DNA of 64,000 nt from Brachypterus glaber (Eukaryota; Arthropoda; Insecta; Coleoptera; Kateretidae), in the NCBI GenBank assembly GCA_958510825.1, contig OY294047.1:45987365-46051364 (forward strand). Reading direction: 5' to 3'. Position numbers and translations under genes: made by a program. The notes beneath the pieces were generated by a model, which saw only the letters and a program-made list of their open reading frames with translations, was not told the DNA's origin and did no database searches. Below, in pieces: positions 1 to 64,000 of this stretch (the first letter of the stretch is position 1; each line of letters begins with the position of its first letter).

Positions 1-862
1 TAAAATCCCTACTCTTTAACATCCTACTCTATACACCTCTACTCTATAACATCATTACTCCCCAATTATCCATATCCGTACTATTTCACTTGAAACTTTT
101 TATGTAGGTATTGAATTTATTAAAAGCTTATTTATTTGTACATATTAAGAGTACTAGGTCAAAATAGTTATTTATATACCAAGGGACTAAACTGGCTGTT
201 TTAGTCCCGCTGCATTAGTGCAAGGGACTAAAACAGCCAAGTTTAGTCCTGAGGTAGGTAGATAAAATTAAAATTAAAAACCACGCGTCTAAAATCGGTC
301 GTTTTATTTTCGTAATTTAATCAAGATACCTGTAAATTGCGAAAAGTCAGTTTCATGGCTATCGCGATTTCAATTGTTTTTTAATATGGTTGACACAAAC
401 GTCAAAAAAATGGACGAAGATGATAAATTTTAAGTTATGTATAAATTGTTATAACAATGTTATTTTTAAAGGTTTTCTTTGTTAAAATCAAATAAATTGG
501 TTTGAATCGCTAATTTATTACAAAACACCACCAAACCTAATTTTTGAACCAGCAAAGCACATAGTAAGTATAATATTTTAATATTATCAAGGTTGCCGTG
601 ATTTTTATTCCCTAGGGAGAAAAACGGCAAGTTCCGAAAATGAAAGCGTAAAATTAGGTTTTAGTCTTGGTCGTGCAAAAATAAAATTATTTACCTGTTT
701 TTTTTTGGAATGCCAACTACTCATTTGTGGCTAATCGACTGCATTTAGTGCGGAGTAGGGTTTTTGAGGAGTATTGAAGTTATGAGTAGGTATATCACGG
801 AGTAGGGTTGTTGGAGAGTAGGGATGTCAAGGAGTAGAGTTGTTGGAGTGTAGGGAAGTTAG
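1..862. repeat. foldback element edged by inverted minisatellites (left end cut by window)
   Basis: Positions 1-62 are short repeats of the type CTACTCTNTAACATC. Positions 743-862 carry their reverse complement, repeats of GGAGTAGGGTTGTTGG type, about 16 bp each. Inside is a perfect-looking hairpin at 180-250. The element probably starts left of the window. Confidence 0.55.
180..250. repeat. hairpin, arms about 27 bp
   Basis: AGGGACTAAACTGGCTG at the left and its near inverse CAGCCAAGTTTAGTCCT at the right; the inner GGGACTAAAACAGCCA repeats the theme. No gene is involved. Confidence 0.6.
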
Positions 863-1417
863 TCTGCCGTTTGTTTTAGTATTAGATATCTAATCAGTAC
901 TTTTTACAAAGGAAAAAATCAGCTGATTTAAATTAATAGTAAATATAATAATTATAAATAAAATTATTACTTCTCAACTGATTTATTTATACAGGGTCCA
1001 GCAAATCTATGGATTAATTTCAATGTATTTTGAAGCGTTCTTTTTAAAAAACTCTTTGACAAGTTAATTTTTGTTTTTAAATTCGCACCTCTTGAAGAAT
1101 ACTTTTGATAAAAAAAAAAAAACATTTTAATTTATATCAAATTCCCTAAATCTACAAAAACGCAGATTGTTATAAAAGCAGAAAAAATACTGCTGCTAAC
1201 AAAATAATAAATTTTTTTTTTTTTTCAAAAAAAGTTTCTTTTTTCGTAAAACAAAAAATTAATTGAAAAAAATGTTTATAAAAAAATGTTTTTACGCCAT
1301 TTTACCTCCTTACCCCCCCCCTTACAGTGCATGTGCTGTGCATGAATATGTTAGCACCCCCTTATCCCAATCCGAGTAAAAAAAAACAATCCCAGCCTAA
1401 AACTTTGGATAATCAAC

Positions 1418-1560
1418 CTATGGTCCAAATTTGAATTCTTTAGCCTGAAGGATTCTTGGGTTTTCCACATATTTCCCGGACACAGACCGACCGATAGACA
1501 GATTTTTTTTACGGAAATCATATTTATTTGATATAAAACGTCCGGAAACGTAAAAATGCA
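1418..1560 (+). repeat. interspersed repeat with GACCGACCGATAGACAG block
   Basis: A pattern shared with 14520-14690, 49849-50010 and (inverted) 51210-51350: a CCCC-rich stretch, 'caaattcgaa...' type text, a purine-rich GACAGACAGAC tract, a T run, then AAAAGCAATAAA. This looks like the 3' end of a retroelement family; the class is unknown. Confidence 0.45.
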
Positions 1561-1570
1561 ATAAATTTTT

Positions 1571-1649
1571 TTCCAAGCGGCTTGTTTTCTAAACTTGTAC
1601 GCGTGCGTTAAAAACGTATGTTATGAAACTAATACTTTAATATACTATT
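1571..1649 (+). mobile_element. hairpin family E, partial 3' end
   Basis: Half of the hairpin found whole at 28839-28952, ending in the same AATATACTATT terminus. Confidence 0.5.
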
Positions 1650-2227
1650 TAAATTTTAAATTTTCGATTCAAAAAAACGTTGGAAACTTCAGCTTTATAG
1701 AAATATAGATTATTTTCCACACATTTGCTGGACTCTGTATTTAAAATATATAATACATGCTCTACGTATCTGCCTATATAAAAAATGTATAACAAAGTAT
1801 TTAAATGTTTGATCCCCATGTTTTTGGAATGTGCATTAAATTTTGTAAAAGTTGCTCTATCAAAAATATTGAATATTATTTTAATATCACTTTTATTTTA
1901 TTATTGTTTTATATTGTCAAAGATCCTGTTTAAATACATTTGAATCACAGACTTGCACACTAAAAAAATAAAATATGAGAAAATTTCAAGAATCTTTTTC
2001 AGATAATAAAAAATGTTATAGATGAAGTTGTAAAAAATCTTACGCGATTGAACTTAACTAACTAAAAATATTACAATTTATGATTTTGTCATGAATTTTT
2101 AGGTCCCAAAGAAGAAAGATAAAAACAGGCAAAAAAGTAAAAAAAAGAAACTGTAAGAGATAAAAAGAGATAAAGTATTTTAATTTTTTATGTGTATCCT
2201 TATTTGGAATCTCACACAAACGAAAGT

Positions 2228-2374
2228 CCTATCAAAAATAAAATTTTAAGCACATATAATCTCATAAAACCGGTTACACTAACCGACTAAAATTCCAAAT
2301 TTTGAGTGGTTTAACTCGGTTGGAGAAACCGGTTTTATGAGATTCTATGTGGTTAACATTTTATTTTTGATAGG
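2228..2374. repeat. foldback element, arms about 55 bp
   Basis: CCTATCAAAAATAAAATTTT at the left end, inverse at the right end; inner arms ATCTCATAAAACCGGTT / AACCGGTTTTATGAGAT. No target duplication was identified. Confidence 0.6.
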
Positions 2375-2727
2375 GAGATCAGTTTGTAAGTTTGACTTTT
2401 CCTTAAAGCGTTAAAATTTATCAGTTGGATAAAATAAGCTTCATAGCTTTGTCAGAACTATTGCATAGCTTTAAAATGCCTGTTTCTTTCTTGTGGGATA
2501 TGAAATTTAAAATTTAACATATAAAACTTATATGTTGGCAAGTTAACAATATAAAAAAGTACCATTTAAAAAGTAAAAAACCAAAGAAATAAAAGTAAAA
2601 AAATGCAAACCCAACTTGAAAAAAACAGAAATAAATAAAATATTTTTTAGTTGCAAACATATAAGTTTACAAATAAAAATATATTAAAAAAAGGTCCTAA
2701 GTCAGTGATGAATAAAACTTACACTAA

Positions 2728-2746
2728 TAATAATAATAATAATAAT
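2728..2746 (+). repeat. (AAT)n microsatellite
   Basis: Uninterrupted AAT units. Confidence 0.8.
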
Positions 2747-3120
2747 ATACTAAGATATGTACAAATACATTATGTAATCTAAAAATATTACAACACGTTA
2801 AAATAACAATGTGTCAAGGCACAAGATGAGATAAAATATTTAATTTTTACAAGAACATTTGAATATTTTTTCTATGACACACTTTTCCTGAATCCAAAGA
2901 AAAAATTACAAACATAATTTTTTTCTAATAATCTTATATTAGAAATTTATCAAAAAATGAAAAGTAAATTTTTGCTTCGAATGCAGTTAAATGTATCTTA
3001 AGGCAGTGAATATTCTTATTGCAAAGTGACGTCTTTTAAAAAATTCCACTTCAAAGAATTTAACCAGTTTAGAGTACTTTTAGCCTAAATTTCACATCCG
3101 AAAAATATTGATATTTAATA

Positions 3121-4214
3121 CAGGGTGATTCAGAAATAGGGTCATTAATTTTAAGGGGTGACTACATAGGAAAATATGAAAAAAAGTTCCTATAAACAAA
3201 TGTCTAAAAATGCGTCGTAAGGGAGCTAAGCCCTTTGAAAGTGGCTAAAAAATTCGGTTTTTATTTAATAACTCAGGAGATACAGCAACGAAGTTTTGAA
3301 TGTAATCTTAATAAGGCCTATCCTCGTATGTTATCTTCATGTACTTATTTTAACCAGGGGTGTGCGTTTTGGGGGGGGCTTATCAGTTTTTAATCCTAAA
3401 CTTTTTTCTGTGTAACTTTATGTAATTTTATTTTTGAAATATAATTTCTTAGGAGAAAATAAGTACAAAAGGTACTCTTGTTGTAATACTGTTTTCGATA
3501 AAAATTCATTTGAAGGTTCGAGGACGAAAAATTAAATACTAAAATGTAAAAACCGAAATTTCAATGATGCAAGATGAACGTATATTAAAACCTAAGGAAA
3601 AAATCTTATATACAGGTACTTCCAAAAATTTATCCTAAGGGAGCTGCTCCGGTCTCCTAAAAATGCACCATTTTTAAAGGGCCATAGTAGCTTCGAAAGC
3701 GGTTTTTCGACCTACATAGAAACTTGTTTTCTTAGTTTTTGATATAGAATAACCCTACATTATTAAAATTTTGGTTTTAGACATAGTATTTAATTTTTAT
3801 CCTGGAACCGTGAAATTTCACCTTCAAATGAATTTTTCTCGAAAACGGTTAATCATACAGTATTACAACAAGAGTACCTTTTTATGTATTTTCACAAAAG
3901 GAATTATATTCCAAAAATAAAATTATATAAAGTTACACAGAAAAAAGTTTGGGATAAAAAACTGATAAGGCTCCCCGTTTCGCACACCCCTGGTTAAAAT
4001 AACATACGAAGATTAGTTCACGTGCAAAACTTTGTTGCTATATCTCAAAGGGTTTTTAAGTTATTAAATAAAAACAGATTTTTTTAGGCACTTTCAAAGG
4101 GGCTTGGCTCCCTTACGACGCATTTTTAGATATATGTCTATAGGACTTTTTTTTCATATTTTCCTATGTAGAATCACCTCTTAAAATTAATGACCCTGTT
4201 TCTGAAGAACCCTG
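3121..4214. mobile_element. 1.1 kb foldback MITE with TA target duplication
   Basis: The arms fill almost the whole element, about 520 bp each. The left end is CAGGGTGATTCAGAAATAGG and the right end the inverse of CAGGGTTCTTCAGAAACAGG, flanked by TA on both sides. Inner landmarks mirrored in both arms include ATGCGTCGTAAGGGAGC and GTACTCTTGTTGTAATACTG. TA duplication suggests Tc1/mariner-type mobilisation. No coding frame. Confidence 0.8.
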
Positions 4215-4817
4215 TATATTTTTATATGATTTATAAAAATAATAATAACATATGTTTATATATGTTCCTTTTCCTTGTAAAAAAGTTATGAAGTGGCATT
4301 TTTAATAAAAACACACTTAATACTTAGCTTCGCTATATTACAAAATTTAATTTGGAAAAAAATTGCGTTAAAAAAAAATATGTTTTGAATTTAAATAAAA
4401 TAATTGTGCGCTAATACTTGAAGTTTAAAAATAAAAATGTTTATTTTGATCAATTAAAGCAGAAACTATTGGTAAACAATTGAAATTAAATAGTTTGGCG
4501 CTTAGGACCAGCCGTAAACGTTATCAATTAAAAAGTAAAATATATTGAAAATGATTTTAAAAATATTATATGTAAAATAGCTAGGCCGTAATATTTCTGT
4601 TCTTTTGGCATATATTATAATATAATCATATTATATTAGAGAGTAATTGCATTTAAAATACTATTTCCAGAGTTCACAATTTCAAAATATTGGTCAATCA
4701 AATATTTTTGGATTTTGTACCTTTTTTTATTATTTTATTTTCATGCAAATATTTAACTAAAAAAACTGCAATTTTAAGATTGCTCAATAACTTACACTCA
4801 AATTCACAGCTACCCGT

Positions 4818-4925
4818 ACTGACGTCATCACAAAATAGTACCTAAGTACCGTCGTATTTTGGCATTCCAATCACTACCATGGTAATTTACTGTTTTGGAT
4901 GATCCGTAATAGAAAGTTACGAAGG
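4818..4925. repeat. repeat related to 48786-48960
   Basis: Shares GTCATCACAAAATAGTAC and TACCGTCGTATT with the foldback at 48786. Confidence 0.5.
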
Positions 4926-5051
4926 TAAACTGATCGAAAAAAATTAAGGATATTGTTAAGAATGGTGCTTTCTCTGGGAACAAAAAAGTTTAGGAAAAAA
5001 ATCATAAATGTCCATATTCTCTAATCATTTTTAAAAAACAAATTTAATCAA

Positions 5052-5365
5052 TTCAAAAATATTTATATTCGGGATTTAACAATACTTTCCTTGATGTAAC
5101 AAAAGAGAAATTATTTTTAAAAACTGAAAATTTATACCGAGTAATTCTACCTCTGTTGGCTATAACCGCTTCAACTCGCCGAGGCATACTTAAAATTAAG
5201 AGATTTAACTGATTTTGGTTCAAGATATCCCATAAATCCGGAAGAACTTGCTAGTTTCCTTACGTCATGAAAATGTGTGTTTACTGCTCTACCAAGCATG
5301 TCCCAGACATGTTTGTTTAATATTCAAAAGTCCAAACAAAGTAATGGCGGGCCATTTTTTGTTTT
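5052..5365 (-). pseudogene. Tc1/mariner-type transposase, C-terminal fragment, decayed
   Basis: On the minus strand, short conceptual blocks match the C-terminal part of Tc1 transposases: KWPA near 5350 (as in WPA.SPDLNP), HVWDMLGRAV near 5300 (as in IEHVWDxLGRRV), then LWDIL and finally SMPRRVEAVIANRG at about 5190-5150 (the family's MPRRxxAVIxxxGG end). The blocks are in different frames, so at least two frameshifts break it, and the D-D-E catalytic part is missing or unrecognisable. It reads in the same direction as Notch and begins about 340 bp past the Notch stop. This is family-level recognition by eye. Confidence 0.75.
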
Positions 5366-5418
5366 TCCGATTATCTTTTCTCAGAGAAACCAAAATATCC
5401 TCAACTTTTTTCGATCAG

Positions 5419-5424
5419 TTTATT
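5419..5424 (-). promoter_or_regulatory. candidate polyadenylation signal AATAAA for Notch
   Basis: AATAAA on the minus strand (TTTATT on plus), about 280 nt past the stop. It is the first canonical hexamer downstream, but the region is so AT-rich that it may be chance. Confidence 0.35.
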
Positions 5425-5701
5425 CAGGTACTATTTCGTGAGTACCATTGGTAGCTATTAGCTTTAACTCTAGTTACAGTTTTCTTAATTAAAAACTTGC
5501 ATAAATTTAACCCTTAAAAGGTCATTTATAGGCATTCTTCTAAAACCCAAATTTCTGATGAAATTTCGAGGTTGTAAAGTCTGAAATTCGTTTCTATATA
5601 CTGGAATTATCCGTAAAATGAGACCATTATTCTTAATAAAATTTAACCCGTTCGGGTAGTTACAATTAACAAAACAAATCACAACTTGTGACTGACACCG
5701 A
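5425..5701 (-). other. Notch 3' untranslated region (proximal part)
   Basis: AT-rich sequence directly after the Notch stop, with no coding potential beyond a short shadow frame. The true 3' end is not visible from sequence; a first AATAAA is noted separately. Longer isoforms could run into the Tc1 relic beyond. Confidence 0.5.
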
Positions 5702-8700
5702 TCAAATATAAATAGCATCAGATCCTTTATTTGCCTGGTGTCCGGTGGACACGTACGTATTGGGACTGGCGATATTCTCTGACCAATCAGAGTTGCAGGA
5801 GCGCGGAGAGCTGGACGACCAATGGCCCGGACTTTCCGGACTCGGAGTCGGGAAGTTATCCGGCAACAAGTGATCCGAATGCTGGGAGGGGGGAGTTAAA
5901 TAGTAGGGCTGCTGCTGAAACTGCTGGGGCTGCATGTTAGCAGAAGTCTGTGTGGAAGTCAACCCCGTGGAGTAAGCCATGGGGAGCTCCAAGCCTGTCT
6001 GGCTGAAATCAAAACCCATCTGGAGGTTCTGAGTTTGAGGAACACCACCGTGTTTTTGTTGGGTCGCGGCTCTCATTGCTGCAATATGGGTGGGACTGGT
6101 GGGCAAAGAAGGCCTGGTTTTGGCTGGCGAAGGGGAACCGTTATAGCCTTGTGGAGAAAGCGACATATTCGATTGCACCGAATGAGGGGGCGATTGGTTG
6201 GAGTAAGGAGGACTCAACGTGTTTGGTTGCATCTGTCTTTGTTGTTGGAGCAATATTTGCTCCTGGAAGTTGCCCAAGAAAGCACTATAATTGTCCAGGT
6301 TGAAAGTTTGGATGTTGCTTTTGACGACGTCTTCATAACTCGGTGGCTGTTTATTACCCATCAAACCTTCCAACCCAAGTCCCATGTTTGAGTAAATCGA
6401 AGCTGATTCGTAAGGACTTGGCATGTTAGTCATGGGAGATTCAACTGGACTTAAGGTCGAAGTCATGGAGTCAACGCTCTGTGGAATTTCCGTGTTCGGT
6501 GTATTTTTCTTGGCTTTCTTTATGCTGGGCTTCCGACGTATGCTTCCAGGATTCAAATCGTTCTCGGGACTCGTAGGACCGTTTTGCTTGCTCGGTCTTT
6601 TTGACTTTTGTCTCTTAGGCATAATGACAGTCGGATTTGATAACAATTGTCCGGTAGGAGAAGTCATCATGTTGTTATTGGGGATGACGTTCACCATTTG
6701 TGGACTTCTTGGGACGTGTTCATCCAGTAATCTGACTATATCGTGGTGTAATCTTTCGCTAGCGACATCTCTCGGCAGTCTGTCCATATGATCTGTGATT
6801 TCTCTGTTTGCGTAAGCTTCAAGCAATGCTTTACAAGCTTGATATGAACCTTCACGAGCAGCTAGGAACAAAGGAGTTTCGTCTTTATCATCTTGTGCGT
6901 CTCTGTTAGCACCGTGAGCAAGCAATATATTGACAGCTTCAACATTGTTGACAGCTGCGGCCCAATGTAATGCAGTCTTTCCTGAATTATCAGAAGCGTT
7001 AATATCGGCATCAGCGCTGATTAAATCTTGTACCATGCCTTCTATTGCTAATCTGGCAGCTAAAATCAGAGGTGTAGTTCCTTCGTGCATTCTGGCATTT
7101 AAATTTGTAGCTCTATTTCTCAACAGTATTTGGAAAACACCTAGAGCATCAGCAGCAACTGCAGCGTGCAGGGGAGTTCTACCGGTGTTGTCTTGGGCAT
7201 TAGCATCGGCACCGGCGTCCAAAAGTCTTTTGGCAGCGTCAGCTCGGGCATATCTGGCGGCCAAGTGCAAAGAAGTTTCTCCAGTTTTGTCCATAGTTGC
7301 GTTTAATTCGGCTCCTTGAGCTACCAAATCCTGGATTATAGCCCCAGCCGCTTCGTCTTCAATGTCTTCTCCCGAGTCCATTCCTCCTCCACGTACAGAT
7401 GCTACCATAATAGGCGTCATACCACAAGGCCCTCTAGCGTTGATATCTCCGTGATCGTTACCCTGGGGTGGGGTTAACATAGGCGGAGGTCGCAAATCAG
7501 CTGCTTCCAGGTGATGTTGAGTCCATTCAGCTTCTTCGTACTCGGTAACAGCCGTGTGATCGCTAGCGTAACCAGCTTCAAGAGGTCTAAACCGTTTCGG
7601 TTGCGGCATATCGGATTCATCGTCTGACCATTGAGGCACGTGTCCTTGATTTCCTTGGAAATCCAATTCCATGCCGGGTATTGAGGCGTTTTTGCTCAAG
7701 TTTCGGAGTTCTTGGCCTTCTGGACCACGTCTTCTCGACCTTCTGGTATTCGAGTTTGTCGGTAGGAAACCTTCTGGAAACCATGTTATACCAGCTGCGC
7801 GCTTTCTCTGAGTTTTTACAACCATGAAGGTAACACAAAGAATACCCACAACTAACAGTGCACCAATGAAAATCCATTTTTTCGTCGGTGGACTATCCTC
7901 GTCTGGATCTCCTGTTGTTCCTTTTACTTGATAGATCGGGAATGATTGGGATAGAGTATGTTTAGAAGCACTGGCTGCTAAGTATTCAGCTGCAGCACTT
8001 GCGGTTTGGAAGCAAAATTCGTCATCGGACATCGAGCACTTTCTGTTGTCTATCTCCAAGTATACTTTAATACCAGATTGAGGTTGTTCAGTTATTATAA
8101 CTTGGTACTTTCTGATATAATAATCGTCCTGTATTCCAGAGTTCGTTGTGGATCCCACCCATGGGTAAATCATATCGTTTCCTTGCGGATCCTTTTTAAC
8201 TCTAACTGTCGTTCTTAGCTGATGACTGGTATCCCTCAAGAAGGCGACCAGATTATTTTTGAATCCCTGCATATCCATAAGAACTACCATCGAGATAACT
8301 CCTTCAGCAAGTTCTGGAGCGTTGTTTTCGCAGTCCAAACCATCCCAATTACATTCCGCATTATTGCAACCGTAATCGCAGTGACCGTTGGCGTAATGTT
8401 TTTGACAGTAGGCGTCGTAAATAGGGTTGCAAGGTTGCAAAGATTTCTCGCAATCTCTACCATCAAACAGACATTGTGCGTTGTTGCATTCTTCGTTGCA
8501 AACTCCGTCCATAAACACTTCCCAACATTTTATTGAAGCAGTGCAATTTGCCCAAGGATTGATCCCCAGGGAGCAGTCATTTCCGTCAAAATCGCAGGCA
8601 TACTTGTTACATTCCTCGTCACACTGGAAGTTACCTCGTTTCAAGGGACAGCCTAGTTTCAGGCAATCTTGGCGTTGTTTTTCCAGATCTTTTGCGTAAA

Positions 8701-9681
8701 ACGAGCTGATATCTTGTCTGGGAGCCACAGGTTGTCCTAAACCTCCCGGGGAGTTATGGTCGTATAACTCGCAGTTCTTTCCGACGTGTTTTGGTGGACA
8801 CATACATAAATAATCTCCTAGTTTGTCTATACAAGTAGCATCGGCATGTTGACATGGATTACTGTCACATTCATTCAGTGTGTCTATTTCGCAGTTGGTG
8901 CCAGAAGTTCCCATTGGGCAATCGCAAGCATAGCCTCCTCCATCAGATATTCTACATAACCCTCCGTTTTGACAAGGGCTTGAATCGCAATCATATCCGC
9001 TAAACTCGCAATTTTTCCCATAAAATCCATCTTGGCAGGTACATTTATGACCGGTATGTATAGTGGTGCATACTCCTCCGTTTTGGCAGGGCGATTGAGC
9101 GCAAAAGTTGACTTTTCGCTCACAATGTCTTCCCATATAACCAGCTTTGCAGTTGCAGTGATAATCGTTAACCAATTGAACGCAATCCAGAGTTCCAGCG
9201 TCAGAACAAGGGTTGGATAAACATTCGTTGATATCTCCTTCACAGCGTGGTCCGACGAAACCCGGAGGACATTTGCAATCAAAGCCACGTACTTTATCAA
9301 TACAGGTACCATTGTTATGGCAGGAATCATGTCTACAATCGTTAATGTTCATTTCGCAGATGTATCCCAAAGTACCCGGTGGACAGGAACAGATGAAGTT
9401 GTTGATCAAATCGTGACAGGTTCCTCCATTTTGACAAGGATTGGGTTGGCAATCGTCTATGTTGAGTTCACAATTTTGGCCTTGGAAACCTTTCGGACAC
9501 TGACAGGAGTAGGAGCCCACGAAGTCTCTGCATGTGGCGCCATTTTGACATGGCGCTGATTCGCATTCGTTGATTTCTTGTTGGCAGTACGAACCGGTGT
9601 AACCGTCTAAACAGTGACATCTGTGGGAGTTGCCGATGTTTTCGCAAGTGCCGTTGTTGCATAGAAGTTTGGCGAGAACAC
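5702..9681 (-). CDS. Notch: Notch terminal exon: EGF 29-36, LNR, HD, TM, RAM, ankyrin, PEST, stop
   Basis: This 3980-nt exon codes the last 1325 residues. The acceptor (run of T then CAG) precedes 9681, and its first two bases finish a Gly codon. The end of EGF 29 and EGF 30-36 occupy about 9680-8760. Three cysteine-rich LNR modules run 8665-8330, followed by the heterodimerisation region to about 7890. The transmembrane helix starts at KKWIFIGALL and spans 7876-7814. The RAM WFP motif is at 7783, a nuclear signal PKRFRP follows, and ankyrin repeats span about 7455-6720. Past these are a basic stretch (KRQKSKRPSK), a PPSY box near 6340 (the HECT E3/Deltex-type binding motif in Notch), a modest Gln-rich patch near 6250 (shorter than the fly opa repeat), and a C-terminal degron TPSPES with WSSSSP near 5840. 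The protein ends IYI and TGA at 5704-5702. No RXRR-type furin site is visible in the HD. Confidence 0.98.
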
Positions 9682-9818
9682 CTGAAAAAAAAATACAAAA
9701 ATAAGCATAAGAGGGTAGTAATTGCTGTAATTGAGTTATTGTAATACAATGACTTAAGTGCTAACTCCAAAGGCTGGTAGCCTTAGAAATACTTTTTTTT
9801 GGGAAAGTTGGAACTTAC
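9682..9818 (-). other. Notch intron, 137 nt
   Basis: GTAAGT donor and TTTTTTTCAG acceptor. No other signal is seen. Confidence 0.9.
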
Positions 9819-10108
9819 CTTTTCGTCTGGCTGCGTCGTTACAGCTAACCATTTCTACATCGCAAGTTTTTCCTGTCCATCCTGGTCCACAAATACATTG
9901 ATATTGGTTCTTAATTTGGGTGCAAGATGCTTGGTTTTCGCAGGGATCGGTCAAGCACCAGTCCACGTATTCCGCGCAGTCTTTTCCGGAGAACCCATAC
10001 GGGCAGTGACATGTATAGTGGGTCACGTGATCTTGGCATGTAGCACCATTCAAACATGGATCGCTGTCGCATAGGTTGATACGGTTTTGGCAGTTGGAAC
10101 CAGTATAT
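9819..10108 (-). CDS. Notch: Notch exon: end of EGF 26, EGF 27-28, start of EGF 29
   Basis: The exon opens with one base completing Gly (CKPG joined to YTGSNC) and ends AARRK plus one G before GTAAGT, completed to Gly by the next exon. It codes repeats starting RINLCDSDPC and YVDWCLTDPC, then EMVSCNDAA, which is the unusual start of EGF 29 where the first cysteines are spaced by an AARRKG insert typical of Notch. Length is 290 nt. Neighbouring introns are short, 304 and 137 nt. Identity is certain from the EGF order. Confidence 0.97.
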
Positions 10109-11593
<1,485 letters not shown>

Positions 11594-12496
11594 TTATAAT
11601 CAAAGATTAACACAATTCTGTACAAATATATACAAAATTATTTATTTACATTGTAAGAGATTATTTATGGTTATGAGATTAAAACAAGTTATGGCGAACT
11701 GAGAGATAACTTTTTAATGTTTCGAATTTTTAAATTCTATAGCAAAAGTTTTAATATCTATTTCTTTTAAAAACGCCCACAGTGTTATCGAGTTATTAAT
11801 GATTACATTTTTTCTCGTACAGACCTACAGACAGAAAATATCGCGAAAATTATCTTTTTTTTTTCGTATAATACGTCGATAAACATAAATAAATGCAACA
11901 TCATTTTATTTTTTTTACGAACGCAATACTTTTTTTTCATGGGGAAACTAAAAAAAACTCATGAACTAAAAACTTATATTTTACGGCTTGTCGATATTAA
12001 TCTTTGATGTATTAATAATTTGGCATGCTTCACAGCCAATTAGAATTAATAAAAGCATTTATTTTATATAAAATAAAAGCATTTATATTATATAAAATAG
12101 TGTTTCAATGCAAGTACCTAAATAATAATAAATAATAATTTTATGCTATAATATAATAATATTAAATGGTTACTGAAAAAAAAGAATTCACACAAAATTA
12201 TAAATATGAACAATAAAATGATAAAAAAATGGTAAATAAATATTAAATGAAAATAAATTCATGCAAAATTGTAAAATTATAATAAAATACAAACGTTCAA
12301 AAAACATCGAATAAACTTACGGTGAGTATGGGTTATAGCTGTTTGCATGAAAATAAAATATTAAAAATTAATTAAAATTTTGATTTATTTAAATTTATGT
12401 AAAACATAAGAACATTTTTTCTGATTGTTACAAAATGACAAAAGCTAAATTTTTAAATGTAATTTTAGCTTAAAAAATAGTATATTGTTTTACTAA

Positions 12497-12612
12497 GAGG
12501 AAAAGTGAAGCTTTTTTTACTAGTCTGTAGAATTTACGGACGACGCGAAGCGGAGTCCGGAAACTACAGACGAGTAAAAAAAGCACTTTTCCTCTGAGTG
12601 AAACATACTATT
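12497..12612 (+). mobile_element. hairpin family D, 3' end with CTATT terminus
   Basis: Arms GAGGAAAAGTG..TTTTTTTACTAGTCTGTAG and the near-perfect inverse ending CACTTTTCCTC span 12497-12594, then GAGTGAAACATACTATT. This is the same layout as families A, B, C and E: hairpin, short spacer, CTATT. The 5' end was not found. Confidence 0.5.
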
Positions 12613-13129
12613 TTTTCTTCAAGTATCCTATATATATTTTTTAAATATTAATTTTTGAATTTAATTTATTCAGTAATAAAGTATGTTTTGTTTATTAAAA
12701 TAGGCCAATAAAACCCTTTTGAAATGAACTTAAACCTTCCTTAGCTCATTTTAATTTTTTTTCGCAGGCTAAATCGTACACTTTTCGCGATTTCAATGGT
12801 AACTTGTCCAATGTAGCATTTGCAATTTCGGAGAGATTTGTAGGTGTATAAACCATATATTCTTCTTCAATCATTTTTAATCAATTTCACACAAGGTTTT
12901 TGCACAGAATCTCGAGTCAACCACCTGTTTACATAATAAACAAACAAGTTTAAAGTATGGCTGTCATCAAAGTCAAAGAGTGCTGCCGCCAGTGGTGGTT
13001 TTGCTAACTAACTTTTTTTTACGGCGTACAACAATGAACTCATTTTTTTACTGTAAAAAAATAGATCACTTCTAACTAGTGTGTTCAGTTATAAAATATG
13101 AACATTTTAGTACGCTTGAAGAAAAAATA
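12609..13129. repeat. inverted pair TTTTTTCTTCAAG, 500 bp apart
   Basis: ATTTTTTCTTCAAGTATC at 12609 and its inverse at 13113-13129. It may be the terminal repeats of a small element; there is no coding content. Confidence 0.3.
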
Positions 13130-13392
13130 TTTTATTGTAGTAAAAACACCAATTTTATAGCTATGATATGCATATGGTATTTTCATAGCATATAGCATAT
13201 GCATATGGTAATTCATACCATATGGTACAATACCCGTGTCAATATTTAAATATTTAGCTTAAATCGCTCAAAATTATAGCCAGGTTGTCAAAATTTAATA
13301 AAAGTTTTTAAAACTAAAATGTTGCCGATAAAATTTTTATTTTAAAACCGGGTAAAAAATGGTTAATTATACATGTATATTATAATAATGAT

Positions 13393-13728
13393 TTTTATCC
13401 AATAAATACAGATAATAAGACAATTACCAGCTTTATTTTAAATAGATAAACTCAATAATAACCCCCGCGTGGCTTTTACTTTATTGAGTGGATAATTATT
13501 TATTTTACTCACTCAACTGTCACTTGTCAAATTATTTTCTTGTAAATGTCATTAAAATTTTTAATAAAAATATGAATTCCTAAGCTATTTATTGGATAAA
13601 ACCTTGTATGGCACTCATGGGTAAACCGATATTGCCCTCTCGCAAATTAACCTACTTGGCTGACGCCTCGCAGGTTAATTTTCTCATGGGCAATATCTTA
13701 CTTTACCCACTAGTACCATAAATAACTA
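13393..13728 (+). mobile_element. hairpin family A, copy 1 (Helentron-like)
   Basis: Starts TTTATCCAATAAATACAG. About 190 bp on, an inverted copy of the start (CTATTTATTGGATAAAA) is followed by a 115-bp hairpin (TATGGCACTCATGGGTAAA to TTTACCCACTAGTACCATA) and the terminus AATAACTATT. A subterminal inverted repeat plus a 3' hairpin and T-T insertion is the layout of non-autonomous Helentrons. Confidence 0.65.
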
Positions 13729-13928
13729 TTATTTGACTAGATATATAATATTATTTAAAGTCAATAATTTCGGATAGCAACTCCCGAATTTTTGACGTTT
13801 TTTCCCCAAGCCATAATCGTCAAAAATAACATTTAGTTTTTCTACTCTAAATTGAAATCCCCTTATATTTTGACACTGGTCGAAAAATTGTCAAAATTTA
13901 AACGATCTTTACTCTACTAGTCACATAC

Positions 13929-14235
13929 CTGTTAATTCCATCCACACATCTCGCACTATTTCTACAAGGATTGCTGTAACACTCGTTGACATTGATCTCG
14001 CAATTGTGCCCCGACGTTCCAGACTTGCAGATACACTGGTACCCGTTCACCAGGTCCTGGCATGTTCCTCCATACTGGCATGGGTTCGATTCGCACTCGT
14101 TGATCTGGGTTTGACAGAGATAGCCCGTGTAGCCGGGATGACAAGTGCAGCTAAATTCGTTCTCGCCGTCGATGCATTCCCCGTGCTGACATGGGGATGA
14201 CTGACAGTCGTTGATATTGGTTTCACAGGATAAAC
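13929..14235 (-). CDS. Notch: Notch exon: end of EGF 14, EGF 15-16, most of EGF 17
   Basis: A 307-nt exon whose first two bases complete the Gly of PPGFTG. It codes LSCET, then NINDCQSSPCQHGEC (EGF 15, one residue shorter between C2 and C3), QINECESNPCQYGGTC (EGF 16) and NVNECYSNPCRNSARC (EGF 17). It ends GIN plus AG before GTATGTG; the next exon adds C to give Ser. EGF 17 has NSAR where most repeats have NGAT/NGGT, a small departure. Two other-frame readings over this exon are shadows. Confidence 0.97.
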
Positions 14236-14519
14236 CTGGAAAAATAAGGAATTAAAAAATTGCAAATTGGGCCAAAGTAATAAAAACCAGCCATCTCGAA
14301 TGAGCGAGAATACTTTCTCATAAAAAAAGTTATGTCCAGAAACAATTTAATACATTTTAGTGAGAGGGGGGCGCTGGAAAAAAATGATAATCAGATTTAT
14401 TGTGTAGTTTCATTTAAAATTTTATGTGGTTTTTAAATTTTTCTTCTATTCTTAATAATAAACAAAATACGACCAAAACAAAAGTTTAACCTCCCTTTAC
14501 CCCCCTCCCCCTAACCGAT

Positions 14520-14690
14520 TTTGCTCAAATACGAACTTGACCAAGATAATATAAAAATACATCTGCATACCAATTTTCAAGTCGCTAGCTCAAAGCGTTT
14601 TTAAGTTATCGTGGATACAGACAAACCGACAGACAGACATCATTTTTTTGTTGCTTATTTTTCTGGATGTTTTATGAAAAAAATTATGAT
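14520..14690 (+). repeat. GACAGACAGAC-type interspersed repeat
   Basis: CAGACAAACCGACAGACAGAC followed by a T run and GATGTTTTATG; related to 1418 and 49849. Confidence 0.45.
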
Positions 14691-14707
14691 GATTTATGCA
14701 AAAAAAA

Positions 14708-15044
14708 TTTTTATCCAATACATACAGATAGTAAGACAATTACCAGCTTTATTTTAAATAGATAAACTCAATAATAACCCTCGCGTGACTTTTACTTTAT
14801 TGAGTGGATAATTATTTATTTTACCCACTCAACTGTCACTTGTAAAATTATTTTCTTGTAAATGTCATTAAAATTTTTAATAAATATATGAATTCCTAAG
14901 CTATTTATTGGATAAAACCTTGTATGGCACTCATGGGTAAACCGATATTGCCCTCTCGAAAATTAACCTGCTTGGCTGACGCCTCGCAGATTAATTTTCT
15001 CATGGGCAATATCTTACTATACCCACTAGTACCATAAATAACTA
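14708..15044 (+). mobile_element. hairpin family A, copy 2
   Basis: Near-identical to the copy at 13393, including the complete hairpin and AATAACTATT end. Confidence 0.65.
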
Positions 15045-15319
15045 TTTTTTTGTGAGAAAGTAAAAAGATCTGATTGAATCAAAGTTTTTCTGGAATTATA
15101 GTCCACAACCTGTGACTAGGTTTTAACTCATCAAGGACTGACCCATACATTTATTGTATAATATATGAAATAATGGTGAGATATTACTATTATCAGTCCA
15201 ATTAATCTGTTTTTACTAAAAAAAAATCAAAAAATTTAAACTTTTTCGCTCGTCGATTTCATATTTGTTGTTGTTAAAAGTGTTCTTGTGACAAAAGTCA
15301 CGTTTAAATGTTGACTTAC

Positions 15320-15556
15320 CTGTGAACCCTGGTGGACATTCGCAAGTGTAGCCGGCTATGGAATCGTGACAGGTGCCGCCATTGCGACAGGGGTTCGAGA
15401 TGCAGTCGTCGATGTTCACTTGACACCTAGCCCCCGTGAAACCGGTGGCGCAAGTACATTTGAAGGAATTTATGAGATCGTTGCAGATTCCGCCGTTCAG
15501 ACACGGTTTGTCTTTGCACTCGTCGATGTCGATTTGGCACTGGGTTCCTGTGAATC
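15320..15556 (-). CDS. Notch: Notch exon: end of EGF 12, EGF 13, EGF 14
   Basis: A 237-nt exon with a CTTGTTACAG acceptor and a GTAAGTC donor. It codes FTGTQCQI (end of EGF 12), DIDECKDKPCLNGGIC (EGF 13) and NIDDCISNPCRNGGTC (EGF 14) and ends PPGFTG with a split Gly. Both repeats are calcium-binding type. A 19.6 kb intron lies upstream in transcription and a 1.1 kb intron downstream. Confidence 0.97.
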
Positions 15557-16754
15557 CTGTAACAAGAAAATAAAACATTAATAATACTTGCAATGGGTAA
15601 AAGTGAGAAACTTTAAAACAACAGTCTCTTCCAGGTTTTTCCCGAAAAAAATCAGAAGCAAGATTTACTTGAAATACAACATTGATAACTTTTTTAAGTT
15701 TTAACTCAAGTAATCCACAGTGTGGAATACTTGGGTTTCAATTACTATAGAGAGAATTTGCTTTCGTACAATTTTTAGTCTTTACAAGTTATTAGTGCCG
15801 TACTTTCAAAATAAAGCGTTGGTTGGAAAATATATATAATCCCATAAAACATGTTAAATTCCCTTAGCTAGCTAAATTACTTTTACAGGTCTTCCAGGCC
15901 ACTTGACACGCTGAAATTAATTCGAACTGGCTGTTGAAACGTCAGACGTAAAATAATCCAACACCTTGGTTTGGGTCGGTTTTTTCGCCTTTTTGTTGTC
16001 TTTGATGCTAATAGGAGGGCATAGCCCCTCCACTTAAACGATGAGAATACAATTCTAACAAAAAATATGCCCTAAAAGCTTTAAAAACCCTAAAAACCAG
16101 CCAATAAAAATACAGGACGTACACTTAGCTTCCTGTACGTCGGACGTACAAATAACCTGTTCTAAATATTTTTTTTTAATTGTGCATTGTACACGTTTTT
16201 GAGGTTATTCTTGAAAAATTGGTAATTAGTTCTAAGATGAAACTTGGCCTAATTTTCCCTATTCTTCGAATTAAAAAGAGGTTCTGAATAACCCTATATG
16301 CTAAGATGAAATTGCAAATAACATGAATAATTTTTATATATTAAATATTAATGCAAACAAAATACTCGTATAGTTACTGACAGATTACTATAATAATTCA
16401 AACTTACAATCACAATTTGTATAAATTCCCTATTAATACAAATAGGTATTTACATAACTTACGTATGTAATATGGATAATTATACTATTCGCAGTCTCAT
16501 GACTAAAAGTGTAGAAGAGAAGAGTCCTATTTTTTTAAAAAATTTTTTTTTCGTAAAACAAAAAAAAAATGATTTTTTTTTCAAGTTTTATTTATTTATT
16601 TTTTTTTCATTTTTCAAAGAACTTTTTTAATTATTTTTTTCAAATTTTCTTTTTTTATTTTTATTTTATTTTTTTTTTTAATTTTTAAAAGATCTTTTTT
16701 AATTATTTTTTTTTCAAATTTTCTTTTTTTGCAAAAACAAATAAAAAAAATTAT

Positions 16755-17274
16755 TTTTTCCAACACCTTCACAGAAACACTTGTTTTGAGCACTATTTTA
16801 AATGTCAAAAGTGAGTTTTTTTCCACCAGTGACTAAAAAATTTTTCACCCACTCTTTTACGTACAGCTTTTGATCTCACCCAAAATTAGTTACATACCCT
16901 ATTAATTAAGTATTATAACTATTCTATTAATAGAAGCACGTTAACTAAACCATAACAATTTAAGAAAACCCCAATTTATTCTTTAGTTTTTGAATAAAAT
17001 ACTGTTTTTATTAAAAATTCTGTCATCACCGCGTCCATTTTGACGTTTGTAAGAAATGTAAAACTAGCAATTGTTTATTTTTAATAGGCATACTTAGGCC
17101 ATGGCTACCTATTATTTTAGTATTAAGAAAACTTAATCTTAATATTTTTGGCATAATTTTTCGCAAAATTACAGATTTTTATTTAAAAATAAAAGGTGTT
17201 GGATAAAATTAAATTCTCAACTCGTGTATTAATTGATTTTATCTACTTAATACAATAGTTAAGAAAATAACTAT
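16755..17274 (+). mobile_element. hairpin family B, copy 1
   Basis: Begins TTTCCAACACCTTCACAG. Its inverse AAGGTGTTGGATAAAA lies near the end, followed by a short hairpin (GTGTATTAA..TTAATAC) and AAAATAACTATT. About 520 bp, no coding frame. Confidence 0.65.
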
Positions 17275-17334
17275 TTTTTTTATTTTTTTTTAAGTATTTG
17301 GGAAAATCCAATATACCATTCATGTAAATAGTAT

Positions 17335-17400
17335 ATAATTGAATGCGTAGCATTACATATCTCCACGGCTTGTTTTCTAATACGGGCGTGTTTGTTTAAG
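17335..17400 (+). repeat. short repeat also present inverted at 22190-22225
   Basis: GCGTAGCATTACATATCT plus CACGGCTTGTTTTCTAA; the second half resembles family E (CGGCTTGTTTTCTAAACTT). Confidence 0.4.
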
Positions 17401-17904
17401 TTCGTACGATATCGTAAAGCATATTTTATCTGCAGGCTTTACGATCTAATCTGCATTAGAATTTAATCATTTATCTTTGTACGGAAAAAGAAAAAAATAA
17501 TCGTTATAAATTAGATTTTATGCATTTCTATAAATATTGATGTGAGAATTGAATTTTAAGTTACGCAAAGGGTATGGGATTAATATAATAAACTTAGTGC
17601 ATATTACATCAATGTTTCATAATAGTGACAAATTTTTATCTTAAAAATGTTCATGATTATGTTGCAAAATGACAAGTTTTTTGAATTTCATTTCCAACAC
17701 CAGTTTTTTGGATCATTAAGAATGATTAATTATATTTTTTAGCCTGTATCTTTTGTATTTTGTCTTTTTCCAATTAATTCTCATTTTTTAATGGTCCTTT
17801 AACCATTTCATTAAACGCTTCCTCTACTTCCATTTTACTATTGCTATTGTTTCAATAATTTATTATTTCATCAATCTATTTTCTAATCATCGTACAGAGT
17901 GATA

Positions 17905-17949
17905 TTGGTAGACTGACAGTTTCGGGCTGCTGGCCCTCTTCAGTACCAA
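17905..17949 (-). ncRNA. hammerhead ribozyme motif, copy 1 (type I, short stem III)
   Basis: Read on the minus strand from 17949 to 17905: UUGGUA (stem I) - CUGAAGA (core CUGANGA) - GGGC CAGCA GCCC (stem II) - GAAA (core) - CUGUCAG (very short stem III) - UC - UACCAA (stem I, perfect 6 bp complement). The predicted cleavage is after GUC, between 17911 and 17910. All invariant core bases of the hammerhead are present. The tiny stem III is typical of hammerheads in Penelope-like elements and animal retrozymes, which may cleave best as dimers (family knowledge). It lies in sense orientation inside a Notch intron. Confidence 0.85.
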
Positions 17950-18258
17950 GAGTCAATTCTGCACGCTGATCAAGAAAACTTTTTTAGACTTTATTCGCAA
18001 AAGGAATATAGTCATTAGATTGATGTAGACTTGTGTGCCATCTATTGCTAGATGTAGACAACTACTCATACCTCTCCTAGTCTGGAGACTTTGAATGGCA
18101 AGTTGAAGATTTGTGTGTCTCAAGCACATAGTACCACTAACGTGTGGTTAGACGTAGAATTAGTAAGGATAGAATGGTTTAATTTTAAACAAAGTTATAA
18201 AAATATTAATTTATTATTATTCCATCAATCTATTTTATAATCATCGTACAGAGTGATA

Positions 18259-18303
18259 TTGGTAGACTGACAGTTTCGGGCTGCTGGCCCTCTTCAGTTA
18301 CAA
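18259..18303 (-). ncRNA. hammerhead ribozyme motif, copy 2
   Basis: Same architecture as the copy at 17905, exactly 354 bp away: core CUGAAGA (18297-18291), stem II GGGC/GCCC, GAAA, short stem III, GUC cleavage site between 18265 and 18264. The stem I 5' arm is UUGUAA instead of UUGGUA, so two of six pairs are lost; the core is intact. Activity is probably weaker. Confidence 0.78.
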
Positions 18304-19266
18304 GAGTCAAATCTGCACGCTGATTAAGAAAACTTTTTCAGACTTTATTCGCAAAAGGAATATAGTCAATAGATTGATGTAGACTTGCGCGCCATCTATT
18401 GCTATGTAGACAACTACTCATACCTCTCCTACTCTTGGTAGTAAGGTAATAAGGTCTAGGAAAAGTACTATTTTCCGAGTCGACCTGTAATCTACTATTA
18501 AGAGACGCCCAATTTTGTTCCAAATTGCCTAAATATAATGTACCAAATTTATGGTCGATAGGTCAACGTTAATAATTGCCGGTCGAGACCTAAAAAAGGG
18601 AAACAAAACATATTTTTGTTTTTTAAAAATGCAAAGAACAAAAAAATTTTAGATATTGTGTCATATAATCAGAAATTAGAAATTTTAAAAGGTTCTAAAT
18701 AATCGCAATTGTAATTTAAATTACTTTCTTTAGTAAATTTATCTGAATCTTAAAGAATTTGGTTAAAAACAATTAATAAAAGTAAATCTCTTGAGATTCA
18801 GGAAACGCCGACAAATTCAACATAAGAACTTTTGAATAAATTTAAAACTTTAGTGTGAACGAGAGCAATTACTGCTGGAGAATTAAATCAAAACAAGTTT
18901 AACATGCCGCAAAAAAATAATCGGGAGCGTTTTTAGAGGGATTGTACCGTTATTTAAATTAAATACAAAACCCTTTTTGTGTTAGCATTATAGCATAGAA
19001 ACAACATACCGGGTGACCCACCCAAGGTGACATTATTTTTTTCTTTATTATTTTTTATATTATTATTTAGATAAAAACAATTGTAATAACCACAAGAAAA
19101 AAAATACTAAAATACAGAAACTTTAAACATTTAATAATTTAAAACATATTTTAAGCTACAGGTGTTGAATTAAACATTGTACGGGACGCGTGATATTACC
19201 CATTTAAAAATGAACCAAATGGGTTCTGGCGGGCATTGTCGGTCAATTTTTGTCTTTGGTTTTATC

Positions 19267-19594
19267 TCACTAGTACCGTAAATAACTTTTATCCAATACA
19301 TACAGATAATAAGACAATTACCAGCTTTATTTTAAATAGATAAATTCAATAATAACCCCCGCGTGGCTTTTACTTTATTGAGTGGATAATTATTTATTTT
19401 ACCCACTCAACTGTCACTTGTCAAATTATTTTCTTGTAAATGTCATTAAAATTTTTAATAAAAATATTAATTCCTAAGCTATTTATTGGATAAAACCTTG
19501 TATGGCACTCATGGGTAAACCGATATTGCCCTCTCGAAAGTTAATTTTCTCATGGACAATATCTTACTTTACCCACTAGTACCATAAATAACTA
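19267..19594 (+). mobile_element. hairpin family A, copy 3, behind a partial 3' end
   Basis: 19267-19287 is a lone family A 3' end (CACTAGTACCGTAAATAACT) joined head-to-tail to a copy that starts at 19288. The hairpin loop of this copy is partly deleted (GAAAGTTAATTTTCTCATGG). Tandem insertion is known for Helentron-like elements. Confidence 0.6.
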
Positions 19595-19878
19595 TTTTAA
19601 TTGTTAAGATGTTTTAAGTTTGACAAGAAATAAACGTGGCAACAGTTCCACCTCAAGTAATCTTTTATTACAATTAAATTTGGTAGATATAATTTTTCGA
19701 ACGTAAATCTGGCAATTAAGGAGGACATTTAGCCCAATTTAACGACTTCGAACATAAAAAATCTGCAGGTTAAACTTTTATTACGAGAATTGCCGGATCA
19801 AGTTAATCGAACGCCAATCAACGGACTTTTTCGCTGATTTTATTGAACTTCGATCGGCGATTAAAATGCAGTCGTAGA

Positions 19879-20386
19879 CAGTGGCGTAGCCGCGAGGGCA
19901 AGGGGTTTTAGGCCCCAACATGGAAATTAATTAAGGTGGGCGAGCCAATTATTGCCGCGTTAAGACATCCTATTTTGCTTTCCCATTTTGAATATTTTCA
20001 AAATTTCGGAAAGCCTTGTATTCGTGCAAAAATTTTTAATTTTTTTTGCGTATTTTTGCGTTTTATGACGTTTTATTTCGATATATATATACGCATATAC
20101 GTATACGCGTATCTTTATTCTAAGGGGTAAAAAATAAACAAACTGCAGGAGCTTCAAAACAAATATTACTGCATTTTAAAAAAGATTGCACCCTGACAAT
20201 ATTAGGAGTCCATGTCCAGGGCCGGACATAAGAGGGGTATTGGGGGGGGGGGGTGTATAATAATGAAAATAACTTTTGGCTTACTATACTTTTTAGCGGA
20301 GTAAAACTTTAAAATAACACCAAACAACTTTTTTGCATAATAATAATGCAAAATTTTGCATAAATAATTTTCTGGCTAAGCCACTG
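19879..20386. mobile_element. hAT-like non-autonomous element
   Basis: Terminal inverted repeats CAGTGGCGTAGCC and GGCTAAGCCACTG, the CAGTGGCGTA type common in hAT elements. About 508 bp, non-coding. An 8-bp target duplication is not clear. Confidence 0.5.
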
Positions 20387-21105
20387 ATCGAATGGGCACT
20401 AAGCAGGTTCATTAACGTTACGTGTTGATAAAAAACGAATGGGTTCGATCTTAAACCCATATTTTATTGAGTTTAATTATATATCATACGAAAAAAGATA
20501 ATGCAGCTTTTTTTAATGAGAAATATTTTTACTCATTTAGGATAAATGATTAACATTGTCTCACAGGTAAATTTAAAGTAATTTAGGTTATTATATAGAT
20601 ACTTTTGATTTGGCCCTTTTGGGAAAGTATTTTTAATTTTTTTCATTTTAAATAAAAATCTAAATCTAAAAACAACATTTATGAAGAATATAACTAAAAA
20701 AGTAATGATTTAAAAAAATGATATTGCATCTAACAAAAAATTAGTATAGCTAATTTTATTCACACAGATTAATCGAGTTTATTTTAATTTAAATTTTGTA
20801 TTATTTTATTACATTTTTTGCATTACTTAAAGTAGAGTTAACAGAAATCAATTCCCAACTCACCTACAACTTTTAGAATTTGTAAATTACAAAGATTTAC
20901 TTAACTTCTAGCTGTGATATAATATCACTAATATTAAACCATTGTAAAACTAGCGGAAATTTAATTTAAAAATAGAAAAAAAAAATCAATTTATACAAAA
21001 TTAACACGTGTATATTCTATTTAGTTTTTTAGTAAACTCATGTATTTTTTTGGTTCTTGGAAATTTAAAATTTACAGAATGATTCTAATTATATATTTAT
21101 CCAAT

Positions 21106-21434
21106 ACATTATCTGTATGTATGTATGTAAGACAATTACCAGCTTTATTTTAAATAGATAAACTTAATAATAACCCCCGCGTGGCTTTTACTTTATTGAG
21201 TGGATAATTATTTCTTTTACCCACTCAACTGTCACTTGTCAAATTATTTTCTTGTCATTAAAACTTTTAATAAAAATATGAATTCCTAAGCTATTTATTG
21301 GATAAAACCTTGTATGGCACTCATGGGTAAACCGATATTGCCCTCTCGAAAATTAACCTGTTTGGCTGACGCCTCGCAGGTTAATTTTCTCATGGGCAAT
21401 ATCTTATTTTACCCACTAGTACTATAAATAACTA
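21106..21434 (+). mobile_element. hairpin family A, copy 4
   Basis: TTTATCCAATACATTATCTG start with a small duplication (GTATGTATGTAT) near the 5' end; full hairpin and ATAAATAACTATT end. Confidence 0.62.
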
Positions 21435-22229
21435 TTTTAAACTTCAATTACAATTATTATTCAAAATCATTTGGTTACTATTTTTTATTAGTTTTCCTTT
21501 TTTTATTTCATCATACCAGTTTATTTTGATCGAAATAAAATAATTTTATCTGTATATAACAACATTAGGAAAAGGCCGGCTGGATAAAATTTACCATTGT
21601 ATGGGAGTATGGTAACCGAAGATCATTTTTTCAAAATTACTTTTTAATTTATGTTCAAAATTAATGGAGAGTTCCTACCACAAGCCAAAAATCTTATTTG
21701 GGGCTCTCCATGACTCTGTATAAATATATAATAATAAACAAATAATAATAAACAAATTTTGAAATTATTTTTAAATTATACAATTTTTATAAAACCTAAC
21801 TAAATGTTTAGGTATGTATTTTAGTCTGTTTAATCTTGTTACAATGTTACATTGTCAATGTAATAAATTAAAATTTCAGTGCACACTAACTGACATTGTG
21901 ATATCTAATTAAATAATAATCCAAGTACGACAATAAAGTTCCTACAAAAAATCAAGTTTCAATTGGACGTACTTACATCAAAAATAATTATTCATATCCC
22001 TTTTAAATCCGCACCGTTTTAATGTGCATAAAATACATTCAATAAAATTTTATGCCGCCTGGTAACACCCAGAAACATTTTATTTAAGAGGCTTAAATTA
22101 ACTCTAACTACAAAGTTGTTTTATTTGATTTATAAAAAAAATAAACTAAAATCTTAAAATATACTGAAAACGTCATTAGCAATAATAATAAACAAGCCGT
22201 AAAGATATGTAATGCTACGCATGCCATTA

Positions 22230-22780
22230 TACACGGTGATCAATAACTGGCATGTCAAAATTTAAGAGGTTGTTCTAAATCCAAAAATATCAAAAAAAGC
22301 TTCTATAAAGGTTGGTCCGGAAATGAGCCCTAAGGTCCTAAGGCCCTAAGGTCCTTTAAAAGTGTAATAAAAATAACGTTTTTAATTAATAACTCTGGTA
22401 GCCTCTAAACTAGAGCGACGAGCTTTTGCATGTATACTAGTATTCATAAGGGCAATAAGTTTATGTTAATTAACCTTTTTGATTTTATCTAGAGGCGTGC
22501 CTAGACGGACAAAATATGTGAGGCTTAACACATTTTTGTCCCAAACTTTTTTATGTGTTGGTTTATTGGATTTTTTGTAAAAAATATAGATTCCTTGAGC
22601 AAAAATACATAAAAAATGGCATATAGTGTAACACTGTAGGTGCAACCGTTTTCAAAAAAAAAATGCAATTGTGCCACCAGAAACGCTACTGTTTAAAGGG
22701 CTATTACTCCTTTAATATTAAATTTAGATGTTTTGGTGAAGAATACTTTTTTGCTCAGTTTTAAATGAAGAATTACCCTG
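22230..22780. mobile_element. degenerate TA-type foldback element
   Basis: The right end GAATTACCCTG and left CACGGTGATCA resemble the CAGGGTGATTC termini of the 3121 element. The interior shows similar phrases, but the arms no longer match well. Confidence 0.3.
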
Positions 22781-24135
22781 CAGCATTAACTCCTTGATTA
22801 ATACAATGTAACATTCTTTTCCGTGAGCTAGTTGACACAGTGCTTAACTAGATTGTTTCTTTGTCATCTAATTAACCCGTTTGCTTCCGATCGAAAAATA
22901 CGGTATTTTCCCATTAGAAATACGGTTTAAATATTAACAATTAAATTAATTGGCATCTAGGGTGGTCCAAATTAAAATAACTCAAAATAATTTTTAAAAA
23001 ACGTCAATTTATAGGTTAAAACTGACTAAAACTTAAAATTAAAATGGGTAAAATCATTATAAAAAATATTTTGACGCTTCTTAAAATTAAAACTCTCCTT
23101 GCCTGGTGAATTTCTTAAATTTTTTATGGCAAATTTTGCATTTTTTTGGGAATGAATTAAAATTTAATTACGAACTATGATTGAGTGTATTATTTTATTT
23201 TAGTTTTTTTTTTGTGGTATATTTAAATTATAATAACAATCTGTAATATATGCAATTTATTTCGATATGCTTACAATATCAATAGCAATTTTTTTAATTC
23301 TTAAATTACATTAATCATCGAACTTAAATAGACATAAAAACTACATATCGAATGTGAAGTATCCTTAAAAAAGTGGGTATCTAATTTTATATAATTATTT
23401 GATATTGAATAGAAGAAGTAGCAATTATTTAGAAATTGAAAACCATTATATTTAATATTTATTAATTTGGACCACCCATTCGTGTTTGGGAACTATTTAT
23501 TTATGTGCTTTAGGTTTTTGTTATAGGCGAGAATCTATACATACAGTGTGTTTGACGGAATTACGGTGGTTAGAATTCCAACAATGGTATAAGTGCAAAA
23601 ATGAGATTTTTCTTGTACACGACAATGAAAACTCGTTGTCTTACTTTAAACGTTTCTTTTTAATGGTTTATATTTGCGTTGTACGTTGTTTGCTATCCAC
23701 CGAAAATCTGTTATACATATATCGCATATTTTTATAAAATGTATTTATTAATAAAATTGACTTTATTAAAATACGTTTTTAAATAATTTTAATATTTTTA
23801 AGAAACTTTCGAAAAAGTATCCCATATTTTTTTGCAAAATAAATAAAATTATTTTGGACATTAGCAAAGTAGGCGTGTGAATAGTCGTGATTATATTGAG
23901 TATCATGAATAGAAAAAACTCCGTATTGTGATGTCAGGAAAAACTTGAAGAAGAAGAATTACTTTATTTAAAAACGGCTTCGTGAGAAATTTCAATTTTT
24001 GTCAAAAACTGTTTGGAAAAGTCCCAAAAACAACCTAAAATCAAAAAATCCGGTGTGGTTTGAATTTCCATTTAACTTTGTTTAAGGCTAGCCGTGAGGG
24101 ATTAAAAATTTGCGACAACTGTTTTGAGTAGTGTA

Positions 24136-24843
24136 GGGGCTGTCCATATATTACGTAACGCAATTTTTCAAAAAAATTCCCCCCTCCCCCCTGTGTAACA
24201 AACTGTCACATTTACCAACACCCCCCCCATTTTGTTTCGCAATAAATTTAACTGTATTCTCACTATTGATTCGTTTTTCTCGACAAAACAAACATGAACC
24301 TAAAATATAGTATAACATAACCTTAAAAAAAATTTACACGAAAAAATCACTCAAACTTTAAAAAAATATTCATAATCAATATCACACAGGGAAAAATAAT
24401 AGGTACCTCTTTTTACACTGAGTGTCACATATAACTCGTATATTGTTTAAGCACAGGTACACAAAATAGTACACACATTGGTGTTCTGTGAGTACACATT
24501 CCGCGCGAAAATGTATCATCCCCGATGATTCATCGACAAGATCACGCAAGAACATGGCCGTAAGATTTTTTTTTTAATATCAATGTCAATAGTTTTTTTA
24601 CTGATTACAATATTATTTAAATATGCATAGTTTCGTCAATTTTTGTATGAAAAAGGGAATTATGGGCTAAATAGTAATTTATGTTGAAATAAAAATACAT
24701 CTGCCAAGCTTAGGAAATAAACATTAAATTTATTAAATTCCGTTACGTAACGTTTACCTAGACCCCTCCCTCCCCCCTGTCACAAACTGTAACAATTTCT
24801 CTGACCCCCCCCTAGGCGCGTTACGTAATATATGGACAGCCCC
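24136..24843. mobile_element. 708-bp MITE with GGGGCTGTCC termini
   Basis: Left GGGGCTGTCCATATATTACG and a perfect inverse at the right. Inner arms carry C-rich tracts (CCCCCCTCCCCCCTGT). GTA flanks both ends as a possible 3-bp duplication. Non-coding. Confidence 0.7.
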
Positions 24844-25164
24844 GTACATGATGGTTACATAAAAACTAACTCTCCTCATGGTTTCAATTTGGCATACCTA
24901 ATGAAATTAAAATTAAAATAGCAATTAAAATCATATTTTCTTTATTATTATTCGATCAATTGAGAGTCTCTTTTTTATGCCGTCAAATAACGATGGAGTT
25001 ATTAGCATTCCGTTCAGATATTGATTACAAATATTTACAGCTTTAAAAACTGGCTTGTAATCTTTTTTTGTAGTCCTCTCTGTTTAAAATAGGCCGTGAA
25101 CATAGGTGATGCTTCGCACTTAAAATGTATAAACTTCGAAGTGGATATTGCATAAGTAAATATC

Positions 25165-25684
25165 TTTTATCCAACACCTTCACAGAAACACTTGGTTTGA
25201 GCACTATTTTAAATGTCAAAAGTGAGTTTTTTTCCACTAGTGACTAAAAAATTTTTCACCCACTCTTTTACGCACAGCTTTTGATCTTACGCAAAATTAG
25301 TTACATACCCTATTAATTAAGTATTATAACTATTCTATAAATAGAAGCACGTTAACTAAACCATAAAAATTAAAGAAAACCCCAAATTATTCTTTAGTTT
25401 TTGAATAAAATACTGTTTTTATTAAAAATTCTGTCATCACCGCGTCCATTTTGACGTTTGTAAGAAATGTAAAACTAGCAATTGTTTATTTTTAATAGGC
25501 ATACTTAGGCCATGGCTACCTATTATTTTAGTATTAAGAAAACTTAATCTTAATATTTTTGACATAATTTTTCGCAAAATTATAGATTTTTATTTAAAAA
25601 TAAAAGGTGTTGGATAAAATTAAATTCTCAACTCGTGTATTAAGTGATTTTATCCACTTAATACACTAGTTAAGAAAATAACTA
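25165..25684 (+). mobile_element. hairpin family B, copy 2
   Basis: TTTTATCCAACACCTTCACAG start, inverse AAGGTGTTGGATAAAA near the end, then hairpin CTCGTGTATTAAGTG / CACTTAATACACTAG and AAAATAACTATT. The best preserved copy of the family. Confidence 0.68.
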
Positions 25685-26139
25685 TTTTCACTACTAGCTT
25701 CAGAACATACCATTATTTATTATGTTTTTAGACTGTGAAATCAATTTTCTTCACCTATAGTAATAATAATTTTTTCTCTCCTAGTAGGAGTAAATTTTAT
25801 AAACAATTGATTTCTGTCACTTTAGATGTTTCAGTTCTTTGTGCAATTTTTACTAATTAAACCCAAGAAAATAGCTTTAAATAACTTTTTATTTATTAAA
25901 TATATTTAATTATAATTATTACCAATTAATAGAATCAATAATTAGCTAAATATCATGAAAAAAAATTATGAAAAAACTAAATTTTTAAACGTTAGTTCAA
26001 AGTATTTATTTGAGAAAATGTTATTGATTAAGGCTACTTAATTTTTATAAAAATTTCATGAAATATCATTTCTGTTAATAATTTATTTTATTATTTGAAT
26101 AAAAATAGTTAAATAGTTCTAGTAGTGAAAAAACTAATA

Positions 26140-26265
26140 TATAAACTACGGTAGAGAAGACTATTATAGCCTCACACTCTTAAATCCCTCGCTGTTACGC
26201 AGCTCGGGATTTAATACGCTGGGCTATAAAAAATGTCTTTCCTACCTTGGTATATAATTACTATT
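26140..26265 (+). mobile_element. hairpin family C, 3' end
   Basis: A hairpin from GGTAGAGAAGAC to GTCTTTCCTACC with inner pairs TATAGCC/GGCTATA and TAAATCCC/GGGATTTA, then TATATAATTACTATT. The 5' boundary is unknown. Confidence 0.5.
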
Positions 26266-26426
26266 TTAAAATTTATTTATTTTGTCATTTTTATTCCTAA
26301 AATTTTGACCACTACCTAAATATTATTACCCGCAAATTTAATTTTTAAAAACTGACCCTATAACGTTTTTGTTTATAAATTTATATTTTTGATAATTGGT
26401 AAGATTTTTTCTTTTATTAAAAATAC

Positions 26427-26576
26427 CGTTTTTCGCAAAACTCTCTGAACCAAAGCACGTGTAGCCAAATTTTGGGGTTATGTGCACAGGTTGTGGGGTT
26501 CAATTCCACAACTTTTGCAAATAACCCCACAACTTTTGCGCACATACTGTGGTTCAGAGAGTTTTGCGAAAAAGTA
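26427..26576. repeat. foldback element, arms about 30 bp
   Basis: TTTTTCGCAAAACTCTCTGA at the left, exact inverse at the right; inner blocks AAATAACCCCACAACTTTTG mirrored. TA adjoins both ends. Non-coding. Confidence 0.6.
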
Positions 26577-27323
26577 TCCGAAGTCACCCACACCGTCCGA
26601 TGTCACCCGACTTGACGGTAAATTTTACAAAAATTGAAGAAGATCGAACATTTCTTTCCCTAAAAAAAAAATAAAAAAAATGAGTCTTATTTTTTGAAAA
26701 AAAATTGTTTTGCCCCCCTTAACCCACTCCAATTTCTAACAAAAACAAGGATAAGGAACCTACCTACCAAATTGGAAGTATTGAGTTCAAAGTATTCTAT
26801 TATACTATTTTGGCTATAACAATGTAAAGAGTTATACGCATAACGAGGTATAATTATTAATTATGAACGTTTTAATTATGGCCAAGGTATATATATATAT
26901 ATTCGTGTGTGAAAAAGTGCATACTTGCTAGCAAAAAGTTTGCTGCACCACATCTTGATTTATGACGGTCTAGTAGAAAAAAAGTTAAGTACTATTGGTT
27001 TGGACTTTCTCAAATTATATTATATCGATAGGTTTTCTGCAAAACATCAAGGTATTCTAATAGGTAATCAACTTTCGAGATATTTGTAAAAGAGATTCAA
27101 ACGATTATAATTCAATGATTTAGCGCATTGGACATCTGCGCATACACATTTTTGGTTTTACCCCCATTATTTTTTTCTTACGCTAATAATTCTGTCTTTG
27201 TCACATACGCCATTTTTAACGCTAAATTAGTAATTTCTAAGGACTTTTATTATAGTTGGTAATATATCCAGGCCCAATCTGACAATATTTTCGCTCAACA
27301 AAGTGCCATTTCTTTAAAATTAG

Positions 27324-27592
27324 TTTAGACCAACGAACTAATAACTCTTCTTTCTAGAATACGCATACCGTTAAAATAAAGTATCGCCAACATCTCGGTT
27401 TGTTTGTAAACAAATAGTAGGTATAATCAGGCCTGAACAATAACAATTACCAGTAACTGGCATTGTTGTCTCTGTTAGAACAAAGATGTGCGAGTAAGAC
27501 AGACCAATGTTTATCTTGCCGACGTTTTTGTCAGTTTTAACGAATGAAATGCCTATTCTAGAGAGAAGAGTTATTAGCTCGTTGGTTTGGAC
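27324..27592. repeat. foldback element of about 270 bp
   Basis: TTAGACCAACGAACTAATAA at the left and inverse CGTTGGTTTGGAC region at the right; AACTCTTC/GAAGAGTT and TTCTAGAAT/ATTCTAGAG also pair. Confidence 0.55.
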
Positions 27593-28017
27593 GTTTACTT
27601 TAGGTGCTTAGACTTTCTTTGCACATGTCGATACATTTACTGGGTTGAAGGTAACATGATCCTGCCTCAAGTAAAAAAATTGGAAAAGAAAATTTGCTGT
27701 TTTGTTTCGAGTAATTAAATACGGAGTAATAAAAAACTTTTGGATTTATTTAAGTTATTTTTTTGACACAGAGCTTAACGAGATTCCTGCAAGCATTGTA
27801 TTTTTAGAAGACTATTCTTTGACTGCAAAAACTGTAGGGATCAAAAAAAAAACTTTTACCGCTAAGAAAAAGTACACACAGAACAAATTTTACCACAATG
27901 CTTAAAATCAAGCATATTAGGCAAAATGCTTAAATTTAACCCTCGTCATGCTTAATGTTTAATCCTGAAATCCCGATTCGATTTTAAAGTTTAATTTAAT
28001 TTAGTATTTATTTTAGT

Positions 28018-28215
28018 ATTTAATTTAATATTTAATTTAATATTTAATTTAATATTTAATTTAATATTTAATTTAACATTTAATTTAATATTTAATTTAA
28101 TATTTAAAATAATATTTTATTTAATATTTAATTTAATATTTAATTAAATATTTATTTAATATTTAATTTAAAGTTTATTTTAATACATATTTAATTTCAT
28201 ATTTGATTTAATAAT
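28018..28215 (+). repeat. 12-bp minisatellite (TATTTAATTTAA)n
   Basis: About 16 imperfect units. Confidence 0.8.
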
Positions 28216-28245
28216 TTAACTTAATATTTGATATTGAAAAAAAAG

Positions 28246-28264
28246 TCTCTCTCTCTCTCTCTCT
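28246..28264 (+). repeat. (TC)n microsatellite
   Basis: Nine to ten CT units. Confidence 0.8.
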
Positions 28265-28838
28265 ATTTTTGGCCTTTCCCTTCCGGATAATTAGCCAGTC
28301 AAGTAATAGAACTAATGGGAACAATTGATATTTGCTGTTTTGAAGTTGGTGTACATGCGTACATTAGTTCAAGTGAGTCAAGAATGGTCAACAGTTAACA
28401 CTTAATTTTAATTTTATCTGTTGAAAGTTACAATTGTAACTGTGAACAGATATAATACCAAAATTCAAGTTATTTATCAGTCAAAAAAAAAACGATATTT
28501 CATACATAGTTCTGTTGAAATTAGCTACAAAAATGGTATTCGAATGACCTTGAAGGGGAAAAGTGAGTGATCTTAGACGAAGTGAGATTACAGTCCACTA
28601 CCCTATTACTAAAATATTTATTTATTTTTTCTATTTTGCGTCTCTTATAAGCTCATAATCACACGCATTTTGCGTGTTCTTATAGGCCCATAAGAGGTCT
28701 CTATTTTTTTCTTTTGGGTTGGCAACAGACAAATTTTAAACATGGCGAAAACTGTAATGCCAATTCGAAACAAAAATCCCTAAATCAGTCATCAATTTAA
28801 AATTTTAGAGCAAAAATAAAAAATTGTATAAAGCACTC

Positions 28839-28952
28839 GTTTCATAACACGTTTTTAGCGCACTAGTACTTTAGAAAACTCGCCGCAAGTCCAAACTTGT
28901 ACTCGTGCGCTAAAAACGTATGTTATGAAACTAGTACTTTAATATACTATTT
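28839..28952 (+). mobile_element. hairpin family E, full hairpin
   Basis: TTTCATAACACGTTTTTAGC at the left pairs with GCTAAAAACGTATGTTATGAAA at the right, around CTCGCCGCAAG; then CTAGTACTTTAATATACTATT. Partial copies are at 1571 and 58230. Confidence 0.55.
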
Positions 28953-29882
28953 AAGTACATATTTACAAATACATACTTATTTTAAACCTACATACATTCT
29001 CAATTAATATGGGTTACATTTTATGGCATTAAGGTAGTTGGTATGTTTAAGGAAGGTTGGTCCGTAACCATTATTGTTATTATTATCATCCATTTCATAG
29101 AGTAACTGCGTTAAAGTACAGTTTCAGAAACTGGTTTTAATAAAATTTATCATTTTCTGGCAATAATATTAATGCGCGTTTTTTGTTTTTTTGGTCTGCA
29201 ATTATGCCACTGTTAGTCGGCCGCTTTTTTTCGATTATATTTTATATACTTTTATAATAGGAGGTTATGCCGAAAAATATATTCTTTCGATTTTGCTCAA
29301 AAATTTAGAACTTTAACGGTGGATCTTGCTATAGTAGATGCCAGAGATATAGAAGAATGTTTACATTTGAAACAGATTAATGTGAAACAGAGGCGTAATT
29401 AATTTTTTATTATGTTAAGTACTTAGTAGACATTCTGATTGGACAACTGGTGGCAATACACCTTGTCACGTCCCAAAAAAACGTTCGCTGCTAAAAAATT
29501 CTTATATTTGAGTCTACAAAATCGTAAAATTTAAATGCCTTCTAATCTTTGGCAAAAATAGATATTGGTGTTTAATAACAACTAATAAATTTAATTTGAA
29601 CGTCCATCCGTTCGAAGGTTTGTCACAAAAATCCCGTTACACGATTAAAAGAAAAACCTCATCTAAATAGTTATAAGTATTTATGAACCGTAGAAGATTG
29701 TTGCTGGTATTATTTAGATTCATTATTATAATGGCGGAGAAATGCCAGAAGCGATTCACGATTGTTTTTCTCTAGTATTTTATTCGTGCCATGCAACAAG
29801 GATCCAACAATATATAGAGACCCTTTCAACGTTTTTTCTGGTTAACTAGGTGCTACATTTAAAAAGTGCGGTTATTTTAGCG

Positions 29883-29952
29883 AGGTATTTTTTTACGGTT
29901 ACGGAGGGCGCAACTCGACTTTCAGCGCCCCGTGTAACCGTACCAAAATACC
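29883..29952. repeat. strong hairpin, arms about 28 bp
   Basis: AGGTATTTTTTTACGGTTAC and AACCGTACCAAAATACCT, with GGGCGC/GCGCCC inside. Confidence 0.6.
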
Positions 29953-31589
29953 TGAAAATTCATAATATATAAAACTTAGAGAATTTCAAGAGCTACAAGT
30001 TTTCTCATAACCACCTCTATCCTCCGACGAATAATTTGGCTGGAAAATAGAAAAAACCAATTTCACCCCCAACATGGCTATTTTTGAATATAATCCGATT
30101 GTTATTAATATAATAAAAAAATGATCCAAATAAAAATTGTTGTAAATTTGCTCCTTAACAAAATTGGTTATATGAATTTTTATCGTAAGATGTATATTTA
30201 GCGAGATAACCGCACGTACCCCTTTAATCCAAGATGGCGGACAGTTCCCATATCAAATTTATGGGCAAGAATGTGATTTCTTCATCTACTCCGCGGGGGA
30301 CACTTAACTGCGTCAAAAGTTCTAACTTGTAATTTTTTTTCTTTCTTGTATTGAATATAATCTAAAGTCGTGACATTATAAGAATGCGAATGCGGTCCGT
30401 ATCAAGTAGTTCCCTATACCGGCTGAAGTGTGGATTCGACTAATATTTATAAAATCACTTGCAAATCACAGAAAAAATAAATGAAATGACAAAACACGGC
30501 GCCTATGAGATGTTGACTGTACACATTTTAAGTTACGACGTGCCGTTCGCTGATATTTTTGTAGAATTCCTTTAGAGTGAGCGCAATTTCCTATGGACCT
30601 ACGGTGTATCTTACTTCAACCAACGTTTTAGCGCTCACTTCGTCATACGCCATAGTAATAAAAGAGATAGATAATATTAAGTTTGTCCGTGATAATTCCT
30701 ACCATTCGCATTCTTAAAAAGACAGGACTATAGTCATTGGGCTAAAGTGTACTAGTAGTGAATCGTTACAAAATACTTGTACACGGAGGTTTTTGTATGA
30801 CTTCCGAGATATTTGACATATGTAAATACATAGTAGGTAACATTTTTGAGCTTTCCGATAAGATTTCTGAGATTTCTGAAACATATAATCTTAGTTTTGT
30901 TTATGGGTTATTAAATTCACTATAATATTTAACAATCGGTTTTAAACTAAACTGTATCGGTTGGTTGCAATTTTCTTTATTCAAATTGTCGTAAATTGTC
31001 TCATACTGCATAACATTATTCACTTAAGTTACTTCTCTACTTAAGTCACGTGACGGGATGTCAATTTTTCCTATTAGTCGTGGAATTACAGAAGCTTATG
31101 TATTTGCTAGCATTAATAATGATTAATATGTATTAAAGATAGTATTATAGGGGATAAATCGATTGAAGTATATAATGTTAATGTCTAAAAAACAAACAAA
31201 ATTAAACTAAAATCTATCAGTATTATATCTGATCTTGTTTGTATTATTAGTAATTAGTAGTTAGGATTCAAGACTACAGATGCACATTATGTTAGTTTGT
31301 CAGCCACCCGACCGATCTACCGGTGGATCAAGTCTGAAACTGAAAAAGTAAGTAAATGCAATTTAGATTTTTTAGCTAAGTTTTAGACCTTTGCGTTATT
31401 CGACTACTAGTTATATGAAAAACATTTTCAATTAGAAGAAAAAGTAGCTACTTATATTCTGCCATAGTTGAATCTATAGTTAAGGCAAGAAAGTCGAAAG
31501 TTTGAAGAAAATGTTATTCAAAATGAGTAATTATCTAGTTTATGAATGCAGTTCATTTTGCCTGTCTACATTTATTAATATTTGTTTAT

Positions 31590-32610
31590 GTATCTAATGA
31601 GTTTTACTAATTCGACGTCATTTTAAAATAATTACAACGTAATTAATATTGCTAGCAATTGCTCGGTTTACGCCCTTTTTTCCATCGATTCGTTTCTGAT
31701 TAATTCACAATTTTAAAATTAATTATTATTATATCAAAAATATTATAGATACACAGTAAACTAAACAACAATATATTATCTCTATGATGTGCCGGGAGGA
31801 AAATGTCAAAAACAGATTTAAAATAGATCTAAACGCTATAAAGAAATATTGAGAATATAACTCGTAATGTGTTTCCATTTGGGAAAAAATGTTTGCCATT
31901 GTCTGAAACCATCCTCTCAGATTTTAAAAGTTATAAAGTAAACGCAGTTTTATGAACTAGTATAACTAGGATAATGAGCCATAACGCCCTTGTTCATTTT
32001 CTACATTTATTATTATAATTGTTTTGTTTATGTATCTACTAATTCGACGTCATTTAAAAATAATAGCTTAATTAATATTGCTAGAAATTGCTCGGGTTCC
32101 GCCCTTTAATGATTCTTACATCGTTCGAATTCATAACGCATTCACGTAGAATCGGAAAATGCTCTTGAGCAAGCTTCTTTATTAGGGCAAAATCTGACAT
32201 CTCGTCTTATTATTTTTTGCAGCGATCCGCTTCTAAGTGTACTAATTAATTTATGATAAAAATATTCATTTCAAAGAAATCGTTATTACATGATTATTAT
32301 GTCAATTTGTATTATATCTACACTGTAAACTGAAATAAAATAAATATCATATCTGATGTACCAAAAGAAGAACTATTACTCCAAATCTGGCCCAATCTTA
32401 AAACAAGAAAGTATGGATCTGTGGAAGTTAGGAAAAATTGCGTACCGTTGTCTGAAATTAGCTACTGAGATTTCCTTTAAAAGTTTAAACAGTTTTTTTT
32501 ACAGTTGAAATAACTTGAGGTCTGTGGAAGTTAGGAAAAATTGCGTACCTACCGTTGTCTGAAATTAGCTACTTAAAAGTTTTAACAGTTTTTTTTACAG
32601 TTGAAGATTT
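31590..32610 (+). repeat. degenerate direct repeats (two scales)
   Basis: 31590-31690 recurs at 32025-32110 (ACTAATTCGACGTCATTT, TTAATATTGCTAG, AATTGCTCGG). Nearer, 32415-32500 recurs at 32520-32605 (CTGTGGAAGTTAGGAAAAAT, CCGTTGTCTGAAATTAGCTA). No coding frame is apparent. Confidence 0.55.
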
Positions 32611-34059
32611 TTAGTAGGTATCGATTTCACACTAAATATATTTTAACGTCTGATTCTCCTTCACCATAAAAATTTCTTGAAAGGTTCTACGGTTCTACTT
32701 CAGTAGGGAGTAACATTAACTACTGGTATATTGGCACTTCTGTCAAATGGTAAGAATTTATTACCGTGTAGGAAGAAATGAAGCATGTGCAAACAGAAAA
32801 AAAAACAGAGTTACTTCTATTTCCTTTCCATCTAACAAAAAACGCAATTTGTTCAAGTCTAACCAGCGTAATTTACAACGCTGAAATCAGATACAATTAA
32901 ATCTAAAATGGTCTAATAACATTTCCCTGTGAACATGATACCAACATTCTACAGTTATAATATCCCAATCTACATGTGTAAAGTTGCATTTCGGTGTGAA
33001 ATAATGAATTCATTAGGTTACAGGCCCAAATCTCGAGATTTCATCATATTGTGCATTTTGTGCAAATTCTCGGTTTTATCCCACATTAAAATTATGCGAT
33101 ATTTTCCCATACACATTGCAGTGTTATAAGAGACAAAGATTTGTTTAAAAAGACTACCGATTAAGAAAATTTAATTAAAAAATATGCAATTAATTAAAAT
33201 TTTAATCCTGACTCTCTCAATACCGATGCCAGTAATATTGGGATATCTGCAGTTCTGTCTCAAAAAAAACATCAATGATAAAAACCAACAAAACAACTGT
33301 ATAAATTACTAAGATAAATTATTTTATATATATAAATATCATCTGCTCTGAAGATGTGATAATTAAAAAGGTCGAAACGTAGGTTAAATCCATACTTGTA
33401 TTAGGTTGAAATATAAACAGGATGCAAATAGAGCTACTGCAACTTTCGTCTAGTTAAAGCTCGTCTGATTATACTTATGTATCTTACAATACTTTAGCAT
33501 TTAAGAGAAGTCAGTAATAGAGAATTTGTGTATAAAGTGCATGTACTTTTGTAATATCTCTTGTAAAATTATTAACGGTTCTACCAGTCCGAGTTTTAGT
33601 AGACACGCCTATCCTTCCAACTCGGTTATGCCCTTTTCAGACACCCACGCGAGTTTCTTTTACATACGGGTTAATGCATGTGAACTGTCGGACAAAATTC
33701 AGCAACATCATCTTTGATTACAGAAGTTTAGAAATTTTAATCTTTTTCTTTTCCCGATAAATTGGTAACTTCAAAGTATATTGCAAGTGGCTTTCTGTAA
33801 AAGATAAGAGTCTTAGTAAACAAGGCAGTTTTAGGATACCCCATTAATACTGGCATCAGTGGTCATGATTTTTTAAGGGCTGAAGCCAACTTTCTTATTA
33901 AAAGATATGTTTTTTCAGATATTTCATCATTATCATCATCAAGTCATTAGTTCCAAGTCTGATTTGAGGGAATTTTCCATCACACGCTAATCAATTCTTT
34001 AATTTCTCTAACATTCTTAAGACAATCTTCTGTTACAGAATGTCATCACAAAAAGGGTG

Positions 34060-34190
34060 TACTACCATGCTAAGCACAGAAGTGGTAACATGTATTTTGC
34101 ACATTTGGAGATATTAACAGTTTTTGGAGTCATAACTCATTTTTGACAAAAAAGTAAGTTACCACCTCTGTGCTTAACACGGCAGTGTTT
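34060..34190. repeat. small foldback, arms about 28 bp
   Basis: TAAGCACAGAAGTGGTAAC and GTTACCACCTCTGTGCTTA. Confidence 0.6.
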
Positions 34191-35182
34191 CTTCTGACTC
34201 CCAGATTCCTCTATAAAATATCTTTAAAGCACTTAGTCTTAGTATGTAATCCACCATTAGATCGCTTCTCCTAACCAGCCCTATCCATAAAACTAGTTCA
34301 GTTTCCAAATATTATAATGACAAGTATGAGATAAGATCTATTACAACAGACGATAAAATCAAAATGTATGCACTATGTTCATGGATTAGCTTAAATGGAT
34401 CGCGAGCCGCGATCGTGTATTTGTTATTGGAATAATTCTAAAGTTTATTCCCTCCATTCTTCAGTTTATTACTATAATCTCTCGTTACGTAATCGAATTT
34501 AATCCAAATCTAATTGCTAGGCGTTACTTATCGAGCCGTGATATAAGAGCTAATTTGCTCAATTCGCCCGTTAAGTACAAAGGAAGCCAAATCAGTTAAT
34601 CTTTGTTGGTGTTAAGCACTTGCAATGAAAATTTTAGTATTGTATACTAATCAACTATTGTAAATCTATTGTAAATTTATTTAAATTTGTAACAATGTGA
34701 TTGCATTGTAAGTAAAAGTGTTTAGAAACGTTTACAACTTATATTTTTACTACACATAGAAGTCTTAAATAAGCCTAAATGTCTAAGGCTATACAATAAG
34801 TCTATAGTATATTTAACTTCAAAATGAAGTGAGCGTAAACAAACGCACGTGTGTTTTGTGTCTTATTATAAGATACAAAATACAGCAGTATAATTATGGA
34901 TTATTTAAGAGAATCTAGATTTGGAGTAGAATCAATAGGGAATGGAAAAATAAATAAAAATATTCTTTATTAATTTTCTAAATCTGGTGCGATAAGTGAG
35001 TAAACAGAGCATGGAAAGGCGATAGTGTTTTATCATTGTGCCGTTCCTGTACAAATTTAGTCTTAATTGTAGAACGCAGCAAATCTCACACCTAAGATGA
35101 CTTTACACTTTAAAGTCATCTTGCTTACACCTTAACGTAAAATAAATATTTTTAAATAGGTACTTTAGTAAGTGGTACTTAC

Positions 35183-35365
35183 CAGGCATACAGACGCAAC
35201 GGAACGTTCCCGGATCGTCCAGACAGGAGCCGTCGTTCTGGCAGGGATGCGACTCGCACTCGTTGATGTTGATCTCGCATCGTGGCCCCGAGAAGCCCTG
35301 GGTGCAGTTGCAGGCGAAGCTGCCGGGCGTGTTGACACAGATACCGTCATGTTCGCATGGTGATC
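35183..35365 (-). CDS. Notch: Notch exon: most of EGF 11 and EGF 12 (ligand-binding core)
   Basis: A 183-nt exon coding SPCEHDGICVNTPGS (EGF 11) and NINECESHPCQNDGSC with LDDPGTFRC (EGF 12), ending VCMPG with a split Gly. In the family EGF 11-12 are the minimal Delta/Serrate contact region. The exon is clearly GC-richer than the introns around it, as expected for conserved coding sequence. The acceptor is GTTTCAG after a pyrimidine tract and the donor GTAAGTAC. It is the most isolated exon here, with 19.6 kb and 20.6 kb introns on either side. Confidence 0.98.
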
Positions 35366-35934
35366 CTGAAACAGAAGAGCAAATATAGAGTTATAAAGGC
35401 TGACAAAAAAAAATTGTTACAATGGATGCACAAAAAATAGAATAGGTTTGTTTTTTTTTCTCGAAAATTGCAGTTCTGAACTGGTTCGGAACGTACGCAG
35501 TTGCGAAGGAGCACTGCCCACTACACTGTTAGTGCGTTGTGACGTTATTATCTTAAAGATAAATTTCTAAAAAATAAAAGTAATCTTTTTATTTCATCGC
35601 CCAAGAGTCCAACTAACCTTATTTTAAACCAAATACTAAAGAAAATCTTTGTTAAACTTTAAGCGTTAATCAAATAATGTCTTATGGTATAATCACAAAT
35701 TTTATTATTTTCTCTTGGTATTTTAATATCACAGATTCATAGAATCAAGTTAAGCGGCATTTAAAAGATTTTCACTTTACCTGACACCCTAATCAAGTTA
35801 TCCGGCCGTTTTTAAGTGACATTGCGTTAAAATGATTATTTAGATTTATCTTAATTATCCTGCTTATCCGGCATTATCCGAGCGTCAAATTAAAACGGGA
35901 CCACCTCATGAATGCTCTCTTTAAGCTGCAAAAA

Positions 35935-36046
35935 GTTTAATCAAATTCCGTTCATTCGCTCCAAAGTTATGCGGGAACAAAAATAAAAAAACAAAGTCAT
36001 ACATCGAATTGATAACCTCCTCCTTTTTGGAAGTCGGTTAAAAAGT
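35935..36046 (+). repeat. possible retroelement 3' end
   Basis: AACCTCCTCCTTTTTGGAAG followed by TCGGTTAAAA, a phrase that recurs as the end of insect non-LTR elements. Recognition by eye only. Confidence 0.3.
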
Positions 36047-36769
36047 ATATTTTATTTTAACTCCGCTTTTAGGAAAAATATTGTTCCTAACGCATGCGTA
36101 AAGAGGTTTTTCCGCACTTGTTAGTAAAATAGCTATTTTACAATTTCATCAAAGACGTAAAGCCTAGAGCCGGCCCTTACCGCATTTGAATAGTTACAAA
36201 TTTTATAGTGTAGATTTGCGTACATTTACCATGTACTATATTAGGAATAGGATTTTTTCCGAAATTCGAAATGCGCGGAGATTTAACATTAAGTTAAATT
36301 ACATATATGACCTTATACAGATTTTACAAATGGTTCGACTGTTTAACTAAATATTAAAATTTTACAACTGAAGTGTAATAATTAAAATAAAAACGTGAAA
36401 TAAAAACACAGAAGCGCCGAAAATTAAATCGTAAAAGGGTAACCACCGAAATAAAAAAGTAATGTTCATGCATTTAAAATGTTCAGGTTCATGAAAGCAT
36501 TTTATAATTTTACATATTGCAGCCCTAAAGCTAAACGTGTTGTAGTCTAAAACTCGAAGCAACTCTCAGTTCTGAGTAATTTTAATACTTTTGTCTGTCA
36601 TTTTTTATTATCATTTCCCGATTGTTGTTGTATTACATACACGTTATGCTATGGTAGATATTATAGTAAAAATGTTATTCAAATTAAATAATTGACTACG
36701 GATAGGGTGAAGGTGTTCTGTGGGTGGAAGCAGTCAGTCGCCTGTTTATTTATTAATATTAATTATTAC

Positions 36770-36832
36770 GATCGTCATTATTATCATCGTCATTATAATT
36801 ATGATAATAATGACGATAATGTTATCATAAGT
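36770..36832. repeat. hairpin of ATC/GAT triplets
   Basis: ATCGTCATTATTATCATCGTC and ATGATAATAATGACGAT pair. Confidence 0.5.
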
Positions 36833-37303
36833 AAACGATGAAAACGAAATAATCTATATTATCGATTGATATCTTTAAATTTTCAGTAAAGAGTTGACTT
36901 TGGAATGCGAAGTATTTTATATCTCTACATCTTGCTTGATGCTTACCTCCTGGTGTTAAAAATTATAAAACATGTTGATAGAATTTGAAAAATAAATATT
37001 ATAAATTGTACAAGTTGTATCTAATACTTCTGTAACAGAAGTAATTATTTTACGATACTACTGTATAAATTATACAACAGCAGTCATTAACAAGTACTAT
37101 TAGGCATCGCATTTTTTTTAAATATACCTGCACATGCAAAAAACTATTAAATTTTATAAACACGAATTAACAATCTGGTATTTTTGCAGTAATATTTGCT
37201 CTAAATATAATGACAAAAAATGAGTTAAATTTTAGTACGTGACTAAAATTTCCCTTACATCATCCTTATGCCTGAGTAGTTAAGACCTCTTTCAGATCAC
37301 ATA

Positions 37304-37999
37304 CAGTGCGGTCCAAAAGTCACCCCCACTCCCTTTTAACTTTTGAACGAGTTGAGATATCGACTTCAAATTTAGAACTCTTAAATAAGACAACTTAAAC
37401 TATCTTTTAGCATATATTTGATATTTTCAGCTCTTAAAATGTAGGCAGGGGGGCATGGGGGACATTTTTTTAAATGGAAAGAGGAGTCTTGTGATACATC
37501 ATTTTAAAGCTTATAAAATTCTCTATTTAAACTAACATTTTTAAATTTTTTAAAAATGTTTTTTAAGGTTTTGATTTTTCAATTTTTTGTGATAAAACAT
37601 TCGATTTTTTAAGTTTTATTTTATAATTTTTTATTTATGTCAACTAAAATTAGTTTAAAAGTATAATTAACATTTTTTTATGATGAAATTAGGGATTTTT
37701 AAAAAAATATTTGTTTTTTTTAGTACCCATTTTCAACCCCATTTTAAACCCATTTTTTTTTTAATTTAAAAATATGGAGTTAAATGGAGAATTTTATAAT
37801 CTATAATGTATTACACGACCCCCCTTTCCATTTAAAAAAATGTGCCCCCATGCCCCCCTGCCCACATTTTAAGACCTGAAAGTATTAAATATATGCTAAA
37901 AGATAGTTTAAGTTGTCCTATTTAAAAGTTTCAAATTTGAAGTCGATATCTCAACTGGTTCAAAAGTTAAGAGGGGGGGGTGACTTTTGGACCGCTCTG
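37304..37999. mobile_element. 696-bp foldback MITE, TA duplication, copy 1
   Basis: The left end CAGTGCGGTCCAAAAGTCAC and right end GTGACTTTTGGACCGCTCTG are inverted; arms continue to the middle. Flanked by TA. Same family as 62603-63320. The arms include a GGGGGCATGGGGG block and its C-rich inverse. Confidence 0.78.
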
Positions 38000-38929
38000 T
38001 ATATTTGACTGTTACACTTAATTTTAACTACGAATACCTCGCTTAATATGAGCCAAATATATAAAGAAGTACTGTTATTTTTTCAAAAAATGTTAATTTT
38101 TAGAATTATTTTAAAAAATGAAGGTATTTAAAAAAATCTTGTATAGCCGTGTTACAGTAATGTTATTAAACTTAAAAAGTAATCCAATGAAAAAATGTAC
38201 TGTTAGTTTTATAACAAAGAAGATATTTTATTTTACAAGTGGTTTAAACAGTATGGTATTAAATAAACAAATAAAAACTTTTTAATCTACTTGAGTTAAG
38301 GTATAAAAATTTATATTTTGCCTAATCATCAAAAACTATTGGATTATAAGACACATGTGAAATTTGACTACAATGATGTTATTTTATACTTTAACGTGTG
38401 GTTATTATTATTGCTTTTATAGTGAAACACTATATTATAAAGCACCAGATAGATAAAAAATACCGGACGCATAAATAAAGTATGGTCAATAAGTAATAGA
38501 TCTAAATAAAAAATATGGTATGGCATAGAAAAATTAACCACCATGTGTATTTTCGACAGCCCTTATCTTGTAAAGGTAAATTTAGCCATGTTTTCGAAAT
38601 ATTTATTTAAAAGCGTCGACCATGAACATAAAAAATCAACGCAATTACCGTACTGTACTGTGGATACCAGAAAAAGAAGCATAAAAAATAAATGTAATAA
38701 TTTTAATAAACAATTTAAAACTGGTGGGAGGCCTCGAAATGTCTTGAAACATTAAAATAAATTGCTAGCAATAACAGTGTTACGAAGCAGAAAATGTAAT
38801 AACATAGCCATCTTAATTTCAAGAAAAAATGTTTTATTTTCCAAAACCAAGTTGAAAGTATATAATTTTTGACGTCTATTTTACTGCCAAATGAGTCAGT
38901 TGAAATAAAATAGGGAACATAATCAAGCA

Positions 38930-39182
38930 TAACTAATTTTTCCCTTTAAATAAATCCTTTATAAATATTATGAAAATGAGTGGACCACGCACCGAACCTT
39001 GAGGCACAGCACATAAAATTTGTAGCCTTTTGTTTAACTAAATAGGAAACATAATAAAGTATGACTAAATTTCCCCATAGTTAAATTAATCGTTTATGAA
39101 ATTTATGAAAAGGAGGGGACCAAGCACCGATCCTTGAGGCACACCACATTAAATTTGTAGACTTTTGAATTTACGAATAATA
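38930..39182 (-). pseudogene. LINE reverse-transcriptase fragment in two tandem units
   Basis: On the minus strand the box GVPQGSVLGP followed by LLF and IND is read at 39150-39095, and a second version (VPQGSV.GPLIF) at 39012-38965. The nucleotide units are about 132 bp and share GGAACATAAT and CTTGAGGCACA blocks. Each is only a piece of the RT fingers/palm region of a Jockey/CR1-like LINE; frames are broken outside the box. Confidence 0.6.
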
Positions 39183-39514
39183 ACCTTTATGAATTGTTCA
39201 TTATCACACAATTAAAATTTTCCCCTCATATTTCCCCTTTAATATTACAGATCTCTAGCTTTTAATAATATTAAATAATAATAATATTATTATTATTAAG
39301 GGGTATTTCTACCTTCAAATTTTAAAAATATTTTGTTTTTAAACATTTTTTTATATAGAACGAAAAAAGATACCATTGTGAAATTTTGTAGGTATGTTTA
39401 TTTAAATTTGAAGGTTGAAAGACCCCTTAAATAGTAGATCAAAAACAAGGTAACTTTTTGGCTACGATCAGAAACAAAACAATACAGTATACAAATCAAT
39501 CTTTTGTAAAAAAA

Positions 39515-39565
39515 ATATGAAAAGTAGGGGCCCTGAGGCACACCACATTAAATTTGTTATATTTA
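39515..39565 (-). pseudogene. third, shorter RT-box fragment
   Basis: GVPQG then PLLF is read on the minus strand with the SVLG part deleted. Shares CTGAGGCACACCACATTAAA with the unit at 39130. Confidence 0.5.
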
Positions 39566-40152
39566 CGAATTTTAACTTTTACGAATTATTCTTTTTTACA
39601 CAAATAATAATATTAAATTTTTGTTATTTAACTTTTGTTAAGTTAACTGTAGCCGATTCTGTTTTAACTCACCTAAAAAATCCATGTTGAGATAATTATA
39701 TTATTTTAAATATTTTTAAAATTGAGTTTAATATAAGTTTTAGTAAAATGTTAATTAAAAAATATATCTAAAAAGTTAATTAACTTATTAATAAGTACTA
39801 TTAAGACATTTTTTTGTATTACTTGCACATAATTTATGGTAATGTGTATTATCTACATTGTCCATTAGATAGTATCTATGCATGTTAGTTAGAAAGTCGA
39901 TTTTTAAATATTCTTATTTACACTAATCCCTATGATACAATATAAACCGTTCTCCATGTGGGCGAGTATCTATATATTTCGTGTGAATACGTACAAAAAA
40001 ATGTAAAACCGGATTGAAGATTATTCTTGTTGCGTAAAAGTTAAGCTGCAAAGCGCCAGAGGTGATGGCGGATAAACATAATTCTTGTATCAGGAGACTA
40101 GATTGTGAACACTTAAATTGCCAGAATAAAACGAACAAAATATTTCGAGTAT

Positions 40153-40344
40153 ACCGGGTGATTTTTATTTATGTCCACCCCTAAAATTTGGATTAATTTT
40201 CATTCGATAAAAACGAAACTTTGGTGATTTATATAATTTTAGATTGGCTATAAAATGTCGGATTTATTTTTGTTTTTTGTACCTAAAATTCTTATGTTTT
40301 TTACCGTTTTTTTCAATTTTGGCGAAGGAAAGTGTGAAAAATTA
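40153..40344. mobile_element. one end of a TA-type foldback, cut by family A insertion
   Basis: TACCGGGTGATTTTTATTTA resembles the CAGGGTGATTC termini; the sequence runs straight into the family A copy at 40345. Confidence 0.35.
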
Positions 40345-40665
40345 TTTTATCCAATACGTACAGATAATAAGACAATTACCAGTTTTATTTTAAATAATAA
40401 CCCCCCCCCTTGGCTTTTACTTTATTGAGTGGATAATTATTTATTTTACCCACTCAACTGTCAATTGTCAAACTATTTTCTTGTAAATGTCTTTAAAATT
40501 TTTAATAAAAATATGAATTCCTAAGCTATTTATTGGATAAAACCTTGTATGGCACTCATGGGTAAACCGATATTGCCCTCTCGAAAATTAACCTGCTTGG
40601 CTGACGCCTTATTAATTTTTTCATGGGCAATATCTTACTTTACCCACTAGTACCATAAATAACTA
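40345..40665 (+). mobile_element. hairpin family A, copy 5
   Basis: TTTTATCCAATACGTACAG start and AAATAACTAT end; it lost part of the hairpin loop (GACGCC then TTATTAATTT). Confidence 0.62.
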
Positions 40666-41341
40666 TGCATTTTCTTTTATTTGCAGGTTTGGGATTTGGT
40701 ATGTAGAAAACTAATTCAATGATATATGTTGTTTTGTTAACTCGGAATTCTAATTATATTAAATAGGCAAAATTAACGTTAAACTCTTGTAAATGCTACA
40801 ATTTTATGATTAAAATAAACAAAAGTAATGGGTAAATAATTGTAAGCTAATAGCTAATTGCTAACTGTATTTACATTATTAAATAAGTTAGATATATAAT
40901 TATATATGAATACGTATATATCTAAGATTTATATATTGCTTAAAATAAACAAATAAAATTTAAATTTATTATACTTGATACGAAAAATAAATATTTAATT
41001 TTATTAATTTTTAATAGAAACAAATTGTTGGTAGCAATTAAAGTGTATTAAGAAGGATATTAGCTATAAAGTAGACATTAAAAAAATAATTAATTAAGAA
41101 TTTATTATAATAATCTTATTTTTTTTATTTTTGTAAAATTTATTATCTACAGGTTGTTTAAAAATACTCCCGCTAAAGGATACTAGACGTGATTTTATTT
41201 TACTCTAATCCAAAAATGATTCTTAAGGAACTTAGAGCTCTTTAAGTATCACGTCAATTTTTTCAAATATCTTAAAAAAGCCGTTACCTATTTAAAAATT
41301 GCAAACTTGGAACAGTATCTAAGCTTCTAATGATAAATCGG

Positions 41342-41862
41342 CCACTATAAATAACTTTTATCCAACACCTTCACAGAAAGACTTGTTTTGAGCACTATTT
41401 TAAATGTCAATAGTGAGTTTTTTCCACTAGTGACTAAAAAATTTTTCACCCACTCTTTTACGTACAGCTTTTGATCTCACCCAAAATTAGTTACATACCC
41501 TAATAATTAAGTATTATAACTATTCTATAAATAGAAGCACGTTAACTAAACCATAAAAATTAAAGAAAACCCCAAATTATTCTTTAGTTTTTGAATAAAA
41601 TACTGTTTTTATTAAAAATTCTGTCATCACCGCATCCATTTTGACGTTTGTAAGAAATGTAAAACTAGCAATTGTTTATTTTTAATAGGCAAACTTAGGC
41701 CATGGCTACCTATTATTTTAGTATTAAGAAAACTTAATCTTGATATTTTTGACATAATTTTTCGCAAAATTATAGATTTTTATTTAAAAATAAAAATTAA
41801 ATTCTCAACTCGTGTATTAAGTGATTTTATCCACTTAATACACTAGTTAAGAAAATAACTAT
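41342..41862 (+). mobile_element. hairpin family B, copy 3, with partial end upstream
   Basis: Starts TTTTATCCAACACCTTC at 41356 behind CACTATAAATAAC (41342-41355), which looks like a leftover family A-type 3' end. The subterminal inverse GGTGTTGGATAA is deleted here. Ends AAAATAACTATT. Confidence 0.6.
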
Positions 41863-42139
41863 TCTCTATTGTAATAAGAAGTGTATTACTTATGGTGGAA
41901 GACAACAGACATTTTAAATTATAATATTTTATATTCAAAAATTTTTTATGTTAAATTTTAAAACCTTAGAGTTTTTAAAACAATAATGAGGTTATTTGGT
42001 TTGAAGTAGTTATAATGCACCGTTTGCGAAAAAAAAACAATTTAAACTGGTTTTGTTTTTTGGAGAAATTCTCGTTTGATTACATAATTATGTATACCAA
42101 AATGGATTTGACAAAAAAAAACAAAATCAGAAATTTGTA

Positions 42140-42235
42140 TATGGCATAATATGACATATTAACATATTATGTTAAATATTATGTTACATATTATATTACG
42201 TATTATGTTACATATTACGTTATATATACAATTTT
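42140..42235 (+). repeat. imperfect minisatellite of TTATGTTACATA type
   Basis: About eight degenerate 12-bp units. Confidence 0.6.
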
Positions 42236-44089
42236 TTGAGATATTTAAAAAGAAAGGTTTAATGAATTTAAATTAAATCAACACAAAATCTGGCGTTTTA
42301 TATGGCAGGAGAGTTTTTGGACACCCTGTATAAATAAAATTAGGTAATTAACAGCCGATAAAAAACTAATATTATTAATTTCTGCATATTTTGATAGCTC
42401 ACGTTTGCGGTAGGTATTCACAACATTAACACTAATTGATTTTTTTTATCTAATAACACTGTGAGATCATAAAAAATCGTGGCCACCTAGGTAATATTCG
42501 ATAGAAAAAATTGCTCAAGATTGATACTTTCTCCAGCCAGGTTAGCGATGTATAATTAGAAATGTATCATCAATAATTATTACGGAAAAATTAGAATAAT
42601 CAACTATCAATTTATTTTGACCTCCTGAACCTGTCATTGAGAACATGCCTTATATCCTAGAAAAAGTGAAAATTCTCGATGATATTTTAATAGAAAAGTT
42701 AAATTTAACAAATGATTCTTCGAGCCGTATCTCAGTGTTTTCTTCTGAACCACTCAAAAAAGGTATTAAACAATTTATTTAAAAATATATATTAACATAT
42801 TTCACAATAAATAAAAGTAAAAATTTTTCCGGTACGGATAACCATTAATTACTATGTTTAAAAGATTTAAAAATTAAAATTTTACAGTAACTATAAATTT
42901 TTGCTTTAACTTTCGACTTTAAAACTGCAAATTTTGCAATTTCATACCTTAATTTTAAAATTATATTGTAATTTTTAAACTTGCTTTTAGAATAAAACTT
43001 TAATAACATCTAATGTGTAGTACTTTGTGCAAACATTAGATGGCGCCACCAATTTGTACGCTCTCGATACAGTTATACTTATTTTTCATAAGTATTTTAA
43101 ATTTTCAACAGTCGGTGCGAAAGCCACCATACCAATATATGGTCACTGATGTTCGCAAAAAGCGTGATATAGCAGCTATATGACATTTTGGTAGGGATTT
43201 TCTCATTGATTGTGAAAATTCTGTAGTAGAGCAGTGCAATTTCTTTATAGATTTTAATAGTTTGCCGTCTATAAGGGACTAAACTTTATTTTCATTTAAT
43301 ATCAATATTTATGATTTTCAAAAACTATTATTATTGAAAATAGGAAACTCAAAACCGATCATCGGATATACTTATTGAATGTTGAAATTAAAATCAATAA
43401 ATCTATTACGTCAAATCAATCAAGTGAACTGGCAACCAACTAATTTGTAATGTACACATTAATGATTTGCAAATAATTAAACATAAAGAAAAAAAGCACG
43501 AATATATGCCATTAATTACGGCATTAGACAGACTAATTCCGATAAAGTTAATTATAAAACAACGCGAGATGGGTATAATAGTTTTCCTTTTTTTCTTTCA
43601 TTTTATTTCTATACTCTTCGTAAATTTATTGAAAATTACAGATGAACTTTTTCCGAAATTTTCAAATACTTTAAACTATAATCTATCCGAGTAAAAATCG
43701 GAATAAGGTAGCCATGATTAGTGGTTTCAAAAGACTTTTAGTGATATGTTTGTTACCTATTGTAGTCTTTGACATTTAGATTAAACTGACCGTATTTTAC
43801 GTCTTACAAATAATAATAAGAAAGTTTGTTTAAAATTATAATAAAAGTAAGTTTTTTATTTATAATGTGCCATTAAAACAAAATTTTAAATTACCTGAGC
43901 TGGAGAGAGTAAGGACACTAAAAGGGTGGCGCAGCCACTAGGAAACTGGACTAGAGTTTACAGATTTAGGGTCCTTAGTTAATTAATATGTTTTAAATAA
44001 AATTATGAACCAGTATTATTTTTACTTTACAAAAATTCTGTCACGTTGTTTACATTACATTACATTTTTGTTTAACCTCGTACTATTCT

Positions 44090-44328
44090 ACTTAATTAAG
44101 CATCCCCTAAGTCCAGGACTTGTGTGAGCTAGTAGTAGAGGGAACCACCGGCATTAATTTACTTTCGAACCAATTTATAGGGAGTGTTCGCTTCACTTAC
44201 GCCTTCGCCAAATTTCAATTATTAATTAACTGAAAAAGGCAAATCGGCGCCGGTGAGAATCGAACTCACGCTATTTTGGGTAGTAAACTCGTCAAGTACG
44301 ACGCGGTAATCCACTACACCAATCCTCC
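44090..44328 (-). mobile_element. tRNA-derived SINE
   Basis: Read on the minus strand from 44328: GGAGGATTGGTGTAGTGG carries a pol III A box (TGGTGTAGTGGA). The B box GTTCGATTC at 44265-44257 lies in a perfect 5-bp T-arm (GTGAG/CTCAC). The acceptor ends do not pair, so it is not a functional tRNA, and a body without coding content continues to about 44090. Confidence 0.65.
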
Positions 44329-44753
44329 CACTATGAAACTTTTATTAATATTTCTTAGTTTTAATAAAACATTTGTTTGATGTTTTAGTTTCCTTGTTCT
44401 TTCCACCATTTTCTTATTTCTTTTCAAAGTTGACAAGGAATTTAAAATGCAAGATAAATCGTACATAGGAAATTAAATTTGTTTTGCTAACCATAAAACA
44501 AGAAACAAATAAGCTCATAGACTTAGAGCTTACTTGAAAAATATCCGTTCACCTGATTTTTATTTGTTTTCAGGATAAACCATCATTTTGAGGGCGATGT
44601 TTCTGTTAAAACACTGCCTTAAAATTTTTACCAAACATACTTTAAATAAAAGAATAAAATAGCGAAACAAGAATATACGAATTTTGAAAGAAAGGAACAC
44701 AAAAAGAAGTACTTAAGTGCAAATTAAAAAAAAAATAAATAATTCTTTGTTAA

Positions 44754-44826
44754 CAAGATCATCAAGATGGATGCTTCTAATATATTATAAAGGAGTGGCT
44801 GCCATTTTATGTCAAAAAAACCTTTT
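44754..44826 (+). pseudogene. small Ty3/gypsy-like RNase H fragment, copy 1
   Basis: Reads DASN, then after a few extra bases KGVAAILCQ, the start of the retrotransposon RNase H domain (TDAS..G.GAVL.Q). Broken by an in-frame stop and frameshift. Very short, so tentative. Confidence 0.4.
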
Positions 44827-44899
44827 AAAATTAGTTTTGATATGACAAATTCGATCCGCTTTATTTTTTTTAAATATCTAAAATTATGTTTATAAGAAA

Positions 44900-45089
44900 A
44901 ATATAAAAAAAATAGTTTAAACATTTTATCAGTCACGAAGCACACTCTACGAAATGCAAAACCCATCTTCGCGGCTTGTTCTTTTTGCTCTCTTGTTCCA
45001 TATGAGTAATTAGAACGATCTGCAAGTGGCCACTGGTTCTCGGCTACCTGTTTCAGCTCCTCCATTCCTCTAGCTTTAGGGTGAAACAT
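44900..45089 (-). other. unrecognised open frame, possibly an old coding fragment
   Basis: The frame from ATG at 45089 gives a stretch beginning MFHPKARGMEELKQVAENQW and ending near RRVCFVTDK, whose charged, balanced composition differs from the surrounding AT-rich intron and from its own low-complexity tail. No family was recognised. It may be an exonised or retrocopied piece of a gene or transposon. Confidence 0.25.
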
Positions 45090-45954
45090 CGCCTTAGATT
45101 AATCAAGGTTTCGCTAGACACATTAATCATACAATGTGTGCCTAACCATTTTTATCGGACGGACAAAACATGGTTAACAATTATTACACTAGGCAGGATT
45201 ATTTTGTTTTATTTTTTTGCAGAAATAATATAAGGTACTTTAAAATCATTTTAATACCCTTTCTGAAAATTCTAAATTATCTCTAAATTTACCGGGTAAC
45301 CTACCGGGTAGCTTTATCATTACAAACTTTGCTCAGAAGATGTTCAAAGCCTAATAATTTACATTAAAAGCCAAAGACTGTAGGTCGAGGGCTCTATTTA
45401 GTGTAAAACTGTATAATCAGTGTAAAAAATGCCCCCAAAAATAGATTTATTAGATCACTTTAGAATCTAATATTTATATATCCGATGTTATAAATAATTA
45501 ATATACATATTAAGTTAATAAACCTATAGATACCGATGCGCCATAAATTTAATTTTACCGAAATTTTATTTAAACTAAAGTTACTTTAATAAATCACTAA
45601 ATCACTTTTAATGCTAAATTATAGCATATTTAATAAATTTATATGTATATTTATATTATTTATTAATGCTAAATGAATCATAATCAATTCAATTCTTTAT
45701 ATGCTGCAATAATCCATTGAACAGAAAAAATCTGTTCACCTAATTTATACATGTATACCTATCTACATATATCATAATAATAGTACCTTAGTTACTAAAA
45801 AATATATATATTAGTAATTTATGACAGATCGTAGAAAAGATTCAATTATTTTCTTTAAAAAATCTTTTATGAAAGACTTGGAAGTCGTACAAAAATTTTG
45901 GAAGACCGTGTATTTAAAGTGTTTCCAATTTCCAAGAAAATATAATCTTTGTTA

Positions 45955-46020
45955 AAAAGATGATCTAAAGACGGATGCTTCTAATAAAGGAGTGGCTGCT
46001 GTTTTGTGTCAAAAAAGATC
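45955..46020 (+). pseudogene. small Ty3/gypsy-like RNase H fragment, copy 2
   Basis: Reads TDASNKGVAAVLCQKRS without a stop, the first strand-turn of the RNase H fold with its catalytic Asp. Shares GGATGCTTCTAAT and AAAGGAGTGGCTGC with the fragment at 44754. Confidence 0.5.
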
Positions 46021-47523
46021 TAGTTATTTTGCATTTATGCTTATAAGCCAGCACACCTTTGGTTTAAATCATTTAATATTTTGTTCGGAGGACATTAATG
46101 AGGACGATTTGTTTTTGAAAGATCAAATTTAACGATTATGGATGGTCATTTAACTGTGCATTTCCGTCGCGGTGGCCTATAAATTGCAGAAGATATTGCT
46201 AAAAACGATTTAATAGGGTTTCAAAAACATAATAATTTGTTTACAATATGCCTTTTTTATTCTAAAATATAACATGGCAACGCCAGCGGACGAAAAATTT
46301 CTGGGGACGGGAAATTTTATGTAAACGGCTTTGTAGCAGGTTTGTAGGTAAAATTAGTTTTTGAATAACAATATTTTAGTTGTAATAAATAAATATTAAT
46401 GTTTAATCAACCAGAAACAAGCATAATTTTTTAAAGGGTTTTAAATTTTTTAAATATTTGTAGCCTTAGCCCTTAATCTCGTCTCAAAAGTCCCTTGGTT
46501 TTTAAAAGGATTGAGCTGTTTAAACCTAACGGTTTGAAAAATAGTACTTTTTATGCGTGGTCAAACTTTTAGTTCCCCAGGGCGACAAAACTCTTAATCC
46601 TGCGTCGACCACTAGTATAAAAGAAGTAGAATAAATATCTTAACATTGTATTGAATATTAAAATGTCTTCTCTTTACGATAATGAAGAATAATCTTTTAT
46701 AAATTTTATGTTGTTAAGTAAGAAACCTTGTATAAAGACATTAAAAAATGCTATTATGATTTTACATCGTTTCGATATTTTTTTAAATTTTTGTATTTTT
46801 TTAAATGACATTTTTTTGCTCGTAAGCATTAAAATGCCTAAATACTTGATGAAAAAATAAGATATTAAACACAATTTTGTCGTTTATCTTTACCGTTACA
46901 CAATATTTAAAAAGAAGACATAATGTACTTTTAGGTTCATAAAAAAATAATGACTTTATATGTATTCCTTCAGCTTAATTACGGCAAACTTGCACATTAT
47001 AATTTTTATTTGCATGCCTGTCAAAAGCTTCATTGTTTTTTCTTATATACCCTTTGGTTAATTTACATTTAAATTTAAAAATTATTAGTTAATTAAACCA
47101 AGATTTATTTTTAAGCTCAACAGCTGGAATGCTGTCTATACAATTTTGAAGTATAATGGATCATATTAGTAATATGCTATTATCATATTATCATATTAAG
47201 TACTTAAATACTGTCAAAATTTGCGGCTATAAAGTTATAATTTAGTTAGTCAATTAATTTTTTTAGATTAAGTTATTTTTTATTCAAATTTTGATTATCC
47301 TCAAAATATCAACTCAAGACAAAATTCTGATAGGTCGATTACTTATATTTATTTTTCTTATTGCAGTTAGTATTTTTGTTTCTTTTTCTTTATTTGTTAA
47401 CAGGACTGATAATTTACATTTACAGCTGAGTTTACAAGTTGCTTCCCAATTATCACCTAATAGAACAAACATATTATAACTCAAATGTGTTAATATCAAT
47501 GTTAATTACTTGGTATGTATGTA

Positions 47524-47861
47524 CAGGGTAATTCAAAAATATCTGACCAACAAAGAGACCAAATTCTAATTTAATGTAATATATCGGGAACTTTGGACAA
47601 GAATTTTTTTTTGGTTATGTAAATACAACTGGTAAATTTTAAGAAACGGGCCCATGAGCAATGCATATACTTGTTTTTGTTTGTTTTGTTTTTGTTATAA
47701 CTACAACTGTTTTATATTCTTTTCTCCATAAAAATTAAATGCTCATATGTTCAGTTATGACCTTAAAAAAGAAAATAAAGTAAAATAAAGTTATTATTAT
47801 TTTTATAGGGTTATTCTATACCACCTCTTAAAATTTTGTAATGTATTTCCGAACCACCCTG
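47524..47861. mobile_element. 338-bp MITE with TA duplication
   Basis: CAGGGTAATTCAAAAAT at the left; right end inverse of CAGGGTGGTTCGGAAAT; TA on both sides. The termini resemble the 3121-4214 element. Confidence 0.65.
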
Positions 47862-48785
47862 TATACTAAAGTCCGTTTTCCTCGCACATGTAATAAAATT
47901 AACACATCTCCAAACCGGATAAGTGTTTTTTTCTGAATGAAAATGCACCATTTGTCCAACAATTAGCACTTTCATGAAATCAATGTTTATCTTTTAAATG
48001 TGCTATGCAAATAAGTGCTAGGCTATCGAACCTAGTGCGAGGAGAGCCCAGACAATGCAAGTCTTTCTTACAGATCTACCCTGCTAAGACAAGTTGTCCT
48101 ATCTGTGAAATTTACTTTTGTATTGCTTTACACTAGCCCCATGTGCATACTAAAAAGAAATGTCATATCCAAAACCCAAATCCTAAAAATTAGCCTAAGA
48201 TGTTTGTCCTATGTGGAAAATTTTGAATGTTTTCTAAATAGAATTGTCCTAACTAGTCTTTACTAGACGAATAAATCAGGACCAGGACTAACTTTACAGA
48301 TCTTAGTAATTTAATTGGACTTTTTAGATAATTTGGTCCTAACTTTCTCAGATAGAGCAAATGCATTTTGTATGACAATTTATTTTTCTGACAAAAAAAA
48401 AATATATATATTTTTTCAAAGGATATCACGTATTTTTGATTTAAAATAAAGCAGAACCTAACGCCATATTTATTTAAACAAGTGTAAACAAAAACAATAA
48501 AACTGGCCATATCTCAAAACATCTAATTTGTAGATAGGACAACTGGTCTTAGCAGGGCAGAAATGCACAAGACAGGAATACAAATAAATGCTTTCAGCAT
48601 TACAATATATTACACATGGCAAAAAAAATAGAGAAATTCTGATCTTAGATTTTTATACCATGTGTGCAATACATAACTGGGCATAAAGAGCTTGAATTGC
48701 ATGCCTGCTAAGGATCGCTTTGCACTCAGATACTCTCAAGGCTGATTTTAATACTAAAGTCAAATTTGAAACTATTTGGACTGAC

Positions 48786-48960
48786 GCGTCATCACAAAAT
48801 AGTACATAAATACCGTCGTATTCTGCATAATATGACATTATTAATTTTACTAAGGGAATTTGCTATTACGGATTATGCACAATAGCAAATTGCCATGGTA
48901 AAATTAATGAAATGTAACATACGACGGTAATTAGGTATTAATTAATAACCGTCCGTTCGA
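48786..48960. repeat. foldback with TACCGTCGTA arms
   Basis: TACCGTCGTATTCTGCATAA at 48811 and inverse TGTAACATACGACGGTA at 48920-48936; ATTAATTTTAC mirrored inside. Related to 4818-4925. Confidence 0.55.
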
Positions 48961-49022
48961 ATAACTGTGAATTGGGCTCTATTTTGTACTCCCTGACCCT
49001 AAATTTAACTAGAGCTCTTTAA

Positions 49023-49157
49023 GGGTCACTTGTACCAACGATGGTTTAACTTTAAACTTGGATTAAATTGATGGTGAACCAATCAGAACGCAGAAGTTTT
49101 TACTTAAACTCGGTTTAGTCGAGATAATCCCAGAACAAAAGTTCGTGCAAGTGGCCC
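49023..49157. mobile_element. 135-bp piggyBac-type MITE with TTAA duplication
   Basis: TTAA then GGGTCACTTGTACCAACG at the left; CGTGCAAGTGGCCC then TTAA at the right. TTAA duplication with GGG..CCC inverted ends is the piggyBac signature. Non-coding. Confidence 0.7.
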
Positions 49158-49848
49158 TTAATCAACCAAGGCAGTTACGCTATAATAATAAACGGCAAAG
49201 TGAGGTGGACATAAGATCACGTCACAGGCTTGGTTGTTTGTAAGACGAATATTAACCGATTATTTGAAAAAAAAATCCTGATTTATGACAAAGACAAGCA
49301 GCCATTTTGCATTGAAAGAAGTAGGCCTTAATGCTTATGTCTAACAATTTTGTACACGCATAGTATCTATTTTATTAGTAGTTTTAAGCCATTGTCTGGA
49401 TTTTTAACAATAGAGAAAACAAAGTAAATACACAAAAAAATATTGTAGAATAAATTATAATCAATAATTATTCAATACAACACAATAAAACACTATTTCA
49501 TAAGTTTTGTGTATTTAAAAGAACATTCTTTCAACTGACAACAATGTGGTTTGGTAACCAAATATTCTGCTGAGTCGCTATGACTAATTTAATTTAATTT
49601 TAATTTTGATCTCGAAGATAGGTACATTTGTAGCTGTCACAAGAAAAAACACAGTAATTACCGTAATATAATATACCGATTTTAAAGAGCTGTAAATTCT
49701 ATTTTTAATTGGCATTTTTCAGAAAAAAAAATCAAATCTTTTTTTTTTCTTTTTTAAACAAACAAAAATAAGTGTTTTTTTTTTGAAAAAAAAAAGTTTT
49801 TTCCCATTTTACTCCTTACCTCACCCCGCTTTTAAGAAACACACTGCC

Positions 49849-50010
49849 AGGCGATAATTTTTGATAAGGAATTTATGGTCCAAATTAACTCAAGCGATCT
49901 CGAATTATCGTGGTCACAATTTTTACGAGACAGATCAGCCGATAGACAGACAGACCGACATATATACTTTTAAGGAAGTTAGCTTTTTTGTATATAAAAC
50001 AACAAAAACA
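49849..50010 (+). repeat. GACAGACAGAC-type interspersed repeat
   Basis: CGATAGACAGACAGACCGAC followed by AAAACATAAAAGCAATAAA; same family as 1418. Confidence 0.45.
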
Positions 50011-50198
50011 TAAAAGCAATAAAATTTATTTTTAAATATTGTACCAAGTATGATTTTCTTGAGAATTAACGAATTTACTCTCGAAGTTTACTGGCAATGT
50101 AAAAATATACAAACATAAATGAAAAACCATAATGGAGCTCTCTACAACTAGAATTATGAAACAAAAGACGTCTACCCTATCTCTATCTCATTTGTGCT

Positions 50199-50283
50199 AC
50201 ACTTTCCAGCCAAGCAAATAAATACTGTATTTGTTTTTCATACAACAAATACAGTATTTATTTGGTTGGCCGGAAAGTGTAGC
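50199..50283. repeat. near-perfect palindrome, copy 1
   Basis: CTACACTTTCCAGCCAAGCA at the left and the inverse at the right, meeting around AAATACTGTATTTG. Confidence 0.65.
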
Positions 50284-50377
50284 ACTGAACGGCTAGCCAA
50301 TGTGAATCTGTAGAATAAGATAATTCTACTAAAATTTAGATGGCGCCAGTTTTTCTTTAATAAAAATAATATAGTTA

Positions 50378-50462
50378 CACTTTTCGCCCGGCCAAGTAAA
50401 TATTGTATTTGTTCAACAAAGAACAAATACAGAATTTGTTTGGTTGGGTGGAAGTGGGAGTG
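50378..50462. repeat. related palindrome, copy 2
   Basis: TACACTTTTCGCCCGGCCAA to GGTTGGGTGGAAGTG, centre TATTTGTTCAACAAAGAACAAATA; diverged sister of 50199. Confidence 0.55.
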
Positions 50463-51209
50463 TATGTATGTCTTCTATCCTTTTTGGGTAGAAATTTTGT
50501 CCCTGTCTAATCTAACGGGAGAAATCGCCATTAATATTAACTACAGTTTCTGTTTATGACAAATAAATTTTTCTGTTGCTGTGTTTTTTGTATGCTCAAC
50601 CTGCAGCATTGCTTTAAAATCATAAAAATTTAAACCTTTACTTTCTATTCATAACAAATAGATTTTTTTAAGTGAATTTATTTTCTAAAACCACAATCGG
50701 ATACAGGTATACCTGGGAATATATTCTAAATCAATAGACATATTCAACCACCAAAATAATTTGATAGACAGAATACAATCGTGTTTTTAATAATAAATTA
50801 AAAGAGAATACCGCGAAATTCTCAGAAGTGCTACACATATTTTATTGAATATTATCTTGAGAGTCGAATAGGTTTGGACTTTGGAAAACATTGGCTGCGT
50901 CCAATGGAAACAGAGAAACTAATCAAAAGTCATCAAATGTTAAGTTTTGCTAGCGAACTGCTGAACGGCTAATATCTGTCACTTGTCACAAACACGATTT
51001 GAGGTTAGAAATACCCACCAAAAATACATTACCGCGCTTTTATAAAATCAATCAAAACTAATCATCTCAAAACGTTGATGAGGAATGATTCAGCGACATC
51101 TGTCAATCGAAACTGATAATAGCGTTCAGTAGTGATTTGACAGCTTTCGATGAGTTTTGCTGTTTCCATTGAACGCAGCCATTTACTTTTTATTTTTTTT
51201 ACGTTTTTT

Positions 51210-51350
51210 GACGTTTTATTAGCAAAAACACTAGTCTGTCTGCCTGACGGGCTGTCTAGAAAAATTTATGACCACGATAAGTCGATAACGCTTGAAGCTA
51301 GAGACTTCGAATTTGGACCATCGGTTCTTTATCCAAAAGTTTTCAGCTGG
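51210..51350 (-). repeat. GACAGACAGAC-type interspersed repeat, inverted
   Basis: GTCTGTCTGCCTGACGGG on plus. On the minus strand it matches the order of motifs at 49849. Confidence 0.4.
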
Positions 51351-52048
51351 GATTGTATTTAAAACAAATCGGGGTAGGCAAGGGGACAAAAGGGATAAAA
51401 ACTTTCGTTTTATTGAAAAACTTTTTCCATATTCTGGTTGAATTCACATAAAATATTGTAATTTTATGTTATATCTACATAAAATAAAAGTAAAAATTAA
51501 TAGTAAATATTTTAAAATACACCAAATATAGCAGTTATGTGAATTCACATAATTTTGTCATTGGTTATTTCCAAGACACGTAGAATTGTGTAAAATTACA
51601 TTATACATGTAATGGCTTACTCAAAGTATGTAATAGTTATTACAACAAAAATATAATACACAAAAATTTATTTTTTAATATTTCACGCAGTTTATTTTAG
51701 ATTGTAGATCTGATTTTATGTGAAATTATTCGTAATTTCATTAAATTAATTTGCTTGAATTGTCTTGCGCTCGGAGTGACGAAACTTGCATTAGATGGAA
51801 TATCTTATTGTCAGGTAAAGTTAATTAATCCAGACACTCCATTATAAAAAGCATATACAATATGATACGGAGTTTTCATTAGCTCCCCGTCGATTTAACC
51901 ATACACAGCTCTTCTTTGTAGCACTTTATTGCATAATAGGCAATATTTGAAGCCCAGAGGATCAAATAGTATAATTTTCACAGGTCAGTTTCTGGAAAAT
52001 CGTTAGTCGATAAAAATAAAAATGTTCATTGATCGAAAAAAACACACA

Positions 52049-52292
52049 GAAAAAAGGATCCTTTAAACCAAGGAGACGTGTCTTTCGATATGTTCAAAGC
52101 CATATTCTCTTGTTTTAAGGCTACCATTTCTTTGAACCAAATTCAATGTAAAGAGCACGGGTTTTTGAATCCGCGCTATTCGTTCAAGGACACCGACTTT
52201 GCTTCAAAGAAATGATAGCCTTGAAACAAGAGAATATGACTTTGAACATATCCAAAGACACGTGTCCTTGGTTCAAGGAATCCTTTTTTTCT
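52049..52292. repeat. 244-bp foldback element
   Basis: Left GAAAAAAGGATCCTTTAAAC, right inverse. Arms share GACGTGTCTTT, ATGTTCAAAG and ATATTCTCTTGTTT and run about 105 bp each. Confidence 0.7.
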
Positions 52293-53046
52293 ATAAATTT
52301 CTTTTGAATATATTAAGAAAAAATACTCTCTCGGATACTCCTTAAAGTGTTGGTTAACAAAAAAGAAACTCTTTGGTCCAAAGCCTTGAGATAAGGCACC
52401 TGAAACGTCAAACCGAAATTCAGTAACTACTTGAGACCATTTTCAATCTACCGTTTTGCTTCTTGAATACATTTCAAAAAGAAAAAACGTTTTTTTTTCA
52501 AAATTTTTTTTTAATTTTATTTATTTTTCGTTTTTTTGAAAAATTAGTTGATAATTTTGTCGTTTTTTTTTTTGTTTTAATGAAAATAGTATAGTGGAGA
52601 TAGTATTATTTTGCTGGCAGCAGTTTTTTTTCTTCCTCCAAAAAGATGAGTACCACACGAATATTTGTCGAGTATGTCCTAAAAATAAATGTTTTGAGCC
52701 GAAAGGCTTCACGTATCTGTTTAGGTACGTATTTTGCAACAATACAACGTGTACGCAAAACGCACAATCATGGGAAAAAATACGAACCATGCTGGAAACA
52801 ATATATTGTTTATTGTTATTATTTTCAAATTAATTGGTTGTAGCATTATGCTGATTTGTTTGAATTGCATTAGAAATTAGAGACCAGATTTACGAACTAG
52901 TTTGTTGGGAAGTACTTAGTACACTGTTAAAAATCACTGTAATTTTACATTTAACAGAATTTTTAAATTGATGTAAAATCACAATTTTTTACAAAATACA
53001 AACTTTTGCAAATATTACTATAGTTGGTACAATGGTTAAAATGTCA

Positions 53047-53175
53047 ATATCTATTGTAACTATTTTTTGTTTTTTTTTGGACGGCCATACCCAAAAATAT
53101 AATCATTTCCTAATCTATTGTAACTATTTTTTGTTTTTTTGGAGGGCCATACCCGAAAATATATTAATTTCCTAA
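53047..53175 (+). repeat. tandem duplication, unit about 64 bp
   Basis: TCTATTGTAACTATTTTTTG and GGCCATACCC occur twice in order. Confidence 0.75.
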
Positions 53176-53394
53176 CCATTTTTTTTTAGAGAAAAATTGT
53201 TCAATTCCAAGGTTGTAAGTGTCGCAAATAAGCCAAAAGATTACTCCTTCCAGCTTCATGTACAATACACATTTTGTTAAATGTCACTTACTTGACAGAT
53301 AGCGATAACCTCAAAATCAATTAGAAATTATTTTTATTCTCAATATTTTAGTGTATCAAAAATTTAACAGATATCGGTAATGTTTTCCTGGAAA

Positions 53395-53498
53395 GGGCCT
53401 ATCCAAAGACTCGCATAACAAGCATAGTACATAAGAATGCGATGCCAAGATTGGCTTGATGTGTCGTCACGTGTTATGCGAGTCTCTGGATAGGGCTT
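53395..53498. repeat. 104-bp palindromic MITE-like element
   Basis: GCCTATCCAAAGACTCGCAT at the left and ATGCGAGTCTCTGGATAGGG at the right; the inner part is less paired. Confidence 0.65.
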
Positions 53499-54438
53499 AA
53501 GTTGTAATTGTAACCTAAAAATTTGACGTTTTCCTTGTGTTCAATATAATTAAGGTTTGTACAATATGTAGAATATGCTAATTTAGTGTGAGTGTATGAA
53601 GAATAAACCAAAAAAGTACCTTTTTCAATATCATACAAAATAACAATAAGTATAGCCATTTTTTTATGTAACTTTGTCTTCTTTTATTAGCTTTAACGAC
53701 CGTCAATCATTGTCATATACAAAAAATGTCACAATATTTTATAAGTTAAAAGGTACGAGTTTTTAACCAATGATGTAGCTTAAAAATCGCGGGAATTTTA
53801 AACTACTATCTTTCATAATTGGACAGACTATAGTTACAATTACGCAATTATTATTTACAGTGTATGTTGTTTTTTTTTGGAATTTGTATAGCATTAGAAA
53901 TTGAGTATAGAATTTACGAAGTAGTTTAGGAATTACGTACTATTTTAAATGAAACAAAGCAATACGAATAATATAAGAACATAAATATTTTTGTCAATAA
54001 ATCAAATACTTATACATAATATGAATTCTATAGAATTGGTATTTCCATATTTTTCCGCTCAAATTTATAACCGTAAGTTATAGGCTGTGTTGTAACGTTT
54101 TGTTCATGTTCGGAATACGAGGAACCTTTTAAATAATATGCAATAACTTTTTATGTAAATGTAAGCGAAATTATGATTTTTTAATGTTTTTCACGTTTGG
54201 ACTGATTTTTTTATTAATGGAGTTTAAGGTTTGCTAAAAAAATTGACTTTACCAGAGCAGCGAAATATCAGTAGTTTTTTACTGAAAATGGCTTGTCTCC
54301 TTGTATTTTGAAGTAAGTCTGTGGCTTAAGCGCTGTCATTGTTATAAATGTGTCAAAAATTTGTCATATTTGACAAATATCTCAAATTTTATTACAAAAA
54401 TATTCTAAATTCTAGTTTCTGTACAATTCTTTTTAAAA

Positions 54439-54702
54439 ATGAGCGACGATATCAAACTGGAAACTGTCCCACAAGATGCAAGGTACCATAACCAGAATTG
54501 CACCAAGTGGTGTTTCGCCACCTTCGTAGACTATCACAGATGCCAAAGGCTCATGGGAGAAGGCAGTCCATGCTGCGAGCAGTTCAAGAAAATCTTCACA
54601 GTTGTGTGCCCAAATGAATGGGTCAAAAGATGGGAGGAACAGATAGAAAATGGCACTTTTGCGGGACATTTACCGCCGACAGAGGAAGAATGTAAACAGT
54701 GA
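54439..54702 (+). CDS. COX6B: cytochrome c oxidase subunit 6B (COX6B), intronless, nested
   Basis: An 87-residue protein. COX6B is a small intermembrane-space subunit of mitochondrial complex IV that bridges the two monomers near the cytochrome c site. The twin cysteine pairs are intact: C25-x9-C35 (WCFATFVDYHRC) and C46-x10-C57 (CEQFKKIFTVVC), the coiled-coil-helix fold oxidised by Mia40. The family block YHNQNCTKWC, the tryptophans of EWVKRWEEQ and the GTFAG end are present. The length matches the usual 80-90 residues, and there is no targeting peptide, as expected. The ATG at 54439 is the first in frame and aligns with the family start. The frame is undisturbed on the strand opposite Notch, within a Notch intron. 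It could be an active nested gene or a young retrocopy; no clear poly(A) tail or target duplication is seen. Confidence 0.88.
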   Translation: MSDDIKLETVPQDARYHNQNCTKWCFATFVDYHRCQRLMGEGSPCCEQFKKIFTVVCPNEWVKRWEEQIENGTFAGHLPPTEEECKQ

Positions 54703-55004
54703 AAAATAATATAATGAGAAAAAAATAACATGGTGTTTTATAATGTATATATTATTATAGATCTCATTATATGAAAAGCTTGTTTTATCATCATTTTAAT
54801 TTTATTCGTATTAGCTATTTAAAAACTTTACATGAAGTTACTGCCTAGATTTAAATGACAAATAAATTGGTGTATTCTTGATACAGGCTCAAAGCTGTGA
54901 TTAATGCAAACAAGAAATTGGGAATTGAAAGATCTTCTACATATCGCATTCTGCGGAAATATCTGAGGCCTAAAATGAATTATATGCCTTAATAAGGCAG
55001 CCTT

Positions 55005-55749
55005 CCCAGATAGCACAAAGTTACTATGGACGTCCAATGGACGTATGTTCATGGACGGCTGTATGTCTATAGGATGCCCATTTTTTCTCTATGGAAGTCC
55101 TATGGACATCCGTTCAGAGTCCAGATGATACAACTGTGGACATCCATAAGGTGTCCGTTCCAACCATCCATCCAGCATCCATAGGACTTGCTTTTTTGCT
55201 TACTTAACTGGTTTTTGCGACTGTGACAAACTGTTATTTAACTTGCAATGTTTGTTGTTGTTTGTTTGTTTAGGGTAAATCTGCCAAAGGATTTTTCGAC
55301 CACTTAGAATATACTTAGTAAGCTAAAATTTGGTACACATGCTCGTCTGACAATACAATTTTATATAAAACTTACCCCCCAACTCCCCACCACTAAAATG
55401 TAAAAAAACCATTTATTACCCACGAGATAATTTAAAACTAAAATTAGGTTACATACTCATCCAGTGATAATCAAATTTTAAAATTAATTTTACATCCCCT
55501 CGTATCTTCCCATCACCCCCCATACGCGTATAAGGCTAAGTTTACCCTCTCTCTGTTTCACCCACTTAGAATAAACGTAGAGAGCTGAAATTATGGGCGT
55601 AAAATGGACACTGAATGGACGTCCACTAATAGTCGTACAAAGGATGTAAATATATGGACGTACACAGTACATCCATTATTAGTCCGTGGACCAATGTACT
55701 TAAATGGGATCTAAAATGGACGTCCATTGGACGACCGGTGCTATATGGG
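55005..55749. mobile_element. 745-bp TIR element with CCCAGATAGCAC ends
   Basis: CCCAGATAGCAC at the left and GTGCTATATGGG at the right. Both subterminal regions are filled with palindromic GGACGTCC / ATGGACGTCC motifs. No transposase frame; superfamily not assigned. Confidence 0.65.
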
Positions 55750-55955
55750 TTATATTATAAAAACACATAGATAAACTAGGATTAACGCGTCTTTGCTACA
55801 ATGGAAAGTATAGCGACTATAGTTAGAGGGATTGATATAAAAATAAATAAACTAATGCTGATTTTGCCATCTAGGCATCTACTAAAAACTATCGAGATAT
55901 CTGATTATACAAATAATGATTTAAATATGGGATAAAACTAAAACAAAACACTTAC

Positions 55956-56111
55956 CTTGTTCGCATTCGTCTATGTCCTCGGAACAGTCGATCCCTTTGT
56001 ATCCAGAAGCACAGCTGCAGGTGTATGATCCGTTTATAGGACTCGTGTCGCAAATGGCGTCCGCGTGACACGGATTGCTGGTGCAGGCGTCGTCCAAGTG
56101 ACACAAAAGAC
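55956..56111 (-). CDS. Notch: Notch exon: end of EGF 9, EGF 10, start of EGF 11
   Basis: A 156-nt exon starting with two bases of a split codon, then [18 protein letters not shown], which matches the EGF 9/10 junction of insect Notch (the first C is the last cysteine of EGF 9). EGF 10 contains an INGSYTC stretch, and the exon ends EDIDECEQ plus one G before GTAAGTG. Joined to the next exon this gives [15 protein letters not shown]. The acceptor TTGCCCGCAG is at 56112. It is the most 5' Notch exon in the window; the next upstream exon must lie more than 7.8 kb away. Confidence 0.97.
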
Positions 56112-56454
56112 CTGCGGGCAACAAAAAGGAGAGGAAATGAGAAAAAAGTGTAAACACATGTATCTGCTGAACGCTGAACACGCTGTCGAACGAATATCAG
56201 AATAAATAAATTATTTATTGTGTCGGCATGTATAACATTATGTTGATTTTATGTAAGGATGTAGAAATAGAGATACGACAGAATTTGTTTTAAAGTTGTA
56301 GGTATATTGATTTTTTCAAAACTCGCAATAGTCATTATTTTAAATCCATTTCTTCTGCACAAAATTAATTAATTTTACTACTTTGTTTGTCGTTTTAACT
56401 GCAAATATTGTTTAATTGTTTCATAAGAATATATCTTGTGTACTTCTTTTGATT

Positions 56455-56710
56455 TAGAACAGTCCCAAAACAGATCTCTGAGGTATACCAAATAATGGGT
56501 ATTAAATTACTCGATTTTAACCTGTTATTTTGTTGATTTGGACTTGACCCAAAATAGATCCTGAGTTTTCCAAAATAATAGATACTATTACCTAATATTT
56601 TGGTATAGCTTAAGGATTTGTTTTGGGTCCAAATCTTAAGTTTTGAAATTTCTTATGCAAATTAAAATGGTCCAAATACAGAACCCTGAGGTACAAATAC
56701 AACCAAAGCA
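56455..56710 (-). pseudogene. LINE reverse-transcriptase box fragments in a row
   Basis: On the minus strand three short pieces read like the RT box: VPQGSVFGP (near 56690), QGS-like SGSILGQ (near 56540) and GIPQRSVLGL (near 56480). Surrounding frames are broken. Confidence 0.45.
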
Positions 56711-57179
56711 ATAGTTATCTGAAATTAATGTTTGTGAATTTATCATTGATTTTATAATGTGGATTCGCATGAAATGACCTTTATATCTCGTTAATTTAAA
56801 ATGTATTATATAGTGATTGTAATAGATTATATAAGTAGACTTTAAAACCTTATATAATCCATATTTTAATAGTATCTTATACATTCTTTTTATTGTCAAG
56901 TGACAAGAAATGGAAACAAAAGAGTGAAAATTTGAATAACAACGTATGTATTGTCTGAACGTCTAACATGGTGTCGAGCAAATAATTGAATAAATAAATA
57001 ATTTATTATATCAATTCTCGTTGGCATGACTATCTTGATTTTACGGAAATACGGAGGTAACCTAAACAGAAATAACTACAAATAGAGATATGGAATAGGA
57101 TAAAAATGATTTACTATTTCTGATAAAGAAAAAATAATTGACACTTATGACTTAGATTTTAGCGTTAAAGGCTTTGGGA

Positions 57180-57600
57180 AGGCACTGTATATCAATAACG
57201 GTACTTAATTTATTTTTGGAGGCATTTTTTATAAATTATACATTTGCATTAATACAAATAGGTGTGGTCCTAGCAAATATCCTTGTGGCATACCGTACTC
57301 AATCGTTTGTAATCCTGTGATAGGAAATGATTATTTGAATTGAACGTTTTAAATAATTTTATAATGTTGCATTGCCACATGTTGTTTTAATAATATAATA
57401 CTGTTTTACTTACTATTAAAAACATATAATCGAGAAACTAAAAGGAGTTGCCCAAACACAGATCCTTGAGGTATACCATATCCAATCGTTTAAATGTCTA
57501 TACAAATCATCATCGATACAAACCGATTATATAAATTCAACGTTTCAAAAGTCTAGTTTCATAATGTTGCGTTGTGACATGTCGTTTTGATTTGAGTTCC
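57180..57600 (-). pseudogene. LINE RT fragments, two tandem units of about 180 bp
   Basis: GMPQGYLLGP at about 57300-57268 and GIPQGSVFGQLLF at about 57480-57440, each preceded (minus strand) by a related stretch containing ATCAAAACGACATGT / ATTAAAACAACATGT. Same RT region as 38930-39182. Confidence 0.55.
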
Positions 57601-58229
57601 TTTTTATAGGAAAACTTGTTGAACACAACGTTAGATGTTAATCTGGATGATTTTGAATAGAGCTTTAGTCGATACTAACTTAGTATTACTAAGTACATTT
57701 TTTTTAATTCAATCACTCTTTCAACTACGAGGTAATAAAGCACTGTTATCTTTAAAATCTCTTCGGTTCAAATTGACCTGTCAGTTTAAATGGGAATGGC
57801 GGCAGTGAAGTTTTAAAAATTGCGTGTTGATCAAATAACGCAAGCCAACAACTTTGAACGCATGCAATGAATTCCTTTATTTTTGTAAAATAATTATGTT
57901 TTCCATGTCTTTGAGAGAAACTAAGAATTAAATACTAATACTCTTAGCCTTGTATTTGTTGATGAGGACATCAAAACCAACCGGTACCCCATTTAACGGA
58001 AGTAGGATCACTTCACAAGCAATGCTAAATGAAGCTGTATTGAGTAGCGTCTATTTGTCTTTATAGATCTTCTTGTGCTTTTGATTGATTTTTTGCGTTT
58101 CATCAGTTAATAAAGTTGTTTGTATAGGTTTGGCTGGGGAGTTATTGGCCAAGTTAGTTTTTATAGAAATAAGGAATAAACTGGTGACTAAATAAAGTCT
58201 GGAAATACATATTTTTTGTTTGTTCGTTT

Positions 58230-58297
58230 GCGCACTAGTACCTTGGAAAACTCGCCGCAAGCGGTTTGTTTTCTAAACTTGTACTTTAATATACTAT
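58230..58297 (+). mobile_element. hairpin family E, partial copy
   Basis: CGCACTAGTACCTTGGAAAA, CTCGCCGCAAGCGG and TACTTTAATATACTATT match the copy at 28839. Confidence 0.5.
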
Positions 58298-59479
58298 TAT
58301 CCGTCTGGAAAATTTAACAGGATTTGGTGAATTCAGAAATAACGTATCAAAATAATGTAAAACCTTGTTGGTTTGTATAATATTCTACAACATTCTGCGT
58401 ATGCGATTCAAAATGGAGATATTCGCCTATTTGATTGAACCAGCTTTGCATTTATATGTCAATGCAGTCGCATTGTTTGTAGTTGCGTTTTCTGTTTTCG
58501 GATTTATGTTCTATCTACGATGGTACACACGGTGCAACGTAAAATAGGTGTGGTTGGTTCGCTGGTACTCCTTGTTAACACACCGCTGACCGAACGGGGT
58601 TTATTATAGAAAACAACGCTGAATTGTTGCTTCAACTGATCGCACAATGGCCCAAACATTAAAAAAGAACATTTTTAAATTTAGCAAATATTTTTGATTT
58701 AGAAAAAATCCCATGTCAGTTGGTTTTAATTGTATTGATTTTATCTTTTATAAACATAATGACCTACCAAAAGCATTTGATCGTATGGAGCGAAGGGCGC
58801 GAAAAAACAACTTGACTTGATATGAAAAATTGAGTAAATTAAATTTATTTATCCTGTTCCATGTATGAATAATTTATAACTATTATAATGTTTCTGTTTG
58901 ATGCATCACGTTTTTAAAGAAAATTGTTAACTTTTCGAATCCTACAGGAACGGGGAAAGATAACAATAACATTATTATACAAACAGAAAGAGCAATAAGA
59001 ATTTTAATTTAATTTATTTTCAACAAAATCTCAAATCTCAAATTCGTCATAAGTTGGCCATCTTGGTTTAGAGTTTGTTATAACTTAGAACATACAAATA
59101 TTTAACCAAGATGGCTAACCTGACTTTTAATCGCAATAGGGAATAAACGCCTAATTTATTCATTGTAAAATACTGTTTTCTTCACAGTACAAAAAATGCT
59201 TTAAAACTTTGTTCGACTTTTAGTATTTCTGGACCACTATGGGCTGGGATACATTTGAATATCCTTATTCGTAATCTTGTTCGGTTTCAAAACAATAAAA
59301 TTGAACAGGAATCACATTACCTTATTCGTACTACATATAAAAGACGCGTATCTAATACTAATTATCTGAAAATTTTACAGGTTCACTCACGTAGTATAAT
59401 GTACTTACAACTTGTAAACTTGTGTTTTGGAATTACCAAAAGATCAATGACCATGCAATATTATACTGAATTATTTTAA

Positions 59480-60052
59480 TGGTAATATATCTAAAATAAC
59501 AGAAATAAAAACAAGAATTGCTAAAGGAAATAAATTTGTGGGCTCGCTATTTTCAGTACTGAACTCTAAAATAGTGTCACGAGACACCAAAATATGTTTG
59601 TATAAGAAAGACTATTATTAGGCCATTTGTGACCTACGCGAGTGTAACGTGGACACTGAATAAAGATAACCAGGAGATTAGAATGATGGAAGAGGAAAAT
59701 TTTAAGAAGAGTATATGGTGGAATAGGAGAAAATGGAGAGTGGAGAAGAAGAACCAATGAAGAAATTAAGATCTCACAGAATTAGATGGCTAGGGCACAT
59801 TCAACGACTACCAAACAACAGAATAACGAAATTTATGTTACGCGCAAGCAGAGCAGGGACTAGGAGAAAAGGGAGACCAAGAAAGAGCTGGAAAAGTACA
59901 GTGGAAGATGACTTAATAAAAATGGGGGTAAAAAAGTGGGCAGCAGTAGCAGGAAACAGGAAAAATTGGGAAGACGTTACCAAACAAGCCCTAGGCCAAC
60001 AAGCTCTAGGCCTACAAGGCCTGTAGCGCTAATTATTATTATTATTATTATA
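59480..60052 (+). pseudogene. non-LTR retrotransposon RT C-terminus and 3' end (RTE-like)
   Basis: Fragments in shifting frames follow the order of a LINE C-terminus: EIKTRIAKGNKFVGSL, LNSKIVSRDTKICLYK, IRPFVTYASVTWTL (as in LIRPVLTYGSETWTL), then an open stretch from 59733 with RIRWLGHIQRLPNNR, RRKGRPRKSWKSTVEDDL and NWEDVTKQAL. It ends at 60025 and is followed by an (ATT)n tail at 60033-60052, as in RTE-clade 3' ends. At least two frameshifts break it, and the catalytic RT core is not present. Confidence 0.75.
60033..60052 (+). repeat. (ATT)n microsatellite, LINE tail
   Basis: ATT units directly after the LINE stop. Confidence 0.7.
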
Positions 60053-61899
60053 CCTAAAATAAAAATTAACTAATAAAGCCTCAAGTAATACACAATGAAG
60101 ACATCCTAAGAAATACCTATTTTTTACAAAACTACTTTTCTTTGACTCCATATTAAGCTGTTAAAACTGAGGACTATCATAATGTTCCATTTTAAAAATA
60201 TTATTTCTAGAAAGTTATGGGTAGTGCCAACCAGTTTCGCAACCTTTTAAAATCTCGGGCTATAAAGAAAATTAACGAAATATTATTGTACCGCTACATG
60301 TTCTCCATATAAAGAAAGATGAATTAAGGTAACGTGTTCATTAATTAATTTCTTACGAACGCATTTTAAAATGCAATAAATAACAATTAAAATTTCGAAT
60401 TTTTCATCGGCGAAAATTTTAACGATCATAATGTACAAATTAAGAGTGTACAAAAAATATTAAACATTAAATTGCGAAACCCTTACAACTTCTTTACACA
60501 TAAGTGATGGGTACGGTAAAAACAGAAAGGCCAAAAGAAAATAAGAAGTAGAACCGGGAATCTAAAATAACATTTCATATTATCCCATTAACAACTGACC
60601 CATGAATTTGCTATATAATATATGACATATTTATCAGATTTATCAGACTATTATTAGTCCAAATAAGTTGTTTTTACTAAAAATCCAAATGCAAAAAATA
60701 TTTCACGTCCAAAGTCCAAACAATTCACTCGCTACAAATAAAACACCATAATTTTTGCATATGTATAAATAACTAAATTGAAAACTACATGCATTTTAAA
60801 ATACTTCTTACAAAAATCTGTAAATCTGTATGAATATTTCGACATAGTCCTTAATGGGTTAATCTGTACTAGGATACTTATGGGTTTATGTGTCTTCGTT
60901 TTTCCAGAAAACTTCCAAGAACTGGTTTTTCAATTAGCCAAAGACTAATGAAATACTAACATAACCAAGAACCAGGGAGAGACGAGAAAAAAATGAGCGG
61001 TAATTAAACTTTCGTTGCCCGCGTTTGATATATAACGTTTTATCGGCAAAAGATACCTTATACCAGTTACATGTGAAGAAAATACCTCATTTAGAGATTA
61101 GTAACGCATATCCATTAATAATAATTCACTTACAGAGTACAATTTTCATACGAGGTTAAAAGCCATTGACTCGATTTTTTTGCAGAACCGAATTTTAACA
61201 AACAACATTTTAAAGTTTATAGTATACTATAGTTTGGTATTTTCAAACTTATAGATTGTATACGCACAATTTGAGAAAAAAGTATTTAATATTAAAAGGG
61301 AAAATTAGGAACTTGCCATGAAATTTTTAAATTCAAAATGGCGGATACAATATGGCGGACGTAAAATAGCCAAAAAATTATATACTGTTTTCAATAACTC
61401 TTCTATAAAAATAATTTAGTCACAAAAAAAGATTATTTAAGTGTTCAACTTTATACTTATTAAAATGCTTTTGCTATTTTGTCAATATTTTGACATATTT
61501 AGGTCAAGTACAAGCAAGCCGATTGAATGCAAAAACTGTATATCGCCAAAAATATCGTTTAATCCCTTGGGCAAATCCACGGTAACTCACGTTACAGCCG
61601 CAGACAAAAAAGTCGCTTTCTTTTAAATATTTATTACATTATTATTAAAAATTGTTTATTATTTATTACTAATAAAGATTGTTTCTGCGGCTGTATGTCG
61701 GCTACTATGTTACCCCCTTATGAAAGTTGACCGTTTGTGAAATAATTTCGGTTTCGTCGGTTTTAGGAGATAAATTTACACCAATTTCGTGGCTTGCTGC
61801 GATCATTAATCATGTGATATAATATGTCCAACCGATAAAAATAACACAAATAAGCCCGAATTAAACTATTTTGCAGCATTATATTTTTCAATAATATAC

Positions 61900-62480
61900 T
61901 GGGTGACATGCATATCTTTTTAGAAGTTTGGACTTTTTAGCATTGATTAAACATTATGTTTATTATCATAGTTATCAGATTTACACTGGGCGACAAAAAA
62001 TTTAGGCATGAGATCTACACGGTGCTTCGAACGAAATCAAAGCAATATAAGTATATCAAGAAAAAATGCAATATACGATTCAGTTTTTATTTTTAGTCAT
62101 TAAAGCGCAAGATATTATTTTAAATGCATTTTTCTCATAAACAGTGAGTCTTATATATTTACATCATATGATATTTTTTATGTATTTTCATGTATAAGAT
62201 CGTATTTAAACTAAAAAACAGTTAGTGAAAAAAGAATTGGGCAAAAAATTGTTACTACATAAAAATATTACATATTAGTAGGCCTTATTGATACAAAAAG
62301 ACATGTATAAACTAGTTTCTGTAGCTTAAAGGGTTCCTGAGATATTAAATAAAAATCTTATTTGCGGGGTTGTAACTGAAAGTCCGTAGTTCCCTTACGA
62401 AGCATTTTTGGACATGTTTAATGATTTTTTTTATGTATTTTGATAGGAATTCACGTCTCAAAGTTTTGAAACGCTAACTG
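61900..62480. mobile_element. degenerate TA-type foldback remnant
   Basis: TACTGGGTGACATGC at the left; near the right CCCTTACGAAGCATTTTTGG, similar to the arm of the 3121-4214 element. Boundaries uncertain. Confidence 0.3.
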
Positions 62481-62602
62481 GATCTTAAATATTAGCATAT
62501 TAGCATCAAATCGATTCTTTTTCCTTCAATGTACATACATACGCATCTTAATCATTATTCATGTATTGTGCGTTAAACATTATCTGTTAATAAAACTCTA
62601 TA

Positions 62603-63320
62603 CAGTGCGGTCCAAAAGTCACCCCCCCTTAAACTTTTGAACGAGTTGAGATATCGACTTCAAATTTAGAACTCTTAAATAAGACAACTTAAACTATCTT
62701 TTAGCATATATTTGATATTATCAGCTCTTAAAATGTCGGCAGGGGGGCATGGGGGGACATTTTTTTAAATGGGGGTCGTGTGATACATCATTTTAAAGCT
62801 TATAAAATTCTCTATTTAAACTAAAATTTTTAAATTTTTTAAAAATGTTTTTTAAGGTTTTGATTTTTCAATTTTTTGTGCTAAAACATTCGATTTTTTA
62901 AGTTTTTTTTTATAAATTTTTATTTATGTCAACTTAAATTAGTTTAAAAGTATAATTAACATTTTTTTATGATGAAATTAGGGATTTTTAAAAAAATACT
63001 TGTTTTTTTTTAGAGGAATTATGACATTAATACCCATTTAAAACCCCATTCTAAACCCAATTTTTTTTTTTTTTAAATTAAAAATATGGAGTTAAATGGA
63101 GAATTTTATAAGCTTTAAAATGATGTATTACACGACCCTCCTTTCCATTTAAAAAAATGTGCCCCCATGCCCCCCTGCCCACATTTTAAGAGCTGAAAGT
63201 ATTAAATATATGCTAAAAGATAGTTTAAGTTGTCTTATTTAAAAGTTCCAAATTTAAAGTCGATATATCAACTGGTTCAAAAGTTAAGAGGGGGGGGGGG
63301 GTGACTTTTGGACCGCTCTT
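62603..63320. mobile_element. 718-bp foldback MITE, TA duplication, copy 2
   Basis: Same termini as 37304 (CAGTGCGGTCCAAAAGTCAC and the inverse) with TA on both sides. The two copies are alike over most of their length but differ in the C/G runs. Confidence 0.78.
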
Positions 63321-63373
63321 TATAACATAATCATTGCAGAGTTTACACAATATTCCTTTTTTACTGAGCATAT

Positions 63374-63500
63374 ACAGAGCGTGTCAAAAGTCCTCCCCCC
63401 TTTCACTTTTGAACGGCTTAAGATTCTTCGATTTTATTTCGCATCGATATTCACCTATTAATTACTACCAAAAACCGGTTCTTGTAAGTATATCAAATTT
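63374..63500 (+). mobile_element. one-sided fragment of a related TA element
   Basis: TACAGAGCGTGTCAAAAGTC then CTCCCCCC and TTTTGAACGGCTTAAGAT resemble the left arm of the element next door; no matching right arm is seen. Confidence 0.4.
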
Positions 63501-64000
63501 GCAAAAAGTTAGCTTTACCTAATTTCTCAATTAAAATTTTATGGTATAACATAAAACTTGAAAAAGCAGAAAAATTCTAATAGATTATACACTCTGAATA
63601 AGTTCTCAATTAAAGTTTTTCAATAAACCCATTATATGCACACTAAGAGCACAATAATTATTAAATTAATTAATTAAACGCTGAAGCAACCCAGAATACC
63701 GAGAAGGAACAACAAAACATCCTGGCGGATTGGTTCCAGCACAAAACAACTTATTAACTAAAGCCGCTCACCGCGGGTTTATTGCATCTAGTATGTATTA
63801 CATACCATATAATGGTATATTATAATAATCACTTATAATTATTAATAATTTTAATTTATACTTTTATTACCTTCTCAGAAAAAAATAGTAAATGGATGTA
63901 TTGCAGTTACTTTCCAAAAAGATTTATTGTGCGTATAATCCACTAAAAACTTTTTATAGTAGTTCTAAAACAACGTAATTTTTGCGAAAAATAAGGAAAA

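Follow-up and report, generated by a model that had tools for sequence, protein, structure and literature searches.

Two type I hammerhead motifs 354 bp apart in a Notch intron of Brachypterus glaber, a probable and partly decayed genomic copy of a retrozyme-like element

Does an intron of the Notch gene of the beetle Brachypterus glaber carry a pair of self-cleaving ribozymes, and is such a pair a device of the host gene or the residue of a mobile repeat? The question was raised by a first-pass annotation of a 64,000-nucleotide stretch of contig OY294047.1 (positions 45,987,365 to 46,051,364, forward strand), which is called the window here and within which all positions below are numbered. 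Two hammerheads in sense orientation were claimed there, together with a dual cleavage releasing a 354-nt RNA and a dimer layout of the retrozyme or Penelope type. The observation itself was confirmed by the analysis presented here, and the interpretation was supported in part, namely for the layout, the strand and the intron.

On the minus strand, the same string, CTGAAGA-GGGC-CAGCA-GCCC-GAAACTGTCAGTC, is read at 17911-17943 and at 18265-18297, with a spacing of 354 bp. This reading confirmed two type I hammerheads at the places claimed, with the full core in both copies. Hammerhead copy 1 (17905..17949, minus strand), which is the 3' copy in the transcript, is complete. On the minus strand, its stem I (17944-17949/17905-17910) is the perfect 6-bp helix UUGGUA/UACCAA that had been reported, its core CUGAAGA lies at 17937-17943, stem II with the loop CAGCA at 17924-17936, and stem III with the GUC at 17911-17920. 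The core CUGANGA ... GAAA ... UH and stems I, II and III are thus present, and the motif is open at stem I, as in type I. Hammerhead copy 2 (18259..18303, minus strand), which comes first (5') in the transcript, agrees with copy 1 in core, stem II and stem III; its core is intact, but its stem I reads UUGUAA/UACCAA, with two of the six pairs broken, on which the annotation was silent. The 5' ends proposed for cleavage, 18264 and 17910, agree with the canonical cleavage positions.

Stem III is minimal, consisting of ACU/AGU (3 bp) with the loop GUC, or alternatively of 4 bp with a one-base loop. The stretch that forms it, ACUGUCAGU, is nearly self-complementary, as in hammerheads cutting as dimers. 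In the predicted fold of copy 1, a distal part of stem I is formed by the 5' strand CGUGCAGA (17958..17965, minus strand), pairing with the 3' strand UCUGUACG (17891..17898, minus strand), and the same CGUGCAGA/UCUGUACG helix is predicted in both copies. Stem I would therefore be split by an internal loop into two helices, an arrangement as in hammerheads having contacts between loops I and II and here a feature of the predicted fold.

An ordinary local tandem duplication bearing hammerhead-like letters by chance could account for such a pair, and its favourable points are that the element is known from one locus in the 64-kb window and that Rfam gives no match at the gathering score. To be counted as a strict motif, at least 4 bp in stem II, at least 3 bp in stem III and at least 4 bp in stem I were required, and both strands of the window were compared with dinucleotide shuffles. 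The strict motif occurs once in the window, as copy 1, and in none of 200 dinucleotide-preserving shuffles, on which ground a chance motif was rejected. A looser setting (3,2,4) gave a mean of 0.045 per shuffle, and the setting (4,3,1), which is loose enough for both copies, a mean of 0.1; an IUPAC pattern matched twice in the window and not once in 100 shuffles. Copy 1 has all core positions, the stems and the cleavage triplet, and a local duplication copies one motif, so that the first would still need to arise by chance. An origin by duplication of chance letters is thus very unlikely.

The covariance models of Rfam, which had been proposed as a check on the hammerheads, gave a divided answer. 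At the gathering score, no Rfam family was found anywhere in the window, and no hammerhead was listed in a search of 901 nt with E values up to 10. On short stretches, RF00163 (Hammerhead_1) was matched in 56 nt around copy 1 with 21.4 bits (E 0.0014) over the full length of the model, and in 86 nt around copy 2 with 15.0 bits (E 0.28), both below the gathering score of 34 bits for this family and both obtained where the filters relax with less sequence. In 86 nt around copy 1, RAGATH-1-hammerhead was the only family reported (16.5 bits, E 0.77). Recalculated for the whole window, 21.4 bits correspond to an E value of about 0.0004 for RF00163 alone (0.0014/4227 x 64000/56) and of about 1.6 over all families. 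The covariance model alone is therefore insufficient, and the case is made by the motif together with the tandem layout and the shuffles. The gathering cut-off is in turn a poor guide here, since the motif of a viral contig, L001, a type I hammerhead that by eye is complete and has a long stem III, was also not reported at that score; the negative Rfam result therefore weighs little. Motifs of this sort can be missed at the gathering score, and scans relying on it may undercount them. The pattern of core and stem II alone was found in three viral contigs (L001, L002 and L003). L001 (1852-1930) was not accepted as a relative, as stem II is common to both and stem III is different.

For the host gene, a minus-strand open reading frame at 5702-9757 was found to encode EGF, LNR, NOD, NODP and ankyrin domains, with Notch as its best matches among solved chains, and the exons upstream of it carry EGF repeats. 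Set beside Notch of Drosophila, the gene has the look of an arthropod one. The intron holding the element (15557..35182, minus strand, GT-AG, 19,626 nt) extends from the donor GT at 35182-35181 (CCTG/GTAAGT) to the acceptor AG at 15558-15557 (TTACAG/GATTC), and the join keeps the frame (...CVCMPG/FTGTQC...). The domains, the solved-chain matches and the in-frame splice junction confirmed that the element is located in a Notch intron on the strand of transcription. It lies in sense, with the cleavage site of copy 2 at 16,917 nt from the donor and that of copy 1 at 2,354 nt from the acceptor. In the literature, no paper on a retrozyme and Notch together was found.

The span originally given, 17905..18303, holds both motifs, but the repeat in which they are embedded is longer. 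The repeat copy with hammerhead 1 (17860..18083, minus strand) is 94.2% identical to the copy with hammerhead 2 (18214..18435, minus strand), which is a 5' partial unit; this direct alignment differs in 13 of 224 columns, made up of 11 substitutions and one 2-nt gap. Between the two 224-column repeats are 130 nt (18084..18213, minus strand), the rest of the unit, which is present once and has no second copy in the window. In transcript sense, the partial unit with copy 2 is followed by the full unit with copy 1, amounting to about 1.6 units of 354 bp, and the predicted unit between the canonical cleavage positions is 17911..18264 (minus strand). Its GC content is 35%, and as the window itself has 30.8% GC, the low value says little. 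Tandem Repeats Finder, at its settings, did not list the 354-bp repeat.

The flanks of the element are AT-rich, and no target-site duplication was found at the repeat edges, which are uncertain in AT-rich sequence; the longest word shared by the flanks is 7 nt, at distances of 31 and 18 nt from the edges. An empty site within another repeat of the window was ruled out, since the repeats at 16741-17277 and 19281-19596 leave the flanks uncovered. Adjoining the 5' edge, an imperfect hairpin (18430-18500, -12.7 kcal/mol) is present which is missing from the other repeat copy. No second locus of the element was found within the 64-kb window. In collections not meant for animal genomes, the element had no match among phage sequences, the exact and the loosened motif gave none among viral and genome contigs, and a 22-base stretch of the unit gave none among genome contigs.

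Several other repeats were identified in the window. A dispersed repeat of about 0.5 kb has three copies with 94-96% identity (16741-17277, 25152-25688 and 41356-41863), all of them in Notch introns, and the first sits 0.6 kb beside the hammerhead element. Five direct copies of about 0.32-0.35 kb, 86-97% identical (13387-13730, 14702-15048, 19281-19596, 21128-21440 and 40345-40666), are possibly those of a short mobile element. A 0.7-kb repeat (37301-38003 and 62600-63324, 90% identical) has inverted ends with arms of about 250 bp and is like a foldback or MITE-type element. On the plus strand, the open reading frame stretch at 59575-60026, which had no Pfam hit, resembles in our view the end portion of a reverse transcriptase from a non-LTR retrotransposon.

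The dimer layout had been assigned to animal retrozymes or Penelope-like repeats. Its retrozyme side is supported by the anatomy and by excerpts of PMC7229834; the Penelope side found no counterpart in the reading frames examined. The longest stop-to-stop reading frames overlapping the element have 60-74 amino acids, and Pfam (E 0.05) gave no domain in three frames overlapping it and seven others examined in the window, on which basis a coding Penelope element beside the hammerheads was rejected. A rival origin is that of pseudo-LTRs left behind by an autonomous Penelope-like element (PLE) whose coding part was lost. According to excerpts of PMC11167929 and PMC7761336, the tandem pseudo-LTRs of PLEs bear minimal type I hammerheads, and AT-rich targets are preferred by these elements; the minimal stem III and AT-rich flanks found here would agree with this. 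Against it, just 130 nt separate the two 224-column repeats, neither a reverse transcriptase (RT) nor a GIY-YIG domain was hit in the ten frames, and a stem I in two parts with an internal loop is predicted; moreover, the PLE motifs, as characterized in part of PMC7761336, usually lack helix III and tertiary contacts, while a 3-bp stem III is present in this element. A PLE remnant is on balance improbable.

It is considered likely that a non-autonomous retroelement, similar in kind to the animal (non-LTR) retrozymes, was inserted in sense in the Notch intron and persists there as a partly decayed genomic copy of about 1.6 units. According to excerpts of PMC7229834, retrozyme RNA circles have about 170-400 nt, are likely closed by tRNA ligase and are probably mobilised by Penelope elements. 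By analogy with these published retrozymes, from which cleavage, circle and mobilisation are adopted, RNA of tandem units would, when the element was active, have been cut by the hammerheads into 354-nt monomers. A dimer would have been the most favourable form for cutting, with the ACUGUCAGU stretches of one copy and the other paired to give a long stem III. A host RNA ligase would then have circularised the monomer by joining its ends, and the circle would have been copied more than once round by a reverse transcriptase from another element, probably a Penelope-like one, before the cDNA was inserted. As a cDNA running more than once round one circle gives identical copies, the two copies were probably identical at insertion and have diverged since, with a mixed template as an alternative. 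The differences between the copies, which include two changes in stem I of copy 2, and the damage to that stem suggest an old insertion in decay.

How far the present copy might still cleave was approached by predicted folding. The 354-nt unit is more stably folded than its shuffled versions (z -3.86, 0 of 100 shuffles; z -4.33 in a second run), with 61% of its positions paired; among 30 control stretches of 354 nt from elsewhere in the intron, three have a lower z than the unit, and the opposite strand of the unit has -2.91. Stem III is predicted at +2.1 kcal/mol as a monomer hairpin and at -9.7 kcal/mol as an intercopy duplex, in which ACUGUCAGU pairs with itself in 8 pairs around a U-U mismatch. 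Excerpts of PMC7229834 report that motifs with a short helix III work better as dimers. Folding of the tandem transcript without constraints reaches a minimum of -118.4 kcal/mol, compared to -110.2 kcal/mol with the copy 1 hammerhead enforced and -104.8 kcal/mol with that of copy 2. With both cores enforced, the values are -98.5 kcal/mol for monomers and -108.8 kcal/mol for the dimer, which is thus better by 10.3 kcal/mol. In the fold of lowest predicted energy, the core ACUGA of each motif is paired with UCAGU, which is an inactive form; as the folding program gives no credit to the non-canonical core, the energy gap between the active and the inactive fold is overstated.

Dual cleavage freeing a 354-nt RNA is possible, though weaker than the first-pass annotation had put it, because of the two broken stem I pairs of copy 2, the minimal stem III and the inactive lowest-energy folds. 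In the modelled dimer, each core would use the substrate strand of the other copy, so that the core of copy 1 with its perfect stem I would face 18264/18265 and the core of copy 2 with its damaged stem I would face 17910/17911; from this model, we infer an asymmetry between cores and sites. In the Notch pre-mRNA of today, copy 1 with its complete core could act on its own site or, within a dimer, on that of copy 2, whose own core is probably poor. From the present copy, slow cleavage or none and little effect on Notch would be expected. In a far-reaching version, the copy 1 core of an asymmetric dimer would cut both sites and so the long final part of the intron ahead of the acceptor, and one 354-nt circle per Notch transcript would couple splicing or output to the retroelement; this version is very improbable.

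A ribozyme kept (domesticated) in the intron for the tuning of Notch splicing has to be weighed at this point. Copy 1 is complete and the element lies in sense in an intron of a coding gene, 2.35 kb before the acceptor. Excerpts of PMC10919898 state that a ribozyme in an intron can, given sufficiently fast cleavage, alter how the host gene is spliced, and precedents are given in parts of PMC3088659 and PMC10919898, with the RECK and C10orf118 hammerheads as proposed cases and the HDV-like Cpeb3 ribozyme as a tested one. However, copy 2 is damaged, and a sense orientation has a chance of one in two. The difference-free run over the core has 61 columns, a length that is within expectation if the differences are placed at random (P 0.20), and selection on the hammerhead as read from the two copies was rejected for this reason. 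Domestication can hence be given very little credence. The locus is most likely an old mobile-element insertion of known type rather than a new control device of Notch, and the insertion in Notch is in itself no proof of a role for the gene. If the retrozyme reading is right, the locus adds a further dated and decayed mobile repeat with a ribozyme, placed in sense within an intron of a developmental gene, and cleavage by it would be measurable there.

The element is probably a further example of already known ribozyme-bearing mobile repeats and not a new type. With the pDo500 satellite hammerhead of the cave cricket Dolichopoda, as described in part of PMC2837043, it has in common an arthropod repeat with a hammerhead, but pDo500 is a satellite family; this comparison was made by description. 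The RECK and C10orf118 hammerheads of amniotes are also intronic and in sense, but are single, conserved motifs, whereas a tandem repeat is found here. Hammerhead motifs of Penelope elements are treated in excerpts of PMC6155905, PMC7761336 and PMC11167929; the PLE pseudo-LTR motifs are likewise minimal, of type I and in tandem, and the differences are the absence of RT/GIY-YIG from the examined frames and the presence here of a stem III and a predicted distal stem I.

A palindromic stem/loop III with dimer action is reported for repeat-borne type I hammerheads, including those of mosquito, in part of PMC3088659. Like the repeat hammerheads of Aedes aegypti and Nematostella in these excerpts, the element has a near-self-complementary stem/loop III, by which pairing between copies is possible; the Aedes palindrome is described there as a 10-bp stem, compared to 8 bp with a central U-U mismatch here. 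Mispaired repeat-borne motifs are termed cryptic mutants in the same excerpts; judged by the rule given there, which turns on multiple mispairs in short stems, copy 1 would pass and copy 2 would be excluded.

The closest comparison is that with the metazoan non-LTR retrozymes. Excerpts of PMC7229834 (Cervera and de la Pena 2020), in which insects are among the carriers named, describe these as tandem repeats of 150-450 bp with type I hammerheads, from dimers to multimers, without LTRs and of low GC content (below 50%, and below 45% in Figure 1C). The features by which retrozymes were recognized are the lack of protein coding, many genome copies, linear and circular RNA, highly self-paired RNA, a target-site duplication of more than 4 bp, if present, and no LTR, primer-binding site or polypurine tract. 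The element differs in having about 1.6 units with a damaged 5' motif and in being known from one locus; in addition, most of the published invertebrate motifs are efficient cleavers as monomers according to these excerpts, while the stem III found here looks nearer to the weak amphibian ones. It agrees with them in its 354-bp unit, within the range of 150-450 bp, in the one type I hammerhead per unit, in its GC content of 35% and in the overlapping reading frames without protein coding.
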